Shown: in pieces, positions 1-64,000 of the stretch
Numbering within the stretch: the first letter of the stretch is position 1
How the letters are laid out: each line of letters opens with the position of its first letter
From: Thermodesulfobacteriota bacterium
GTDB taxonomy: Bacteria > Thermosulfidibacterota > Thermosulfidibacteria > Thermosulfidibacterales > B14-G1
Direction of reading: 5' to 3'
NCBI GenBank assembly: GCA_024274915.1
Contig: JAJSAC010000071.1
Location: 1-64,000, forward strand
Length of the DNA stretch: 64,000 bases
The notes under the pieces: model-generated
The model's database searches: none
What the model saw: the letters and a program-made list of their open reading frames with translations, nothing else
What the model was told of the DNA's origin: nothing
Made by a program: the position numbers and the translations under genes

Positions 1-373
1 AGACTGTTTCCATTCCTTTTAGTTAGGCTCTAAACATTAATATTAAAGTCATTGGTATCCCAGTTAATCTCTGGTTTCCATTCCTTTTAGTTAGGCTCTA
101 AACGCAGGGTGTTGGCGAGCTCGAAGGCCCGCCTGCGCTGTTTCCATTCCTTTTAGTTAGGCTCTAAACCGAGCCGGACAGCCCGATAGCCCACGGGCCT
201 GGCCCCAGTTTCCATTCCTTTTAGTTAGGCTCTAAACCTCCTTCTCCCTATAGGTTATCAATGATCAATGCGAGCTGTTTCCATTCCTTTTAGTTAGGCT
301 CTAAACAGTTTAATTTTAGTTTTAAAAATATGTTCTAATAGCTGTTTCCATTCCTTTTAGTTAGGCTCTAAAC
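1..373 (-). CRISPR. CRISPR array, six repeats, open on the left
   Basis: Six identical 30-bp repeats start at 6, 74, 140, 208, 277 and 344; each begins GTTTCCATTCC and ends GGCTCTAAAC on the plus strand. Five complete spacers are 36-39 bp long, and bases 1-5 are the end of a further spacer, so the array continues beyond the window. Read on the minus strand the repeat ends in AATGGAAAC, which resembles the 8-nt 5' handle (ATTGAAAC/G) of Cas6-processed type I-B and III crRNAs. I therefore infer minus-strand transcription, with the cas-proximal repeat at 344-373 nearest the leader. Repeats show no decay at the right end. Spacer base composition varies widely (307-343 is very AT-rich, 170-207 very GC-rich), as expected for unrelated foreign sources. 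Confidence 0.97.
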
Positions 374-403
374 CCACGGCTGCGCCATGGCCCTGTCCTG
401 GCT

Positions 404-430
404 TCTATCAGCGATTCACGGAGATGTCAA
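404..430 (-). promoter_or_regulatory. Candidate promoter for the CRISPR array
   Basis: On the minus strand a perfect TTGACA (complement of 425-430) is followed 15 bp later by GATAGA (complement of 404-409). A start near 397 would place transcription about 25 bp before the first repeat. The -10 box is poor and the spacing short, so this is only a candidate. Confidence 0.25.
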
Positions 431-503
431 CAGCCCCCGAATGGCCTACTTCGCCGCTGAAACCTCGGTAGTGCAAAAAACCCCGGGGGTCCGGCGGTAG
501 GAT

Positions 504-547
504 AAGGAGGTAAAAAAACCATGAGCTACTACGAATTCTTATTCTGA
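504..547 (+). other. Mini-ORF with strong Shine-Dalgarno, in-frame TGA
   Basis: AAGGAGGT at 504-511 stands 9 bases ahead of ATG at 521. The frame reads MSYYEFLF and then meets TGA at 545-547. Beyond the TGA the same frame continues with a hydrophobic run (LIAVAILLQL), so with the TGA read as an amino acid the peptide would resemble a small one-pass membrane protein. It may be a leader peptide, the remnant of a small membrane-protein gene, or chance. No homologue is recognised. Confidence 0.3.
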
Positions 548-581
548 CTAATAGCTGTCGCAATCCTACTACAGCTCACTA

Positions 582-603
582 GGGGGCGGCTTTCACCGCC
601 CCC
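582..603. terminator. GC-rich 8-bp hairpin downstream of cas2
   Basis: GGGGGCGG (582-589) pairs perfectly with CCGCCCCC (596-603) around a six-base loop. It lies 10 bp beyond the cas2 stop codon on the minus strand and could end the long cas transcript before the array. There is no T-tract, so classical rho-independent termination is not certain. Confidence 0.45.
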
Positions 604-613
604 ACTTCCACCT

Positions 614-880
614 CTACACAAAAAGTTCCCCGGGGTCGCCCTTCTCCTTCCCCATCACCTCCCTGGAAAAGTACCTCTGAGTCCTAAAAGCATAAAAAAT
701 GACCGAGTCTTCCTCGGACTCCATCACCTGCCGAAGCTCGGCCTTGAGCCTTTCCAGCTGGGCATTGGTCAACTCTCCCTCGAAAACCGACAACTGGACC
801 CAGGTGAGATAACGCCTGCAGATCCTGTGAAACTTCTGGACCCGCTTCTCCCCGGCATCGTAGACCAAAATAACAAACAT
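614..880 (-). CDS. cas2: CRISPR-associated endonuclease Cas2
   Basis: An 88-residue ferredoxin-fold protein that partners Cas1 in the integrase inserting new spacers. The N-terminus MFVILVYDAGE matches the Cas2 beta-1 strand with its conserved aspartate. Further inside are the KFHRICRRYLTWVQLSVFEGELT stretch (spanning about residues 16-38; here named only to locate it) and a C-terminal tail typical of the family. The ATG at 880 is chosen because it overlaps the cas1 stop as ATGA, indicating translational coupling; a reading frame further upstream lies wholly inside cas1. It is the last gene of the leftward cas operon and the one closest to the array. Confidence 0.95.
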   Translation of the reverse strand: MFVILVYDAGEKRVQKFHRICRRYLTWVQLSVFEGELTNAQLERLKAELRQVMESEEDSVIFYAFRTQRYFSREVMGKEKGDPGELFV

Positions 881-1872
881 CACCGGGTCCTCACGTAGGG
901 TACATAGGGCTCCCCTTCCAGAAAGTGGCGGTAAAGCTTGTAGCACTCCAACCTGATGAGTCGCCTGTGGGAAACCTTGCGTCCCAATCCCTTGTGCATC
1001 ACCGTCTCCGCCAGGCGCTGCTCAAAAGCCTCGATAAACTTCTTCCTTCCCCGCTCCTTTAAATAGACCCCTTCCAGCTCCTCGGAAAAATCCTCTGGCC
1101 TGATTTCCTTTCTATTCACCAGGGAAAAGATCACCCGGTCCACAATCAAGGGCTTAAACACTTCCGCCACATCCAGGTTCAGGGTGAAAGACCTCTGGTT
1201 GGTCTCGTGGAGATACCCAATACGGGGATCAAGGTGGGTGCGATAAATCTCGGATAGGGCAGTAACATAAAGGAGTGAGTTGCCGAATGAAATGAGGGCA
1301 TTCATCCTGTTGGCAGGCGGCCTTCTGGAGCGTACTTCAAATGAAAACTCGGGATTTCCGGTAATGGTATCAAAAGCCGTGTAATACATCTCCCGGCCCT
1401 GCCCTTCCACGGCCATGAGCTGGGCAGTGTTGCCAGCCTCCTGAATCTTTCCCATCTGGGCTTCGAGAAGGGCAATCTGCTCCCTGAGCTCCCTGCCCCG
1501 GGAAGCATAAGTGCGTAGCACAAAGAGCATGTTGGCTATAGCCCCATAGACAAAGGCCCGGGCCAATCCCATGCGCCATTCGTCCTTCAAGAAATGCTGG
1601 GCCTGTTTCAGGATGATTAGCCCTGAGTTCATGTACTCCCGGGGATAGTAGGTACCCACGTAATAACCATAATGGTTGAAGAAGTGGAGAATCACATTCT
1701 TCCTGGTCAAAAATTCCAGAAAGCGCTTGTTGAGGGTTACCTCGGAGAAGACACACAAGGCCTCCACCGTTTCCACAGGCATCACCCTTTTGCCCTCTTC
1801 GGTGGCGAGAATAAGGGTGTTGCCCTCCCTTTTGAGCTCGCCGTCGGAAAAGATGTAAAGAACCCGTTTCAT
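880..1872 (-). CDS. cas1: CRISPR-associated endonuclease Cas1
   Basis: A 330-residue Cas1, the catalytic integrase subunit of spacer acquisition. The start at 1872 gives the family N-terminus MKRVLYIFSDGEL, with a GGGAAGG ribosome site just upstream. The metal ligands are visible: Glu in MAVEGQGREMYY (about residue 155), His in GYLHETNQRSF (about 220) and the acidic DVAEVFKPLIVDR segment just after. The sequence is of the type I-B/III-associated group. It is coupled to cas2 by an ATGA overlap and follows a VapC-like toxin gene by 17 bp, so it is probably co-transcribed with that toxin-antitoxin pair and with cas4. Confidence 0.95.
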   Translation of the reverse strand: MKRVLYIFSDGELKREGNTLILATEEGKRVMPVETVEALCVFSEVTLNKRFLEFLTRKNVILHFFNHYGYYVGTYYPREYMNSGLIILKQAQHFLKDEWRMGLARAFVYGAIANMLFVLRTYASRGRELREQIALLEAQMGKIQEAGNTAQLMAVEGQGREMYYTAFDTITGNPEFSFEVRSRRPPANRMNALISFGNSLLYVTALSEIYRTHLDPRIGYLHETNQRSFTLNLDVAEVFKPLIVDRVIFSLVNRKEIRPEDFSEELEGVYLKERGRKKFIEAFEQRLAETVMHKGLGRKVSHRRLIRLECYKLYRHFLEGEPYVPYVRTR

Positions 1873-1889
1873 CAGCCTTCCCGGGGAGC

Positions 1890-2285
1890 TCAATAGAACC
1901 TGAGATCCACCACCTGAGCCATTCTATCGAAATCCACATCATTGTGGAGGATGAACAGGTTGTTCTCTATGGCCGTCTGGGCAATGAGGCAATCGATCGT
2001 GCTGGTCAGGGTTATCCCTCTTCTACGGCATTCAAAATAGATCCTGGCAGCACTAGCAAAAGATTCCTTCCAATCCCTTAAACAATAGAACCTATGAGTG
2101 CCCAGATACTCTTTGAGCTGCTCAAACTCCTTTGCGGTCTTAACACCCTGCAGAAGTTCCTGATAAATGAAGGAATTGATACCAAAGGGAAGGCCAGTGG
2201 CCAGAATAAAATCAAGCTTCTCCACGGCCTCGTTTCCCTCACCCCTGAAGTAGTCGATGAGCACGGATGTATCCACCAGGACCAC
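1890..2285 (-). CDS. vapC: PIN-domain toxin, VapC family
   Basis: A 131-residue PIN-domain ribonuclease, probably a VapC toxin that cuts tRNA or other RNA when its antitoxin is lost. The four acidic positions of PIN enzymes are visible: Asp in VDTSVLIDYF (residue 5), Glu in YQELLQG (about 43), Asp in STIDCLIAQ (about 97) and Asp in HNDVDFDRM near the C-terminus. It lies 1 bp after the antitoxin gene 2287-2487 and 17 bp before cas1, so the pair is embedded between cas4 and cas1 in the cas operon. The RNA target is unknown. Confidence 0.88.
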   Translation of the reverse strand: MVLVDTSVLIDYFRGEGNEAVEKLDFILATGLPFGINSFIYQELLQGVKTAKEFEQLKEYLGTHRFYCLRDWKESFASAARIYFECRRRGITLTSTIDCLIAQTAIENNLFILHNDVDFDRMAQVVDLRFY

Positions 2286-2286
2286 C

Positions 2287-2487
2287 TTAACGCCCTCTCC
2301 TCAAGGCCTTATAGTCATAGTCTTCCCTGAAGCTGATCTTCCCCCTGAGCTTGCGCAGGTCCACCCTACGACGGGCTTCCACGTACTCCCTTAGGGCTTC
2401 GTGTATAAGCTCCTTTTTGGTCTTTGCCTTTGAGTATTTGAAGGCCTCCCTCAACAGTTCGTCATCCAATACAATATTTGTCCTCAC
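2287..2487 (-). CDS. vapB: VapB-type ribbon-helix-helix antitoxin
   Basis: A 66-residue protein with an N-terminal RTNIVLDDELLREAF strand-helix that fits the ribbon-helix-helix fold of VapB antitoxins. The basic C-terminal half (RRRVDLRKLRGKISF) would wrap the toxin. The GTG at 2487 is preferred because a perfect AGGAGG (2495-2500) stands 7 bases upstream; a TTG one codon earlier is the alternative. As in other vapBC operons it precedes its toxin gene and has its own strong -10 box upstream, so it probably represses that promoter. Confidence 0.85.
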   Translation of the reverse strand: MRTNIVLDDELLREAFKYSKAKTKKELIHEALREYVEARRRVDLRKLRGKISFREDYDYKALRRGR

Positions 2488-2507
2488 CAATACACCTCCT
2501 TATACAC

Positions 2508-2516
2508 ATTATAACA
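2508..2516 (-). promoter_or_regulatory. Extended -10 promoter of the vapBC pair
   Basis: The minus strand carries TGTTATAAT (a perfect TATAAT, complement of 2508-2513, with the TG extension). It lies about 20 bp upstream of the antitoxin start. No good -35 hexamer is present at the standard distance, which is acceptable for an extended -10. It implies that vapBC, and cas1-cas2 behind it, can be transcribed independently of the upstream cas genes. Confidence 0.5.
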
Positions 2517-2620
2517 CACACAATAAAAGAAGACGGTCATTAAATCAAGCCCAGTAATACCAGCGTGATAAATCCCATCCTGTCATCCCTAACAAAAAGT
2601 AAACTTCAGCAGGGTCATCA

Positions 2621-3124
2621 TTAACCCCAGCACAACTCATTGAAAGAACAAGACTTACAATACTTGATCTTTCTAGCCGATGGAGGCTCATCTGCCAATA
2701 GAACCGGCATCATCTGCTTCGTGAGAGCCTCAACTTCCCCCTCCAGCTCAGGGGTCAGCTCCACTCTCTCTGTCTTACGCTCCTTGGGAAAGAGTAAAAT
2801 CCCTTCCAACTCTAGACCCTTTTCGTGCTTCAAGTAATAAAGATAATAAGCAAGCTGTAGGTGAGCGGCCTTTTTATGCCTGGAAGTGCGCTTCACTTCT
2901 GCCACCAGCTCTCCCCTCACCAGATCTATCTTCAACAGGTTATCTACGAAAATCTCTTTCCTGTCTCTTTGATAAGAAAACTCGTGACTAATACGTCCCA
3001 GATCCAGCAACTCATGGTCCTGGGCAGGATTTATGTGGTGGAAATAAAACCACGCTTCCCGGGGACAAATCTGGTAGGCGTAAAAAACCGTGGCGTTGAT
3101 TCTGCTGGCCAAAACCGCCGTCAC
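2621..3124 (-). CDS. cas4: CRISPR-associated exonuclease Cas4
   Basis: A 167-residue Cas4 nuclease of the PD-(D/E)XK fold with an iron-sulfur cluster, acting with Cas1-Cas2 to trim prespacers and select those with a proper PAM. Visible are the first cluster cysteine in QICPREAWF (about residue 20), the nuclease core GELVAEVKRTSR (about 71-82) and the last three cysteines in CKSCSFNELCWG at the C-terminus. The start overlaps the end of the preceding ATPase gene by 4 bp. A decayed copy of the 5' part of another cas4 lies at 4443-4557. Confidence 0.95.
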   Translation of the reverse strand: MTAVLASRINATVFYAYQICPREAWFYFHHINPAQDHELLDLGRISHEFSYQRDRKEIFVDNLLKIDLVRGELVAEVKRTSRHKKAAHLQLAYYLYYLKHEKGLELEGILLFPKERKTERVELTPELEGEVEALTKQMMPVLLADEPPSARKIKYCKSCSFNELCWG

Positions 3125-4392
3125 AGCTCCTCTCCCAAATCCAAGAAAGGCAAGGCATAAAAAGGCAAAAAACTCACCAAGGTCCCTTCAACTTCTTTGG
3201 AAAATGTCTCACCAGAATGGATCACATAGGCTCTTGAGGGCCTGTATTTCTTTATGAAGCTCGTAAGGGATCTTCCGGGACTCTTGGCCAATCCCGATTT
3301 CACCTCCACCGGAACAACTCCTCCCCTCTCCTGGATAACAAAGTCCACCTCTGCCCCCGATTTGGTCCTCCAAAAGTGTAGCTCTTTTCCCTCCTTCAAC
3401 ATCTCCCCAGCCACCAGGTTCTCCAGCAGATGCCCTTTCTCGGCCCTGAGTTCCCAACCCCTGAAGTCCTTGCATACATAGTTCCTCATCCCCACATCCT
3501 GAAAATAGACCTTGGGGTTCTTCACTATCTCCAGACGTTTGTTGGTAAAGAAGGGCCGAGAGAGGGAAATAACGTATGTCTCTTCCAGAATGGATAGATG
3601 CTCTTTGAGGGAAGAATATGAAAGGCCAGAGACTCGAGAGAGTTCTTCGTACCGGATGACTCCCCCCACCTGTAGGGCCAGGGCCCTGAGCAGCTTCTGA
3701 AGGTTAGACTCGGTGGACAGCCGAAAAAATCCTTTTATGTCCCTCAGAAGATAAGTAGTAAAGATGCCCTTCAACACCTCTTCTTTCTCTTCCCTATCTC
3801 GAGAGGTTGCCACCCTGGGGTATCCTCCCCAAGTGCAAAACTCCTCCACCAGGGTCATGAGCTTTTTGTGTAAGGCATCAGGAAGGGGTCTCTCTTCAAG
3901 AATACGCTCTTGAATTAATGGAAACAGATCCCGGGCTCTGTATCCTAGAAACTCCTCAAGACTCAAGGGGTAAAGCTCCAGAATAAAGATCCTTCCCACC
4001 AGGGCTGAGGCCGCCTTAACAGCCAAATCCAGGCTTGAAGAACCTGAAATAAAGAACTTGGCGGGATAACTGTCGTATAGAAACTTGAGATGCCCGCCTC
4101 CAGCTCTGCTGTGCTGAAACTCGTCTATGAAGACATACCTCTTCCCCTCCACATAAAGCCTGGCAAAGGCTTTTATGTCCTCATCAAAGAGGCTCACAAG
4201 CTCTGGATCTTCAAAGTCCAGAAAGACCCTGGGTTCGGAGAAGCCGTCGTAGATATGCCTCATAAGGGTAGTCTTTCCCACCTGCCTGGCACCAAAGATG
4301 GCAATGATCTCGGGGGCTTCAATAAGCTTCCGGATTTTCCCCTCTAAGGTCCTTGGGATATAAATTTTATCGTTTCTATTTCTCATAGCCAT
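3121..4392 (-). CDS. AAA ATPase with C-terminal DUF4143 domain
   Basis: A 423-residue protein of the common archaeal/thermophile ATPase-DUF4143 family. The N-terminal AAA_14 part has Walker A GARQVGKTTLM (about residues 34-44) and Walker B YVFIDEFQH (about 96-104). The C-terminal DUF4143 part contains GAEVDFVI and VPVEVKSG, acidic and lysine residues that look like a PD-(D/E)XK-type core. Families like this are often carried on mobile or accessory DNA and their role is not settled. It lies inside the cas operon between the type I-B effector genes and cas4, overlapping cas4 by 4 bp. Whether it has anything to do with CRISPR function cannot be told from sequence. Confidence 0.85.
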   Translation of the reverse strand: MAMRNRNDKIYIPRTLEGKIRKLIEAPEIIAIFGARQVGKTTLMRHIYDGFSEPRVFLDFEDPELVSLFDEDIKAFARLYVEGKRYVFIDEFQHSRAGGGHLKFLYDSYPAKFFISGSSSLDLAVKAASALVGRIFILELYPLSLEEFLGYRARDLFPLIQERILEERPLPDALHKKLMTLVEEFCTWGGYPRVATSRDREEKEEVLKGIFTTYLLRDIKGFFRLSTESNLQKLLRALALQVGGVIRYEELSRVSGLSYSSLKEHLSILEETYVISLSRPFFTNKRLEIVKNPKVYFQDVGMRNYVCKDFRGWELRAEKGHLLENLVAGEMLKEGKELHFWRTKSGAEVDFVIQERGGVVPVEVKSGLAKSPGRSLTSFIKKYRPSRAYVIHSGETFSKEVEGTLVSFLPFYALPFLDLGEEL

Positions 4393-4442
4393 GAAAAAAT
4401 AGCAGGGTTATTTCGAAAAGACAACCCCATAAGTAGTAAAAG

Positions 4443-4557
4443 AGATCCTTATGGCAAAATGACCATGCTCCTGGTCATGGTTGATCCGATGGTAATAAGC
4501 CACGCTTCCCGGGGACAAACCCGGTGAGCGTAGAAAATGGTGGCGTTGATTGTTCGA
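4443..4557 (-). pseudogene. Decayed 5' fragment of a second cas4
   Basis: On the minus strand this stretch encodes INATIFYAHRVCPREAWL and, after a one-base frameshift, YYHRINHDQEHG. This aligns with residues 9-38 of the intact Cas4 at 2621-3124 (INATVFYAYQICPREAWF, FHHINPAQDHE). It has no start codon, is frameshifted after the Trp of PREAW, and similarity fades by about 4443. Amino-acid differences show it is a diverged cas4 and not a recent copy. It lies directly downstream of the toxin gene ending at 4561, so insertion of the toxin-antitoxin and ATPase genes may have destroyed it. Confidence 0.75.
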
Positions 4558-4560
4558 AGA

Positions 4561-4971
4561 TTAGCGGTCATCTTCAAGCCAGATAAACTCCACTTCTTCC
4601 CTGGTCTTTCGAAACTCGGGATCACCAGTGAGTAGGGCAGCTTTTTTTAGTTTGGCCAGGGCCAGAGCAAAACAGTCAGCATAGGCAATGGGATACTTGG
4701 CCTTCAGTTTAGCCGCTTCCCAGGTCAAACCTATATCTGCTTCTACAATAGCGATTGGGTACCTTTCCAATCTCTGAATTATTGTGCAGGCAGATTTCCA
4801 TCCTTTAAACTTTGCAGTGGCGTAAAAAACCTCTCCCCAGTTAACCACACTCATCCACCCCTGGGCTTCTCCCCTGATGCACTCCTCAAGAGCCTCTTGA
4901 ACTTGCCCAGCCCCGCTCTCGTTTTCGTAAAAAGCGATGATAGCAAAGCTATCGAATACGTAGCTCCTCAC
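4561..4971 (-). CDS. PIN-domain toxin, VapC family
   Basis: A 136-residue PIN-domain protein beginning (M)RSYVFDSFAIIAFYENE, with PIN acidic positions at Asp in VFDSFAI, Glu in NWGEVFY, and Asp in AYADCFALAL and LTGDPEF. It probably is an RNA-cleaving toxin neutralised by the AbrB-type protein encoded upstream. The GTG at 4971 gives the family-like N-terminus; a longer frame starting at 4995 is possible. It overlaps the antitoxin gene by 23 bp, implying coupled translation. It belongs to a PIN-AbrB pair distinct from the vapBC at 1.9-2.5 kb. Confidence 0.85.
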   Translation of the reverse strand: MRSYVFDSFAIIAFYENESGAGQVQEALEECIRGEAQGWMSVVNWGEVFYATAKFKGWKSACTIIQRLERYPIAIVEADIGLTWEAAKLKAKYPIAYADCFALALAKLKKAALLTGDPEFRKTREEVEFIWLEDDR

Positions 4972-5191
4972 GCTCAGCCTCTCTCTTCCTCTCATCCAAT
5001 AAATACTTTAAGACTTTACCTTTAGTATCCAGCAGCCCTCTGTCTTTCCGCAATATCGCCTCTGCAGGTTCAAAGACAATCTTGCCCTCTTCCACCGATA
5101 CAACGAGCGTGGAACCCTTCCGAATATTCAGCTTCTTTCTAATAGAAGCAGGGATAACCACCTGGCCCTTGGCACTAACGGTCACCCACAT
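4949..5191 (-). CDS. AbrB/MazE-fold antitoxin
   Basis: An 80-residue protein whose N-terminus (VTVSAKGQVVIPASIRKKLNIRKGSTLVV) is the SpoVT/AbrB swapped-hairpin DNA-binding fold, also found in VapB-type antitoxins. The charged C-terminus (LLDERKREAEREELRIR) would bind the toxin. It is translated ahead of its toxin gene. A perfect 8-bp palindrome over its -10 box (5214-5233) is very likely its own operator, giving classic autorepression. Confidence 0.88.
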   Translation of the reverse strand: MWVTVSAKGQVVIPASIRKKLNIRKGSTLVVSVEEGKIVFEPAEAILRKDRGLLDTKGKVLKYLLDERKREAEREELRIR

Positions 5192-5213
5192 TCCTTACCC
5201 TCCCAAATTAGTC

Positions 5214-5233
5214 TTACCTTAAGTATAAGGTAA
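5214..5233. promoter_or_regulatory. Palindromic operator of the AbrB-PIN module
   Basis: Arms TTACCTTA and TAAGGTAA form a perfect 8-bp inverted repeat around a four-base centre (AGTA on the plus strand). The palindrome covers the -10 box of the promoter reading into the antitoxin gene, so bound antitoxin would exclude RNA polymerase. Confidence 0.7.
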
Positions 5234-5250
5234 AACGAAATGGACTGCAA
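5222..5250 (-). promoter_or_regulatory. Sigma-70-type promoter of the AbrB-PIN module
   Basis: On the minus strand TTGCAG (complement of 5245-5250) and TATACT (complement of 5222-5227) are 17 bp apart. Transcription would start near 5215, about 25 bp before the antitoxin ATG. Confidence 0.65.
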
Positions 5251-5274
5251 CCCTGCCGTTCTAAATCCAGAAGG

Positions 5275-5706
5275 CTAACTTCCACTTTCCCCCAAACTCT
5301 CCAATGCGCTCACCAACTCATCCGGGGTGTACACAGGGATTTTGGCCTTCTTAAACTCAGACAAGTCTCTGGTGACAATGGCCTCTGCCCCTGCCTTCAA
5401 AGCGGAAGCATACAGCACGCCATCCTCGAAGTCGTGAAAGCCCGCCTCCAGGGCCTCATCGAGTACAGACCTGTTCACCGGAGCAATCTCGAACAGGGAG
5501 AGGAGGGTTTTTATATGGCGAGAGGCTTCTTTTGCCCCCAAGGCCTTCCCGATGAGGTAGTGAATAGTTGTAACAGTGGTGGCACATAAGAGTCCCGTAA
5601 TCTCGGAGCGCTCCACCTTTGTGAAAAGATAAAGGGCGTCCTCGACAAAAGGCTCTCTATCGAGCAAAAGATCCAGAACCACATTGGTGTCGAAAAGAAC
5701 CCTCAT
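5275..5706 (-). CDS. PIN-domain protein, probable toxin
   Basis: A 143-residue PIN-domain protein starting MRVLFDTNVVLDLLLDREPF, with acidic catalytic-type residues in LFDTNVV (Asp6), HDFEDGVLYASA (Glu/Asp, about 90-95) and VTRDLSEF (Asp, about 114). This spacing matches the PIN_3-type subfamily often paired with small ribbon-helix-helix antitoxins. It overlaps the upstream antitoxin gene by 4 bp and would be translated with it. The pair is the third toxin-antitoxin module of the island and lies between cas3 and the second module. Confidence 0.85.
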   Translation of the reverse strand: MRVLFDTNVVLDLLLDREPFVEDALYLFTKVERSEITGLLCATTVTTIHYLIGKALGAKEASRHIKTLLSLFEIAPVNRSVLDEALEAGFHDFEDGVLYASALKAGAEAIVTRDLSEFKKAKIPVYTPDELVSALESLGESGS

Positions 5707-5945
5707 AGGTACTTTTCTTTTAGGTGCCTCTTATAATCATCCTCGTCGACGCCTCTACCTTTCAGGATACCCCTCAAAGAAGCCACCGTTGGGGAAGCGG
5801 CCTTTTCAGAAGACTTCTCTCCTTTTCGGAGCACATAGAAAAAGTCAGCCACAAGGGCAGACACCGACTTTCCCCTCTTTGCCGCATAACCCTTGGCCTC
5901 TTTAATCAGCTTCTCATCAAGTCTTAAAGTCAACTTAGTGGCCAT
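5703..5945 (-). CDS. Small ribbon-helix-helix-like antitoxin
   Basis: An 80-residue protein with an N-terminal ATKLTLRLDEKLIKEAKGYAA segment that fits a ribbon-helix-helix DNA-binding domain (DUF6364-like). Its charged C-terminus probably contacts the PIN toxin encoded just downstream. A GGAGGGG ribosome site precedes the ATG and a good promoter lies at 5978-6005. Confidence 0.8.
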   Translation of the reverse strand: MATKLTLRLDEKLIKEAKGYAAKRGKSVSALVADFFYVLRKGEKSSEKAASPTVASLRGILKGRGVDEDDYKRHLKEKYL

Positions 5946-5977
5946 ATCCCCTCCTTTGTACGGCTACTTTGTAAATA

Positions 5978-6005
5978 AGTATACGTCTAAGAAGCGGATC
6001 GTCAA
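5978..6005 (-). promoter_or_regulatory. Sigma-70-type promoter of the third toxin-antitoxin module
   Basis: Minus-strand TTGACG (complement of 6000-6005) and TATACT (complement of 5978-5983) are separated by 16 bp. The predicted start near 5971 leaves a 25-base leader before the antitoxin ATG. It gives this module its own expression behind cas3. Confidence 0.65.
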
Positions 6006-6090
6006 GGCTATAAAATTCTATTCTATGCAGCTCATGAACTGCCTCTTCCAACCAAAGTCTCCACTTCGGTCGTGGCTAGTACAGCTAAAG

Positions 6091-8376
6091 CTAGAAAGCA
6101 ACAGCCATGTCCATCCCGCTGTTCGGCATCAATCCTAACCCAGCATCGTATTGTACCTCGGCCATGAAAACCCTTTCCCTCTCAAGCCAATGTAAACGCC
6201 CTTCATTTCTGAGCTTGTGGAACAATCCCATTGTGATAGGTACCAGCAATCCTTCCGCCATCAAATATTCCTTTTCGTAGAAGTACCTCCTGAACTCCTC
6301 ATAGAGCGGCCAAGGTAGCACCTCCACCCCCTTAAAAAGTCCTCTGAATTTTTCCTCGCCCTCTTCGTGATGTCGCATTGGCCTAAGGGATTCGAGCAAA
6401 CCACTAAAAAGGCTGTAAACTCGATCAAACTCTTCTTGCTCTTTTCTTGTCCATCCACCCCGATAAACCCCTTCAATCCACTCCTGTACCTTTGGTACAG
6501 TGAGCTGAGTTCCATCGGGTGGCCCCTTATTGACTGTTTTTTCCAGCCGCTCAAGATCATAGATGTGCTTGACCCTATCAGAATTAAACTCAGTTGCTAC
6601 ATGCACTTCTACACCTTCCTTCCATTCTCCATATCGGTTTACCCGACCGAATCGCTGAAGCAAGTCATCCACTGGGGCAAGTTCCGTGAAACAAACGTCA
6701 AAACTGACATCCAAAGAGACCTCTACAACCTGCGTTGCCACAAGTACAGTAAGTGAACCTTCTTCTTTCCCTTGCAATATTCCCATCACCCGTTTTTCCT
6801 TCTCTACTCTGTCCCTCCTGGCAAAACGCCCATGTAGCAGATGCACCCCATCAAGTTTTTCTACCAGTTCACGGTAAATTCCCTGAGCTGGGTCAACCCT
6901 GTTAGCAACAACCAGTACCCGTTTACCTCCAAGGGCCGCCGCTAAAATCTCGGGGACCATTTTCTCCAGAGGTTCAGATTGCCATCTAAGGATATGCCGG
7001 AGTCCCCCCAGGAAATGATTCGTCCACTCATCATCCCCCTTTTTAAGCCTGAATTCAGGCAGTTTCTGGCCCACAGCTTCTGAAATCAGTGTCTTAAGAA
7101 AGTCAGGAAAGGTAGCGCTCATGAATAGAAATCTGCCACCTAGTGATTTGATGACACGGACCATTTTAAGGATGAGTGCAATAGTATGAGGATCGTAGGC
7201 ATGAATCTCGTCAAAGATGAAGAGCCCGCCAAGGACTTCGCCAATGCCTATTTCGAACCTTCGAACCCCGAAAAACCACTTCAATACCTGAAAAGGGGTG
7301 GCCACTTTGACCGGTCTATGAACCAAGCGGCTTATGTTAACCTCTTCCCTCGCCTTTTTATAAGCCGCTGCATATTCACCACCTCCTTCAAAATACTCCC
7401 TGAAGGCGTAATCAAGGGCCCGAGCGTGCAGTGCAGAAACCTTGTCATTCCCAAAGACACCTTTCAGGGTCTTTGCCATCGCTTCAACACTTGCTCGATA
7501 GGGTAGCAAATAGAAAACACGCTCGCCCCCCACTCGGTTGTTCATCGCCCACTGTAACGCAGCCCATGTCTTGCCAGAGCCGGTTGGCGCTTCCAAAATA
7601 GCATCGCCCTCATATTCCCCGATTCTTCTCTGAAAACAGCGAAGAGGCGGCGGACAAGGAGGCGAAATCTGAGATATGAATCGGGAGACCCCTGCACTGA
7701 CGGCGTGATCGGAGGCCATGAGCCACCCCCGGGTAAGGGTATAGATCAGGGCTTCTCTATCAAATTCACCCTTGCTGAAAGCTCCTATCTTCCTAAATTT
7801 CCGGTATAACCATTTCAAAATAGGAGCTGGAGGACTAAGCAATGATGAGGATGAAGGAAAACATAGCTCCGAAAAAGTCTGCTGAGAATTCACAAACTCC
7901 CTAATCCATTCCCAAAAGGGTTCCAATTCAGCTTTTCTTTTCTCAAATCTTTCTACCGCTTCACGGCTAAGATCGGGAATATGAGAGTATCCAGAGTCTA
8001 CCATGAGCTGTTGATCATCTATATCCTTGTGGTGAGCAATCACGGCAGCAAGGGCGATCTCCACAGCCTCATCTTTGCCTTTGACCATCGCTTTCAAAAG
8101 AGCGGCAGAGAGAACCTCGTGCCGGAAATCCCATCTTTCACTATTTTTAAGCGAGTTCTGGAAACCCCGAGCAGCCTTTCCCAGATCGTGGCTTATCCCA
8201 CTTAAAGCCAGAGCTCTCTCCAGACAGTTTGCCTTATCTTGTCCCAGCAACTGCTCGATGTGGAGACAGTATGCTCTTGCAACCGAGAGAGCATACTCCT
8301 TTACGTCTATCAGGTGCTCGCCAAGAGGAATAGACCCCTCTTTACACGACTTGGCCAGCGGTTCTTCCGATGACAT
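6091..8376 (-). CDS. cas3: Cas3 helicase-nuclease, type I-B
   Basis: A 761-residue single-chain Cas3 that is recruited to Cascade-bound DNA and unwinds and shreds the target. The N-terminal HD nuclease has SHDLGK (His63-Asp64), RHEVLSA (His86) and AHHKD (His115-His116). The SF2 helicase follows with Walker A EAPTGSGKT (262-270), a DEIH box in FIFDEIHAYD, MSATFP and motif VI QRFGRVNRYG. All catalytic residues I can check are present. The start overlaps cas5 by 35 bp; an AT-moderate 145-bp gap separates its end from the toxin-antitoxin modules. Confidence 0.94.
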   Translation of the reverse strand: MSSEEPLAKSCKEGSIPLGEHLIDVKEYALSVARAYCLHIEQLLGQDKANCLERALALSGISHDLGKAARGFQNSLKNSERWDFRHEVLSAALLKAMVKGKDEAVEIALAAVIAHHKDIDDQQLMVDSGYSHIPDLSREAVERFEKRKAELEPFWEWIREFVNSQQTFSELCFPSSSSLLSPPAPILKWLYRKFRKIGAFSKGEFDREALIYTLTRGWLMASDHAVSAGVSRFISQISPPCPPPLRCFQRRIGEYEGDAILEAPTGSGKTWAALQWAMNNRVGGERVFYLLPYRASVEAMAKTLKGVFGNDKVSALHARALDYAFREYFEGGGEYAAAYKKAREEVNISRLVHRPVKVATPFQVLKWFFGVRRFEIGIGEVLGGLFIFDEIHAYDPHTIALILKMVRVIKSLGGRFLFMSATFPDFLKTLISEAVGQKLPEFRLKKGDDEWTNHFLGGLRHILRWQSEPLEKMVPEILAAALGGKRVLVVANRVDPAQGIYRELVEKLDGVHLLHGRFARRDRVEKEKRVMGILQGKEEGSLTVLVATQVVEVSLDVSFDVCFTELAPVDDLLQRFGRVNRYGEWKEGVEVHVATEFNSDRVKHIYDLERLEKTVNKGPPDGTQLTVPKVQEWIEGVYRGGWTRKEQEEFDRVYSLFSGLLESLRPMRHHEEGEEKFRGLFKGVEVLPWPLYEEFRRYFYEKEYLMAEGLLVPITMGLFHKLRNEGRLHWLERERVFMAEVQYDAGLGLMPNSGMDMAVAF

Positions 8377-9046
8377 CGCCTATCCACTCCCACCGATAAA
8401 TAGGAATTGTCCAGTTCCGCTCGTTATCCTTCACCAACCATCCTGGAGCTTTGATAAAAAATGGTCTAGCAACCACCCCGAATATGGCAACACCTAAGGG
8501 GTGCCGATTCGGGTCCTCTGTGAAAGCGATAGGCAAACTGTATATTGAACAGGGCACACCTTGCTGACTAAAGACAATTTCTCTCGGCAGAAGAACCCCT
8601 TCAACCTCCCCCTCACTTATCTCTTCCAATTCCACCTCTGAAATGTGATCAACAGCTGCCAGATCCTGGGTCCTACCTAGCAGTAAAGCTCGTCTTGGCC
8701 GATCAAAGAAAGTTTGCCATACAGGAGGGAGGTAAAGTGTGAGACGTGGATAAAAGAGAAACTCCCTCTCTATCACATTGCGTGTCTTTGGGGATGGAGT
8801 CGAGATAATTTGAGCCCTATCGAAAGTAACAATAGCCTCAAGATCGCTTGTTATCCCTTTATGGCTAAATCTAAAGGCAAGCCACTCTATCTCACTAGGC
8901 TGAACCAGTCGCCCTGCCGCTGAAGAAATTATCCCGTAAATCGTGGAAAGGGGCGGGACAGACAGGGTGAGCTGATGTCCCACAGACCAAGGCACTCTGA
9001 AGGATGCAGTGTAAGAGATTAAATCTATCCTAATACCCCTTGGCAT
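8342..9046 (-). CDS. cas5: Cas5, type I-B (Tneap) Cascade subunit
   Basis: A 234-residue RAMP-fold Cas5 that caps the 5' handle of the crRNA in the type I-B Cascade. The N-terminal beta-strand region GIRIDLISYTASFRVP followed by SVPPLSTIYGIISSAAG corresponds to the Cas5 signature (the P-x-T/S-x-x-G loop). An ATG with a GAGGTGG ribosome site fixes the start. It lies 14 bp after cas7 and overlaps cas3. No Cas6-like catalytic activity is expected because a cas6 gene is present. Confidence 0.9.
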   Translation of the reverse strand: MPRGIRIDLISYTASFRVPWSVGHQLTLSVPPLSTIYGIISSAAGRLVQPSEIEWLAFRFSHKGITSDLEAIVTFDRAQIISTPSPKTRNVIEREFLFYPRLTLYLPPVWQTFFDRPRRALLLGRTQDLAAVDHISEVELEEISEGEVEGVLLPREIVFSQQGVPCSIYSLPIAFTEDPNRHPLGVAIFGVVARPFFIKAPGWLVKDNERNWTIPIYRWEWIGDVIGRTAGQVV

Positions 9047-9060
9047 CTACGCCACCTCAG

Positions 9061-10110
9061 CTATCCTACAAATTTTTCGAAAACCTCGTCCACGAGCCCC
9101 ACGGCTGATTCGATTGCCTCCCTGGGAGTGCCAGAAACCTCTATACACTTGCAGAACAATTCTTCGTCCTCAAATGTCTTCAATACCTCCTTCTCGTTCA
9201 ACAATACGGTTGGGCGGTATCCAAAAAACAGGGACTTGTTATTCTCTTCTCCCTTCAGCAACCGGCCTTTGTAGTCGGTCAGCACCGATTTCAAACGGTC
9301 CAGGTTCAACGTCACACTCTCTCGATTTACATCAGTCTCAAATAGTCTCTGGAAGGGTGCGTTTCCGCCATCCAAGAACCCTACAAGCACCACCACAGGA
9401 GCCACATCTGACAGGTTACGTGCAAGGCGAGCTCCGTAGCGCAGCCTTTCAAGGGCAAGCAAAACCTCTTTTACGCGCCGTATTCTCTCTTCCAGTGGCA
9501 TTTGTAACAGTCCATCTGAATCGATCAGACTATCACCGTATTTATCAGCCATATCCCCAGATAGATCCTTCATCTCTCCCACCTCGAATCGCCCCACATC
9601 CGCCAATGATAGGGTGAAAACTCCTTGCAAATAAGTGGTATAGTGTTCCGACTCAAATGGTATGATGTCAGCATCAGGAGGGAGGTTGCGGGAAAAGTGC
9701 CCAAAGTCCCTCTCTATCACGTTGGGAATAACAGAGATCAAAAGGCTGTTTTTTAAAGGCGAGATCCTACGGTATGTTCCTCCACTCCCTTTCTCTTTGT
9801 CCTTTTTACGCGCCGCCATGTACCCAAACAGATCGTCCTCTTCAAACTGGATGGGATCACCTTTCGTATAGGCGCTTTTCTTCTCACGTATCACCTCACT
9901 GGGAGTCCAACCAAAATCTTCATAAAGCACTTCCCTCCACCACCGTCTCCAAGCCTGTCCTGAAACGTAGGGGTAGCGGAGACGGCCCACACGGATCTGC
10001 TTGATGACAACAGCGTTATCTGCCCGTGTTCCCTGATCCTGACCGGCATTGTTCAACGCAGCGCCGTTTGCCTCAATAAGCACTGCCCCCGTCAAAACTG
10101 GATACGGCAT
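9061..10110 (-). CDS. cas7: Cas7 (Cst2/DevR family) Cascade backbone
   Basis: A 349-residue Cas7 of the Cst2/DevR family, which polymerises along the crRNA spacer to form the Cascade backbone. The N-terminus VLTGAVLIEANGAALNNAG, then RYPYVSGQAWRRWWRE, is the typical family beginning (guide-binding loop and RWW helix). The ATG at 10110 has GGAGG seven bases upstream; a GTG two codons earlier overlaps the cas8 stop and is an alternative. It is tightly linked to cas8 and cas5. Confidence 0.92.
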   Translation of the reverse strand: MPYPVLTGAVLIEANGAALNNAGQDQGTRADNAVVIKQIRVGRLRYPYVSGQAWRRWWREVLYEDFGWTPSEVIREKKSAYTKGDPIQFEEDDLFGYMAARKKDKEKGSGGTYRRISPLKNSLLISVIPNVIERDFGHFSRNLPPDADIIPFESEHYTTYLQGVFTLSLADVGRFEVGEMKDLSGDMADKYGDSLIDSDGLLQMPLEERIRRVKEVLLALERLRYGARLARNLSDVAPVVVLVGFLDGGNAPFQRLFETDVNRESVTLNLDRLKSVLTDYKGRLLKGEENNKSLFFGYRPTVLLNEKEVLKTFEDEELFCKCIEVSGTPREAIESAVGLVDEVFEKFVG

Positions 10111-10112
10111 CC

Positions 10113-11783
10113 TCACACCTCCTCGAGCTCTTTTTCAATCACCTCCAGCGGGATCTTATCCCTGGCCTTATCAAAGAGATAGGCGAGCAGATAGTCGCGC
10201 AGGAGGAAAAGTCTATTGGCATCCTCCAAAGGGGCCAAAAATATGAAGTCGTTCCATCCCATAGCCCCCCTTTGCACAGCATTCAGGTACGTTCCTCGAA
10301 TCGCCATAGGATTCCGGGATGTGCGCAAACGACCAATCCATCTCGGCAAATTCAGCAGTCCCTTTAACAGCCCCTCACCCACCTGCTGAACCTGCTCCAA
10401 GGTCTCATCAGGCGCTACTCTCTCCACATCCCCTTCCATAACCGGGAACTCCACGCCTTTGTCTTGGCAGTTTTGGTACTCGTAAATCACGGCCAGCAAG
10501 ATGTCTCTCACTTCACTTGCCACGCCGTAGCTGTTAGGAGGTACCAATTGGTAAAACTCTTCATGACTCATCCACCCACGCCTAACGAAGTCCAGTAATC
10601 TACCATAGAGCTCACCCCCCGTAGCCGTCCGAAGTGCGTGAACCAACTTTTTGGCATCGCCGTCCCTGGCTATCAACAACCCTAAACGTTCCAGCATCTT
10701 AATTTTTTCCCTGGGCATTTTTCTGACCTCCTCCAAATAGAGCCTATGGCCTACCCACCCTCCTGATAGAGATGGCGGATCATTTCGGAGACACGCACCT
10801 ATGATAGAATCGGCAGAGAGAATAGCCCTTGCTACCCCAGCCACAAATTTTATTCGGTTCTGTTTTTCTTTCCCTTTTAAATTGCTCCCCACCTGCAAAA
10901 GTTCCCGACGAAACCTCTTGTATTCCGCCGGATAGCTCCAAAGGCGACATAAGAAACGCACGAACTCGTTGGGAACTTGAATAGACTTCACAAACCCTCC
11001 CCTGTTATCGTTGGAGAACACATAGCCAGTGGTTGGAAAAGAAGCCTCGTAAATCGTCTCCAGGTCATGGGGAAATCTCTCAAGAAGCTCAAAGAGCAGA
11101 TAAAGTAGTGTTCCAGCCTCGCCTGCCGTCTCCCAATCGCCGTAGAAATCAAGGGCCTCTCCTTTGGTTATCAACCTCTCCAAGTGGGTCCATCCGTATT
11201 CCTGGGCAATAAGGGTTGCTATCTCAGGGGACTGGGTGTGAAGGAACCACATCGCTTTTCCCCCACCTACCCTCATCACAGACATGGGGAGAAACCTAAC
11301 CGCTAGAGCACATAACCCACAGATGGATTGTCCGTAAGCAAAGGCTGGATAGTAGTTCACAATCCCCTCGAGTAGGGGCATATTCACTTTCCGAGCAATG
11401 TTCATTGCCTCGGCAGGACGTCTATCACCACAGGATGGACAGATCGTGTCGCCCTTCTTTGTCAAACACAGCTTGGCCTTTTCGAGATCGCTACTAAGCC
11501 CTTCGTAGAATCTCGATTTAACGTTACTTATCCCTTTCTTCCAGTTAGAAGAGTTCGCCAGTTCACCGTTGGGGAAAATCTGAGATATAGGCCCCCTGGC
11601 GAAGTTCTTAGCCACATTAATACCCAAAGCCTGAGGACTAAGCATAACCTGCTCAAGCCCCTGACAAGCCTGATCAAGCAATTCTAGTGTCAATTCTTCC
11701 GGGTGCATGACCCCAGCCTTCACCATCAACGCCGCTAAACCCGCGTCCACAAAGGGGTGACCGGTAAAATGGGCCATTGCCAT
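10113..11783 (-). CDS. cas8: Cas8 (Cst1, CXXC-CXXC family), type I-B large subunit
   Basis: A 556-residue Cas8 of the Cst1 (Tneap) group, the Cascade subunit that recognises the PAM and helps recruit Cas3. The diagnostic pair of CXXC motifs is present: CPSCGDRRP and, about 45 residues later, CGLCALAVR, presumably one zinc site. The ATG at 11783 is selected because AAGGAG stands eight bases upstream (11792-11797); a 14-codon extension upstream lacks a ribosome site. It heads the I-B module cas8-cas7-cas5-cas3. A 190-bp junction separates it from the type III genes. Confidence 0.9.
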   Translation of the reverse strand: MAMAHFTGHPFVDAGLAALMVKAGVMHPEELTLELLDQACQGLEQVMLSPQALGINVAKNFARGPISQIFPNGELANSSNWKKGISNVKSRFYEGLSSDLEKAKLCLTKKGDTICPSCGDRRPAEAMNIARKVNMPLLEGIVNYYPAFAYGQSICGLCALAVRFLPMSVMRVGGGKAMWFLHTQSPEIATLIAQEYGWTHLERLITKGEALDFYGDWETAGEAGTLLYLLFELLERFPHDLETIYEASFPTTGYVFSNDNRGGFVKSIQVPNEFVRFLCRLWSYPAEYKRFRRELLQVGSNLKGKEKQNRIKFVAGVARAILSADSIIGACLRNDPPSLSGGWVGHRLYLEEVRKMPREKIKMLERLGLLIARDGDAKKLVHALRTATGGELYGRLLDFVRRGWMSHEEFYQLVPPNSYGVASEVRDILLAVIYEYQNCQDKGVEFPVMEGDVERVAPDETLEQVQQVGEGLLKGLLNLPRWIGRLRTSRNPMAIRGTYLNAVQRGAMGWNDFIFLAPLEDANRLFLLRDYLLAYLFDKARDKIPLEVIEKELEEV

Positions 11784-11796
11784 AGATTTATCTCCT

Positions 11797-11988
11797 TTAT
11801 TTTTTCCCACGTCCAAGCGCCTCAAACACTTGATTTCTTTTGGTTATTTGATCCAACACTGAAGCCAGGTTAAAAAATTTCGGTTTCAAATTTTCACTCT
11901 CCCAAATGTGCTGCCAGAACCACCAACTCCATATACACCCGCAAATTCTTGTGGGGTGGTCCATGGAGATTTCAATCTGAACACCCAT
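11797..11988 (-). CDS. Short hypothetical ORF at the type III/type I-B junction
   Basis: A possible 63-residue product, MGVQIEISMDHP at its start, rich in Trp and aromatic residues (CIWSWWFWQHIWE), then basic to its end. AGGGAG stands 8 bases before the ATG. It overlaps the end of the upstream RAMP gene by 17 bp in another frame and ends 14 bp before the cas8 start. It may be a real small gene, or the former C-terminus of the RAMP protein separated by a frameshift. No family is recognised. Confidence 0.35.
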   Translation of the reverse strand: MGVQIEISMDHPTRICGCIWSWWFWQHIWESENLKPKFFNLASVLDQITKRNQVFEALGRGKK

Positions 11989-12847
11989 ATGGGTTCTCCC
12001 TCTGTACCCTTTCCCATAGACCGGAAGGCAAGATATCAAACCAAGTTATACCACTAGATCTTCTCGAACCCGGGGTCCAAACAGCTCCCACTATTTGAGG
12101 ACCGTCTCTGTCCCATTGCTGTAGAATCTCAAGGCTCCCCTTGAAGGATCCATCAGTTCCTGTCAAATGAGCAAGGAGGATGTCCGTCTGGATCCTTGGA
12201 TTGTTGTTATCCAGCATCGCCGGTCTTCCAAAACACCCTTCTTTTTCTTCCCACCGTACTCGCTGAAGTTGTCCAAACCCATAGCGCGTGTCTGCACCTA
12301 CGAAAAGTTCTGAGATTTTTTCAATCTTGTCGCGAAGATTTTTGTCGGAAACAAACACATACCCCACAAAGGCTACCGGGGATGCTTCGACTCCACTGCC
12401 CCCACGCCAGAAAGGCTGAATACACTCCAGCTCTCGCAGACTTCCCTCCTCTGCGGTATCAGAAACAGGATCAATCGCTGTTCCAAGATGAGTAGCAAGC
12501 AAGCGCGTGCGGAGTTCTCTTTCTACTGCCTCTTTACCATTGTCTCTTTGCCAATGCAGTCCATCTCCATTCGTACAAGTTGGAAGCCAAACTAGCCACT
12601 CGCCCTGGACATGCTCTGCAGGAAAGAGATAAGTGAATCGAGCCTTTTCCATCAATTTTTCGCCAATTGCCTTATATTCAGGAAACTTTGAGCTTTCCTT
12701 GAGCCGGGCGAGCTCCGCTGTGAGAGCCCCCCAAATTGTCCTGGCGGGTATGTAGAGCCTGGTCCTATTTAGGATCCCCGCAGGTGAAATACCCAAGTGG
12801 AGTGGCGAGCGAACCAGCCAAACCCAGCGGTAAAGCGTCCAGCTCAT
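11972..12847 (-). CDS. Type III RAMP protein, Cmr3-like (Cas5 group)
   Basis: A 291-residue RAMP-superfamily subunit. The N-terminus WLVRSPLHLGISPAGILNRTRLYIPARTIWGALTAEL shows the RAMP beginning (strand, ligand loop, then a Y-I-P-x-x-x-x-x-G motif), and TRYGFGQLQRV near residue 215 is a glycine-rich loop. By elimination among the six genes of the module it should fill the Cmr3/Cas5 place that holds the crRNA 5' handle, but assignment to Cmr3 by sequence alone is tentative. Its start overlaps the cmr5-like stop as ATGA. It is the last gene of the type III module. Confidence 0.7.
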   Translation of the reverse strand: MSWTLYRWVWLVRSPLHLGISPAGILNRTRLYIPARTIWGALTAELARLKESSKFPEYKAIGEKLMEKARFTYLFPAEHVQGEWLVWLPTCTNGDGLHWQRDNGKEAVERELRTRLLATHLGTAIDPVSDTAEEGSLRELECIQPFWRGGSGVEASPVAFVGYVFVSDKNLRDKIEKISELFVGADTRYGFGQLQRVRWEEKEGCFGRPAMLDNNNPRIQTDILLAHLTGTDGSFKGSLEILQQWDRDGPQIVGAVWTPGSRRSSGITWFDILPSGLWERVQRENPYGCSD

Positions 12848-13215
12848 GATGCACCGCCTCCCTTGGCTTTCAGGTGATAGCGCGCGTAGGAAAAGGCCGT
12901 GCGCAACAGGTCGCGCGCAAAGAGGAGGTCGTCCAGATCCCCCGATAGTTTCTTTATGGCCTCTAGGATGTCGTTTGCGCGATCCAACCGGTCGTCAAAG
13001 ATGCCTTGAAGGAAATTTAAGGTTTCCGAACGCATGTCACCAGCCACGTTGCCATGCCGGGCCTGGAGGTAGAGGAACATGGCATACGGCCCCTGCTCCT
13101 CCAGCACGGTCAGAGCGGCATTGATGACTTTTTCCTCCATACCTTGAATCTGGGCGATTCCACGTCCCAGTTCGGCACACCAGATGTCTAGGTTGGTCAT
13201 CTGAGTCTCACTCAT
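12844..13215 (-). CDS. cmr5: Type III small subunit, Cmr5-like (Cas11)
   Basis: A 123-residue, largely helical protein beginning MSETQMTNLDIWCAELG. Length, helical character, the central YAMFLYLQARHG segment and its position after cmr4 match Cmr5, the small subunit that lines the target-RNA groove. The ATG at 13215 is preceded by AGGAGG at a good distance and overlaps the end of cmr4 by 8 bp; a longer frame upstream runs inside cmr4. The ATGA at its end couples it to the next RAMP gene. Confidence 0.75.
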   Translation of the reverse strand: MSETQMTNLDIWCAELGRGIAQIQGMEEKVINAALTVLEEQGPYAMFLYLQARHGNVAGDMRSETLNFLQGIFDDRLDRANDILEAIKKLSGDLDDLLFARDLLRTAFSYARYHLKAKGGGAS

Positions 13216-14263
13216 GGCTGGCCTCCTCTTGCATCTGTGCTTCTGACTCATCCTGCGCTTCGGTAGACCGGTTCTCCTGGCAAGCCACATCCGCTCTATC
13301 TGGACACTTGTCCTCATAAACCACTTCCATCCGCCCCATGCCGCGCGTACCCATGCCACCGATGCCCAGATGTTTCAGGTACGGATGGGCCTGTTTCGCC
13401 TTTTCATGCACATCATCTGGACTGGACACGGCCGTAATGGATTGCCCATTTATGCGGTAGTGCGGGGGATTCCTGGCGATGATTTCCCACACCAGCACCG
13501 TGCCACGGGGAAGGGCCTCGTAGGAGAACAGGGCCTTATCTTCGGCCGCGCCGGTTTCCGGGTTGATGGAAACCGAGGTGCGCACCTCCAGATTGCTGTT
13601 CACGATGTGGGCGAAGAGACGGTCCGGCACCAGAGCAAGGCGGTTACAAATGTAGTCTGGAACGCCAAGCGAGGCCAGGTGGCTTGTTATATTGCCCATT
13701 TCACTGCACGGCTGGGTCTCCAGCAGTAGCCAACCCAGGTTGAGTTTGTTGCCTGGCTGTTCTACATACACGGCCTCACTATCCACGCCGTTCGCCGTCA
13801 AGCCCATCCATTCCATCGCCATGGGCGAGGCGACCCACATAGGCCCTTGGCGGGTGGGAACAGGGAAAAGAATCACATGAGCATCAGTGAAGGCAGCCAA
13901 GCCGGCGAAGCCGCCCTCTTGTCCTGCCCCTCGGGCGAACCCAAAGACCGTGCAGACCGGACAGTCGTGCTGGCGGCAGTGACCGCGGTTTTCGTGGAGC
14001 CCCAACCCGGCACAATCGGGGTAAAAGGGCTTTTCCCGGACCTGTTGACCGCTTTGGCGTTGTTGCTGGCGCTGTTCTTCGTAGTACATCGCCACATAGG
14101 TCCGGTACACACCGGCCAGGCTGGAGCCGGGGATTTTGGGGATTTGCGTGACCGGATCCCGGACAATCGTCAAGTCCACCCGACCGATGCTGGCGCCGCC
14201 GGTGCCCACATGGATGGGGTCCAGAGCCACTCCGATTTGGGTGAATTTTTTGTAACTCGCCAT
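13208..14263 (-). CDS. cmr4: Cmr4, type III Cas7 backbone RNase
   Basis: A 351-residue Cmr4/Cas7 subunit that forms the crRNA-bound backbone and cuts target RNA every 6 nt. The N-terminal PIHVGTGGASIGRVDLTIVRD followed by IPKIPGSSLAGVYR is the Cmr4 signature; the Asp of GRVDL (residue 30) aligns with the known catalytic Asp of Cmr4 VDLPI loops. CRQHDCPVCTVFG (about 97-109) is the usual cysteine-rich segment, and GIGGMGTRGMGRM (about 308-320) the glycine-rich C-terminal loop. It starts 1 bp after the csx11-like gene. RNA cleavage is therefore expected to be active. Confidence 0.9.
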   Translation of the reverse strand: MASYKKFTQIGVALDPIHVGTGGASIGRVDLTIVRDPVTQIPKIPGSSLAGVYRTYVAMYYEEQRQQQRQSGQQVREKPFYPDCAGLGLHENRGHCRQHDCPVCTVFGFARGAGQEGGFAGLAAFTDAHVILFPVPTRQGPMWVASPMAMEWMGLTANGVDSEAVYVEQPGNKLNLGWLLLETQPCSEMGNITSHLASLGVPDYICNRLALVPDRLFAHIVNSNLEVRTSVSINPETGAAEDKALFSYEALPRGTVLVWEIIARNPPHYRINGQSITAVSSPDDVHEKAKQAHPYLKHLGIGGMGTRGMGRMEVVYEDKCPDRADVACQENRSTEAQDESEAQMQEEASHE

Positions 14264-14264
14264 C

Positions 14265-17200
14265 TCAGCCCTCCTTGCTCTCTTTGAGTGCAGTAAGGTG
14301 CCAGTTCAAGGCCCGAGTGAGCAGGCCTTCCATGGCCGCTTGGGTAAGGCTTTCCAGCGCATTCGCGGGAAGCCCCTCCAGGTGATGGGCCAGCAGGGCC
14401 CGGTAGGTCTCCCGACGCAGGTCGTCGGGCGCCTGCCGCGCGCCCTGGGGATCGCGCCAGGAGGATTCCAGCTGGGCTATGGCGCTTCGCAGACGTTGGA
14501 GCGCGGTGGTGCTGGGCGCCACCCGGAGCAAAAGGCGCCAGGTCTCCCGCATATGCTGCCAGTCATCAAGAGTATGGGGTTTTGGAATGCGAAACCGGGC
14601 GGCAGTCGAATCCATCAACAGGGTGACCACACTGGAAGGTGCCACTTTAATGCCGTCGCCCCGCTGCAGGTCGGCCACGTGCCGAAAGATGTGGCCATCG
14701 GGATGGCGGAAATCCCGGGGGAAGCGCAACTCGGTGTCCTCCACCTCCACATAGGGATAGAACACGTCCTCCCGGCCATCGGGCATGGTCACAGGCACGA
14801 GACAGTGCAGGGTTTGATCCCCGTGGCGGAGATATAAGGCCACGACATCGGGCCGCTTCTCAATGTCCACCACCTGCCAGTACGCCTCTTTTTGCCGCTC
14901 CAGGGCATCTTCCACGTTCCGGGCCGCCTCCACTACCGCCTGGTAAGGCAGGGGGTGGGGGAAGGCAATTACCCCCACCCGTAAGGGCAGGCGGTCCCAT
15001 ACCCGGGCAAAGCGCTCCTTCCACCATGTAACGGCCAGGTCCACGCACTCGGAAGCCACTTCCAACGGCACCAGCACCCGGAAGCGCAGGGGCGAGAGAC
15101 TGACCGGAATCACCGGCGCGTAGACGGCCAGGTGGGTGTGAGGGCGACCGAGTTCGCGCACAGATTGGATCTCCGTTTCTTTCTGGTCAGACCGGTCTTC
15201 GTCTTCCAAGAAAATTTTCTTTTCGCCCTTGAGAAAAGCCTCACCTTTCTCCTCAGAGTCAAGCAAACGAGCCAGGTTGGAAGCCGTGACAAAGCCACCC
15301 ACGCTCCGGATATAGACCAGGCTCAACTGAATGCCCCGCCAGCGGCCATCGTACAGGGTCAAGTCTTTCCAGCCGTTCTTATCTTTGGGAATGAGCACCA
15401 GCCGCCGCACCCGCCAGGGGTTGTCGCTGCGGGAGGCGATTTGGCGGAATTCCCGGAGCAGATCGCGGAAGAACTCTTCTGCCTCGCGCCAGAAACGATA
15501 CACTCGGCCCGGCGAGGGAAGTTTGGCGAAGAGTTGATGGGTTAACCAGGCCGCGCGGTTGTCGTCTGTGAGGGAATTCCAATCAGAGGCTTGAGCACGG
15601 TCCTCGACGATTTGTTCGTAAAAAGTTCTCCACAGCCGTTCTTCATAATCAGCACTTGATTCACCACTCTGCTGTGGATTGGCACGACGAAAGTGGCGGA
15701 ATCCTTCCTGAAGGTTGGCCAAGAACAAGTCTGTTTCTGGAAAAGCCCAATGTCCAGAGCTATTTCGGAACTTGTGCCGAATCTCGTTCTTGGTTCTATC
15801 CCACAGATCATCAGGTGAAATGGGATTGCTTATATAGCTGCGGCGAGATTCGTCCCGTTGCCAAAATTCCGAGAGCACTGGATTGAACCGTGCCCACCCC
15901 GGTATCGCTTGTGCCCTTAGGCTGTCCACCCGCTCACCAGAAAGCCAGGGTTCCACGTCCAAGGAGAAGGTGAGCAAGGCCAGGCGGCCGTTGCGGTCGG
16001 CCACTTCCTCGAACCAGATGGTGTCATAACCCAGGCGTCCCTGCACCCAATCGTCCCGGCGGTGGTGGCGTCGGTCGCGGCACACCCGGCAGGGGCGGGT
16101 CTTGCTGGTGGGGTCGCCGTTCAGCCGTACACGGCACACGGGACAAACATGGCCACGGGCTTCGGAGGGTGTCGTCCAGCGCACGTCCCACTGTTTGTGA
16201 ACAGGAACGGCCACGACTTTCAGGGCCTCTTCGTGCTCCTGCACAATAGGTACCAGGGAACGGGTGGGTTTGCTCAGGTGTACATAGGGTGGGGTTTCCA
16301 GATCCAGATCCTGAGCAATTGCCTCAGCTTGCTCCTGTAACCACTCCTCCCATCTATTGAGCCAGTTGGCCGGAGCCGTTTCATCAAATCGCTCCCCCGG
16401 AAAGGAGAAGACAGCTACGTTACTGTCCCAGTAGAGTAAGGAGCCGATGGCCAAGTCCACCTCCACCAGTTCGGCCGTCCGGTCAAAGAACGCCTGAATT
16501 GCACCCCAGGCGCCGGTCCAGTCGCCGATCTTCACCGAGCGGGCCTCGTAGTGGTCAGTACCAATGGCTACGGTGAGCAGGCGCCAGCGGGTGTTGTTTT
16601 TGATGAAGCCGTTCAGGTAAGCATCTCTATCTTTTTGGGATAACCCGGAGAGATTGATGCCCAAGTTTTGGGCGATTTGTTGAATATCCTGTTTAGCCCA
16701 TGGAAATGAGGAGTTTGGATTGGTAGAAGCCAGCAACGCTCCGGCCACTGCGCTCTTGAACAGGGCCGCGGCCACATAGGACTGGTCCCACAGGGTCACA
16801 TCGTTGTTGGGCAGGCGGGTTTCGGCCAGGGTGGAGAGAAAGGCGCGGCGGATGAAAGAACCCTCACCAATCGCTTGCTCCCGCCAGCGCTTCCAGGCGG
16901 GCACATCGGCCGATGGACTGCTGGTTCCCAATTGACGGGCTTCTTCCAACGCCCAGCGGATTTCTCTTACCAATTGCTGCCAGCCCTGAGGGGGCAGAAT
17001 TTCCGGCGGCTCGGCCAGAAGGTTCCGTTTGGGGTGGCCCCAGGGCGAGGAGAGCCACATGTGGAGCAGAGTTTGATTGAGGTAACGCGAAGTGTTTCCT
17101 GGCAGGTTCTTCTCCACACCGGAGACGATGCCGTGGGCGGCCTGGAGCAGGCCGAGGAGGCCGAGGTGACGCTGACGATGTCGCTCAGTAAATTCGGCAA

Positions 17201-17456
17201 AGGTGCCTGGCCACGCATTTGGATCAATGCCTGAGCCATAAAGACGCCGAGTCCATTCGAGTAAATTGTCCCATGGGAAAGGGGGCGTCTCTTGGTCGTG
17301 CCATTTTTCGTAACTATAGTCGACGCGCTCGCCGCCCTGCTTTTTCAAAAACTCCAGCCGCGCCTTGCCGGCCATGTGGAACCAGCCAATGGCTTCCATG
17401 GCCAGGAGCAAAGGCCGGTTTTGGCGCAGGGTTTCCGCAGGGGTGAAGGTGCTCAT
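14265..17456 (-). CDS. csx11: Csx11-type Cas10 large subunit lacking GGDD
   Basis: A 1,063-residue large subunit of a type III complex, best matching the Csx11 branch of Cas10. Visible are a helical N-terminal part with NDVTLWDQSYVAAALFKSA (about residues 218-236, the region corresponding to the HD motif of other Cas10 proteins), a first palm-like segment (RWRLLTVAIG to YWDSNVAVFSFPG, 291-354), a zinc knuckle CPVC-CRVC (438-459) and a second palm-like half beginning RLALLTFSLDVEPW. No GG(D/E)D occurs anywhere, so cyclic oligoadenylate synthesis is not expected, and where a DH/HD pair would be expected the sequence reads DQ. The ATG at 17456 has GGAGGG upstream and overlaps the previous gene as ATGA. 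CpG- and CGC-rich codon use differs from the flanking core genes. Confidence 0.78.
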   Translation of the reverse strand: MSTFTPAETLRQNRPLLLAMEAIGWFHMAGKARLEFLKKQGGERVDYSYEKWHDQETPPFPWDNLLEWTRRLYGSGIDPNAWPGTFAEFTERHRQRHLGLLGLLQAAHGIVSGVEKNLPGNTSRYLNQTLLHMWLSSPWGHPKRNLLAEPPEILPPQGWQQLVREIRWALEEARQLGTSSPSADVPAWKRWREQAIGEGSFIRRAFLSTLAETRLPNNDVTLWDQSYVAAALFKSAVAGALLASTNPNSSFPWAKQDIQQIAQNLGINLSGLSQKDRDAYLNGFIKNNTRWRLLTVAIGTDHYEARSVKIGDWTGAWGAIQAFFDRTAELVEVDLAIGSLLYWDSNVAVFSFPGERFDETAPANWLNRWEEWLQEQAEAIAQDLDLETPPYVHLSKPTRSLVPIVQEHEEALKVVAVPVHKQWDVRWTTPSEARGHVCPVCRVRLNGDPTSKTRPCRVCRDRRHHRRDDWVQGRLGYDTIWFEEVADRNGRLALLTFSLDVEPWLSGERVDSLRAQAIPGWARFNPVLSEFWQRDESRRSYISNPISPDDLWDRTKNEIRHKFRNSSGHWAFPETDLFLANLQEGFRHFRRANPQQSGESSADYEERLWRTFYEQIVEDRAQASDWNSLTDDNRAAWLTHQLFAKLPSPGRVYRFWREAEEFFRDLLREFRQIASRSDNPWRVRRLVLIPKDKNGWKDLTLYDGRWRGIQLSLVYIRSVGGFVTASNLARLLDSEEKGEAFLKGEKKIFLEDEDRSDQKETEIQSVRELGRPHTHLAVYAPVIPVSLSPLRFRVLVPLEVASECVDLAVTWWKERFARVWDRLPLRVGVIAFPHPLPYQAVVEAARNVEDALERQKEAYWQVVDIEKRPDVVALYLRHGDQTLHCLVPVTMPDGREDVFYPYVEVEDTELRFPRDFRHPDGHIFRHVADLQRGDGIKVAPSSVVTLLMDSTAARFRIPKPHTLDDWQHMRETWRLLLRVAPSTTALQRLRSAIAQLESSWRDPQGARQAPDDLRRETYRALLAHHLEGLPANALESLTQAAMEGLLTRALNWHLTALKESKEG

Positions 17457-18460
17457 GGGGTCCCTCCCTCCGGAAGCCAGTTTTGAATCTTCTGCCACAA
17501 GTTTTCTCTCTGGCTTTCGGTTTCCGTGCCATGCTCTTTATGGAAAGCTCGCCACGCTATGATTTCCGCCGTGCCCCAGCCCACAGTGCGTTTGGCGGAA
17601 ATGCCGTAGGTGATGAGCAAAGCCTCGATGGCTTCAAGCAGTTTAGGGAGCACGTCTGCGGGCTTAGGCTTTGGCTTCATCCCCGGCCATGGAGCGTAGA
17701 GGAGCCAGAGCGTGCCCTTCGCACCCTCAACCTCTTCTTCACTTCCATCCTGATTTTTCTTCACCCTCTGGCCAGGGACCACCTCGTAGTAAATGGGCTG
17801 CCTTCCTGCTCGAGTGGCCCGACGGTGTGGGTTGATGACCTCGAAACTGATTTTGTTGAACCAGGTAGGATAGAAGATCAGAGCACCCTGATGGAAATCT
17901 TTCTCTTCTCCCTTTTCGTTGCCGAAGAGATGGAGAATCCAATCTGGATCTCGCCATTCCTTTTCAAAGGATTTTCCGGCCTCGAGAAACGCCAACAAGC
18001 CCGCCTGCATCCGACAGGCCCAACGCAACATCCCCTTCCAGGATGAAGCAGCCATAATAGGTACGCCGAAGACCCGGTCTTTGCGCACGGCATTGTCCAT
18101 CACGTGGAAGATCCGATCGTCCTTGGAATACCAGGGCGTGAGAAGCTCAAAGTCCACCTGCAAGCCGAGCCAGTGGGGGGAAGGTAAGGAACAGAAATCG
18201 GTGACCGCGAAAGGGAAACATCGGACAGGAATTTGTTTGGTCGCATGCCTCCTATACGCCTTTTGAATCTCCACAATTTGTTTCCGAAGAACCTTTGCTC
18301 GGTCCTTGTCCCCTTGCTCTTCAGCCAATGCGCGCTCAATTTCTAAGGCGAAGACTTTTGTCGAAAGGCGGTCAATCCATCCGGATACATAGCCCCATGG
18401 CAAAGGAATAGCCTCTATATCATCCTGCTGACTCAAATATGCAAAGTGATCCCAGGTCAT
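17453..18460 (-). CDS. Type III RAMP protein, Cmr6-like
   Basis: A 335-residue RAMP-superfamily protein. The region FELLTPWYSKDDRIFHVMDNAVRKDRVFGVPIMAASSWKGMLRWA shows the family pattern of a variable ligand loop followed by (I/V)P-x-x-S-x-K-G-x-L-R. HLFGNEKGEEKDFHQGALIFYPTWF and the C-terminal KRTVGWGTAEI (glycine-rich) are also typical of Cas7-type subunits. Its place in the module suggests Cmr6, which sits at the 3' end of the crRNA. Overlaps of 4 bp with cmr1 and csx11 show coupled translation. Confidence 0.72.
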   Translation of the reverse strand: MTWDHFAYLSQQDDIEAIPLPWGYVSGWIDRLSTKVFALEIERALAEEQGDKDRAKVLRKQIVEIQKAYRRHATKQIPVRCFPFAVTDFCSLPSPHWLGLQVDFELLTPWYSKDDRIFHVMDNAVRKDRVFGVPIMAASSWKGMLRWACRMQAGLLAFLEAGKSFEKEWRDPDWILHLFGNEKGEEKDFHQGALIFYPTWFNKISFEVINPHRRATRAGRQPIYYEVVPGQRVKKNQDGSEEEVEGAKGTLWLLYAPWPGMKPKPKPADVLPKLLEAIEALLITYGISAKRTVGWGTAEIIAWRAFHKEHGTETESQRENLWQKIQNWLPEGGTP

Positions 18461-19470
18461 GCCTCGCCTCCCGTTTGGAACAATTCGTTCAAAATCTGCT
18501 CGCCGGTTTTGAACTCAGCATCGGCGTTGAAACCCTGGTTGCGCCACACCGTCCTCAAACGACGCTTCATCTCTTCAAAATCCACCAAATTAGGCCTTAC
18601 AAAACCAAATGTGCGCTCTTCCTCGGTAGGATGTTTGAAACTGAAGATCTTCTTGCTTTCCTGCTGACGACCAGCAAGCCAGCGATTTATCTCGGTATCT
18701 TGCCATAAGTTCTGTGCTTGATTTTTTCCCATATTCCTTCCGAGAACACGATTATATGTGCTATAGCCGGAGGACTGTCGCGCCAAATACCGCTCCTTCA
18801 CACACCAGAAGTTTTTCAACGAGGCCCAGGAATAATCGTATTGACGTCCGTCTTCTTTGTATTGGGATGGGATGTTCTTGCGCCAACGTTCCTCTTTCAA
18901 GTAGGCTTTAATGTCATCCACGGTTTTTTTACACCGCCAATCGCTTGGTCCGTTTACATATTGGATGAGGCCAAAATTCTTATGATGAAAAGCATTCTCC
19001 CGTCCATGCTCATCCGACGGCTTGAGCACCGTCTTTCCCCCGATGGCTCCGTAATCGGCAATAAGACGCAAGGTCAGGTCCAGTAGGCACCATTCTTCGT
19101 CACGAATCGCTCGCATGGGAATGAAACGCAGGATAAATGTCTGGCCGGCCTGGATCTGACCTTGAATGACTTCCCCATCCTCATCCACAACCATCAACCG
19201 GAACTTCCGCGCCCAGCCGGTGCAGCCGAAGAGTTCGCACACCACGCAGTGGTGGCCGGGCTTATGGGGTTCTTTCACATCTTTACTCGGACAACGCACC
19301 CCGTCTGCCGTAGGATCACAGGCTTCGCCACCCAATCCCCGCACCAGTACCTCGTACCACCAGCGAAGCGACCCCATAAGGCCAGTGGGGATCAGTCTAT
19401 GAGGATTCCCTTCGGCATCACCGGTCCATATGTCGGTTAAGGCACGAATCGTCCATTCCTTTTCCTTCAT
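18457..19470 (-). CDS. cmr1: Cmr1-like type III RAMP subunit
   Basis: A 337-residue Cmr1-like Cas7-family protein. The N-terminal IWTGDAEGNPHRLIPTGLMGSLRWWYEVLVRG is the Cmr1 signature, in which the G-S-L-R-W-W helix follows the metal/RNA loop. CVVCELFGCTGWARKFR (about 85-101) and YGAIGGKT are further family traits. Cmr1 and Cmr6 close the 3' end of the crRNA in Cmr complexes. It overlaps cas6 upstream and the cmr6-like gene downstream by 4 bp each, so the whole type III module is translated as a coupled set led by cas6. Confidence 0.85.
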   Translation of the reverse strand: MKEKEWTIRALTDIWTGDAEGNPHRLIPTGLMGSLRWWYEVLVRGLGGEACDPTADGVRCPSKDVKEPHKPGHHCVVCELFGCTGWARKFRLMVVDEDGEVIQGQIQAGQTFILRFIPMRAIRDEEWCLLDLTLRLIADYGAIGGKTVLKPSDEHGRENAFHHKNFGLIQYVNGPSDWRCKKTVDDIKAYLKEERWRKNIPSQYKEDGRQYDYSWASLKNFWCVKERYLARQSSGYSTYNRVLGRNMGKNQAQNLWQDTEINRWLAGRQQESKKIFSFKHPTEEERTFGFVRPNLVDFEEMKRRLRTVWRNQGFNADAEFKTGEQILNELFQTGGEA

Positions 19471-20243
19471 CCGCGCTCCTCCCTCCTTGTTTCCACCACC
19501 TCCACCATCCCAAAGCCCTGGGAGTTTTTGGAGCCCAGGCCGGCGTTGTAGGCCAGGGTGAAGTAGGGCTCGGGGAGGTTGAGCTCATAAAGACCCGTCC
19601 AGCCTTTTATCCAGAATCCTTTGAAGTTGATGATGGCCTCATTCTTCTTGGAAACCTTGGCGGGCTTGATGTAAGCATCTTCCAGGGAAGGGAGTTCCTC
19701 TACTTCCCCATAATAGGCCCGGGCCTTCCTCTGAAGGTTTTCCAGGATCTTTTGGGAGAACTCCTGCTCCCAGGGGTTGTAATAGTAGGTTTTCTTCTTT
19801 CCAGCAGCATCGAAAAGGGTGCTGTACGTGGTTATAGGAGACAGGGCCCTCACCAACACCGGCCCTTTAGCCTCCACGGGCATCTCCACTTCCACCGAGG
19901 TGAAACGGCACGCCTGGCCGTTGAGCTGCACCTCGCCAAACCTCACCAGATACACGGCCAGGGATTCCAGAATATCCGTCTCCATGGCCCCCACCTTCAG
20001 AAAAATGGGCCCGGTGAAGGTGATGGTTCTGCCCTTAAAATCCATGTGCCGTTGGCGGGACATGAGCCGGGAAAAGGTGAAGAGCTTGAATCGCCGCTTG
20101 CCGTATTGGAAACCCTCCTCATGGAGCCAACGGGCCAAGGCGTCGTCCAGACTTCGATAGATCATGGCCTGGACCAGATGGTTGTAGTGAACAGGCATCG
20201 TGATGGAACCTACCGGAGACTCAAGTTTTAGAGAAATTCTCAC
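19467..20243 (-). CDS. cas6: Cas6 crRNA-processing endoribonuclease
   Basis: A 258-residue Cas6 that cuts the repeat to give crRNAs with an 8-nt 5' handle. The N-terminal RAMP half contains VHYNHLVQAMIYRSLDD with a candidate catalytic His, and the C-terminal NAGLGSKNSQGFGMVEVVE is the hallmark glycine-rich loop. The GTG at 20243 is chosen because AAGGAG (20250-20255) stands six bases upstream; a GTG nine codons earlier lies before that ribosome site. It is the first gene of the leftward cas operon and, as the only cas6 in the window, probably supplies crRNA to both effector complexes. Confidence 0.95.
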   Translation of the reverse strand: MRISLKLESPVGSITMPVHYNHLVQAMIYRSLDDALARWLHEEGFQYGKRRFKLFTFSRLMSRQRHMDFKGRTITFTGPIFLKVGAMETDILESLAVYLVRFGEVQLNGQACRFTSVEVEMPVEAKGPVLVRALSPITTYSTLFDAAGKKKTYYYNPWEQEFSQKILENLQRKARAYYGEVEELPSLEDAYIKPAKVSKKNEAIINFKGFWIKGWTGLYELNLPEPYFTLAYNAGLGSKNSQGFGMVEVVETRREERG

Positions 20244-20287
20244 AAGGATCTCCTTACTTGGAACTAGCACTACTCAGGTTTTAGCCT

Positions 20288-20316
20288 AGGGTAACAGCAA
20301 AAAGGCGTTAGTTCAA
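20288..20316 (-). promoter_or_regulatory. Candidate promoter of the cas6-led operon
   Basis: Minus-strand TTGAAC (complement of 20311-20316) and TACCCT (complement of 20288-20293) are 17 bp apart, about 45 bp upstream of the cas6 GTG. The -10 box is weak, so confidence is modest. Confidence 0.35.
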
Positions 20317-20497
20317 GGATTATTTTCTGATGGACTGCTCACCCTCTCAAGGGAAAACAAAAAGGGAGTAATCTTAAGAATACCAGACTGATAGAATGAA
20401 CCCATCGTTATTGATTCCGTATGTTCTATTTTGGTTGGGTCTGAACAGGGTGATCCTCCTATTGAAGAGCCACCCCGCTCCTGAAGCTCAGACCCTG

Positions 20498-20572
20498 GGT
20501 CCCCCCTTCCACGATCTGGGGATCCACCCGGCCCTGGTATTTGTCGAAGTTCTCCTGGAAACGACGGGCCAG
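20498..20572 (-). pseudogene. Duplicated 3' fragment of pckA
   Basis: This 75-bp stretch matches 21257-21330, the last 25 or so codons of the intact pckA, with only two visible differences: one extra C in the run at 20501-20506 and a C/T change in the codon context CCCTGG/CCTTGG. Both copies read in the same direction. Identity begins at GGT and ends at GGCCAG on the plus strand. The extra base puts the copy out of frame and it has no start, so it is a non-functional remnant. The two copies flank the hicBA module. Confidence 0.9.
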
Positions 20573-20690
20573 GTATGTAGGATTACATTATCCACTGGAT
20601 CCATACGGAGTAACATTCAGAAATCCAAGAATAATACGGGGGATGGGACATAAAAGTGAATATAAGACAAGGGCTCCGGCTGCTAGATGG

Positions 20691-20918
20691 CTAATCTCCC
20701 AAAGCCAAAAACTGCTCCATGGTCAAACCAACGTCTTTAGCTATCTGTCTGAGCAATACGGGTGAAATATCTCTGCCCTTGTGAAAAGGAACCGTGGTGC
20801 ATCTACCATCAGGATGACGATACTGTTTGTGAGATCCTCTTTGGCGGACTTCTTCGAATCCTAACCTCTCCAAAATCCTAACCACTTCTCTGGGTTTCAG
20901 AACCGGATACTTTCCCAT
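20691..20918 (-). CDS. hicA: HicA-family mRNA interferase toxin
   Basis: A 75-residue double-stranded-RNA-binding-fold toxin that cuts mRNA. The family pattern is clear: [35 protein letters not shown] with the catalytic His of GSHKQY, followed by [24 protein letters not shown]. It lies 2 bp after the hicB start-side neighbour, in the antitoxin-first order hicB-hicA. It is the fourth toxin-antitoxin module within 21 kb, placed between the cas genes and pckA. Confidence 0.93.
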
Positions 20919-20920
20919 CT

Positions 20921-21130
20921 CTAAGCAACAGCTATGGTTTGGATCCCGACAAACTCAGACTCCAATCCCGGCTCTCCGTCTTCAAGGAGCATCTCTATAA
21001 CTTCTCTAAGGTTTTCTCTGAGCTCATCCAGAGTCTTACCCTGGGAATGGGCCCCAGGAAGCCCGGGCACATAACCCACATAAAGCCCAGTATCCGGGCA
21101 TCTCTCCACCACGGCAGTGTACACTTTCAC
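20921..21130 (-). CDS. hicB: HicB-family antitoxin, short form
   Basis: A 69-residue HicB-like protein with [49 protein letters not shown], the partly degraded RNase H-fold that masks HicA. No separate C-terminal DNA-binding domain follows, so autoregulation may be weak or indirect. The GTG at 21130 is preferred because GGAGG stands 7 bases upstream; a longer frame to 21217 crosses the promoter and is unlikely. Confidence 0.9.
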
Positions 21131-21169
21131 CTTCCCACCTCCAGTCGAACTATTAGTTTTAACTCCATC

Positions 21170-21197
21170 ATTATAATTGTATGGGCGACGGGCACAA
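21170..21197 (-). promoter_or_regulatory. Sigma-70-type promoter of hicBA
   Basis: Minus-strand TTGTGC (complement of 21192-21197) and a perfect TATAAT (complement of 21170-21175) are 16 bp apart, with a start about 33 bp before the hicB GTG. It lies just beyond the pckA terminator hairpin. Confidence 0.6.
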
Positions 21198-21203
21198 GTC
21201 CAT

Positions 21204-21240
21204 GGAGTACGGGACACCCGTGGCGGGTGTCCTGTACTCC
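21204..21240. terminator. Long hairpin after pckA
   Basis: GGAGTACGGGACACCC (21204-21219) pairs with GGGTGTCCTGTACTCC (21225-21240) over 16 bp, with one G-T type mismatch, around a five-base loop. It begins 7 bp after the pckA stop codon. There is no T-run, so it may be a terminator, an mRNA-stabilising stem or a small mobile palindrome. Confidence 0.6.
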
Positions 21241-21246
21241 TTCAGC

Positions 21247-22842
21247 CTAGCCTTTAGGTCCCCCTTCCACGATCTGGGGATCCACCCGGCCTTGGTATTT
21301 GTCGAAGTTCTCCTGGAAACGACGGGCCAGCTCCAGTTTCTTGACCCTGTAGGCTTCTCTGTCATCCCAGGTCTGGGCAGGGTCCAGGATCTCCGACGGG
21401 ATGTCCGGGCAGGTCTTGGGCACCGTGAAGCCGAAGGTTTCGTCCTCCCGGTACTCCACCCCATCCAGTTCCCCTTCCAGGATGGCCTTTATGATCCTCC
21501 TGGTATGCTTAATGGAGATACGGTGGCCCACACCGTAGGGGCCTCCAATGAGACCCGTGTTCACCAGCCACACCTTCACATTGTAGCGCTGGATCCTCTC
21601 CCCCAGGAGCCGGGCATATACCACGGGAGAATGGACCATGAAGGGTGAACCGAAGCAGGCCGAGAAGACAGCCTTAGGCTCCTTAACCCCCACCTCCGTG
21701 CCCGCCACCTTGGAGGTGTAGCCCGAAATGAAGTGGTACATGGCCTGCTCCGGGGTGATCTGGGCCACGGGGGGCAGCACCCCGAAGGCATCGTAGGTGA
21801 GGAAGATGATGTTCTGAGGATGGCCAGCCACCCCCTCCCGGACTATGCGGGGCAGGTGGGAGACGGGGAAGGAGGCCCTGGTGTTCTCCGTGAGGGAGTC
21901 GTCGTCCAGATCCACCCGCCTGCTCCTCACGTCAATGGCCACATTCTCCAGGATGGTGCCGAAGCGCCTGGTACATTGGTAGATGTCGGGCTCGTCTTCG
22001 GGAGAGAGACGGATCACCTTGGCGTAACAGCCCCCTTCCAGGTTGAAGATCCCCTCGTCGCACCAGCCATGCTCGTCGTCCCCGATGAGGTAGCGCTCGG
22101 GGTCGGCGGAGAGGGTGGTCTTGCCCGTCCCCGAAAGACCAAAGAAGATGGCCACATCCCCCCTCTCCCCCACATTGGCCGAGCAGTGCATGGACAGCAC
22201 CCCTTCCTTGGGCAGGTAATAGTTCATCATGGTGAAGATGGCTTTCTTGATCTCCCCGGCATAGGAAGTGCCACCGATGAGAACCATCTTCTCCTTGAGG
22301 TTGAGGATGATGAAGGTCTCGGAATTGGTGCCGTCCAGCTCGGGGATGGCGTGGAAGCGGGGAACCACAATGACGGTGAAATCGGGCTGGAAGGATGCAA
22401 GAACCTTGGGATCCAGCTCCCTGATGAACATGTTCCGGGCAAAGAGACTATGCCACGCATACTCGGCGATGACCCGTACCGGTCGACGGTAGCGCTCGTG
22501 GGCTCCCGTGTAGCACTCCTGGACAAAGACCTCCTTGGACTGGAGATAGGCCGCGAGCCGGGTATAGAGGAGTCTGAACTTCTCCGGTTCCATGGGCTGG
22601 TTCTCCTCACCCCAGTAGATCTCGGCCTCGCTGGTGGGTTCCCTCACCAGGAACTTGTCCCTGGGCGAACGGCCCGTGTGATGGCCCGTCCTCACCACCA
22701 GGGGCCCCAGATGGGCCAGGAGTCCTTCCCTGCGTCTAACAGCCTCTTCGTAGAGGGATGGAGTGGGCATGTCCCAGTAGATCCGGGCCAGATTCTTGAG
22801 TCCGTGCCGCTCCAATCCCGTGTATTCAGTCTTTTCTATCAT
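21247..22842 (-). CDS. pckA: Phosphoenolpyruvate carboxykinase (ATP)
   Basis: A 531-residue ATP-dependent PEP carboxykinase, which interconverts oxaloacetate and PEP at the start of gluconeogenesis (EC 4.1.1.49). Hallmarks are RTGHHTGRSPRDKF (about residues 51-64), the P-loop GLSGTGKTTLSADP (about 230-243), YLIGDDEHGW just after it, and the closing TAYTSKVAGTE-like segment (GYTSKVAGTE). Length is that of the ATP family. The start MIEKTEYTGLERHGL is well placed. A 3' fragment of this gene is repeated at 20498-20572, and a 16-bp hairpin follows its stop. Confidence 0.96.
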   Translation of the reverse strand: MIEKTEYTGLERHGLKNLARIYWDMPTPSLYEEAVRRREGLLAHLGPLVVRTGHHTGRSPRDKFLVREPTSEAEIYWGEENQPMEPEKFRLLYTRLAAYLQSKEVFVQECYTGAHERYRRPVRVIAEYAWHSLFARNMFIRELDPKVLASFQPDFTVIVVPRFHAIPELDGTNSETFIILNLKEKMVLIGGTSYAGEIKKAIFTMMNYYLPKEGVLSMHCSANVGERGDVAIFFGLSGTGKTTLSADPERYLIGDDEHGWCDEGIFNLEGGCYAKVIRLSPEDEPDIYQCTRRFGTILENVAIDVRSRRVDLDDDSLTENTRASFPVSHLPRIVREGVAGHPQNIIFLTYDAFGVLPPVAQITPEQAMYHFISGYTSKVAGTEVGVKEPKAVFSACFGSPFMVHSPVVYARLLGERIQRYNVKVWLVNTGLIGGPYGVGHRISIKHTRRIIKAILEGELDGVEYREDETFGFTVPKTCPDIPSEILDPAQTWDDREAYRVKKLELARRFQENFDKYQGRVDPQIVEGGPKG

Positions 22843-22888
22843 AAACCACCTCCAAAGAGCCCAGGTTACGGCCCTCGTCTCCCCTTTG

Positions 22889-23335
22889 TCAATCTATCAC
22901 CAGAACCGGGATGGTGGAGAATTCCATAACCCTGAAAACGGAGCTTCCCATGAGGATCTTCTTCACTCCCCTCTTGCCCAGCCTTCCCATAACGATGAGA
23001 TCCACTCCTTCCTCCTGGGCCGTGTTGATGATCTCCTGATAGGGCACCCCCTCCTTCAGGAGGAGTTTCACCGGGACCTCGTACTTGCGGAGCATGATCT
23101 CGGTAGAGTGGAGGAGGGCCCATCCCTGCTCCTGGAGCTCCTTGGCCAAGGCCTCAGGGGCACGACCCATGAACCTCTCCAGCTCTTCCAGTACCATTTT
23201 GTCCAGAACATGGAGGACCAGAAGTTCGCTGCCTTCGTTCCTAGCCAGCCTGGCCGCCAGCTGGGCAGCGTTCAATGCCCCCTTCGAGCCGTCCACCGCC
23301 ACCAGAATCTTCTTGAACACTTGCTCTTTAGCCAC
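22889..23335 (-). CDS. Universal stress protein, UspA family
   Basis: A 148-residue UspA-domain protein: KKILVAVDGSKGALNAAQLAARLA at the N-terminus and VIMGRLGKRGVKKILMGSSVFRVME, the G-2x-G-9x-G-S ATP-binding motif, near the C-terminus. Members bind ATP and act in stress survival; the specific role is unknown. GTG at 23335 (MAKEQVFKK) has AAAGGAG upstream; a longer frame to 23383 has no ribosome site. It lies 46 bp before pckA in the same direction. Confidence 0.9.
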   Translation of the reverse strand: MAKEQVFKKILVAVDGSKGALNAAQLAARLARNEGSELLVLHVLDKMVLEELERFMGRAPEALAKELQEQGWALLHSTEIMLRKYEVPVKLLLKEGVPYQEIINTAQEEGVDLIVMGRLGKRGVKKILMGSSVFRVMEFSTIPVLVID

Positions 23336-23444
23336 GCCATACCTCCTTTCAGCAATGGTAATAAAATATCCCCTGAGACCCAAGGATAAAAGGTGTCATG
23401 GAAGGGAAAAGGAAGGCCCACCCTTCCCACATCCCCGGACCCAA

Positions 23445-24269
23445 TCAAAGGCCCATCCCTCCAGCCAAACCCCTCCCTCTTCTCTGCCTGAGGGCCTCGT
23501 AGAGGACCACCGCCGTGGCCACGGCCACGTTGAGGGAGTCCACCTTGCCCCACATGGGTATCCTCACCATTGTACAGGGCCCCTCCATCCACAGGGGCCT
23601 CAACCCCTCGGACTCGCTTCCCACCACCACCGCCGTGGGCCCCCTGTAGTCTACATCGGTGTAATCCAGGGGAGCATGGGGCGTGGTGACCACCGCCTCT
23701 ATACCCATCTCCTCCAGCCACCCCCTGGTCTCCCCGGGGGAGGTGAGGACCAGCCTCACCGTGAAGAGGGTGCCCCGGCTGGCCCTCACCACGTTGGGGT
23801 TGAAAGGGTCCACCACGGGATCGCAGACAATGATGGCGTCGGCCCCCACAGCATCGGTGCAGCGGAGGATGGCCCCCAGGTTCCCCGGTTTCTCCAGGGA
23901 CTCCGCCACCACCAGGAGGGGCGAGGGACCCAGGGCCAGGTCCTCCAGCCTCCAGCGAAACCGGCGGGCAACGGCCAGGAGTCCATCGGGATTCTCCCTG
24001 TAGGATACCTTCTCGAAGAGGGAACGGGTGAGGGAGAAGAGCCTCACCCCCCTGGCCTCCAGGGACTCCAAAAGGGCTTCCTCGCCCCCCTTGAAGAACT
24101 CCCGGCAAAAGAAGAGGGAGTCCAGTTCCACGGCCCCCTCCAGGGCCATGGAGATCTCTTTTCCCCCTTCCACCAGAAAGAGTCCCCTCTTCTCCCCGTA
24201 CCTCCTCTCCCGGAGCCTCACCAGGTCCTTTATTCTGGGATTCCGAGGGCTGGTGATGGTCAAGGCCAT
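23445..24269 (-). CDS. TrmH/SpoU-family RNA 2'-O-methyltransferase
   Basis: A 274-residue SPOUT methyltransferase. The N-terminal part (ITSPRNPRIKDLVRLRERRYGEKRGLFLVEGGKEI) is the SpoU substrate-binding domain. The C-terminal trefoil-knot motifs are VVAESLEKPGNLGAILRC, VVGSESEGLRP and IPMWGKVDSLNVAVATAVVLYE. It transfers a methyl group from SAM to a ribose 2'-OH in rRNA or tRNA; which nucleotide is not deducible. It precedes the stress-protein gene. Confidence 0.92.
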   Translation of the reverse strand: MALTITSPRNPRIKDLVRLRERRYGEKRGLFLVEGGKEISMALEGAVELDSLFFCREFFKGGEEALLESLEARGVRLFSLTRSLFEKVSYRENPDGLLAVARRFRWRLEDLALGPSPLLVVAESLEKPGNLGAILRCTDAVGADAIIVCDPVVDPFNPNVVRASRGTLFTVRLVLTSPGETRGWLEEMGIEAVVTTPHAPLDYTDVDYRGPTAVVVGSESEGLRPLWMEGPCTMVRIPMWGKVDSLNVAVATAVVLYEALRQRRGRGLAGGMGL

Positions 24270-24307
24270 TGAATTCCCTCCTTCAAAATAAGAGGGCCAT
24301 GCCCATA

Positions 24308-25261
24308 CTAGGGTAGGGCCTCTATAGTAGTGGCCACAGACTGGGCCAAGGTCAACAGGTTGTACCCCCCTTCCAGAAGGGCCACCACCGACGCTCCCAC
24401 CTCCCGGGCAAGTTGGACCACCCTGTCGGCCAGCCCCCTGTACCCCCGGGTGGTGAGCTCCAGGGACGAGAGGGGGTCCAGTTCGTGACCATCGTAACCC
24501 GCCGAGACGAGGATGAGGCCGGGCCTGTAGTCCCTGGCCAGGGGGAGAAACTCCCGGTCGTATACCCGGAAGAATTCCTCATCCCCGCTGCCTGGCGGGA
24601 GGGGACAGTTGAGGGTGTACCCCAAGCCGGGCCCCTCACCCCTCTCCTCCGCCTTCCCCGTGCCGGGATAGAAGGGCCATTGATGGGTGGAGAAATAAAA
24701 CACACTGGGGTCCTGGTAGAAGGCCTCCTGGGTACCATTGCCGTGATGGGCATCCCAGTCCACAATGAGGACCCTCTCCACCCCCTTATTCCTGGCATAA
24801 TGGGCGGCCACGGCCACATTGTTAAAGATACAGAAGCCCATGGCCTTGCTCCTCAGGGCGTGGTGCCCAGGGGGTCTCACAGCACAAAAGACGGAGGAGA
24901 ACTTACCCTCGAGCACGGCGTCCACCGCCGCCAGGGCACCACCCACAGCCCATAGGGCCGCCCTGTAGGAATCCTTGCAAACCACTGTGTCGGGATCCAA
25001 GTAGCCCCCTCCTCCCTCACAGAACCTCCGGACCTCCTCTATGTAGTCCGGATGGTGATTGAGGGCCACCTCCTGGAAGGTAGCCTCCCTGGCTTCCACC
25101 AGCTCCATTTGGGCCAAAAGGGACTCCTCGCCGAGATAGTCCAGGATGGCCATGAGCCGTTCTTTTCTTTCAGGGTGTCCCCCCGTTTCGTGAAGAAGGT
25201 AATTCTCGTGGAAAACCAAGCCTTTATTGGATGTTTTCCCCCCTCTTTCGTCCCCTCCCAT
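24308..25261 (-). CDS. Histone-deacetylase-fold hydrolase (AcuC/HDAC family)
   Basis: A 317-residue zinc amidohydrolase of the histone deacetylase superfamily. Active-site segments are CAVRPPGHHAL (tandem His, about residues 132-142), VDWDAHHGNGTQ (zinc Asp and His, about 171-182) and SAGYDGHELDPL (second zinc Asp, about 258-269). Bacterial members deacetylate acetyl-polyamines, acetoin-pathway enzymes or other acetyl-amines; the substrate cannot be named here. The presence of a branched-polyamine gene at 49.3 kb makes acetyl-polyamine a possibility. ATG at 25261 follows AGGGAGGGG. Confidence 0.92.
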   Translation of the reverse strand: MGGDERGGKTSNKGLVFHENYLLHETGGHPERKERLMAILDYLGEESLLAQMELVEAREATFQEVALNHHPDYIEEVRRFCEGGGGYLDPDTVVCKDSYRAALWAVGGALAAVDAVLEGKFSSVFCAVRPPGHHALRSKAMGFCIFNNVAVAAHYARNKGVERVLIVDWDAHHGNGTQEAFYQDPSVFYFSTHQWPFYPGTGKAEERGEGPGLGYTLNCPLPPGSGDEEFFRVYDREFLPLARDYRPGLILVSAGYDGHELDPLSSLELTTRGYRGLADRVVQLAREVGASVVALLEGGYNLLTLAQSVATTIEALP

Positions 25262-25336
25262 TTCTCCCCTCCCTTGATTATACTCCGCTTCATAATTTAA
25301 AGTGAGAGGGAAGAAAAATGAAGCGGGGGGATAAGC

Positions 25337-25780
25337 ATGAAGAAGAGCAAAGGGTTTTTAATCTTGCTCCTCACTGTAACACTGGCAGGCTGTGCCTCTC
25401 TATCGGGAAAGAAGGGAGGAATTCAGACTGTAAAAGGAAAACAACAAGAAGCCATTCACAAACTTGCCAACAACATACCTCTGTATCCCAAATTTAAATA
25501 CATTCCAGACAAAAGTTTCTTCTTTGAATCCAACGGTGTTAGGGCAGGGGTGATGGTCTTTGAAGGCAAGGGCCGGGTAGGTGACCTGGTGAACTTCTAC
25601 AAGAGGGAGATGCCCAGCTATGGATGGACCATGGTCTCCTCTTACCAGTACGGCAAGGAAGCCCTCTTGGACTTCTCCGCCCCCGACAAGACCTGCCAGA
25701 TCTCCGTCCAGGAAAAGCCCTTCAAAACCGTCCTGGTGATAAGGACGGGCACCAGAGAACCGGAGGGATATACAAAGTAG
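25337..25780 (+). CDS. Small lipoprotein of unknown function
   Basis: A 147-residue secreted lipoprotein: a basic N-terminus and hydrophobic stretch (KGFLILLLTVTLAGC) ending in the lipobox LAGC at about residue 19. The mature part, with IPLYPKF and DLVNFYKREMPSYGW, resembles small proteobacterial lipoproteins with a single alpha/beta domain, and no function is known. It stops 2 bp before the next gene, with which it is probably co-transcribed, though the products act in different compartments. Confidence 0.8.
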   Translation: MKKSKGFLILLLTVTLAGCASLSGKKGGIQTVKGKQQEAIHKLANNIPLYPKFKYIPDKSFFFESNGVRAGVMVFEGKGRVGDLVNFYKREMPSYGWTMVSSYQYGKEALLDFSAPDKTCQISVQEKPFKTVLVIRTGTREPEGYTK

Positions 25781-25781
25781 C

Positions 25782-26879
25782 ATGGAAAAGCCCTGGCCTT
25801 CACTTAGACTGGGGGACCTGGAGGTCCCCCATCCCATAATCCAGGGAGGGATGGGTGTACGCATATCCATCCACGGCCTGGCCTCCGCCGTCAGCCGGGC
25901 GGGAGGCATAGGAGTGATCGCCGCCGCCGCCGTAGGATTGGAGGAACCCGACGCCTTCAAGAACTTCTCCGAAGCCGACGCGAGGGTCCTCAGACAGGAG
26001 ATAAGGAAGGCCAAAGAACTGGCCCCAGGCAGGCCCGTGGGGGTCAACATCATGGTGGCCCAAACGGACTACAAAAAGCTGGTGAAGATCGCCCTGGAGG
26101 AAGGGATCGACATCATCTTCTCAGGTGCCGGTCTCCCTATGAGCCTTCCCAAACTGGCACAGGAAAGCAAAGTCAAACTGGTACCCATCGTCTCCTCGGC
26201 CAGGGCCGCCGCCATCATTACCAGGAACTGGCTGAAGAAGTACGGGCGCCGCCCCGATGCCTTCGTCATCGAGGGAGCCCTGGCGGGGGGACACCTGGGC
26301 TTCAGCTACGAGGAACTGGCAAAAGAGAGAGCCAAGCCCCTCCTGGCCATCCTCCAGGAAACCCGAAAGGCCCTGGAGCCTTACGAGGAAGGGGAACCCA
26401 TCCCCCTCATAGTGGCAGGGGGCATCTTCTACGGCTGGGAAGTGCGCCAGGCTATAGAAGCGGGGGCCCAGGGGGTCCAAATGGCCACCCGTTTCGTGGC
26501 CACCCAGGAGTGCGACGCCGCCCCGGCCTTCAAAGAGGCCTACCTCAGGGCCACAGAAGATGACGTGGTCATCATAAAGAGCCCCGTGGGAATGCCCGGC
26601 AGGGCCCTGAGGAATCCCTTTGTGGAGGCCATGATAAGGGGTGAGAAGAGACCCATCACCTGTCCCTACCTCTGTCTCAAGCCCTGTGTGCCGGAGAAGA
26701 GTCCCTTCTGCATTGCCCTGGCACTGCTGCTGGCCAAGAAGGGGGACGTAAAGCGGGGCCTCATCTTCGCCGGGGCCAGGGTGGCCGAGGTGAAGGAGAT
26801 CACTACCGTTCCCCGCCTCTTCCAAAAGCTCATGGAGGAGTATGTCCGTGGCCCAGAGCCTATCCCTACCCCTGGATAG
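25782..26879 (+). CDS. Nitronate monooxygenase/enoyl-reductase-like flavoprotein
   Basis: A 365-residue FMN-dependent TIM-barrel protein of the 2-nitropropane dioxygenase (NPD) family. Motifs are PIIQGGMGVRIS at the start, VGVNIMVA, DAFVIEGALAGGHLGF and GAQGVQMATRFVATQECDAAP. A cysteine-rich insert CPYLCLKPC (about 292-302) is characteristic of one NPD subgroup. It may oxidise nitronates or reduce another substrate; the FabK paralogue at 53.5 kb is more clearly tied to fatty-acid synthesis. Its 3' end overlaps polA by 38 bp. Confidence 0.87.
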   Translation: MEKPWPSLRLGDLEVPHPIIQGGMGVRISIHGLASAVSRAGGIGVIAAAAVGLEEPDAFKNFSEADARVLRQEIRKAKELAPGRPVGVNIMVAQTDYKKLVKIALEEGIDIIFSGAGLPMSLPKLAQESKVKLVPIVSSARAAAIITRNWLKKYGRRPDAFVIEGALAGGHLGFSYEELAKERAKPLLAILQETRKALEPYEEGEPIPLIVAGGIFYGWEVRQAIEAGAQGVQMATRFVATQECDAAPAFKEAYLRATEDDVVIIKSPVGMPGRALRNPFVEAMIRGEKRPITCPYLCLKPCVPEKSPFCIALALLLAKKGDVKRGLIFAGARVAEVKEITTVPRLFQKLMEEYVRGPEPIPTPG

Positions 26880-29526
26880 ACCCAGCCTCTACCTCATAGA
26901 CGGCTCCTCCTACCTATACAGGGCCTACTTCGCCCTCCCCTTCCTCTCCAACTCCAAGGGCCTCCCCACCCACGCTGCCTACGGGTTCACCAGGATGGTG
27001 ATGAAGATCATAAAGGAACACCAACCCCAGTACATGGCCGTAGCCTTCGACGTGGGAAGGGAAACCTTCCGAACCGAGGCCTACCAGGAGTACAAGGCCC
27101 AGAGGCCCACCATGCCTGATGAACTGGCCGTCCAGATCCCCTATGTGAAGGAGATCCTCCGGGCCCTAAGGATACCGGTGCTGGAGATGGAGAACTACGA
27201 GGCCGACGACGTGATAGCCACCCTGGCCAAGAGGGCGGAGAACGCCGGATTCCGGGTGGTCATCGTCACCGGGGACAAGGACATGCTCCAGCTGGTGACG
27301 GAGAACATCCGGGTCTTCGATCCCATGAAGGAGACCTTCTATGGCCCCCAAGAAGTCAGGGAGCGTATGGGGGTGGCCCCCCACCAAATCCCCGATCTCC
27401 TAGGCCTGGCGGGGGACAGCATAGACAATATCCCCGGGGTGAAGGGAATAGGACAAAAGAGCGCTCATGAACTGGTCAGGGCCCTGGGCAGCCTGGAAGA
27501 AATCTTCCAGAACCTGGAGAAGGTACCCCCCAAGTACCGGAAGAAACTGGAAGGGGCCAAAGAGGTGGCCCTCATGAGTAAGGCCCTGGTGAAGGTGAGA
27601 AGGGACCTCCCCCTGGAAGTGACCTGGGACCAGCTGGAGCGCAAGGAGCCCGACTATGACCGCCTGAGGGACCTATTCAGGGAGCTGGAGTTCACCACCC
27701 TCATCAGGGAACTGCCCCAGGGTGAGGAGGACCGTGGCCGGTATCGGACGGTGACCACCCTGGAGGAATGGAGGGGACTGGTCCGAGAGTGGGCAGGAGA
27801 GAAGGAGATCTCCTTCGACTTCGAGACCGACTCCCTCTTCCCCGTGGAGGCCCGGCTGGTGGGCCTGGCTGTCACCCCCAAGGAGAAGGAAGGATGGTAC
27901 CTTCCCCTGGACCACCAGGAGGGACCCCGCCTGCCCGAAAAGGGGGTGCTGGAGACCTTCTCTTCCCTCTTGACGGACGGGGAAAAGGAGAAGGTGGGAC
28001 AGAACATCAAATACGAGCTGGTCCTCCTCTTCTCCCGGGGCCACAGGGTGGACGGTCCCCTCTTCGACACCATGGTGGCCTCCTACCTGTTGAACCCCGG
28101 CAAGAGGACCCATGGCCTGGACGACCTGGCCCTGGAGTACCTGGGCTACCGGACCACCACCTACAAGGAGGTGACCAGAAAGGGCAAAAAGGAGATCCCC
28201 TTTTCCCAGGTGATGCCCGAAACGGCCCGGGACTATGCCTGCGAAGACGCCGACATCACCCTGAGACTCAAGCACGTCCTGGAAGGCCAATTGAAAGAAG
28301 AGGGACTGGAGGAGCTCTTCTACCAGCTGGAGATGCCCCTGGTGCCCGTCCTGGCCCGCATGGAACTGGCCGGAGTGAAGGTGGAGAAGGCCCGCCTGGA
28401 GACCATGGCCCAGGTCCTGGAAACCCAGATCCAGCGCCTGGAGAAGGAGATCCACCAACTGGCTGGGGAGCCCTTCAACATCAACTCCCCCAGGCAGCTG
28501 GCCCACGTCCTCTTCAACAAGCTGAAACTCAAGCCCCTGAGAAAGACCAAGACGGGATACTCCACCGACGTGGAAGTCCTGGCCCAGCTCGCCCTGGAAC
28601 ATCCCCTCCCCGAGAGAGTCCTGGAGTACCGGCAACTCACCAAGCTCAAGTCCACCTACGTGGAAGGTCTCATGAAGGTCATCAACCCCAAGACGGGGCG
28701 GGTTCACACCTCCTTCAACCAGACGGTGACGGCTACGGGGCGCCTCTCCAGCTCGGACCCCAACCTCCAGAACATTCCCATCAGAACAGAGCTGGGGCGC
28801 ATGATCAGGGAGGCCTTCGTGGCCGAGGATGGCTTCCTCCTCCTGTCGGCAGACTATTCCCAAATCGAGCTCCGCATCCTGGCCGCCCTGTCGGAGGACG
28901 AAAAGCTCCTGGAAGCCTTCTACAAGGGAGAAGACATCCACACCCGCACGGCCTGTGAGATCTTCGGCGTCGCCCCCCATGAGGTGACCCCCGAGCTGAG
29001 GCGCCGGGCCAAGGTGGTCAACTTCGGCATCATTTACGGCATGAGCCCTTACGGCCTCTCCCAGGAGCTCAAGATCCCTGTGGAAGAGGCGGCGGAGTAC
29101 ATCGAGCGCTACTTCCACAGGTACCCCGGGGTGAGGCACTTCCTGGACCAGCTCATAACCCAGGCCCAGGAGAAAGGCTACGTCACCACCGTCCTGGGCA
29201 GGAGGCGGTTCATCCCCGAAATCTTCAGCTCCAACCGGAACACCAGGGAGCTGGGCAAACGATACGCCATCAATACCCCCATCCAGGGCTCCGCCGCCGA
29301 CCTTATCAAGCTGGCCATGATCCGCATTGACCGTTTCCTCGTGGAAAAGGGGATGAAGACCCGGATGATCCTCCAGGTCCACGACGAACTCCTCCTGGAG
29401 GTGGCAGAAGGGGAGTTGGAGAATGTAAGGGAAAAGGTCAAGGAGTTGATGGAAGGGGTATATCCCCTGAAAGTACCACTGGTGGTCCACGTGGGTGTGG
29501 GGAAAAACTGGGAGGAGGCCCATTAA
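26842..29526 (+). CDS. polA: DNA polymerase I
   Basis: An 894-residue family A polymerase for Okazaki-fragment processing and repair. Three parts are visible: 5'-3' exonuclease (about 1-290, LIDGSSYLYRAYFALP, VTGDKDMLQL, GLAGDSIDNIPGVKGIG), a 3'-5' proofreading domain (about 300-480) with DFETD, NIKYEL and YACEDADIT, and the polymerase (about 500-894) with DYSQIELR (motif A), RRAKVVNFGIIYG (motif B) and VHDELLLE (motif C). The acidic residues of the proofreading site are present, so it is likely active, unlike in Taq-type enzymes. The ATG at 26842 lies inside the preceding gene; translation is probably coupled. Confidence 0.96.
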   Translation: MSVAQSLSLPLDRPSLYLIDGSSYLYRAYFALPFLSNSKGLPTHAAYGFTRMVMKIIKEHQPQYMAVAFDVGRETFRTEAYQEYKAQRPTMPDELAVQIPYVKEILRALRIPVLEMENYEADDVIATLAKRAENAGFRVVIVTGDKDMLQLVTENIRVFDPMKETFYGPQEVRERMGVAPHQIPDLLGLAGDSIDNIPGVKGIGQKSAHELVRALGSLEEIFQNLEKVPPKYRKKLEGAKEVALMSKALVKVRRDLPLEVTWDQLERKEPDYDRLRDLFRELEFTTLIRELPQGEEDRGRYRTVTTLEEWRGLVREWAGEKEISFDFETDSLFPVEARLVGLAVTPKEKEGWYLPLDHQEGPRLPEKGVLETFSSLLTDGEKEKVGQNIKYELVLLFSRGHRVDGPLFDTMVASYLLNPGKRTHGLDDLALEYLGYRTTTYKEVTRKGKKEIPFSQVMPETARDYACEDADITLRLKHVLEGQLKEEGLEELFYQLEMPLVPVLARMELAGVKVEKARLETMAQVLETQIQRLEKEIHQLAGEPFNINSPRQLAHVLFNKLKLKPLRKTKTGYSTDVEVLAQLALEHPLPERVLEYRQLTKLKSTYVEGLMKVINPKTGRVHTSFNQTVTATGRLSSSDPNLQNIPIRTELGRMIREAFVAEDGFLLLSADYSQIELRILAALSEDEKLLEAFYKGEDIHTRTACEIFGVAPHEVTPELRRRAKVVNFGIIYGMSPYGLSQELKIPVEEAAEYIERYFHRYPGVRHFLDQLITQAQEKGYVTTVLGRRRFIPEIFSSNRNTRELGKRYAINTPIQGSAADLIKLAMIRIDRFLVEKGMKTRMILQVHDELLLEVAEGELENVREKVKELMEGVYPLKVPLVVHVGVGKNWEEAH

Positions 29527-29650
29527 TTGATGGCTGATGGCGCATAGCTGATGGCTCATGGCTGATGGCTGATAGACCAGATAGACTAAATAACCAGACA
29601 GACTAGATAGACCAGACAAACCAGAGAGACCAGATGAACCAGACAAACCA
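29527..29650. repeat. Low-complexity tandem degenerate repeats after polA
   Basis: Two families of short imperfect repeats fill the polA-coaE gap. First come several copies of (GCTGATGGC)-like units at about 29527-29573. Then come AGACCAGA/AGACTAGA/AAACCAGA-like 8-mers to about 29650. The ATG that gives the longest coaE frame (29634) lies within the second block. Confidence 0.85.
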
Positions 29651-30269
29651 AAGAAAAGAGGGTCTGGTGGTGGGCCTCACGGGGGGCATCGCCAGTGGCA
29701 AGAGCAGCGTGGCCCGCATCTTCCAAGAACTGGGAGCCTGGATCATAGATGCCGACCAACTGGCCCGGGAGGTGGTAGAGCCAGGTACCCCGGGCTGGCG
29801 GGAGGTGGTGGAAGCCTTTGGCAGGGAGTATTTCCTGCCCGATGGAACTCTGGACAGGAAGAAACTGGCCAAGAGGGTCTTTCACAACCCCGAGGACAAG
29901 GACAAACTGGAAGCCATCATCCATCCCCGGATCCTGGAGCTACGCCAGGAGCGTACCCGGGAGATCCTGGAGAAAGACCCCCATGCCCTCATCGTCTTTG
30001 AAGTCCCCCTACTCATAGAGAAGGGGCTCCACCACAGGGTGGACAGGGTGGTGGTGGTGTGGGTACCCCGGGAAACCCAGATCCAGCGCCTCATGGAGAG
30101 GGACGGCCTCACCCGGGAGGAAGCGGAGGAGAGGCTGAGGAACCAGATGGACCTAGACCACAAGGTGAGGTTTGCCCATTACGTCATCGACAACTCGGGT
30201 CCCCTGGAAGAGACCCGCCGCCAGGTGGAAACCCTCTACAAGGAACTGAAGGCCTTGGCCCAGGGCTAG
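29634..30269 (+). CDS. coaE: Dephospho-CoA kinase
   Basis: A 211-residue P-loop kinase that phosphorylates the 3'-OH of dephospho-CoA, the last step of coenzyme A synthesis. Motifs: GLTGGIASGKSSVARIF (P-loop, about residues 14-30), DADQLAREVV, and VFEVPLLIEKGLHHRVDRVVVVWVP with the conserved PLL(I/F)E. The longest start (29634) is inside the tandem repeats with a poor ribosome site; GTG at 29667 or 29670, just after AGAGGG, gives the same conserved N-terminus and may be the true start. Its end overlaps the convergent GNAT gene by 4 bp. Confidence 0.93.
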   Translation: MNQTNQRKEGLVVGLTGGIASGKSSVARIFQELGAWIIDADQLAREVVEPGTPGWREVVEAFGREYFLPDGTLDRKKLAKRVFHNPEDKDKLEAIIHPRILELRQERTREILEKDPHALIVFEVPLLIEKGLHHRVDRVVVVWVPRETQIQRLMERDGLTREEAEERLRNQMDLDHKVRFAHYVIDNSGPLEETRRQVETLYKELKALAQG

Positions 30270-30841
30270 AAGGTATCCCACTGGGGCTTGACGGTGTAAA
30301 GGTAGATATAGAGATCGTGGTAGTTCCCCTTGTAATCCCGAGCCAGTTGGGGTATGCAGGCCACCTTCTGGAACCCCAGCTTCTCCAGGGCATCCATGGC
30401 CGCCCTCTGGCTGGAAAGGACCTCGGCCATAACCTTCTCCATTCCCATGAGCTGGGCCACCTCCAGGAGGTCCTTCACCATGGCGGTGCCCAGGCCCAGC
30501 CCTCGACAGGCCATGCAGGTTAGAACCCTGATCTTAGCCACCTGCCGAGACCAACCGTAATCCCTGTGGTGAAGGGTGGCGTTTCCCAGGATCTTCCCCC
30601 TTTCATCCTTGGCCACCACGGGAAAAACCCGGTCGTAGTCGAGGTTCTTGCACCACCCCTCCACCACGTAATAGTCCTTCACGTTGTCCCTGAGGAGCAT
30701 GAGATCATCCTCCGACACGTCGTTGAGGAAGAACCGATACAGCCTCTCCACATCGTCCTCCCTCAAAGGCATGAGGGTAGCCTTGCTGCCGTCTTTCAAA
30801 ACCACTTCCCTGGGGTACCTGGCCAAAACCCTGTCGTCCAC
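30266..30841 (-). CDS. GNAT-family N-acetyltransferase
   Basis: A 191-residue acetyltransferase with the acetyl-CoA pyrophosphate loop CRGLGLGTAMVKDLLEVAQ (about residues 112-130) and the following MEKVMAEVLSSQRAAMDALEKLGFQ strand-helix. The beginning DGSKATLMPLREDDVERLYRFF resembles the acetyltransferase domain of protein-lysine acetyltransferases, so a protein substrate is possible but unproved. The GTG at 30841 is chosen for the AGGGAGG eight bases upstream. The gene is convergent with coaE. Confidence 0.85.
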   Translation of the reverse strand: MDDRVLARYPREVVLKDGSKATLMPLREDDVERLYRFFLNDVSEDDLMLLRDNVKDYYVVEGWCKNLDYDRVFPVVAKDERGKILGNATLHHRDYGWSRQVAKIRVLTCMACRGLGLGTAMVKDLLEVAQLMGMEKVMAEVLSSQRAAMDALEKLGFQKVACIPQLARDYKGNYHDLYIYLYTVKPQWDTF

Positions 30842-30992
30842 GTTGTGCACCTCCCTGGTGGAGGGGAAGGAGAATGCCTACTTTTTAGGCAAAACGGGAA
30901 ACCCCTTCACCCCCTTTCCCTTGTTCCCCCTTTCCACACCCCTATCCACAATTTTTGTGAGTTGCCTATATAAAACTCGATTTATCAACATG

Positions 30993-31622
30993 TTAGCCCA
31001 AAAGGGACAACATACTATCCCACTTCAAGCCCTCCAAGAACTTCATGAGGACAGAGGCCTTGGAGATACCCTCTCCCTTGATCATGACCAAGGCCTTCCC
31101 CCCTACCACCACGTCCAGCTCCCCCCTCTTCTCCTGGGGATAGAAGCGCTCCAAGGCCTTCTCACCCTTGTAGAGGAAGAGCCTGGTGTTTCCCATCTCC
31201 CCCAGGACCGAGACGCTGGAGATAAGGGATAGGATGGACTGAATGAGGGGCGACTGGGAGAGGATGGACACCTCCACCCTTTCACCGGAAGGTCCCGTGT
31301 ATATCCTGGACACCCTGATGCCTCCCCCCAGAAAATCGGGCACCACGGGAGAGGTGGAAGTCTCTCCCCCCTTCCACCCCCGGGGAGGAGAGGGTAAGAC
31401 CTCCTCAAAGGCCTTCATCTGACGGGCCCTGACCTGGGCCATGGCGGATCTCAACTCATTTATGGCCTCCTTGTATCTACCCTGCCTATAAAGGCCCTTG
31501 GCCTTCTCCATGAGGGCAAGGGCGGGGTCACTCTCCTTCACCCCTGAATTCCCCACCATCTCCCCCTTACAACCCCCAAGGAAGAGCAGAACCAGCAGGG
31601 GTATCCATATGAACCTCCTCAT
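30993..31622 (-). CDS. Putative lipoprotein of unknown function
   Basis: A 209-residue secreted protein. The leader RRFIWIPLLVLLFLGGC has a lipobox LGGC at about residue 18. A segment LMEKAKGLYRQGRYKEAINELRSAM resembles a single TPR-like helix pair, and the rest (VSRIYTGPSGERVEVSI, KGEKALERFYPQEKRGELDVVVGG) shows no family I recognise. ATG at 31622 follows GGAGGGAAGAG; a TTG five codons upstream is less likely. Confidence 0.75.
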   Translation of the reverse strand: MRRFIWIPLLVLLFLGGCKGEMVGNSGVKESDPALALMEKAKGLYRQGRYKEAINELRSAMAQVRARQMKAFEEVLPSPPRGWKGGETSTSPVVPDFLGGGIRVSRIYTGPSGERVEVSILSQSPLIQSILSLISSVSVLGEMGNTRLFLYKGEKALERFYPQEKRGELDVVVGGKALVMIKGEGISKASVLMKFLEGLKWDSMLSLLG

Positions 31623-31747
31623 CTCTTCCCTCCTCAAAACTTTCTCACCTCTCCCCCCTTATAGACCGATCCCATGGCGGGGTCCAGGGATTTCCCGGTG
31701 GCCCTTCCCCGCTTGAAGGAAGACCGAAAGAGGCATAAAAGAAAGAC

Positions 31748-32164
31748 ATGGCTGTAGAGACTTACACAATAGAAGTGGAGACCAAGGGCACCAACCACGT
31801 GGTAGATCTCACCCCCCGGGTGAAAGAGATCCTTCAAAGGGCAGGGATACCGTCGGGCATAGCCTGCCTCACCCTCCCCGGCTCCACGGGAGTGGTCACC
31901 ACCATTGAGTATGAGCCCGGTGTGGTGAAAGACCTGGTAGAGGCCATGGAGAGAACAGTTCCCAGGAACATCCCCTACCATCACGACGATACCTGGGGAG
32001 ACGGCAACGGTTTCTCCCACGTGAGATCGGCCCTCTTTGGCGCTTCCTTCTCATTCCCCTTCTTGGATAGGAAACCCGTCCTGGGTACCTGGCAACAGAT
32101 CGTCTTCGTCGAGTGCGACAACAGGCCCAGGAAGAGAAGGCTGGTCCTCCAGTTGGTGGGTTAA
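31748..32164 (+). CDS. YjbQ/UPF0047-family protein
   Basis: A 138-residue protein of the YjbQ (COG0432) family, which has thiamine-phosphate-synthase-like side activity in E. coli but an uncertain natural role. The signature [29 protein letters not shown] and [19 protein letters not shown] is nearly complete, with the clustered His residues that bind a metal. It ends 6 bp before the alcohol dehydrogenase gene and probably shares its transcript. Confidence 0.9.
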
Positions 32165-32170
32165 AGAGCC

Positions 32171-33196
32171 ATGAAAGCCCTCCAGTTTTCCCCGGACAGG
32201 GGGCTCGTCCTCCGGGAGAGGCCCATACCTCCCCTTCAACCTGGTGGCCTCCTGGTCAGGGTGATGGCTGCCGCCATATGCGGCTCGGACCTGAGGATCC
32301 TGCGAAGGGAGAAGGAAGCCGCCCCCGGAGTGATCCTGGGCCACGAGGTGGCCGGGGTGGTGGAGGAGGTCTCTCCTTCTGCAGCAGGCTACTCCCCCGG
32401 AGAGGCCGTGGCCATCTTTCCCAGCATCTTCTGCAAAACATGCCTCTACTGCCGGCGGGGGCTCACCAACCTGTGCAAGAACAAGAGGTCCATAGGATAC
32501 CTCCTGGACGGGGGCTTCGCCCAGTACATGGCTGTGCCCCCAGAGATGGTGGAGGAGGGAGCCGTTCTGAAACTTACGGGCCAGGCTCCATGGACCAGCA
32601 GAGCCCTCATAGAGCCCCTGGCCTGCGTCCTCCACTCCATAGTGGTGGTGGGTCCCGGAGAGGAATTCTTCATCCTGGGAGGAGGACCCATGGGCCTGAT
32701 GCACCTCTTGGTCCTGCTGAAAAGGGGCGCCAAAACCGTCTTCCTGGGAGAACGAAACCCACAAAGGGGTTCCATGGCCCAGAAGTTGGGGGGAAACAAG
32801 GTGCTGGTCTTCAACCCCCTGGAAAAGGGGTTGAAAGACTTCCTGGGAGAGGAAAGGGTAGACGGTGTATTCTTCTGCGCCAGGGCCATGGAGTTGATGG
32901 AGGAGGGCCTGGCCATCCTGAGGAAAGGAGGTACCATGAACCTCTTCGCAGGATATCCCCGAGACACGAGGGTCCGCCTAAACCCCAATCTCCTCCACTA
33001 CGGAGAGAGGTGCCTGACGGGTAGCCACAGCACCACCCTCTCCCTCTTCGAAAGGGCCGCAGCCGTAGTGTAGGGGGAAGAGATAGACCTCTCTCCCCTG
33101 GCCACCCACACCTTCCCCCTGGAGAAGTGGGATGGAGCCTTCCACGCCTATGGATCGGGAGAGGGGCTCAAGGTGGTCTTCACCCCCCATGGGTAA
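32171..33196 (+). pseudogene. Zinc alcohol dehydrogenase, interrupted by an amber codon
   Basis: A medium-chain zinc dehydrogenase related to threonine/sorbitol dehydrogenases. It has the catalytic-zinc cysteine AAAICGSDLRIL, GHEVAGVVEE, four structural-zinc cysteines in CKTCLYCRRGLTNLC, and the Rossmann motif ILGGGPMGLMHL. The first frame stops at TAG 33071-33073 after 300 residues (AAAVV-stop). The same frame then continues with GEEIDLSPLATHTFPLEKWDGAFHAYGSG and stops at TAA 33194-33196, exactly the expected C-terminal segment of the family. Either the gene is inactivated by a nonsense mutation, the base is a sequencing error, or a 300-residue form is made. Confidence 0.85.
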
Positions 33197-33241
33197 CCTT
33201 GATAAATACCCACTCCAAAGGAGAGAAAGGAGAGGCCTGTT

Positions 33242-34510
33242 ATGAGAAAAGCCATCATGCTGGTGGTAGCCATACTCCTCCTGGCACCCCGGGTATCCCG
33301 GGGAGAGGAGACCATCAGGATAGGCACCCTCCTCCCCCTGTCGAGATGGGGTGCGGCCTACGGAGAACGCCTCCAGAAGGCTTACTCCCTGGCCATTGAA
33401 GAGATCAATAGCCAGGGAGGGGTGAAGGGTAGAAAGCTGGAGCTGGTGGCAGAAGACTCCCAGGGTAAACCATCCCTGGCCGCCAGGGAAGCCAGGAGAC
33501 TGATAGAGAAAGAAGAGGTGGTAGCCCTAGTGGGAGGATGGTCCAGCGACATCGCCTGGGCCGTGGCCCAGGTGGCCAACGAGAAGAAGGTGCCTTACCT
33601 CCTGGACCACCCCTCTTCCGACAAGCTCACCCGCCAGGGATTCCAGTACGTCTTCAGGATCCAGCCCACCTGGGGGATGTATCCCACCGCCCTGGAAGAC
33701 TTTCTCACAAAGGTGGTCTATCCCCAGGAAAACCGGAGACTGCGGGTGGCCTATCTCTACATAGACAACCCCTTCGCCCAGTCGGTATGGGAATACGGTC
33801 TTAAACCCTTCTTCCGGAGCCATAAGGACGAGTTCGACCTGGCAGTGGTGGAACCCTACCAGGGGGTGGCCCTGGATTTCAGGCTCCTCCTCCTCAAGGT
33901 CAAGGCTGCCCACCCCGACCTGGTGATCTTCACCTCCTTCCTTAGGGACGCCATCCTCCTGGCCAAGGAAGCCCGGGAAGTGGGCATCAGGCCCCTCCTC
34001 TTTTCGGGAGTGGGGGCTGGCCACTCCGCCGAAGAGTTCATAAAGGAGGCCGGGGAAGCGGGGGAAGGCTACTTCTCGTCGGCCACCTGGAAGGGAGACA
34101 TATCCACCCCCCAGTGGGAAGCCTGGGAAAGGAGATGGACAGAGGAGTTCGGATACTCCCCGGGGGAACTGGAAGCAGAGGCCTACTCCGCCATCTACGT
34201 CCTAGCCAAAGCATTGGACGGGGTAGAGAACTGGGAGGACGTGGAAAGGGCCCGGGAGGAGCTCAAAGAGTCCCTGGAAGGGATAGATATGGACACTGTC
34301 TTTGGCCCCGTAAAATTCGAAGACTTCAATGGCTACACCCACCAAAACAGGGCCTACCAATCCACGGCCCTTTTCCAGTGGCAGGAAGGGAGCCTCTTCC
34401 AGGTATGGCCCCCCAAGGCGGCGGAAAGGCCTTTCGTGTACCCCCTTGAATACCAAACCCAAGACCTACCCCAGGAGTTAGAAAAGGAAGAAGGAGGAAA
34501 AGAAGAATGA
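33242..34510 (+). CDS. Periplasmic ABC-type amino-acid/amide binding protein
   Basis: A 422-residue type I periplasmic binding protein of the LivJ/LivK kind (Peripla_BP_6). A signal peptide (MRKAIMLVVAILLLAPRVSRG, cut near residue 21) is followed by IRIGTLLPLSRWGAAYGERLQKAYSLAIEEINSQGGVKG and VVALVGGWSSDIAWAVAQVANEKKVPYL, typical lobe-1 sequence. No permease or ATPase genes lie next to it, so it may serve a distant transporter or act as a sensor. It overlaps the following protease gene by 4 bp, suggesting an envelope-related operon. Confidence 0.88.
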   Translation: MRKAIMLVVAILLLAPRVSRGEETIRIGTLLPLSRWGAAYGERLQKAYSLAIEEINSQGGVKGRKLELVAEDSQGKPSLAAREARRLIEKEEVVALVGGWSSDIAWAVAQVANEKKVPYLLDHPSSDKLTRQGFQYVFRIQPTWGMYPTALEDFLTKVVYPQENRRLRVAYLYIDNPFAQSVWEYGLKPFFRSHKDEFDLAVVEPYQGVALDFRLLLLKVKAAHPDLVIFTSFLRDAILLAKEAREVGIRPLLFSGVGAGHSAEEFIKEAGEAGEGYFSSATWKGDISTPQWEAWERRWTEEFGYSPGELEAEAYSAIYVLAKALDGVENWEDVERAREELKESLEGIDMDTVFGPVKFEDFNGYTHQNRAYQSTALFQWQEGSLFQVWPPKAAERPFVYPLEYQTQDLPQELEKEEGGKEE

Positions 34511-35607
34511 GAACCTTTCTCAAGACCCTATCCATAGCGTTGTTTTCGGTTTCGGTGGTCCTCCTGGTATCACCTCCCACCAGGGGAGGGGAAGAGGGAC
34601 TCACCCCTGATGAGAAGAACACGGTGGAGATATACCAGAAGGTCTCCAAGGCCGTGGTCCACATCCAGTGCCTCAAGGCGGGCAACCCCAAGGAGAAACG
34701 CTTCCCGTCCCCGGCGGTGGGCTCGGGCTTCGTCTTTGACAAGAGGGGATACATCCTCACCAATTTCCATGTCATCGACAACGCCCTCTCCATCAAGGTC
34801 CTGGACTGCCAAGGGAAGTCCCACAAGGCTGTCATCATCGGCACCGACCCGGGAACGGACCTGGCCGTCCTCAAGATATCACCTGCGGAATGCCCCGACG
34901 AGGTCCCTCCCCTGGGCGACTCGGACAACCTCATGGTGGGCCAGAAGGTCCTGGCCATCGGCAATCCCTACGGACTGGACAATACCCTGACGGTGGGAGT
35001 GATCAGCGCTCTCAACCGGTCCCTACCCACCCCCAGCTTGGAGCTGTCCAACAACGTCATCCAGACCGACGCCGCCATAAACCCGGGGTCCAGCGGAGGT
35101 CCCCTGGTCAACTCCAGGGGAGAAGTGATAGGGGTGAACACCGCCATGGCAGGAAAGGGGGCCCAAAACATCGGCTTCGCCATCCCCATAAACGTGGCAA
35201 AAAGGGTGATCCCTGATCTTATCGCCCTGGGCCACCCTGTGAGACCCTGGCTGGGCTTCACCGGCATGGAGATCACCGAGTCCCTGGCAGAACTCTTCAA
35301 CCTTCCCGTGAACAAGGGGGTCTTGGTGGCCGAAGTCTTCCCGGGATCACCAGCAGCCAAGGCAGGGATCCGGGCAGGAAACCGCATCATCTCCTACGGC
35401 AACGAACAACTGGTCCTGGGGGGGGATATTATCGTGGCCATGAACGGAAAACCGGTGAAGAGGCTCAAGGACATTGTGGCCTCCCTGTCCACCATGAAGC
35501 CTGGAGATACCGCCACCTTCACCCTTCTGCGTGAGGGAAAACACACGGAGGTATCCCTCAAGCTGGGGGTACTCCCCCTCTACATTGAGAAGATGAGGAG
35601 GAAGTGA
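34507..35607 (+). CDS. HtrA/DegP-type serine protease with PDZ domain
   Basis: A 366-residue envelope protease. After a signal peptide (residues 1-27) comes a trypsin-like domain with the triad His in LTNFHVIDNA (about 88), Asp in GTDLAVLK (about 119) and Ser in NPGSSGGPLV (about 200). One PDZ domain (about 260-355, GVLVAEVFPGSPAAKAGIRAGN ... GDIIVAMNGKPV) follows. Such proteins degrade misfolded periplasmic proteins. It lies between a binding protein and an M48 protease, overlapping the former by 4 bp and 4 bp ahead of the latter. Confidence 0.94.
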   Translation: MRTFLKTLSIALFSVSVVLLVSPPTRGGEEGLTPDEKNTVEIYQKVSKAVVHIQCLKAGNPKEKRFPSPAVGSGFVFDKRGYILTNFHVIDNALSIKVLDCQGKSHKAVIIGTDPGTDLAVLKISPAECPDEVPPLGDSDNLMVGQKVLAIGNPYGLDNTLTVGVISALNRSLPTPSLELSNNVIQTDAAINPGSSGGPLVNSRGEVIGVNTAMAGKGAQNIGFAIPINVAKRVIPDLIALGHPVRPWLGFTGMEITESLAELFNLPVNKGVLVAEVFPGSPAAKAGIRAGNRIISYGNEQLVLGGDIIVAMNGKPVKRLKDIVASLSTMKPGDTATFTLLREGKHTEVSLKLGVLPLYIEKMRRK

Positions 35608-35611
35608 CCCC

Positions 35612-36496
35612 ATGCTCAAGAGGGCCCTGAGATCCCTCCTTTTAGCCTTCCTCTTCTTCGCCTACGGTTGTGCAACCACGGGGCCAGGCAGGCCGGGGGG
35701 AGGACTGGTCCTCATCCCCACCCAGGAAGAGGTGAACATCGGGGCCCAGGTGGCCCGGCAGGTAGAGAGGAAATACCCCGTCCTCAGGAACCATCCCGCA
35801 GCGGACTTTGTAGAGGAAGTGGGCCAGAGGCTGGCCAGGGTGTGTGATCGCCACGACGTCACCTATCACTTCAGGGTGTTGGTGGGCAAAGAGGTGAACG
35901 CCTTCTCCCTGCCGGGGGGATGGGTCTACGTCTTCACGGGGCTCCTGGAGAAACTGGATAACACCGCCCAGCTGGCAGGCGTCCTGGGCCACGAGATAGG
36001 CCACATCGTGGCCCGCCACGCCGTGAAAAGGCTCCAGATCGCCCTGGGGGTAGGCATCCTCTACTCCCTTTTCGTGGGGGAACGGGCCGGGCCTCTAACC
36101 CAAAACGCCATCAGGTTCATCATGGACCTGGCCATGAAGGGGTACTCCAGGGCCAACGAAAGGGAGGCCGATCGCCTGGGGCTCCTGTACGAGTACAGAG
36201 CAGGTTACAACCCCCAGGGCATCATCCAGGTGATGAAGATCCTGAGGGGCATCCACCATGGAAGGATCCCCAGCTGGGAGAGGTTTCTCCTGGACCACCC
36301 TCCCCCCCAAGAGAGGATAACCCTCCTGGAGAGGTACCTGAGGCTACTACCACCCGATGCCCTAATGTACCCCTTTTACCGTGGGGCATACCACCGGGAG
36401 GTCCTGGAGCCTCTGAAAAGGCTCAAGTCCCTTCCCGACGAGAGCCCTCCTCGCCGTTACAGGAGATCTTCACCTCGGCCAAATGGGTACCCTTGA
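35612..36496 (+). CDS. M48-family metalloprotease, lipoprotein
   Basis: A 294-residue zinc protease of the BepA/LoiP type. The leader LLLAFLFFAYGC ends in a lipobox cysteine near residue 20. The zinc site is HEIGH in GVLGHEIGHIVARHA (about 125-139), with the third ligand Glu in ANEREADRLGL (about 185). Members keep the outer membrane in order together with DegP-type proteases, and here the two genes are adjacent. Its last 74 bp overlap the convergent Rrf2 regulator gene. Confidence 0.92.
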   Translation: MLKRALRSLLLAFLFFAYGCATTGPGRPGGGLVLIPTQEEVNIGAQVARQVERKYPVLRNHPAADFVEEVGQRLARVCDRHDVTYHFRVLVGKEVNAFSLPGGWVYVFTGLLEKLDNTAQLAGVLGHEIGHIVARHAVKRLQIALGVGILYSLFVGERAGPLTQNAIRFIMDLAMKGYSRANEREADRLGLLYEYRAGYNPQGIIQVMKILRGIHHGRIPSWERFLLDHPPPQERITLLERYLRLLPPDALMYPFYRGAYHREVLEPLKRLKSLPDESPPRRYRRSSPRPNGYP

Positions 36497-36866
36497 GGAA
36501 AGCATCCAGGCACTCCTGGGCCCTCTTCCACATGTGATAAACCTCACAGCGGGCATTGATGGGACACTCGCTGGGCCTGGCCATGCATATGTTGAGCAAA
36601 GGGGGACCGTCTATGGCCTCCACCACCTCGTATATACTGATCTCTTCCGGTCTTTTGGCCAGCCTTATGCCACCACTCTTGCCCCTCTCGGTGATGATGA
36701 GGCCCCTATTGGTAAGGTGGGATATGATCTTGGGCATGAAAGAGGCGGGTATGCGGGCCCTCCTGGCCACATCCTTCATGGGAACCACCTTTCCAGGAGC
36801 CAGATGGCTCAAACAGATGAGGACCCTTATACCGTAATCGGCCTGCTTGGTGATAAGCATTGCCAC
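36423..36866 (-). CDS. Rrf2-family transcriptional regulator
   Basis: A 147-residue winged-helix regulator of the IscR/NsrR family. The N-terminal MLITKQADYGIRVLICLSHL and the helix-turn-helix MKDVARRARIPASFMPKIISHLTNRGLI are typical. Three cysteines in LLNICMARPSECPINARCEVYHMW could hold an iron-sulfur cluster that senses redox, iron or NO. The C-terminal part overlaps the 3' end of the M48 gene. It reads away from bioA, with a palindrome in the shared promoter region (36885-36902). Confidence 0.9.
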   Translation of the reverse strand: MAMLITKQADYGIRVLICLSHLAPGKVVPMKDVARRARIPASFMPKIISHLTNRGLIITERGKSGGIRLAKRPEEISIYEVVEAIDGPPLLNICMARPSECPINARCEVYHMWKRAQECLDAFLKGTHLAEVKISCNGEEGSRREGT

Positions 36867-36884
36867 CTCCGTTTGTTCCTAAAA

Positions 36885-36902
36885 TTAGCTTATATAGTCT
36901 AA
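36885..36902. promoter_or_regulatory. Imperfect palindrome upstream of the Rrf2 gene
   Basis: TTAGCTTATATAGTCTAA is symmetric at 14 of 18 positions (TTAG..TATATA..CTAA core). It lies 19 bp before the regulator ATG, where an autoregulatory Rrf2/IscR-type operator would be expected. The site may also influence bioA. Confidence 0.4.
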
Positions 36903-36967
36903 ATTCACCTCCCGCCTGTTGTCAACCCAAGGGCCTTTCTCTTCCCAGAAATTGGGAAAAAACGAAA

Positions 36968-36996
36968 TTGACGGCTTCCCGGACCCATTCTATAAG
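36968..36996 (+). promoter_or_regulatory. Sigma-70-type promoter of bioA
   Basis: TTGACG (36968-36973) and TATAAG (36991-36996) are 17 bp apart. Transcription from about 37003 gives a 20-base leader containing the GGAGGAG ribosome site, which also supports the ATG at 37024 as the bioA start. Confidence 0.7.
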
Positions 36997-37023
36997 GACG
37001 GAAGACAGGAGAGGAGGAGAGAA

Positions 37024-38367
37024 ATGGAATACCAGGACCTGGTGAAAAAGGACTTTGATCATCTATGGCACCCCTTCACCCAGATGTCAGATTTTACCTC
37101 CCGCCCTCCCCTCATCATCGAAAGGGGGGAAGGGATATACCTCATAGACACCCAGGGCAACCGGTACATTGACGGGGTATCCTCCCTGTGGGTGAACCTC
37201 CATGGCCACAGAAGGCCGGAAATAGACAGGGCCATAAGGGACCAGCTGGACAAGATCGCCCACTCCACCATGCTGGGCATGGCCAACGTTCCCGCCATCC
37301 TCCTGGGAGAGAAGCTGGTGGAAAAGGCCCCCGGGAACCTCACCCGGGTCTTTTTCTCTGACAACGGCTCCACGGCCATGGAGATCGCCTTGAAGATGGC
37401 CTACCAGTACTGGACCAACAGAGGAATAAAGGGAAGGACCCGCTTCGTCTCCCTGAAAAACGCCTATCACGGAGACACCCTGGGGGCCGTGAGCGTCGGC
37501 GGAATCGATCTCTTCCACGCTGTCTACAGGCCCCTCCTCTTCCCCGTCCACCATGCTCCTTCCCCTTACTGCTACCGGTGTCCCCTGGACAAGAGCTATC
37601 CTGCATGCGCCCTGGCCTGCCTGGAAGAACTGGAAAAGATACTGGAAACCCACAGGGACCAGGTGATCGCCATTGTATCCGAGTCCGCCGTCCAGGGCGC
37701 TGCCGGCATGATCGTCATGCCCCAAGGCTACATGAGAGGACTCAGGGAAATGGCCAACAAATACGGGGTGCCCCTCATCCTCGACGAGGTGGCCATGGCC
37801 TTCGGCAGAACGGGCAAGATGTGGGCCTGCGAACACGAAAAAGCCTGGCCGGACATCATGGCCCTTTCCAAGGGCATCACCAACGGGTATCTTCCATTGG
37901 CCGCCACCCTCACCACGGAGGAGATCTACTCCTCCTTCCTGGGGGACCACACGAAAACCTTCTACCACGGCCACTCTTACACGGGTAACCCCCTGGCCTG
38001 TGCCGCTGCCCTGGCCAACCTGGAGATCTTCGAGAAAGAGAAGACCCTGGACCAGCTCCCCCCCAAGATCCAACTCCTCTCCCGATGGCTGGAGAGGTTC
38101 AGGGAGCTAAACCACGTAGGTGACACCAGACAAAAGGGGCTGGTGGCAGGCATTGAACTGGTGAAAGACAAGGCCACCAAGGAGCCCTACCCCAGGGAAG
38201 AGACGGTCGGCTTCCAGGTCATTTACAAGGCCCGAGAAAAGGGGGTGGCCATAAGGCCCCTGGGAGACGTGATTGTGATCATGCCTCCCCTAGTCATCCC
38301 CGAGGAAGAACTGGACAGGCTTATGGAAGTGGTATATGAATGTGTGAAGGTTGTCACAGAAGGATGA
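37024..38367 (+). CDS. bioA: Adenosylmethionine-8-amino-7-oxononanoate aminotransferase
   Basis: A 447-residue class III PLP aminotransferase that makes 7,8-diaminopelargonic acid in biotin synthesis. The start MEYQDLVKKDFDHLWHPFTQMSDF is typical of BioA; later motifs are GSTAMEIALKMAYQYW, YHGDTLGAVSVGG, LILDEVAMAFGRTGKM and the PLP lysine in LSKGITNGYLPLAAT (about residue 284). The upstream longer frame from 36919 includes the promoter and is rejected. No other biotin genes adjoin it. An unusually placed but strong promoter lies at 36968-36996. Confidence 0.94.
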   Translation: MEYQDLVKKDFDHLWHPFTQMSDFTSRPPLIIERGEGIYLIDTQGNRYIDGVSSLWVNLHGHRRPEIDRAIRDQLDKIAHSTMLGMANVPAILLGEKLVEKAPGNLTRVFFSDNGSTAMEIALKMAYQYWTNRGIKGRTRFVSLKNAYHGDTLGAVSVGGIDLFHAVYRPLLFPVHHAPSPYCYRCPLDKSYPACALACLEELEKILETHRDQVIAIVSESAVQGAAGMIVMPQGYMRGLREMANKYGVPLILDEVAMAFGRTGKMWACEHEKAWPDIMALSKGITNGYLPLAATLTTEEIYSSFLGDHTKTFYHGHSYTGNPLACAAALANLEIFEKEKTLDQLPPKIQLLSRWLERFRELNHVGDTRQKGLVAGIELVKDKATKEPYPREETVGFQVIYKAREKGVAIRPLGDVIVIMPPLVIPEEELDRLMEVVYECVKVVTEG

Positions 38368-38421
38368 AGCCCTCTCCTGAGGAAAGTGGAACCAGGGGCT
38401 AACGAAGCTAAGGAGGTGGCC

Positions 38422-38856
38422 ATGGAACTAAGGCGTATTGTGGTCTGTGTAGATTTTTCTGCCATCACTCCCAAGGTGCTGGAATGGGCAGGAGAGGAGG
38501 CAAGGAGGTTTGGGGCCAAGGTGGAACTGGTCCATGTCTTAGAAGAGACCATGCCCCGCCTGGCCCAGGAGATGTTGGAGCTCCACACCCTCTACGACAA
38601 ACTCAGGGAAGTGACAGAGAAACGCCTGGAAGACCTAAAGGAAGAATTGGTGAGCAAGTACGGCGTGGAAGTGGAAACCAAGATCCTCAACGGAGAACCT
38701 TTCGACGCCATCCTGGATTATCTGGACGAGACTAAACCCGACCTAGTGGTGGTGGGAGCTCACGGCAAAAGGGGAGTGAAGAGAATCCTCCTGGGCTCCG
38801 TCTCGGAAAAGGTGGCCCGCAAGTCCTCGGTGAACGTCACCATCGTCAAGTACTGA
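38422..38856 (+). CDS. Universal stress protein, UspA family
   Basis: A 144-residue UspA protein with RRIVVCVDFSAITPKVLEWA at the start and VVVGAHGKRGVKRILLGSVSEKVARKSS, a full G-2x-G-9x-G-S nucleotide motif, near the end. ATG at 38422 follows GGAGG; a longer frame from 38386 has no ribosome site. It is closely similar to the stress protein at 48.8 kb, sharing the ILLGSVSEKVARK block, and less to the one at 22.9 kb. Confidence 0.9.
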   Translation: MELRRIVVCVDFSAITPKVLEWAGEEARRFGAKVELVHVLEETMPRLAQEMLELHTLYDKLREVTEKRLEDLKEELVSKYGVEVETKILNGEPFDAILDYLDETKPDLVVVGAHGKRGVKRILLGSVSEKVARKSSVNVTIVKY

Positions 38857-38876
38857 ACCGCCCACCCAGTAACCCC

Positions 38877-38909
38877 ATCCCCACCATGCCTCGAGGAGAT
38901 GGTGGGGAT
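38877..38909. terminator. 10-bp hairpin between convergent genes
   Basis: ATCCCCACCA (38877-38886) pairs perfectly with TGGTGGGGAT (38900-38909) around a 13-base loop. It lies between the ends of the stress-protein gene and the convergent permease gene, so it could stop transcription from both sides. There is no strong T-tract. Confidence 0.5.
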
Positions 38910-39004
38910 CTTCAACACTAAAGGCCTAGGCAAGGACAAAGGCCAAAGGCTTTCGCGCGTCACATTGTTATCCCCCCGCCCTCCACCTTTCGCCCCCTCA
39001 CCCT

Positions 39005-40216
39005 TCACAGCCTCAAGGCCTGGATGGGATGGATGCGAGAGGCCTTGTAGGCGGGATAGAGACCGGACAAGATGCCGGTGATCATCGAAACCACCACACC
39101 CACGGCTGCCCCCTTGAAGGGGAGTACGGGCTGCCATCTGGCCAGCAGGGCTATGACCAGGCTAAAGAAGACCCCTAGAAAGACCCCCACCCCTCCCCCC
39201 GCCACGGAGAGGACCAGGGATTCCACCAGAAATTGGAAGAGCACAGCCCCCCCGGTGGCCCCCACAGCCCGGCGGATACCTATCTCTTGTATCCGCTCCC
39301 TCACCGAGAGGAGCATGACCGCCAGAACACCTATGGCTCCAACCACCAAGGAGATGGCAGCCACGGCAGCCACCAGCACGGCAAAGATGGACGCCGCCTG
39401 GGCCTTCTGTTTCATCACCTCCTCCATGGGGCTGACGGTGAAGTCGTCCGCCCTTCCTTCGATCCTATGACGCTTCCTCAGGAGGAGAGCGATACCCTGG
39501 GCCACACGGGGAATGGCCTCCTCAGTCCGAGCCTCCACGAGAATGGCCTTCACGTAAGTGACGTGGAAGACCCTTATGGTGGCCGTAGTGATGGGTATAA
39601 TGATTTGATCGTCCTGATCCTCGCCGCTGGCGTCCACTCCCTTGGGTTCCATCACCCCCACCACCTTGAAGGGTATCCTCCTAACCCTTATCTCCTGGCC
39701 CACGGGATTGAGAGAACCGAAGAGGCGCTGGGCAACTTGGTAACCCAAAACGGCCACCCTCATCCTGCCCTTAAGCTCCTCCCAGGTGAAAAAGCGCCCC
39801 AGGGAAGGATAGAAGTTCCGTATACCGGTGTACCGAGGGGTGGTCCCCGTTATCCTGGTTCGGACCACCACCCTCCCCCGCTCCACCATGGCGAAGCCGT
39901 CGTAGACGGGAGCCACCACCGCCACGTCGGGTACCCCCTCCCTCATGGCCCAGGCATCATCCTGGGTGAGGGTGGTGGCTGTCTCCCTCTGGATCATGCG
40001 TCCCCCCCGGATGGAGACCTTTCCCGCCGAGACCACCACCAGGTTCCGACCCATGGACTCAAACTCCTTCAATACTTTCCTCTTGGCTCCCTCCCCTACG
40101 GAGATCATGACCATGAGGGCGCAGACCCCTATCACCACTCCGGTGGTGGCCAAGAGGGATCGCCTCTTCTGGGCCAGGAGGGCACCCAGAGCCGTCCTCA
40201 CCAAGGCGACCATCAT
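39005..40216 (-). CDS. MacB-type ABC transporter permease
   Basis: A 403-residue permease with the MacB/FtsX topology: one membrane helix near the N-terminus (LATTGVVIGVCALMVMISVGEGAK), a large periplasmic domain and three C-terminal helices (AQAASIFAVLVAAVAAISLVVGAIGVLAVML, VLSVAGGGVGVFLGVFFSLVIALLA and GAAVGVVVSMITGILSGLYPA). GIRRAVGA is the conserved cytoplasmic motif. It pairs with the paralogous permease encoded just upstream, with a 4-bp overlap. The ATPase, membrane fusion protein and TolC genes before it complete an exporter. Confidence 0.9.
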   Translation of the reverse strand: MMVALVRTALGALLAQKRRSLLATTGVVIGVCALMVMISVGEGAKRKVLKEFESMGRNLVVVSAGKVSIRGGRMIQRETATTLTQDDAWAMREGVPDVAVVAPVYDGFAMVERGRVVVRTRITGTTPRYTGIRNFYPSLGRFFTWEELKGRMRVAVLGYQVAQRLFGSLNPVGQEIRVRRIPFKVVGVMEPKGVDASGEDQDDQIIIPITTATIRVFHVTYVKAILVEARTEEAIPRVAQGIALLLRKRHRIEGRADDFTVSPMEEVMKQKAQAASIFAVLVAAVAAISLVVGAIGVLAVMLLSVRERIQEIGIRRAVGATGGAVLFQFLVESLVLSVAGGGVGVFLGVFFSLVIALLARWQPVLPFKGAAVGVVVSMITGILSGLYPAYKASRIHPIQALRL

Positions 40217-41517
40217 TTGAGGACCTCCACAGGATGAAGGGCGGCAGCCCTGCGGGCAGGATGGATTCCAAAAATACCCCCTATAAAAAGGGCAAAGAGG
40301 GGAGCCGCCACCAGAAGATACCAGGGGGCCCTAGCGGGTATGGGAGAGAAACGGGAAATGAGGCTGGCCAGAACCAATCCCATGGCTAGGCCCAGGATAC
40401 CCCCCACCAGGGAGACCAGGAGGGAGAAGAAGGAGTAATGGAACATGATGTCCCCCTTGGTGGCACCCAAGGCCCTGCGAAGGCCTATGATAGACTGACG
40501 TTCCGTGATGACGGCCAGCATGATGTTGGTGATGACGATACCGCTCACCACCAGGGCTATGGCCCCTATGAGGAGGAGCATGAGGGTAAGGGTTTGGGAG
40601 GCTTTGGTGAGGAAAGCTATGATCTGCTCGGGGGTGATGATGCGAAAGTCGTCGGGGTGGGGAGGTCGGATCCGGTGGCGTTTCCGCAGAAGCTCAGCCA
40701 CCTTGGCCCGGGCCTCGTGGACGTCTACCCCAGGCACCAACACCACCTTCACCACGTCCAGCCAGTCCCTATTGAGAATCCGCCTCTGGCAGGTGGACAG
40801 GGGAATCACCACCCGGGTGTCCAGCTGGTGGCGCCCCACCGCCCCTTTCCGCTCCAGGACACCCACTACCCGGAAGAGGACCCCAGAAACCTTGACGAAT
40901 TTCCCCAGGGGATCCTCTCCTCCAAAGAGATCGCGGGCCGTCTTCCAGCCCAGTACAGCCACCTTGGCCCGCCTCCTTTCATCCCTCCAGGTGATGAAAC
41001 GTCCCTCCACCACCCTCCAGTTGGCCAAGGGGGCCCACTGGGGCAGCACGCCGTTCACCCGGGTCCTGTGGACTTCTCCCCCGTAGGAGACAGGAAAGAA
41101 AGCGAACTGACCGGGAGAGACCCCGTGGACGAAATCGAACCGGGCCATGGCCTCCACATCCCCCATGGTGAGGGTGTCCTTCCGGGTCTCGGCAGGCCCA
41201 AAAAACTTACCCCCTCCGGCAAAAACCAGGAAGGCGTTGGAACCGAAGTTGACCTCCCGGAGGATCTCGGTGATCTTGATGCGAGTGCCCTCCCCCAGGG
41301 AGGCTATCACAGTGATGGCCACCACGGAGATGACCACGCCCAGGGTCATGAAAAAGACTCCCAGGAGAGAAGCCTTCATCTCCTTGAAGACCTGGGAAAC
41401 CCGACGGGAGGCCCCTTTAAAGGACAAAGGATGGGATAAGAAGGATAATCCGTCCACCTCCTCTCCCACCCCCTGCCCTCTGCCCTTAGCCTCTATACCT
41501 TGGCCTTCACCTGTCAT
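40213..41517 (-). CDS. MacB-type ABC transporter permease
   Basis: A 434-residue permease of the same family as its downstream neighbour. A long cytoplasmic N-terminal tail (about 50 residues) precedes the first helix GVFFMTLGVVISVVAITVIASLGEGTRIK. LTLMLLLIGAIALVVSGIVITNIMLAVI, VSLVGGILGLAMGLVLASLI and APWYLLVAAPLFALFIGGIFGIHPA are the C-terminal helices, with IIGLRRALGATKGD as the conserved loop. ATG at 41517 overlaps the ATPase stop, which supports the long start. The two permeases probably form a heterodimer. Confidence 0.88.
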   Translation of the reverse strand: MTGEGQGIEAKGRGQGVGEEVDGLSFLSHPLSFKGASRRVSQVFKEMKASLLGVFFMTLGVVISVVAITVIASLGEGTRIKITEILREVNFGSNAFLVFAGGGKFFGPAETRKDTLTMGDVEAMARFDFVHGVSPGQFAFFPVSYGGEVHRTRVNGVLPQWAPLANWRVVEGRFITWRDERRRAKVAVLGWKTARDLFGGEDPLGKFVKVSGVLFRVVGVLERKGAVGRHQLDTRVVIPLSTCQRRILNRDWLDVVKVVLVPGVDVHEARAKVAELLRKRHRIRPPHPDDFRIITPEQIIAFLTKASQTLTLMLLLIGAIALVVSGIVITNIMLAVITERQSIIGLRRALGATKGDIMFHYSFFSLLVSLVGGILGLAMGLVLASLISRFSPIPARAPWYLLVAAPLFALFIGGIFGIHPARRAAALHPVEVLK

Positions 41518-42194
41518 CCTTCTTCCATGATGAGGCCGTCTTTGAGCATTATCCGGCGGGAGGCGTAAGCCGCCACTTCTCGGTCATGGGTGATGAGTAC
41601 GATGGTTCGCCCTTCCCCGTTCATCTCCTGGAATATCTCCATCACCTCCCGGCTGGAGGCGGAATCCAGGTTGCCTGTGGGTTCGTCGGCCAAAAGGAGG
41701 GAAGGATCGTTCACTATGGCCCTGGCTATGGCCACCCTCTGCTGCTGCCCCCCTGAAAGCTCCGAAGGCTTATGTTTCAGCCGGTCCCCCATGCCCATCC
41801 TGGTGAGAGCTTGGACGGCCCGCTCCCGGGCATCCTTGGGGGACCTGTCGGCGTAGAGAAAGGGGAGCATCACATTCTCCAAGGCCGTGGCCCACGGCAC
41901 CAAGTAGAAAGCCTGAAACACAAAGCCCAGTTTGCGGTTCCTAACCTGGGACAGATGGGTATCGTTCATGAGGGATACGTCCTCCCCGTCCAGAATGTAC
42001 TTCCCCCTGGTGGGCACATCCAGACATCCCAAGATGTGCATGAGGGTGGACTTGCCGGCCCCCGAAGGACCCATTATGGCCAAAAACTCCCCCTCTTCCA
42101 CCACCAGGTTTATGCCCCTGAGGACAGGTATCACCTGGTCCCCCAGGGAATACTCTTTCCACAGATCCACCGTCTCTATGATCTTCCTGGCCAT
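41514..42194 (-). CDS. MacB/LolD-type ABC transporter ATPase
   Basis: A 226-residue ATPase of the MacB/LolD class. Walker A is MGPSGAGKSTLMHILG (about residues 40-55), the signature LSGGQQQRVAIARAIVNDP (about 143-161), Walker B LLLADEPTGNLDSAS and the switch His in VLITHDREVA. It powers the two downstream permeases and overlaps the second by 4 bp. Unlike E. coli MacB the ATPase is a separate polypeptide. Confidence 0.95.
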   Translation of the reverse strand: MARKIIETVDLWKEYSLGDQVIPVLRGINLVVEEGEFLAIMGPSGAGKSTLMHILGCLDVPTRGKYILDGEDVSLMNDTHLSQVRNRKLGFVFQAFYLVPWATALENVMLPFLYADRSPKDARERAVQALTRMGMGDRLKHKPSELSGGQQQRVAIARAIVNDPSLLLADEPTGNLDSASSREVMEIFQEMNGEGRTIVLITHDREVAAYASRRIMLKDGLIMEEG

Positions 42195-42285
42195 CTATGC
42201 CTCCACGGGGTGGATGAGTGGATGGGTGGATGAGCTTTTGGTATGGAAGAGCTTCCATCGCCTTCACCCATCTACTCTTTTCCCC

Positions 42286-43428
42286 TCACCACACCCCCAC
42301 CTCCTCTCCTTCCTTGAGGCCTTTCAATATCTGGGTGTAACCTTCGCTGGACCACCCGGGGGTCACATATCGCCTTTCCCACTTGCCACCCTTCTTCACC
42401 ATCACATAGCTTCTACCCTGAAGGTCCATGCGCAGGGCCTTGTCGGGAACGGCCAGGACATCCTTATGAACCCCCGCAACTATGCTGAGGTTGGCCGTCA
42501 TCTCCGGTCTGAGGTACCCCACGTAGGGATCCAGGATTTCCACGGCCACATCGTAATAGACCACATTGTCCCTCACTATGGCCCCGGGATAGACAGCGCT
42601 CACCCGGCCTCTGAAGATTTTGGTGGGGAAGGCGTCCACGGTGAAGGTCACCTCTTGTCCCGGCTTCACCTGCCCGATGTCGGTCTCGTCCACGAACCCG
42701 TCTACCTGGAGACGAGCCAGGTTTATGATGGTGATGAAGGTGGGGGCATTGAGGCCTGCCACCACCGTCTCCCCCTGCTGGGTGGTGACGGTGGACACAG
42801 TGCCCGAGATGGGAGCATGGATAAAGGCCCACGAAAGCCTCACCCGGGCCTCCTTCAGATCCGCCAGGGTCTGGGCAATATCCTGGTCATACTGGGCCTC
42901 AAGGGAAGCGTAGTTCTCCCTGGCACCCTCCAGCTGGGCCTTCAGCACCTTCACATCCCTCCGGGCTTGGTCCACAGCGTCCTGGGAGACGTAGTTCTTG
43001 GCGTAGAGGTTCCTGAGACGCTTCAGTTCCAAAAGGGCCAGAGAGAGTTTGGCCTCCAGTTCCCTCACCTGCTGGGAGATCTGGGCCAGCACCTTCTTCC
43101 TCCTGATGCGAAGTCCCTTAAGGGTGGCCTCCAGTCTCTCCACCCTGGCCCGGAGGTCCTTGTGCTCCACTACAGCGATGAGCTGGCCCTCCTTCACCCG
43201 GTCCCCCGCCTGGACCAAAAGCTTCTCCAGCTTGCCCGAAATGCGGCTACCCACCTTCACCATAGCCCCCACCTTGGGTTTCACCGCCCCTGTGGCCAGC
43301 ACCTCCTTCTTCACCGTCCTCCTCTCCACCCTGGCCACACCCCCGGGTAGCTCTTCCACCTTCTTCTTTCCCCCACAAGCAGGAACCAAAAAGGGGAGAG
43401 CCAACAAAAGCCACCAGATTCTCCTCAT
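42286..43428 (-). CDS. Periplasmic membrane fusion protein (MacA/HlyD type)
   Basis: A 380-residue adaptor of the tripartite exporter. The leader WWLLLALPFLVPAC ends in a lipobox cysteine, so it is probably a lipoprotein. A barrel-sandwich segment VGSRISGKLEKLLVQAGDRVKEGQLIAVVE, a long coiled-coil hairpin (about 90-170, RVERLEATLKGLRI ... QLEGARENYASLEAQYD) and a beta-barrel WAFIHAPISGTVSTVTTQQGETV follow. It links the ABC permeases to TolC. Its start overlaps the TolC stop by 4 bp. Confidence 0.92.
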   Translation of the reverse strand: MRRIWWLLLALPFLVPACGGKKKVEELPGGVARVERRTVKKEVLATGAVKPKVGAMVKVGSRISGKLEKLLVQAGDRVKEGQLIAVVEHKDLRARVERLEATLKGLRIRRKKVLAQISQQVRELEAKLSLALLELKRLRNLYAKNYVSQDAVDQARRDVKVLKAQLEGARENYASLEAQYDQDIAQTLADLKEARVRLSWAFIHAPISGTVSTVTTQQGETVVAGLNAPTFITIINLARLQVDGFVDETDIGQVKPGQEVTFTVDAFPTKIFRGRVSAVYPGAIVRDNVVYYDVAVEILDPYVGYLRPEMTANLSIVAGVHKDVLAVPDKALRMDLQGRSYVMVKKGGKWERRYVTPGWSSEGYTQILKGLKEGEEVGVW

Positions 43429-44699
43429 CTCTCCTTCCTCTCCATATAGGGTATCTTCCCCATGGCCCTCTCCAAGGCCGCCATGGACCGGTGCAAGTCG
43501 GCCAGGCTAGAGATGTACTGGGCCCGGGCCTCGGACAGGGCAGCCTGGGCCGTGGTGAGGTCCACCATGGTGGCCAGACCCTCTCCGTACCTGCCCCTGG
43601 TCACCCTCAGGTCATGTGAGGCACTCTCCACATGGGCCTTGGCCGAATGCACATTGGACTCACTTTTCTTCAACTCCTGGTAGGCCTTCCACACCGCCTG
43701 CTCCACCTCCAGCTTCACCCGGGCCAAGCGATATTCAAGGCCTTCCAGTTGGGCCCGGGCCCGGGCCAACCGAGCCCTACTGGCAAACCCTGAAAAGAGG
43801 GGAAGGGTGAAGGAGAACTGCCAGCTCCATTCCTTCACGTCGTTGGCGGGAAAGGAAACGTCTGTCCAGCCGTACTTCCACTGGAAATCCACCCTGGGGA
43901 GGAACTCGCCGTACACCGTCCTTTTTCGATATCTCTGGGCCTCCACCTGTTTCTCCAACTCCTCCAAGAGTGGATTGGCCTTGAGCCCCTCCTCTTTGGC
44001 CTGGGAAAAGGCCACGTTCCAGGAAACCATCTCCAACTTACCCTGGGGGTTGATGGAAGAGGTGATGGACCGCCCCATCTCCAGATTCAGCTTCCCCAGA
44101 GCGATCCAGTAAAGGGATTCCCTCTCCCTCAGCTTAAACTCTGCGTTGGCTACGGAAGACCGGGCCTTAATCACATCGGCATAAGGGGACAGACCCTCCT
44201 TAAAACGGGCCCGGGCCATGTCCAGGTTGATTCGGGCATCCTTCAGATCATCCCGGGCCGCCTTCCAGAGGGCCTTCTTCTCCAACACGTCGTAGAAAGC
44301 CACCACCACCCGATAGGCCGTCTCAATCACGGCCTCCCGATACTTGGCCCTGGCCACCTCCACGTCCCTTTTGGCGGCCAGGTAGGAGAAGGTGGTCTCT
44401 CCACCCTGAAAGAGGTTGTAGGTGAGGAGGAACCCACCGTAGTGCTGGTAGTAGGGAGGTATCAGTTCCGTGGCAGACCGAGAGAAGTCATATTCCAGGG
44501 AAAACTGGGGCAGGAAACCAGAAAACTCCTCCAGGGCCCGGGGCCTCTCCGCCTGCCAGTCAGCCCTGGCCTGGAGAAGATAAGGACTGTTTTTCAGGGC
44601 CTCCCTGATACAGGACTCCAGGGTGATGGCCCCAGCCCGGACAGGCAAGGACATGATAAAGAGAAACAGAAAGAACCGGGCTACACCCCTTCTTCTCAT
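43425..44699 (-). CDS. TolC-family outer-membrane efflux protein
   Basis: A 424-residue outer-membrane channel. A signal peptide (residues 1-24, FLFLFIMSLPVRAGA) precedes the TolC repeat start ITLESCIREALKNSPYLLQARADW. Long helical heptads with LARARAQLEGLEYRLARVKLEVEQAVWKAYQ and LSEARAQYISSLADLHRSMAALERAMG are the family coiled coils in two repeats. It forms the exit duct of the exporter whose other genes follow. The start overlaps the HcyBio stop as ATGA. Confidence 0.92.
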   Translation of the reverse strand: MRRRGVARFFLFLFIMSLPVRAGAITLESCIREALKNSPYLLQARADWQAERPRALEEFSGFLPQFSLEYDFSRSATELIPPYYQHYGGFLLTYNLFQGGETTFSYLAAKRDVEVARAKYREAVIETAYRVVVAFYDVLEKKALWKAARDDLKDARINLDMARARFKEGLSPYADVIKARSSVANAEFKLRERESLYWIALGKLNLEMGRSITSSINPQGKLEMVSWNVAFSQAKEEGLKANPLLEELEKQVEAQRYRKRTVYGEFLPRVDFQWKYGWTDVSFPANDVKEWSWQFSFTLPLFSGFASRARLARARAQLEGLEYRLARVKLEVEQAVWKAYQELKKSESNVHSAKAHVESASHDLRVTRGRYGEGLATMVDLTTAQAALSEARAQYISSLADLHRSMAALERAMGKIPYMERKER

Positions 44700-45901
44700 T
44701 TAACTGGCCGAATGGTGAGTCCCTTCAGGGATTCTCCCTCCCCGGGACCCGGCAGGGTTTCGGCGGGTTTGGACAGGAAAAACCTGCCCTCCACGATCCA
44801 TTCCTTCAAAACACCAGCTATGCGCCTGGCCATGGGATAACTGGAGAGGGGTGCCGTTGGCACCTCCTTGCCCATGATGCGGATGCCCCCCCTCTTCAGT
44901 TCCCCATAAGTCACCTCTCCCAATACCTTACCTTCACCGCTGGGATAGTCACTCCCGTAGTCTATCACCACCGTGGAGATGTCGTCGTCGCTCACACCCG
45001 TGTAGGCCGCCATCTCTTCATCTAAAATGGGAATGGGAATGCCAATCCCCACCGCCAAACTGGCACCGTATCCCAGTATGCTCACCCCCCTCACCCAAAA
45101 AGGGTCCATCTGCTTCATGTCCCCCGTTACGGCCAGGGTGCCGGCAGGGGCCTTCACCACCCCCCTCTCGTTACGCTCCACATTAGGGTCGTGCTGGGTG
45201 CCTGGACCCACCACGTAACCCACTCCCCCTCCAAGAAAGATCCTTGTCCCCACACCTATGGTTCTGTAAAGGGGGTCGTTGAGCAAGGGGCTCAACTGAC
45301 CAGCGGAACAGTAGTTGGCATTGCCCAGGTGGGGTTTCAACACCCCCATGTAGGTGTATATCACCCGATCCGACAGGTTCACGGCACAGGCATAGTTCTG
45401 GTAGCAGTTCCTGGGATTGAAGAGGAAGGCCTGGTTAACACCGCCCAGGTTGATCCATGTCTCCAGCTCCCTCCCAGGATAACAATCGGTGCCATAGCCC
45501 TGAGCCTTGAGGGTCACGTCCTTGCCAGCAATCAAGTCCTCTATCACATGGCCTCCCCCATAACGGAACTCGCCGGGGTAGACCTTGTTCCTGGGGTCTT
45601 CTTCGGGAAGGGCCGTGGCCCCTATGTAGATGTCCACCGCCGCCAGCCCTCCGTAGGCAGGAACACCATTGAGCCAGGCCTTCTCTATCTTGATCCGAGG
45701 CTTGGGATGGCCCAGGCTCAGAAGGGCCCCGCTGGAGCACATAGGGGCGAAAGTGCCTGTGGTCACCACGTCAACCTCCCGAGCGGCCCTCTCCACCCCC
45801 TTCTCCCTGACAATGGAGACCATCTCCTCGGCGGTGACCACCACCGCCTCCCCCCGGGCTATCTTTTCGTTGATCTCCTCTATGGTCCTTATGGACGCCA
45901 T
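44696..45901 (-). CDS. Homocysteine biosynthesis protein, HcyBio/DUF39 family
   Basis: A 401-residue protein of the DUF39 (HcyBio) family, implicated in direct formation of homocysteine from aspartate semialdehyde and sulfide in methanogens and sulfate reducers lacking the usual pathway. Typical segments are VVTTGTFAPMCSSGALLSLGHP, YGGGHVIEDLIAG, GYGTDCYPGRE with FNPRNCYQNYACAVN, and GGGVGYVVGPGTQHDPN. Conserved cysteines are seen in these segments. ATG at 45901 has GGGAG upstream; a longer frame to 45952 is rejected. It is translationally coupled to the TolC gene, a surprising partner. Confidence 0.9.
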   Translation of the reverse strand: MASIRTIEEINEKIARGEAVVVTAEEMVSIVREKGVERAAREVDVVTTGTFAPMCSSGALLSLGHPKPRIKIEKAWLNGVPAYGGLAAVDIYIGATALPEEDPRNKVYPGEFRYGGGHVIEDLIAGKDVTLKAQGYGTDCYPGRELETWINLGGVNQAFLFNPRNCYQNYACAVNLSDRVIYTYMGVLKPHLGNANYCSAGQLSPLLNDPLYRTIGVGTRIFLGGGVGYVVGPGTQHDPNVERNERGVVKAPAGTLAVTGDMKQMDPFWVRGVSILGYGASLAVGIGIPIPILDEEMAAYTGVSDDDISTVVIDYGSDYPSGEGKVLGEVTYGELKRGGIRIMGKEVPTAPLSSYPMARRIAGVLKEWIVEGRFFLSKPAETLPGPGEGESLKGLTIRPVK

Positions 45902-45971
45902 CGCCCACTCCCACAACAAAAATGGAGGGGAAACCCCCTCGCGTCTGCACAAACAGTGGACTAGGAGGGAA

Positions 45972-47078
45972 TCACCTCTCCCTCTCCCCCCTGATGAACT
46001 CCTCCACCATTTCCCTGGCGTCGCTGTCGGGATACTGAATGGGAGGGTGCTTCATGATGTAGGCCGAGATAGAGTAGAGAGGTCCACCCACACCCCTGTC
46101 CAATGCCAGCTTGGCGCACCTTATGGCATCAATGGCACACCCAGCGGAGTTGGGTGAATCCTCCACGCTGAGCTTCAGCTCCAGGTACATGGGCACATCA
46201 CCAAAGAGACGGCCCTCCATGCGTATGTAACAGATCTTGTTGTCTTTAAGCCAGGGCACATAATCGGATGGGCCTATGTGAATGTTCCTGGGAGAGAGGG
46301 GTTCATTGAGGGAAGACTGGACCGCTTCGGTCTTGGAGACCTTCTTGGTCTTGAGACGCTTACGCTCCAGCATGTTGAGAAAGTCTGTGTTGCCCCCGAA
46401 ATTCACCTGATAGGTCTTATCCAGGGCCACCCCCCTGTCGGAGAAGAGTTTGGCCAACACCCGGTGGGTGATGGTGGCACCTACCTGAGACTTGATGTCG
46501 TCTCCCACAATGGGCACCCCCGCCTCTTCAAATCTCTTGGCCCACACCTCGTCAGAGGCTATGAAAACAGGCATACAGTTGACAAAGGCACATCCTGCAT
46601 CCAAGGCCGCCTGGGCATAGAAACGTACCGCCTCCTCAGATCCCACGGGAAGGTAGTTGACCACCACCTCGGCACCGGACTCCTGGAGGACCTTTCCAAC
46701 ATCCACAGGTTCCTTATCGGCCACCACAAAGGACTCCTGGGGGTCGTACTCCTTCATGTGTTCCGCCACGCCGTCCAGCACAGGTCCCATCATCACTTTC
46801 ACGCCCAGTTCAGGCACCTGGGGATAGAAGACGGTGGTGCAGTTTGGAGGTGAAAAGATGGCCTGAGCCACGTCCTTCCCCACCTTCCTGGCGTCCACAT
46901 CAAAGGCCGCCACCACTTCAATATCCCAGGGGCGATATCCCCCCACGTCCGGATGCATGAGACCGTTGACCGAACCTTCTCCCTTCTCCTTATAAAAGAA
47001 CAAACCCTGAATGAAGGAGGAAGCACAGTTTCCCACGCCCACAATGGCCAGTTTCACCTTCTTGTTCCCCATACCCAA
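45972..47078 (-). CDS. Myo-inositol-1-phosphate synthase
   Basis: A 368-residue INO1-type enzyme that turns glucose 6-phosphate into inositol 1-phosphate using NAD. Motifs are the Rossmann loop [54 protein letters not shown] (typical of the prokaryotic form), [11 protein letters not shown] and [27 protein letters not shown]. Products may feed inositol lipids or di-myo-inositol phosphate, a solute of hyperthermophiles, but no partner gene is nearby. A promoter lies at 47129-47156. Confidence 0.93.
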
Positions 47079-47128
47079 CCTCCGTCTTCCCTAGAGTCCC
47101 CATGAAATTACCAAATAGAGCGAGTCAG

Positions 47129-47156
47129 ATTATCCCACCCCTGGAGTTTTTTTCAA
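47129..47156 (-). promoter_or_regulatory. Candidate promoter of the inositol-phosphate synthase gene
   Basis: Minus-strand TTGAAA (complement of 47151-47156) and GATAAT (complement of 47129-47134) are 16 bp apart, 50 bp upstream of the ATG. It is divergent from the promoter at 47177-47206. Confidence 0.5.
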
Positions 47157-47176
47157 TACCCACCTCCAAGGGCAAC

Positions 47177-47206
47177 TTGCACCCCCCAAGGATATGCAAT
47201 TATAAG
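47177..47206 (+). promoter_or_regulatory. Candidate promoter of the kinase-pair operon
   Basis: TTGCAC (47177-47182) and TATAAG (47201-47206) are 18 bp apart. An AAGGAG ribosome site (47227-47232) and the ATG at 47241 follow at normal distances. Confidence 0.55.
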
Positions 47207-47240
47207 ACGGAAACAAGAAACCCTACAAGGAGAAAAAAAC

Positions 47241-48257
47241 ATGGATCCATCCCTTATGGAAAAGATGCTGGATCCATCCTTCTACCCAGGATCCCCCGAA
47301 AAGGTGGAACATATCCAAACCCATATATCCCACATTTTCCTCACTGATGATAGGGTCTACAAGGTGAAAAAGCCGGTAAATTTCGGTTTTCTGGACTACT
47401 CCACCCTGGAGAAGAGGATCCTGTTCTCCTTCGAAGAAGTGAAGCTCAACTCCCGCCTCTCTCCCCAGATCTACCTGGGAGTCAGGGGACTGGGGCTAAG
47501 GGAGGGAGAGTGGACGTGGATAGACCCCCCCGATGAGAGGATAGAAGAGGTGGCCGTGGAGATGATACGCCTGCCCTGGGAAGGGATGCTCAAGAACATG
47601 GTCATGGAGGACCGGGTTCCCCCCGACACCATGGAAAAGATAGCCAGAAAGGTGGCCCACTTCCATAGGGAAACCCCCTGGGACCCTCACCTATCCCACC
47701 TGGGCACTCCCCAAGGTTTCAAGAAAAATACCGAGGAGAATTTCGAGCAGACCCGGGAGTTCCTGGGCCTCTCCATTTCGCCCCGGGACTGGGAATTCAT
47801 AAACGAACAAACAGAGGAATTTTACAAAAAGAAAGGAAACCTCATGGAGGAGCGAGCCAAGGCCGGACTGATAAAAGACTGCCACGGAGACCTCCACTGT
47901 CAACACATCTGCCTATGGAAGGGGGAGGTTTACATCTACGACTGCATAGAGTTCAACCAGCGCTTTCGCTACGGAGACATCGCCTCAGAAGTGGCCTTCC
48001 TCATCATGGATCTGGAATTCCTTATGAGGCCCGACCTGGCCCGGGACTTCTTGGAGCACTACCTGAGAGAGAACCCCGATCCCACCCTTAAAGAGGTCCT
48101 TCCTTTCTATCAGTGCTATCGGGCCTTTGTGAGGGGAAAGGTGGAGAGCTTTCTCCTCAACGACCCCGCCATTCCCAAGGAGAAGAAACAGGAGGCCCTC
48201 CTGAGGGCCCACAGATACTTCTTCTTGGCCAGAAAATACGCCGAGGAGATGGTGTGA
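47241..48257 (+). CDS. Aminoglycoside-phosphotransferase-fold protein (COG2187)
   Basis: A 338-residue protein of the COG2187 family, kinase-like in fold. The catalytic-loop sequence KDCHGDLHCQHICLW (about residues 214-228) and IYDCIEFNQRFRYGDIASEVAF with the metal Asp are visible, and DDRVYKVKKPVNFGFLDYSTLEKR is the ATP-lobe signature. In many bacteria this domain is fused to the P-loop kinase domain encoded immediately downstream; here TGA and the next ATG abut with no spacer. The substrate is not known. Confidence 0.87.
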   Translation: MDPSLMEKMLDPSFYPGSPEKVEHIQTHISHIFLTDDRVYKVKKPVNFGFLDYSTLEKRILFSFEEVKLNSRLSPQIYLGVRGLGLREGEWTWIDPPDERIEEVAVEMIRLPWEGMLKNMVMEDRVPPDTMEKIARKVAHFHRETPWDPHLSHLGTPQGFKKNTEENFEQTREFLGLSISPRDWEFINEQTEEFYKKKGNLMEERAKAGLIKDCHGDLHCQHICLWKGEVYIYDCIEFNQRFRYGDIASEVAFLIMDLEFLMRPDLARDFLEHYLRENPDPTLKEVLPFYQCYRAFVRGKVESFLLNDPAIPKEKKQEALLRAHRYFFLARKYAEEMV

Positions 48258-48806
48258 ATGAAGGCCCTCCTTCTGGTCATGGGGATGATAGGAACGGGGA
48301 AATCCACCCTGGCTCGGGCCCTGGCCCAGGAGCTGGGGATGACCCTCATTTCCTCCGATCCCCTGAGGAAAGAACTGGCGGGCCTGGACCCCTACGAAAA
48401 GCGGGAGGAGGTCTTCGGCCAAGGGCTCTACTCCCCGGAAATGACGGAACGGGTCTACGTCACCATGGTGAAGAGGGCCAGTGAACTCCTCAAACAAGGG
48501 AGGGGGGTCATCCTGGACGCCACCTTCTCCCAGAAGAGGTGGCGGGATTTAGCCAGAAGGATGGCCCAAGAACTGGAGGTCCCCTGCCTCCTTGTGGTCA
48601 CCACGGCTCCACCGGATGTGGTTAAGGAAAGACTGGAGAAAAGGAAAGGAAGAAAGGTTGTGTCTGACGGGCGCTGGGAGATATATCTCAAGCACCGGGA
48701 AAGGTTTCAAGAACCCCAGGACGAAGGGCCCATGGTGGTCCTGGATACCCGTGAGAGCCTGAACTCCCTGGTAGAAAACGTAAAGGAGGTGTTGAATGGG
48801 CTTTGA
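48258..48806 (+). CDS. P-loop kinase (COG0645)
   Basis: A 182-residue P-loop kinase of the AAA_33/COG0645 type, with Walker A MGMIGTGKSTLAR (about residues 8-20), SSDPLRKEL, and GVILDATFSQKRWRD. It is the usual C-terminal partner of COG2187 proteins, here as a separate gene starting right after the partner stop. The pair probably phosphorylates one small molecule. Its 3' end overlaps the stress-protein start by 11 bp. Confidence 0.87.
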   Translation: MKALLLVMGMIGTGKSTLARALAQELGMTLISSDPLRKELAGLDPYEKREEVFGQGLYSPEMTERVYVTMVKRASELLKQGRGVILDATFSQKRWRDLARRMAQELEVPCLLVVTTAPPDVVKERLEKRKGRKVVSDGRWEIYLKHRERFQEPQDEGPMVVLDTRESLNSLVENVKEVLNGL

Positions 48807-49254
48807 AAAGATCATGACCTGCGTGGACTTTTCCCACGACATCTCCCCCAAGGTGCTGGCTGTGGCGGGGGAGTTGGCCCAACTCATGAAGGCTAAAATC
48901 CTGCTCACCTACGTGGTAGAAAGGGACGTCCCCCTCCTCATCTCCGAGGGCATTGTCCTCCCCCAGGTGGAACTGGAAAAGTTCGAAGAGATGTACCAGA
49001 TCCTAGAGGAGAAGAGCCGGGAGAAGGTGGAAAGCATGGCCCAAGAGCTTGCTGAAGAGTGGCAGGTAGAGGTAAAACCTGTGGTCCTGGTGGGGGAACC
49101 CTTCGATATGATCCTGGAGAAAGGGGAAGAGGAAGGGGTGGACCTGATAGTGGTGGGTTCCCACGGGAAAAAGGGTATTGAAAGGATCCTCCTGGGAAGT
49201 GTTTCGGAGAAGGTGGCCCGCAAGGCTAAATGCTCCGTACTTGTGGTGAGATAA
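48796..49254 (+). CDS. Universal stress protein, UspA family
   Basis: A 152-residue UspA protein: EKIMTCVDFSHDISPKVLAVAGELA at the N-terminus and IVVGSHGKKGIERILLGSVSEKVARKAKCSVLVV, with the full ATP motif, at the end. It overlaps the upstream kinase gene by 11 bp, so it is likely made with the kinase pair. It is the third UspA paralogue in the window and shares its C-terminal block with the one at 38.4 kb. Confidence 0.9.
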   Translation: MGFEKIMTCVDFSHDISPKVLAVAGELAQLMKAKILLTYVVERDVPLLISEGIVLPQVELEKFEEMYQILEEKSREKVESMAQELAEEWQVEVKPVVLVGEPFDMILEKGEEEGVDLIVVGSHGKKGIERILLGSVSEKVARKAKCSVLVVR

Positions 49255-49271
49255 AAGACCAAGGGGGTAGT

Positions 49272-50294
49272 ATGAGGAGGATAAGAAACCAAATATTGAG
49301 AACCCTCAAGGAGGGGCCCAAGACCTTCTGGGAACTCATAAACGAACAAGACGCCCACATAGCGGGCTTCTACCACACCCTCAAATCCCTCATGGATGAA
49401 GGGATAGTGGGATATGAAAACCACCGCTTCCTTTTAAAAAAAGACCCAGGGGTCATGGAAAAGATAGAAACCCTCTGCTCCACCTGTGGACTGGGAGTGG
49501 AGATCAAAGGCTCTTTCCAGGAAGTTTACGAGAAGTTCCTCTTTGTGACCGAAGACCGCCCCCTACCCCTAGAAGACTACGACCAGGGCTTCATCCGTCC
49601 CATAGACACCATCCGGCGTATGGCCTTCATCTACCAGAGGGGAGACCTGGAAGGGGCCGAGATCTTCATCTTAGGCGACGACGATCTGTTGAGTGTGGCC
49701 ATGGGCCTCACGGGCATGGCTAATAAGATCACCGTGGTGGAGATAGACCCCAGGCTCACCTACTTCATAGAGCACTTCTGCAAGAAGTGGGGGGTGGGGA
49801 ACATCACCGTGAAGCAGTACAACGTCCTGGAAGAACTCCCCCGGGAAGCCCTGGGCCAATACGACGTCTTTGTCACCGATCCTGTGGAGACCCACCGGGG
49901 CTTCAAGCTCTTCGTTGGCAGGTGCATCTCTGCCCTCAAAGGTCCGGGGGCCTCAGGATACATAGGGCTCACCCACAGGGAGGCCTCCTTGAAGAAGTGG
50001 GCCGAGTTCCAAAGGTTCTTCCTGGACTCGGGACTCGTAGTCACGGACATCCTAAGAAACCTGGCCACCTACCCGGAAGAGGAGAACAGGTTCGAGCATT
50101 TCTACGAGACCTATGAAATCATGGAAAAGATGGATCTACCCATCCCAGAGGTGGATTGGTACAAATCCTCCTTTGTGAGGGTAGAAGCCGTAGGGCCCCT
50201 CGAGGCTCAAGTACCCCAGGTCAAGGATTTCCAGGAGCTTTACTTCGACGAAGAATCCTGGGCCACACCAGGGCAGCGCAAGGGGAGGAGTTGA
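49272..50294 (+). CDS. bpsA: N(4)-bis(aminopropyl)spermidine synthase
   Basis: A 340-residue branched-chain polyamine synthase (BpsA, formerly DUF43), which adds aminopropyl groups from decarboxylated SAM to spermidine. The family signature is GAEIFILGDDDLLSVAMGLTGMA (GDDDLLS, with the acidic catalytic residues, about 134-156), then VVEIDPRLTYFI and YDVFVTDPVETHRGFKLFVGR. An N-terminal winged-helix-like part (LRTLKEGPKTFWELINEQDAHIAGFYHTLKSLMDEGIVG) precedes it. ATG at 49272 is preferred. Such polyamines stabilise nucleic acids at high temperature and support a thermophilic host. Confidence 0.92.
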   Translation: MRRIRNQILRTLKEGPKTFWELINEQDAHIAGFYHTLKSLMDEGIVGYENHRFLLKKDPGVMEKIETLCSTCGLGVEIKGSFQEVYEKFLFVTEDRPLPLEDYDQGFIRPIDTIRRMAFIYQRGDLEGAEIFILGDDDLLSVAMGLTGMANKITVVEIDPRLTYFIEHFCKKWGVGNITVKQYNVLEELPREALGQYDVFVTDPVETHRGFKLFVGRCISALKGPGASGYIGLTHREASLKKWAEFQRFFLDSGLVVTDILRNLATYPEEENRFEHFYETYEIMEKMDLPIPEVDWYKSSFVRVEAVGPLEAQVPQVKDFQELYFDEESWATPGQRKGRS

Positions 50295-50309
50295 AGGGGA
50301 CCTCCTCCC

Positions 50310-51554
50310 CTATTCAACCTTCCTGAAGATCAGGGTAGCATTCACCCCACCAAAGCCAAAGGAGTTGGAAAGGGCCACCCGGGGATGGGCCTCTCTAGCT
50401 CCCTCGGTGACATAGTCCAGATCGCACTCGGGATCGGGTTCCTGGTAGTTAGCAGTGGGAGGGAGCTTTCCCGTGTAAAGGGCCAAAATGGAGAAAATAG
50501 CCTCCACAGCCCCTGCCGCCCCCAACAGATGTCCCGTCACCGACTTGGTGGAGCTAACGGGTATCTCGTAGGCCGAGTCACCGAAGACCTCCTTGATGGC
50601 CATGGTCTCCGTCTTGTCGTTGAGGGGAGTGGAAGTGCCATGGGCATTGATATAGTCCACCTCGTGGGGAGGAATCCCTGCATCCTTGATGGCCGCCTTC
50701 ATACAGAGTACCGCCCCTTCACCCTTGGGGTCAGGCATGGTGATGTGGTAGGCATCACTACTCATGCCGTAGCCCACCACCTCGGCATAGATCCTGGCTC
50801 CCCTGGCCTTGGCATACTCCATATCTTCCAGTACCAGGATTCCACACCCCTCTCCTATGACGAAGCCGTCCCTGTCTTTATCAAAGGGTCTGCTGGCACC
50901 GGTGGGGTCATCGTTGCGGGTGGACAGGGCCCTCATAACACAGAAACCACCCACGGCCATGGGGGTGATGACGGCCTCGCTGCCCCCCACCAGCATCACC
51001 TCAGCGTCCCCCCTCTGGAGGATCTTGAAACCATCTCCTATGGCGTTGGCCCCCGTGGCACAGGCCGTCACAACCGCCGACGAGGGGCCCCTGAAGCCAA
51101 AACGAATGGAAACGGCACTGGAAGCCATATTTATCACTGCCATGGGGATGAAAAAGGGAGAAATACGCTTCCATCCCCGCTCCATCAGGAGCTGGTGGTT
51201 CCTCTCGATGGTCTCCAGCCCCCCTATGCCTGAGCCTATGAGCACCCCCACCCTGTCCTTGTCCACACCGTCCACGTCCAAGCCAGAATCTTCCACGGCC
51301 ATGGCGGCAGCCGCTAGGGTATACTGGACAAAGGGGTCTGTCCTCTTTATCTCCTTCCTGTCAATAAACTTTTCCGGATCAAACCCCTTCACCTCCCCGG
51401 CTATCCTGCTGGAAAAGGTGGAGGCATCGAACTTGGTAATGGGCCCTATGCCGCTTCTACCCTCCAGGGCCGCCTCCCAACTTCCCCACAAATCATTGGC
51501 CAAGGGTGTAACGCACCCCATACCCGTTACCACTACCCTTCTCTTTTTCCCCAT
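50310..51554 (-). CDS. fabF: 3-oxoacyl-ACP synthase II
   Basis: A 414-residue beta-ketoacyl-ACP synthase that elongates acyl-ACP with malonyl-ACP. The triad is visible: Cys in [15 protein letters not shown] (about 164), His in [15 protein letters not shown] (about 304) and His in [13 protein letters not shown] (about 340). [18 protein letters not shown] is the usual start. It is the last gene of the fatty-acid cluster, 6 bp after acpP. Confidence 0.97.
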
Positions 51555-51560
51555 ACTGGA

Positions 51561-51806
51561 TCAGGCCCCCAGTTTGTTCTTCACATACTCCACAGCATCT
51601 TTAACCGTAGTGATCTTCTCAGCGTCCTCATCGGGGATCTCGATGTCGAAGGCCTCCTCAAAAGCCATGACCAGCTCCACCGTGTCAAGAGAATCTGCCC
51701 CCAGGTCATCGATGAAGGAAGCCTCCGGGGTAACCTCACTCTCGTCCACGCCCAACTGCTCCACAATGATCTCCTTCACCTTCTGTTCGATCTCTTTCAC
51801 ATCCAT
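51561..51806 (-). CDS. acpP: Acyl carrier protein
   Basis: An 81-residue acyl carrier protein. Ser in [19 protein letters not shown] (about residue 37) carries the 4'-phosphopantetheine arm. The very acidic composition and the start [20 protein letters not shown] are standard. It lies between fabG and fabF, as in most fab clusters. Confidence 0.97.
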
Positions 51807-51835
51807 CTCTTTACACCTCCTTGGGATTTGAACTC

Positions 51836-52570
51836 TTAAAGGGTCATACCACCGTCTATCACCAGCACCTGACCTGTGATGTAGCTGGCATGAGGAGAAA
51901 GAAGAAAAGCTACCAGCTTAGCCACCTCTTGGGCACTGCCAAAACGACCCAGGGGAATGGAGGAGAGCATGGAGTCTTTGAGGTCCTGGGGGAGAACCTC
52001 CGTCATCTCCGTCTCTATGTACCCTGGGGCCACAGCGTTCACAGTGATCCCCCTGGAAGCCACCTCTCTGGCCAGGGAACGGGTGAAGCCTATCAACCCC
52101 GCCTTGGAGGCAGCGTAGTTGGCCTGCCCGGGACTACCCATCAGCCCCACCACCGAAGAGAGATTGACGATCCTGCCCTCCCTGGCCTTCATCATATCCC
52201 TGAGAAAGGCCTTGGTGGAAATGAAGGCCCCCCTGAGATTGGTCTCTATCACCTGGTCCCACTCCTCTTCCTTCATCCTCACCAGGATATTGTCCCGGAC
52301 AATCCCCGCGTTATTCACCAAGGCGTAAACGGTACCCCACTCCTCCTTAACCCTCCTGGCCAGGGCCTCCATCTCCTCCCGAGAAGCTACATGAGCCCTC
52401 AAGGCCATGGCCTCTCCCCCCTGGCCTGCGATGGCCCCGACCACCTCCCGGGCCCTCTCCTCCTGGGTCCTGTAGGTGACCACCACCTTATATCCCTGAG
52501 CAGCCAATTCCAGGGCTATGGCTCTACCAATACCCCTGCTGGCACCCGTGACCACCGCCACCTTAGCCAT
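51836..52570 (-). CDS. fabG: 3-oxoacyl-ACP reductase
   Basis: A 244-residue short-chain dehydrogenase using NADPH to reduce beta-ketoacyl-ACP. Motifs: [15 protein letters not shown] (cofactor), [11 protein letters not shown], the catalytic Ser in [23 protein letters not shown] with Tyr-x-x-x-Lys, and the C-terminal [15 protein letters not shown]. It overlaps fabD by 8 bp and is followed by acpP. Confidence 0.96.
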
Positions 52571-53501
52571 CTAAAACCCCCATACTCTGAAGCTTCTCTA
52601 TCCCCCTGGGACCCCCAACAGGCACGGCCTTGACCTTCCGCTCAATTTTTCTAACGAGGCCCGACAACACATTTCCTGGCCCCACTTCTACAAAGAGTTG
52701 GACCCCCTGGTCAACGATAAATCTCACCGACTGGGCCCACAGAACAGGAGCCGTCACCTGTTTCACAAGAAGCTCCCTCTCCTCGTCTCCCAACGTGACG
52801 GCCTCAGCCGACACGTTGGACACCAGGGGACAGGATAGATTGGAGAAGGGCATGGCTTCCAAAAGGGGTCCTAGCCTCTCTCTGGCGGGCGCCATTAGAC
52901 TAGAATGGAAGGGTGCACTCACCTCCAGAAGGACCGCCCTTTTGGCTCCCCTCCTGGTAGCCTCCTGAGCCGCCGCCTCAACGGCTCCCCTCTCACCGGA
53001 TATCACCGTCTGTTCCGGGGAGTTGTAGTTGGCCACCTCCACCACCCCCCTGGAGGAAAACTCCGAACAGAGCTGGGCCACTTCCCGGGGTTCCATCCCG
53101 ATAATGGCTGCCATGGCCCCCTTCCCAGGGGGCACCGCCTCCTGCATAAACCTACCCCGAAACCTGACAGCCTCCACAGCCCTGGCCAGGGGCAACCCCC
53201 CGGCAGCCACCAGGGCCGAATACTCTCCCAGGGAATGGCCTGCCACCACGTGGGGCTTAAAGCCCATATCTTCAAGGACCCTGTAGAGGGCCACGCTGAG
53301 GGTGAGGATGGCAGGCTGGGCATTCTCCGTCAAAGTGAGTTCCTCCTGGGGCCCCTGGAAACACAAGCGAGCTAGATCGAAGCCCAAGACCTCACTGGCC
53401 TCCCTGAAAGTCTCCCTCACCACAGGGTAGGCATCGTAGGCCTCGGCCCCCATGCCCACTCGCTGGCTCCCCTGGCCGGGAAAGACAAAGGCCACCTTCA
53501 T
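52563..53501 (-). CDS. fabD: Malonyl-CoA:ACP transacylase
   Basis: A 312-residue acyltransferase that loads malonyl groups onto ACP. VAFVFPGQGSQRVGMG, the catalytic Ser in VVAGHSLGEYSALVAAG (about 91) and His in SAPFHSSLMAPARE (about 200) are typical. QFVEVGPGNVL-like FVEVGPGNVLSGL closes the domain. It overlaps fabG by 8 bp and starts 4 bp after fabK. Confidence 0.96.
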   Translation of the reverse strand: MKVAFVFPGQGSQRVGMGAEAYDAYPVVRETFREASEVLGFDLARLCFQGPQEELTLTENAQPAILTLSVALYRVLEDMGFKPHVVAGHSLGEYSALVAAGGLPLARAVEAVRFRGRFMQEAVPPGKGAMAAIIGMEPREVAQLCSEFSSRGVVEVANYNSPEQTVISGERGAVEAAAQEATRRGAKRAVLLEVSAPFHSSLMAPARERLGPLLEAMPFSNLSCPLVSNVSAEAVTLGDEERELLVKQVTAPVLWAQSVRFIVDQGVQLFVEVGPGNVLSGLVRKIERKVKAVPVGGPRGIEKLQSMGVLDG

Positions 53502-53505
53502 CCCC

Positions 53506-54456
53506 TTAACCTCCCACCAAGGACTGAAGCCTCTCTAATTCCCCTTTGGCCTGAGCCACGATCTCCCGGACGATCTCCCTCACCGGTTTCACTTCTCTCA
53601 CAAGGCCCACAATCTGGCCGGCCATGACAGAGCCCGTTTTCACGTCCCCCTCCATAGCCGCTCTTCTTAAGGCCCCCACCCCCAGCTTCTCATACTCCTC
53701 CAGAGGAGCCCCTTGCTGCTCAAGCTTCAAAAACTCCCTGGCCAGGCGGTTCCTGATTATCCTCACGGGATGCCCCGTGGGCCTGCCCGTCACCACCGTG
53801 TCCCTATCCCTGGCCCTCAAGTAAGCCCGCTTCCAGTTCTCATGGACCCTGCACTCCGTGCTGGCGACAAAACGGGTCCCCATCTGGACGCCATGGGCCC
53901 CCAGGGCCAGAGCCGCCAGGAACCCCCTACCATCAGCAATCCCCCCGGCGGCTATCACAGGAATGGAAACAGCGTCCACCACCTGGGGCACCAAGGCCAT
54001 GGTGGTGAGTTCCCCGATGTGTCCCCCTGCCTCGGTGCCTTCCACCACAACAGCGTGGGCCCCTTCCCTCTCTACCCGCTTGGCCAAAGCCACGGAGGCC
54101 ACCACCGGCATGACCTTCACCCCTGCATCCCTGAGACGGGAAATGAACTTGCCAGGGTTACCCGCCCCAGTGGTGACCACGGGCACCCCCTCCTCCAACA
54201 CCAAATCAACAAACCGGGGCACCAGGGGGTTCATGAGCATGAGGTTCACGCCGAAGGGTCGAGAAGTGAGTTCCTTGGCCCGTTGTATCTCCCTTCGCAG
54301 TTCCTCGGGTTCCTGGATATGGCCGGCGGCTATCACTCCCAAAGCTCCAGCCTCGGACACGGCCACCGCCAGATAGGCGTCAGAGACCCAGGCCATGCCC
54401 CCCTGGATGATAGGATAGTCTATGCCCAGAAGGTCACACACCTCCGTCCTAAACAT
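53506..54456 (-). CDS. fabK: Enoyl-ACP reductase II (FabK type)
   Basis: A 316-residue FMN enoyl-ACP reductase. DYPIIQGGMAWVSDAYLAVAVSEAGALGVIAAGHI and AHAVVVEGTEAGGHIGELTTMALVPQVVDAV plus GAHGVQMGTRFVASTECRVHENWKRA are the FabK/NPD motifs, including the catalytic-type His in GGHIG. Its place between fabH and fabD, and the absence of a fabI in the cluster, support FabK rather than a nitronate monooxygenase. Confidence 0.92.
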   Translation of the reverse strand: MFRTEVCDLLGIDYPIIQGGMAWVSDAYLAVAVSEAGALGVIAAGHIQEPEELRREIQRAKELTSRPFGVNLMLMNPLVPRFVDLVLEEGVPVVTTGAGNPGKFISRLRDAGVKVMPVVASVALAKRVEREGAHAVVVEGTEAGGHIGELTTMALVPQVVDAVSIPVIAAGGIADGRGFLAALALGAHGVQMGTRFVASTECRVHENWKRAYLRARDRDTVVTGRPTGHPVRIIRNRLAREFLKLEQQGAPLEEYEKLGVGALRRAAMEGDVKTGSVMAGQIVGLVREVKPVREIVREIVAQAKGELERLQSLVGG

Positions 54457-54465
54457 GGCCGCCCC

Positions 54466-55446
54466 CTACCACTCTACCAAGATGGCAGACCAGGTGAGCC
54501 CGCCCCCGAAAGAGACGAGGAGGAGGTTGTCCCCCTTATTGATCTTGCCCTCCTTCAAGGCCTCGTCCCAGGCCAGGGGGATGGAAGCGGCCGAAGTGTT
54601 GCCGTACCTCTCGATGTTCACCACCACCCTGTCCCAGGAAACCCTGAGCCTCTTGGCCAGGGACTGGAGTATCCTTATGTTGGCTTGGTGGGGAATAACC
54701 CAATCTATATCCTTTCCGGTGATGCCCACCTCCTCCAGCAGCTCCTTGGTCACATCGGCCATGGATTTAACAGCTATCTTAAAAAGCTCATTGCCCTTCA
54801 TGACGTAATAGTGGAGTCTCTTCTCCACCGTCTCATGGGAAGCGGGCATCTTGGTGCCACCTGCAGGAAGCCACAGGAGCTCCGCATAGGTGCCGTCGGC
54901 GTGGAGCTTGGAACCCAGGATCCTTCCTCCCTCCCCCTCGGAGGAGACCACGGCCGCCCCGGCACCATCTCCCAAAAGGACACAAATGGAGCGATCCTCC
55001 CAGTCAACTAGGCGGGAGAGCATCTCGGCACCAACCACCAAGACGTTCTCGTACTTCCCCGTCTTCACGAACTGCTCGGCTATGGCAAGGCCGTAGGCAA
55101 ACCCCGAGCAGGCCGCACTGATGTCGAAGGCGGGCTTCCCCTCCAGACCCAACTTGGGCTGCATCCAGCAGGCTGTGGAAGGCAGAATGGTATCAGGGCT
55201 GGCTGTGGCGCAGATGAGGAGGTCTATCTCCCGGGGGGTAATCCCTGCAACCTCCATGGCCTTCTTGGCAGCCTGAGTTCCCAGGTCAGAAGTGACTTCC
55301 TCAGGAGCGGCTATCCTCCTCTCCTTTATCCCTGTCCGCTGCACTATCCATTCGTTGGTGGTGTCCAAGATCTTCTCCCAGTCGAAATTGGTCATCACCC
55401 GCTGGGGGGCATAGGTTCCAATTCCCCTAATGTAGGCTTCAGCCAT
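54466..55446 (-). CDS. fabH: 3-oxoacyl-ACP synthase III
   Basis: A 326-residue KASIII that starts fatty-acid chains from acetyl-CoA or a branched primer. The triad is Cys in DISAACSGFAYGLAIA (about 113), His in IPHQANIRIL (about 248) and Asn in RYGNTSAASIPLAW (about 278). The ATG at 55446 (MAEAYIRGIGTYAPQ) has GGGAGGAG upstream; a longer frame inside plsX is rejected. It follows plsX by 1 bp. Confidence 0.96.
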   Translation of the reverse strand: MAEAYIRGIGTYAPQRVMTNFDWEKILDTTNEWIVQRTGIKERRIAAPEEVTSDLGTQAAKKAMEVAGITPREIDLLICATASPDTILPSTACWMQPKLGLEGKPAFDISAACSGFAYGLAIAEQFVKTGKYENVLVVGAEMLSRLVDWEDRSICVLLGDGAGAAVVSSEGEGGRILGSKLHADGTYAELLWLPAGGTKMPASHETVEKRLHYYVMKGNELFKIAVKSMADVTKELLEEVGITGKDIDWVIPHQANIRILQSLAKRLRVSWDRVVVNIERYGNTSAASIPLAWDEALKEGKINKGDNLLLVSFGGGLTWSAILVEW

Positions 55447-55447
55447 A

Positions 55448-56578
55448 CTACTCCTCCTCCCCTTCTTCCTTGGAAGCCCCGGCCAGGGCCTCTTCACCCT
55501 CCGACCGTTCTCCCCTGATACGGAAAGCCTCCCTCCAGTCCCTGAAACTGGGCCAGAACTTCCTGCCAATCCCCAGGCTCTCTTTTACCGCCTCTAGATT
55601 GGCTTCAATTCTGCTGTTGAGCTTCTTCTCGGCAAAATCACAGGCCACCTTGATGGCGTTGGTGACAGCGTAAGCGTTGGAACTACCATGGCAGATGATG
55701 CAGATCCCGTTCACACCCAAGAGAGGGGCTCCACCGTACTCCTTGTAATCCGTCTTCTTCTTTATCCTCTCCAGGGAAGGTTTAAACAGGAAGTAGGCCA
55801 GTCTTCCCCTAATGCCCCTGGAAAACTCACCCTTCAAATAATACCCCATGAGAGACGCCGCACCCTCGCCCACCTTAAGGGCCAGGTTGCCCACCAAACC
55901 GTCACAAACCACTACATCAGCCTGGTTGCTGAAGAGTTCCTTGGCCTCCACATTACCCACAAAATTGAGCTGGGTTGCCCTTCTCAAGAGCTGAAAGGAG
56001 GTGCGCATGAGGCCGTCCCCCTTGATCTCCTCTTCGCCGATACTCAAAAGCCCCACCCTGGGGTTTTCGCAACCCATGATATACTTTGAATAGAGATGAC
56101 CCATTACAGCAAACTCCAGAAGGTTCTCCGGCTTACTGCCTACATTGGCACCGGCGTCTATCAAAAGAAAGGGGCCATGACGTGCAGGGAGGGTGACGGC
56201 TATCCCTGGCCGGCTTACCCCTTCAAGGGTCCCCAGGAGGAGCTTGGCTGCCACCATAACGGCCCCCGTATTCCCTGCACTTACCACGGCGCGGGCCTTC
56301 CCCTTTTTCACCAACTCCACGGCCCTCTTTATGGAAGAGTTCCTCTTCCGCCTCAGGGCTAAAGCGGGATGTTCGTTCATTCCAATCACTTCGGGAGCGT
56401 CCTTTAAAAACAGGGGGAGCCCCTCGCTCCCCCCAAGTTTCTCCAACTCTGACTGGATTATCTCTCTGTCACCTACAAGGATCACCTCGCAGGGACACCT
56501 GCTTACCGCTTCTAGAGCTCCCTTGATCACCTCCCTGGGGGCGTAATCCCCCCCCATGGCGTCCACGGCAATCTTCAA
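55448..56578 (-). CDS. plsX: Phosphate acyltransferase PlsX
   Basis: A 376-residue enzyme that makes acyl-phosphate from acyl-ACP for phospholipid synthesis. The N-terminus [23 protein letters not shown] and the segments [38 protein letters not shown] and [23 protein letters not shown] are family marks. A charged C-terminal extension of about 40 residues is longer than usual. It overlaps rpmF by 4 bp, the common rpmF-plsX-fabH arrangement. Confidence 0.96.
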
Positions 56579-56763
56579 TACTCCTCCACCTCGAGCACTT
56601 GTCTCTCCCTATAGAAACCGCAATGGGGACAGACCCTGTGGGGTAGTTTGGGCTCCTGACAGTTGGGGCAAATGGAATAGCCCGAAGGCTTAAACTTCGC
56701 CCGCCACTGAGCCCGCCTTTTATCCCTCCTAGCCTTGCTGGTCCTGTTCTTGGGTACAGCCAT
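56575..56763 (-). CDS. rpmF: Ribosomal protein L32
   Basis: A 62-residue L32, starting [20 protein letters not shown] and holding a zinc ribbon CPNC ... CPHC (residues 32-35 and 45-48). It precedes plsX with a 4-bp overlap, coupling ribosome and membrane-lipid gene expression as in many bacteria. Confidence 0.97.
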
Positions 56764-56782
56764 AGTCTCTTCTCCTTTCCCT

Positions 56783-57394
56783 TCACTTCTTCACAAGCCT
56801 GTTTCTCAGCGCCTTAAGGGCTTCCCATCGAGGATCCAGCTCTTCCCTGGAACACCCGCAGGAACCGAGGTTAAGATTGATCCCGCAACGGGGACAGAGC
56901 CCCTTACACCCCTGGGAGCAAAGGGGTTTCATGGGAAGAGCCAGATACACCTTCTCCAGATAAATCTCCTCCGTAGTGATCACCTCTCCATAGAAGGCCA
57001 GGTTCACCTCTTCCTGGGAGAGTTCCACCTCGTCATCCTCCTGCTCCAAAACTTTCATGGGCAAATACTCATCCATAAACTCCACGTCAACCCTGTAACG
57101 AAAGACCTCCAGGCAGCGGCCACAAGAGAGCTCCAACAGGGCATGGACCTCTCCCTTAACCAGGAGCCTCTCTCCCGCCAACTGGAGTCTCAGCCATCCC
57201 TTAATGGGCCCTGCAAAGGGGATACACCCTCCCCCCCACTCCAAAGCCCGCCGGGGATCCTCTATTTCAAAAAAAAGCCCCTCCTGGGGGATCTCTGCTA
57301 TCTTGATCTCCACAGCCACCTCCCGGAAGGCAAACCTTCCAAAGAAGGGGAAGGAATCTACCTCCGGAGAAAATTTTGAAGGGATTATATCCAC
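56783..57394 (-). CDS. YceD/DUF177-family protein
   Basis: A 203-residue protein of the DUF177 family, almost always found just before rpmF; its E. coli homologue is linked to 23S rRNA processing. The central motif [27 protein letters not shown] and the later [21 protein letters not shown] have the expected cysteine clusters. It ends 19 bp before rpmF. Confidence 0.9.
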
Positions 57395-57436
57395 CCCCTT
57401 TTAAAAGTGTCAAGGAAAGGGAAACAAAAGCCCCTG

Positions 57437-58948
57437 TTAGAGTCTAAACTTCCTCTTTAATCCCAATTTCCACCCCTTCACTTTCCTGGTAATGCGGAAA
57501 GTGAGACGCTGACCCAGGCCAAAACGCATGAAGTAGAAGGCATCATCTCCCTTCTCTATGGCCACCCTCTCACCCACCCTGAAGGTGGTCGGGGTGGCTG
57601 CCCGGGCCAGGATCCTTTGACCGGAATAGGTGGTGATCATCCCCAGCACCAGGGGAGAAGGAAAACCCTCGGGAGGAACGTAAAGGACAGTGTAGGAGTC
57701 CAACACGCCCTCCTTGCTCACCCGCCTGGGATCAGGTCTGTGATGACGCTCTATCTCCACGGGCTTAGAGAAAACTGGCTCCCAGGGTAAGGCATGGGCA
57801 GGGGCATCCTCCCGCTCCAGGATGACCACCAGATTGTTATTGGCCAATCCCCCGATGGAGTGAAGAAGACCCACTCTGGCACCTTTCACCTGGCGGGCCT
57901 GATCCACCTCCCCTCTGAGCTGCCACACGATCTCCACGGCCTGGGCCAGACCCGACGCCCCCACGGGATGTCCCCTCGCCTTCAGACCCCCACTGGGATT
58001 GATGGGTATCTCTCCCTGGATCTCCGTCCTGCCCTTCTCTACAGCCCTCCATCCCTTCCCCTCTTCCAAGAGGCCCAGGTCCTCGGCCCCTATGATCTCA
58101 AAACAGGTGAAGGCGTCGTGAACCTCGGCCAGATCTACGTCCCTGGGCCCTCTCTTGGCCATGGCATAGGCCCTCTCTGCTGCCGCTCTGCAGGCGGCAA
58201 AGGAGTGCAAGTGGATTCGGTGACGCACGGCCAGGGTGTCTGTACCATGCCCAACCCCCGTGATCTTTACGTCCCTCTTCTCCCTGGTGAGGACCAGGGC
58301 CGCTGCGCCATCGGTTATAGGAGCACAATCATAGAGACGGAGAGGATAAGAGATCATCCGGCTGTTGAAGTACTGGTCTTCGGTGATCTCCTTCCTGAAC
58401 TGGGCATAGGGGTTGAGGGCACCGTTCCTGTGATTCTTCAGGGCCACCCTACACAGGACCCTCTCCAGTCTCTTCTGGGAGAGCCCCCACTTGTGGGCGT
58501 AAGCCTGGGTCACCATGGCCGCCAGGGCCACCATGGATGCCCCGGCATTCTTCTCATAAGGTTCTATCACCTCGGCCAGGATCCGGGTCACCCGGGGGGT
58601 GGACTGGTGGGTCATCTTCTCCCCTGCCACCGCCAGCACGGAGGTATAGGCCCCGCTGGCAACAGCATAAAAGGCCGCCTCAAGAACGGCGGCACCCGTG
58701 CTGGAGGCCGTCTCGATCCTCATGGAAGGGAGCCCCGCCAGCCCCAACTCATCGGCCAAGGCAGAGGCAAGGTTTCCCTCCCCAGTAAACTCTTCGGGAT
58801 TCATGGCACCCACGAAGAGGGCTTCCACCTCCGGCCCTTTACTGGCCTCCAAGGCCCCCCTGGCTGCCTGGGCCATTAGGGAGACAAGGGAGAGCTGGGG
58901 GTGTTTGCCAAAGGGAACCATGCCCACACCGTCCACGTACACCTCCAT
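57437..58948 (-). CDS. Thiolase-like protein fused to a DUF35 OB-fold domain
   Basis: A 503-residue two-domain protein. Residues 1-385 are of the thiolase/SCP2 type: MEVYVDGVGMVPFGKH, DCAPITDGAAALVL, LAEVHDAFTCFEIIGAEDLGL and the catalytic-type His in NPSGGLKARGHPVGASG. The usual nucleophilic Cys position reads Ser (IETASSTGAAVLEAA, about residue 81). Residues about 410-503 form an OB-fold DUF35 domain (VSKEGVLDSYTVLYVPPEGFPSPLVLGMI, RVGERVAIEKG). In archaea thiolase and DUF35 proteins occur as separate partners in the HMG-CoA synthase complex. It lies between recR and DUF177 and its reaction is unknown. Confidence 0.82.
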   Translation of the reverse strand: MEVYVDGVGMVPFGKHPQLSLVSLMAQAARGALEASKGPEVEALFVGAMNPEEFTGEGNLASALADELGLAGLPSMRIETASSTGAAVLEAAFYAVASGAYTSVLAVAGEKMTHQSTPRVTRILAEVIEPYEKNAGASMVALAAMVTQAYAHKWGLSQKRLERVLCRVALKNHRNGALNPYAQFRKEITEDQYFNSRMISYPLRLYDCAPITDGAAALVLTREKRDVKITGVGHGTDTLAVRHRIHLHSFAACRAAAERAYAMAKRGPRDVDLAEVHDAFTCFEIIGAEDLGLLEEGKGWRAVEKGRTEIQGEIPINPSGGLKARGHPVGASGLAQAVEIVWQLRGEVDQARQVKGARVGLLHSIGGLANNNLVVILEREDAPAHALPWEPVFSKPVEIERHHRPDPRRVSKEGVLDSYTVLYVPPEGFPSPLVLGMITTYSGQRILARAATPTTFRVGERVAIEKGDDAFYFMRFGLGQRLTFRITRKVKGWKLGLKRKFRL

Positions 58949-59548
58949 TCACACCTCCTCCCTGCCCTTCATGGCCTCCCCCAGGGTGATGGAGTCGGTG
59001 AACTCAGGTTCCACCCCCACGGGCAGCCCCCTGCCCAGACGGGTCACCCTCACCTTCTCCCTGAGAAGCTTGGCCAGATACTGAGAAGTGGCCTCCCCCT
59101 CCAGGGTGGAAGGGAGGGCCAGAATCACCTCCTGGACCCCTTCCTCCAAACGGCCCAGAAGGTCGTCCACCCTGAGATTTTCAGGAGTGATCCCCTCCCA
59201 GGGAGAGATGAGGCCTCCTATGACATGATAGAGACCTTGGTAGGCTCCCGTATCCTCTAGGAAAAAGAGGTCCAGCACATCCTCCACCACGCAGATGCGG
59301 CTTCCGTCCCTCTGGGGGTCCTGACATATCCAGCACAGATCTCCCTGGGCCAGGTTATGGCACCGGGGACAGAGAGTCATCTTCTCCGTGACGGCAATGA
59401 GGGCCTTGGCCAACTCCCGTGCTTTACGGGGAGAAGAACCCGCCAGATACACAGCCATCCTCCAGGCCCCCCTTTCCCCTATACCGGGGAGGGTCTTCAA
59501 CTGGTGGGCCAATCTCCGAAGATGGCTATATGGAACCTTGAAGGTCAC
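58949..59548 (-). CDS. recR: Recombination protein RecR
   Basis: A 199-residue RecR of the RecFOR pathway for gap repair. The helix-hairpin-helix (LKTLPGIGERGAWRMAVYL), the four-cysteine zinc finger CPRCHNLAQGDLCWICQDPQRDG (about 58-80; CxxC ... CxxC) and the Toprim motif CVVEDVLDLFFLED are visible. It starts 1 bp after the ybaB stop codon and ends 1 bp before the thiolase gene, in the standard dnaX-ybaB-recR order. Confidence 0.96.
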   Translation of the reverse strand: MTFKVPYSHLRRLAHQLKTLPGIGERGAWRMAVYLAGSSPRKARELAKALIAVTEKMTLCPRCHNLAQGDLCWICQDPQRDGSRICVVEDVLDLFFLEDTGAYQGLYHVIGGLISPWEGITPENLRVDDLLGRLEEGVQEVILALPSTLEGEATSQYLAKLLREKVRVTRLGRGLPVGVEPEFTDSITLGEAMKGREEV

Positions 59549-59549
59549 C

Positions 59550-59858
59550 TCAGAAGAGTCCCGGCAAGTTCACCCCCAAGTCGGAGGTGATCTTGGAAAG
59601 TTCCTCTTCCATGAGGGCCTTAGATCTTCTCATGGCGTCGTTCACCGCGGCGGTGACGAGATCCTCCAGCATCTCCTTGTCTTCCATGGCCTCGGGCTCT
59701 ATCTCCACTGACAGGACCTCCTGACGACCGTTGACCACCACCCTCACCATACCTCCACCGGCGGCCCCTTCCACCTCCTTTTCGGCCAATTCCTCCTTCA
59801 TCTCAGCTATGCGAGTCTGAAGTCTTTGAACTTGCTTCATTATGGAAGCTAAATTCAC
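59550..59858 (-). CDS. ybaB: Nucleoid-associated protein YbaB/EbfC
   Basis: A 102-residue DNA-binding dimer that bends and compacts DNA. The start (M)NLASIMKQVQRLQTRIAEMKEEL is the family N-terminus; GTG at 59858 has AGGAGG six bases upstream. VVNGRQEVLSVEIEPEAMEDKEMLEDLVTAAVNDAMRRS is the conserved core. The start lies 56 bp inside the 3' end of dnaX, so the two are translationally linked. Confidence 0.93.
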   Translation of the reverse strand: MNLASIMKQVQRLQTRIAEMKEELAEKEVEGAAGGGMVRVVVNGRQEVLSVEIEPEAMEDKEMLEDLVTAAVNDAMRRSKALMEEELSKITSDLGVNLPGLF

Positions 59859-61398
59859 CTTCTCCCTCCTCAACTGATTTAACCCTCAACACCCTGCCCC
59901 TGAAGAGTCCCAGGGCCCTTTGAACCCTGGGATCGTCGAGAACCGAGTCTTCAGGAGACTCTTCGTCGGCATCCAGCACCGTCTCACCGTTGTCCCGGAG
60001 CTTCACCCTGACCTCTATTCCCATCTCCTTCAAGAAGCGCCGGAAAAACTCCAGGGTGCCCTCATCTTCCAGCTTCTCCTTCTCGAAGCTGCCAAACTTG
60101 TACTTGGACTCTAAGACCAAAAAATCATTTTCCAGGAAGATCCTACACTTCTCCAGAATGGGGGTGAGGGAAGGTTGCTCCCTGGACGCCGCAGCCCTGA
60201 GCTGGCCAGCCAGCTCCTCGTCTTCACCCCTCCGGACCGATAAGGCCTTCTTCCCTTTGGATACGCCCCTCTCCCGGGGCATTCGGGGAGCCCTTGGCTT
60301 CTTCGGTTCCAGTTCCCCCCTCTCCAGGGCATCCAGCTTCACCATCAATTCCTTCAAAGAAATGAGACGGGGCAGGGAGGCTATCCTCACCAGCTCCATC
60401 TCCGCCAGAACCTCTGGAATGGGATGACGCTTCACCCGCTCAAGAAGCTTCAAAAGGAGGTCCAGGACGGTCTGGTGGTGGAAGAATTCCTCCCTTTTTT
60501 CCTTCACCGCTTCCACCAGTTCCCCCCTGGCCATCCTCACCAGCTCTTCCAGGAAACCATAAGTATCGAAGCCCTTGCCCACCACCTCCCCCTGGAAAAG
60601 GTTCATGACCCGTAACTCATCTCCCTCCAAGAGGGCCTTGTAAGTCTCTTCCACCACACCGGACTCTACCAAGCCCAACAGCAAGGCCACCCGATCCCTG
60701 GTCACCTTACCCTGGGCCGAGGCCACCACCTGCTCCAAGAGCATCTCACCGTCCCTGAGTGATCCTCCCGAGGCCCTGGCCAGAAGCTCCAACGCCCCCT
60801 CTTCTAAGTCCATGCCCTCACTCCCGGCAATCTTGGCCAGCAGCCTCTTCACCTCGGGAGGGGGTAAAGGACGGAAGTGGAAGTGCTGGCACCGGGAGAG
60901 AATGGTACTGGGAATCCTCTTGGCTTCGGTGGTGGCCATGATGAAAACCACATGGGAAGGGGGCTCCTCCAGAGTCTTGAGAAGGGCGTTGAAGGCCGCC
61001 TCGGTCAGCATGTGGACCTCATCTATAATGTACACCTTGTAGCGACCCTGGGCAGGGGCATACTTAACGTTTTCCCGGAGCCCCCTCACCTCCTCTATCC
61101 CCCTATTGGAGGCGGCATCCATCTCCAGCACGTCTATGAAAGTACCCTGGGCAATCTCCAGGCAGGGACCACACCTACAGCAAGGATAGGGAGTAGGTCC
61201 GTCGAGACAGTTCAAGGCCTTGGCCAGAATTCTTGCCACACTGGTCTTTCCCACCCCCCTGGGGCCCGAAAAGAGATAGGCATGGGCCACCCTGTTCTTC
61301 TGGATGGCGTTCATAAGGGTTTCCACCACATGGGGTTGCCCCACCACCTCGCCAAAGGTCTTGGGGCGCCAACGACGAGCAATCACCTGGTAATGCAA
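59803..61398 (-). CDS. dnaX: DNA polymerase III subunits gamma/tau
   Basis: A 531-residue clamp-loader ATPase. RRWRPKTFGEVVGQPHVVETL, Walker A FSGPRGVGKTSVARILAKALNC (about 43-64), zinc-binding CCRCGPC, Walker B IIDEVHMLTEAAFNALLKTLEEPP and sensor 1 MATTEAKRIPSTILSRCQ are visible. It starts with TTG at 61398, preceded by GGAGGAGG. The C-terminal third is diverged and charged, as in most species. It overlaps ybaB by 56 bp and heads a long leftward cluster ending in fabF. Confidence 0.95.
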   Translation of the reverse strand: MHYQVIARRWRPKTFGEVVGQPHVVETLMNAIQKNRVAHAYLFSGPRGVGKTSVARILAKALNCLDGPTPYPCCRCGPCLEIAQGTFIDVLEMDAASNRGIEEVRGLRENVKYAPAQGRYKVYIIDEVHMLTEAAFNALLKTLEEPPSHVVFIMATTEAKRIPSTILSRCQHFHFRPLPPPEVKRLLAKIAGSEGMDLEEGALELLARASGGSLRDGEMLLEQVVASAQGKVTRDRVALLLGLVESGVVEETYKALLEGDELRVMNLFQGEVVGKGFDTYGFLEELVRMARGELVEAVKEKREEFFHHQTVLDLLLKLLERVKRHPIPEVLAEMELVRIASLPRLISLKELMVKLDALERGELEPKKPRAPRMPRERGVSKGKKALSVRRGEDEELAGQLRAAASREQPSLTPILEKCRIFLENDFLVLESKYKFGSFEKEKLEDEGTLEFFRRFLKEMGIEVRVKLRDNGETVLDADEESPEDSVLDDPRVQRALGLFRGRVLRVKSVEEGEGEFSFHNEASSKTSDSHS

Positions 61399-61477
61399 GG
61401 GCTTGTCCTCCTCCCGGGAGATAAAAGTGCCTGTCTAACAGATGCCCCATACGGGGGACAAATTCAAGGGATGAAGG

Positions 61478-62461
61478 TCACCTTCCTCTCAAGAGGAATA
61501 GGAACCAGGTGGTGATCAGATAGCCTCCCAAGATAAGGGGGGTCTCCCATCCCACCCCCATGACAGAACGTCTTCGGGGATAGGCCATGGCCCCAATGGT
61601 GACCCCCGTCAATACCATGGCAGAGGTGAGGGCCAGGAGGTGAAGGAGACCCAGCCCCCCCCAGAAGTTCCCCCTGAAGGCCAGGTCATAAAAGGCGAGG
61701 ATAGCCACGTTAAAGGCGTTGGAGCCAAAAACATTACCCACGGCCAGATCCACAGCCCCCAGCTTCACAGCAGTATACGAGACCACCAGCTCAGGCAGGG
61801 AGGTGACCACCGCCAGGAAGATGGCCCCCACAAAGGAAGTGTCCCAGCCCGTGACCTTAGATATCCCCTCTCCCAAGTAGGCCAGCCAGACAGATAGGCC
61901 TATCATGGTCAAAGAGAGGAGGGCGAAAACCCAATAAGCCCGAGAGGCAGGGAGGTGAAGGTATATGTCTTCCGACTGGAACTCCCTCCTCTCGTGAACC
62001 AGTATCACCCTGTAGCCTGCAAGATAGACCAGTAAGATCAGCCAAGAGGGGATTTGCATCCCCAGGATACCAGGCACAACCACCCACCGGGAAAGGACCA
62101 GGGTAAAGGCGGCCATTCCCATCATGACGAGACTCAGGACAGCAGAGAGCATCTGTCCCCTGGTGACGGAAGAGAGGAGAGACCGTTTCTTATAGGCCAC
62201 GTCAGCCACGGCCAAAATCACCAGGTTGAAGAGGCAGGAGCCCACTATCCCCCCCACGGCCAGGTTGGCGTCTTTAATGAGCACAACGGCCGAGAGACCC
62301 GTGGCCATTTCGGGCAGGGAGGTGGCAGCGCCTATGAGCACCGCGCCTATCCACACCCGCCCCAGACCGCTCTTCTCGGCTATCACATCACCGTAAAAGG
62401 AGAGGCGGCTTCCCACCAGGACCACTAGCAGGGCACAGACCACAAACTGAATCCACACCAT
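61478..62461 (-). CDS. CaCA-family Ca2+/cation antiporter
   Basis: A 327-residue membrane protein with about 10 hydrophobic helices. The two alpha-repeats of the Na+/Ca2+ exchanger family are clear: GAATSLPEMATGLSAV (about residues 43-58) and VTSLPELVVSYTAVKLG (about 220-236), each with the conserved acidic residue, followed by GNVFGSNAFNVAIL. Members exchange Ca2+ for H+ or Na+. ATG at 62461 is selected; a TTG eight codons upstream is possible. The gene is divergent from the radical SAM gene. Confidence 0.9.
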   Translation of the reverse strand: MVWIQFVVCALLVVLVGSRLSFYGDVIAEKSGLGRVWIGAVLIGAATSLPEMATGLSAVVLIKDANLAVGGIVGSCLFNLVILAVADVAYKKRSLLSSVTRGQMLSAVLSLVMMGMAAFTLVLSRWVVVPGILGMQIPSWLILLVYLAGYRVILVHERREFQSEDIYLHLPASRAYWVFALLSLTMIGLSVWLAYLGEGISKVTGWDTSFVGAIFLAVVTSLPELVVSYTAVKLGAVDLAVGNVFGSNAFNVAILAFYDLAFRGNFWGGLGLLHLLALTSAMVLTGVTIGAMAYPRRRSVMGVGWETPLILGGYLITTWFLFLLRGR

Positions 62462-62576
62462 GGCCCTAAAGTAAACACCCCCCAAGGGCCCTTGTCCAGG
62501 CGAAAAACCTCCAGGTCAAAGAGAAGGGGTGAATGCCCGTTGATTTCTCCCTCGCCATCCCTTAGAGAGAAGGGCC

Positions 62577-63506
62577 ATGAGGAGATACTACCTGCCCCAG
62601 GAAACGGGGGTCTTGAAGGCCCTATACAAGAAGCTCTTAAACAAGGAGCGCCCCCTGCCGCCTTTCCCAAGAGTGGTTCAGATCCAGACCAAGAGCGGGT
62701 GCAACGCCCGGTGTGTCTTCTGCCCCAACTCCATAGTAGGCCCCAAGCTCACCCACGGAGAGATGGATTGGGAGCTCTTCACAAAGGTCACCGACGAGAT
62801 CACCCGCCATCCTGTGGCCCGCATCAGCCCCTACCTCATGAACGAGCCCCTCATGGACAGGAACCTGGGAAAGAAGATCCGCTATCTGGCCGAGAGAAAG
62901 CGGCCGGACACCATCATCAAGATCAACTCCAACGGTGCCCTCCTGGATGAGGAGATGGGAGAACAACCCATAGAATCGGGCCTGGACAGGATCAACTTCA
63001 GCGTCCACGGCATCAGGAAAGAAACCTACGAGTCCCAGATGGTGGGCCTAAAATTGGAAAAGGTTTTAGAGAACATAGACCAATTCCTGGAACTGAAAAA
63101 GCGTAAAGGGGCCAGTAAGCCCCGGGTTCGGGTCACCATGGTGAGAACCAAGGCCATAGAGGAAGAACTCCCCGAAATCATGGCCTACTGGAAAGCCAGG
63201 GGAGTGAGGGTAAACGTGAGGCCCCTGGAGAACAGGGCCCTGAAAGAGATCGCAGCCAAGGATCTCAACCCGAAAAAGTGGAAGCCCTTCTCCTTCTGTA
63301 ACCGCCTCTTCGAACAGGCCTACATCCTCTACAACGGCGATGTGGTTCTGTGCTGCGTGGACTGGGAACGGACCACCATCCTGGGAAACCTGTGGGAGCA
63401 GAGCCTGGAAGAGATATGGAACAGCCCCCAATACCAAGAGATCAGGAGAAGGTACCTGGCGGGAGAACTTAAAGGCCTCCTGTGCCAGAGGTGCCTCACC
63501 ATCTGA
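62577..63506 (+). CDS. Radical SAM protein with SPASM domain
   Basis: A 309-residue radical SAM enzyme. The SAM cluster cysteines are in SGCNARCVFCPNS (CxxxCxxC, about residues 42-51). The C-terminal SPASM part has FCNRLFEQAYILYNGDVVLCCVDWE and LCQRC, which can bind further iron-sulfur clusters. NLWEQSLEEIWNSPQYQEIR is typical of the family that modifies peptides or small molecules; the substrate is not known. The next gene starts 3 bp after its stop. Confidence 0.9.
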   Translation: MRRYYLPQETGVLKALYKKLLNKERPLPPFPRVVQIQTKSGCNARCVFCPNSIVGPKLTHGEMDWELFTKVTDEITRHPVARISPYLMNEPLMDRNLGKKIRYLAERKRPDTIIKINSNGALLDEEMGEQPIESGLDRINFSVHGIRKETYESQMVGLKLEKVLENIDQFLELKKRKGASKPRVRVTMVRTKAIEEELPEIMAYWKARGVRVNVRPLENRALKEIAAKDLNPKKWKPFSFCNRLFEQAYILYNGDVVLCCVDWERTTILGNLWEQSLEEIWNSPQYQEIRRRYLAGELKGLLCQRCLTI

Positions 63507-63509
63507 GCC

Positions 63510-64000
63510 ATGCTGCACCAAGCGGTCATGTGGATAGTGAAAACCATGGGTAGCCTGGGCTACCCCGGCATCCTGGTCCTCATGTTCCTGGAATCCTCCT
63601 TCTTCCCCTTTCCCAGCGAGGTGGTCATCCCACCGGCGGGATACCTGGCCTCCAAAGGGGAAATGAACATCCTTTTGGTCATCCTCTGGGGCACCCTGGG
63701 CTCCCTTTTGGGCGCCCTCTTCAACTACTGGATCTCCCTGACCCTGGGACGCCCCTTCTTCCAGCGTTACGGGAAATACCTCCTGGTGAGCGACAAGACC
63801 CTGACAAGGGTAGACCGGTTCTTCGACCATCACGGCCACATCAGCACCCTCATAGGCCGGCTCCTGCCGGGCATCCGCCAGTACATATCCCTCCCCGCCG
63901 GCATGGCCCGCATGAACATACCCCTGTTTGTCCTCTTCACCTCCCTGGGGGCGGGGCTCTGGGTCATGGTACTGGCCCTGGTGGGTTACCTGGTAGGCCA
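63510..64000 (+). CDS. DedA-family membrane protein, 3' end cut by the window
   Basis: The first 163 residues of a DedA (SNARE-associated) protein. Characteristic segments are [32 protein letters not shown] (residues 22-53, with the acidic re-entrant loop), [30 protein letters not shown] and [32 protein letters not shown], with its conserved arginine. DedA proteins move undecaprenyl phosphate or phosphatidylethanolamine across the membrane. It starts 3 bp after the radical SAM stop. Confidence 0.9.

Follow-up and report, generated by a model that had tools for sequence, protein, structure and literature searches.

A subtype III-C CRISPR-Cas module beside a type I-B operon, with a Csx11-family Cas10 lacking the cyclase and HD nuclease motifs

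The window (the whole stretch of DNA analysed, 64,000 nucleotides) contains a complete subtype III-C cassette in the order Cmr1-Cmr6-Csx11-Cmr4-Cmr5-Cmr3 (19470 to 11972), which is placed between cas6 and a type I-B effector operon (Table 1). In the run from cas6 to cmr3 (20270 to 11972, minus strand), all genes are intact, and most of them have 4-bp overlaps and ribosome-binding sites. Profile matches revealed the gene set of subtype III-C in this operon, that is, Cmr1, Cmr3, Cmr4, a Cmr5 of the III-C type, and Cmr6. The start of cmr5 was chosen by means of the ribosome-binding site and an alignment of homologues and is most likely at 13215 rather than at 13359. The initial annotation of this DNA had described a type III module here; the module is real, but the extent given was too short, since Cmr3 (12847-11972) had been omitted although it is part of the module.

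Table 1. Features of the III-C module and its surroundings in the window
Feature	Coordinates	Strand	Size	Remarks
cas6	19467..20270	-	267 aa	processes pre-crRNA; first in the run; TIGR01877 118.5 bits over cut-off; PADLOC Cas6b 233.6 bits
cmr1	18457..19470	-	337 aa	RAMP; 4-bp overlap with cas6; TIGR01894 54.9 bits over cut-off
cmr6	17453..18460	-	335 aa	RAMP; 4-bp overlap with cmr1; PADLOC Cmr6 218.4 bits
csx11/cas10c	14265..17456	-	1,063 aa	from ATG 17456; large subunit of subtype III-C; 4-bp overlap with cmr6
Altered HD motif	17364..17378	-		residues 27-31 of Csx11 (HMAGK for HD.GK); from clade comparison
Zinc knuckle	16080..16145	-		C438-C441...C456-C459 of Csx11 (CxxC...CxxC)
GGDD-equivalent site	15084..15095	-		Ser788-Pro-Leu-Arg791 of Csx11, in predicted Palm2 hairpin; from hhalign and fold prediction
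cmr4	13208..14263	-	351 aa	backbone subunit with catalytic Asp30 (GRVDL); TIGR02580 112.9 bits over cut-off
cmr5	12844..13215	-	123 aa	small subunit, III-C type; PADLOC Cmr5 CAS-III-C 100.4 bits
cmr3	11972..12847	-	291 aa	Cas5-like RAMP; PADLOC Cmr3 244.9 bits
Type I-B effector operon	6091..11783	-		cas8b 11783-10113, cas7 10116-9061, cas5 9046-8342, cas3 8376-6091; downstream of III-C
Adaptation genes	614..3124	-		cas4 3124-2621, cas1 1893-880, cas2 946-614; Pfam matches
CRISPR array	6..373	-		six 30-bp repeats; runs past the contig end

The type I-B operon (11783-6091) follows directly downstream of cmr3, which bears out the tight coupling of the III-C module to type I-B that had been proposed. 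The repeat of the array, read on the minus strand, terminates in ATGGAAAC, and no viral contig contained an exact match to the spacer core for four of the five complete spacers. Between cas3 and cas1 (1890-6000), among and before the adaptation genes, there are PIN-domain genes and an AAA/DUF4143 gene (PADLOC PDC-S01). On the other side of the module, a HicB-like antitoxin gene lies between two near-identical copies (99%; 20502-20572 and 21260-21330) of a 71-bp sequence from the 3′ end of pckA.

The large subunit has its best PADLOC match in Cas10c of CAS-III-C (366.7 bits, E = 7e-110). The Csx11 profile TIGR02682 also matches (E = 1.2e-69), but the score of 235.7 bits lies 13 bits under the curated cut-off of 248.95. 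There was no Pfam match, and sequence searches of the PDB with Csx11 gave no match to Cas10. When an AlphaFold2 model computed from 15 sequences (pLDDT 71.6, pTM 0.73) was compared to the PDB with Foldseek, the best matches were Cas10 subunits from solved structures of Cmr and Csm complexes, a result that comes without a residue alignment and from a model in which the N-terminal third, including the HD region, is of low confidence. The PADLOC match and the structural matches uphold the assignment of the large subunit to Csx11, and the zinc knuckle that had been noticed in it is invariant in all 15 aligned proteins.

The 1,063-residue protein had been said to lack GG(D/E)D, and this is correct; a hidden variant of GGDD was considered and rejected, as none is present in the protein. 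In a comparison of the Csx11 profile with five GGDD-containing Cmr2 proteins, hhalign set VYSGGDDVLALLP against VSLSPLRFRVLVP and thereby the GGDD of active Cmr2 against SPLR (E = 2.8e-4, with a modest probability of 41%), and a single-sequence check against Cmr2 of Thermus thermophilus HB8 alone gave an E value of 3.6e-3. The placement of the site derives from this one profile-profile match together with the fold prediction, in which strands 783-787 and 791-797 flank SPLR as a palm hairpin would; this puts the site in a predicted Palm2 hairpin around Ser788-Arg791. Across the 15 alignment rows the site reads SPLR, SPQR, NPQR, EPST, EPRT, EPQV, or TPDQ; the acidic pair is kept in none of them, and TPDQ (L020) retains one acidic residue. 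Loss of the cyclase is a published hallmark of III-C, and the headline finding restates a known fact: the Cas10 of this group was described as "inactivated Cas10 (Csx11 subfamily)" already in 2011 (PMC3150331), Hoikkala et al. 2024 reported III-C to be without cyclase sites and known effectors, with the HD domain kept in half of III-C (PMC11229360), and the classification of 2025 restates the inactivation of Cas10 in III-C (PMC12669027).

The HD nuclease motif, which is not obligatory for III-C, is absent from the window Csx11, with His-Met in place of His-Asp. A tree of 16 Csx11 proteins is divided into two groups with 100/100 support; HM.GK is found in all ten members of the group that includes the window protein, and LHD..K or VHD..K in all six members of the other. 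HM is also present in the copy on a Thermus plasmid and in locus L014, and the second HD segment changes from VAHVDK in cyanobacteria to VSGVEK in the window protein. Judged by these motifs, the clade of the window Csx11, which is well supported and spans several phyla, is without an HD nuclease signature as well. This agrees with the published report that half of III-C has no HD domain that can be recognised, and it refines what is known rather than being a discovery. Second Csx11 genes occur in two genomes that also have an HM-clade copy (L049 on contig C403 of G011 and L050 on contig C24 of G015), and the one of G015 belongs to the HD clade. Asp30 of Cmr4, in the GRVDL motif whose retention had been pointed out, is conserved in all 18 III-C Cmr4 proteins compared, one from each locus, and is found in the III-B Cmr4 of HB8 and of contig C67 of the same genome too. 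With the two motifs of Cas10 gone, Cmr4 appears as the only recognisable catalytic site remaining in the HM-clade complex.

Relatives of the module were collected by one genome scan, which yielded 16 loci, and by a plasmid search that added Thermus and Anabaena. The loci of the genome scan come from Chloroflexota, WOR-3, Planctomycetota, Proteobacteria, Bacteroidetes, and Cyanobacteria, among others, and Csx11 and Cmr4 are ~60 to 77% identical to their relatives in other phyla. The gene order is constant, save for losses at contig ends, interruptions by insertion sequences, and unmatched genes; cmr1 has the same position in 13 of the 16 loci searched. One locus from a WOR-3 genome (L010) has the same whole composite (cas6-III-C-cas8b-cas7-cas5-cas3-cas4-cas1), and the type I neighbours of other III-C loci are I-G genes (L011) or a Cas8a of the I-A type (L013 and L020). 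Phage records gave no match and an alignment scan of viral contigs none either; a viral match (L002) was rejected as a chance match.

In accordance with what had been noted before, no CARF, Csm6, or Csx1 effector gene was found within the window. The only PADLOC match with CARF in its name, CARF_LolE_TM, was rejected as a CARF gene, the simplest explanation being its LolE-type transmembrane part matching a MacB/FtsX permease. Another contig of the same genome (C67, 1-4900; L029) starts inside cmr4, after which come cmr5, cmr6, and genes for CARF-RelE and CARF-HEPN; this is the tail of another operon, of type III-B. That operon should include cmr2, but neither cmr2 nor csm1 nor the Cmr2 palm turned up in searches of the genome; TIGR02577 gave no match. 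The claim of a non-signalling system therefore holds for the III-C complex, which is not expected to make cyclic oligoadenylate (cOA), but, because of the III-B tail with its two CARF effectors, it cannot be extended to the host cell, which probably has cOA signalling.

A separate Cas10 palm match (E below 1e-20) was found in 11 of the 15 other III-C genomes, with GGDD in all 11 proteins, compared to 70 of 301 Chloroflexota genomes, counted by hand (Fisher p = 8e-5, two shared genomes removed). Since the groups were not matched by temperature or by defence load, and since the cut-off was chosen after the fact so that GGDEF cyclases would be excluded, the excess of active Cas10 in III-C genomes is a lead. 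A weak PF22335 match in G011 was rejected as a canonical Cas10, as it is the second Csx11 of that genome. In the genome G010, a Csx15 gene and a transmembrane CARF gene (15642-17053) are located directly downstream of the III-C operon (L007), and in the III-B operon of this genome (L046) a Csx15-like gene is likewise followed by a gene for a membrane protein (10889-12341). III-C loci are thus not invariably without signalling genes. The title of a 2026 paper calls Csx15 a ring nuclease (PMC13148439); its function had been left open in an earlier survey (PMC12409355).

In our model, which we consider likely to be right as a whole, the III-C complex is a guided cutter of target RNA and serves as a supplementary RNA arm beside I-B and III-B. 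The III-C genes would make a Cmr-like crRNA complex, whose guides are most likely supplied by the array in the first few hundred nucleotides of the window; Cas6 would cut them out, and the type I-B operon would draw on them too. Csx11 retains the shape of Cas10 and the zinc knuckle. Because, judged by sequence, the cyclase site (SPLR) and the HD motif (His-Met) are both lost, the complex probably binds matching transcripts of phages or plasmids and cuts them at the repeated Asp30 sites of Cmr4, without the production of cOA and without cleavage of DNA; target-RNA cutting is probably all that the complex can still do. In this way, a sequence-specific RNA arm may supplement the DNA arm of I-B, to the benefit of the latter, and would stand beside a separate III-B system.

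A different output of Csx11 has to be considered, since the protein is under strong constraint although both sites are lost: P789, F792, and P797 are invariant in 15 of 15 rows, and so is the stretch DG..D..YPYV (D893, G894, D897, Y900-Y902). The remodelled palm or the C-terminal part, for instance around the latter stretch, might catalyse another, undescribed reaction, or target binding might activate a partner protein. However, a recognisable catalytic motif, an extra domain, or a Pfam match was not found, and constraint at a subunit interface would give the same pattern; we consider such an output unlikely. It is also imaginable that a signal-less III-C complex is part of a network in which cOA made by III-B drives the effectors, for example, if the removal of target RNA tunes the III-B response. 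The CARF-RelE and CARF-HEPN genes of the III-B tail would fit, as would the frequent second Cas10 palm in III-C genomes (11 of 15, versus 70 of 301 Chloroflexota; p = 8e-5) and the Csx15 and CARF genes of G010, which resemble the pair in its III-B locus. Against this, the comparison group was unmatched and the threshold chosen afterwards, and cmr2 of the genome's own III-B operon is absent from the assembly, and we give signalling in trans a small chance.

The loss of both Cas10 active sites could also mean that III-C is a decaying module whose function is gone, and the insertion sequences in the Thermus locus and the frameshifts in L014 and L015 would be in line with decay. In the window, however, no gene is broken, the overlaps are tight and ribosome-binding sites are present, Csx11 and Cmr4 are conserved at ~60 to 77% identity across phyla, and Asp30 of Cmr4 never varies; decay is very improbable.

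Guided cutting of target RNA thus remains the explanation that we prefer for this complex. More speculatively, and with considerable doubt, the whole HM clade may be viewed as a widely transferred, doubly inactivated, plain guided RNase that is a partner of type I and signalling type III systems and removes target RNA without a costly cOA response. The present analysis adds the loss of HD in a clade, the recurrence beside different type I systems, and the coexistence of III-C with a III-B tail and its CARF effectors in this genome and with a separate GGDD Cas10 in most of the other III-C genomes. Little bench work seems to have been done on III-C: literature searches returned surveys and predictions, and biochemistry was not found. 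Such a clade, in which no catalysis by Cas10 can be recognised, would make it possible to see in isolation what the cell gains from the RNA cutting of Cmr4, and the III-C/I-B composite is a natural setting for asking whether DNA targeting is backed up by an RNA arm.

The cassette is a rare but otherwise ordinary module of subtype III-C, and its large subunit is without the signal-making site, as is already known for all members of the subtype. It shares with subtype III-C (Csx11/Cas10c, MTH326-like) the Csx11-family Cas10 without the cyclase motif, the Cmr-type RAMPs, the III-C Cmr5, and a locus free of effectors; it differs from III-C in general in the additional loss of the HD motif, the TIGR02682 score just below the cut-off, and the type I-B operon directly after it. 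III-B (Cmr), as in Thermus thermophilus HB8, has homologues of Cmr1, 3, 4, 5, and 6 and the Cas10 fold in common with it, but Cmr2 of III-B carries GGDD, which the large subunit of the window lacks, and is usually accompanied by CARF effectors. In III-F, III-G, III-H, and III-I, which are other subtypes, the cyclase of Cas10 is likewise described as inactivated or lost (PMC12669027, PMC11229360). The III-C module on plasmid pHB5018b of T. thermophilus HB5018 (L003, 11686-22669) has a Csx11 that is ~64 to 72% identical, the same gene order, and the HM motif; unlike the intact module of the window, it is broken up by insertion sequences, which are located in cmr1 and beside cmr6, and there is extra sequence within csx11. 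In two other genomes, HmaB-like methylase genes are found downstream of III-C (L006, 6296-9082, and L008, 10180-13038).
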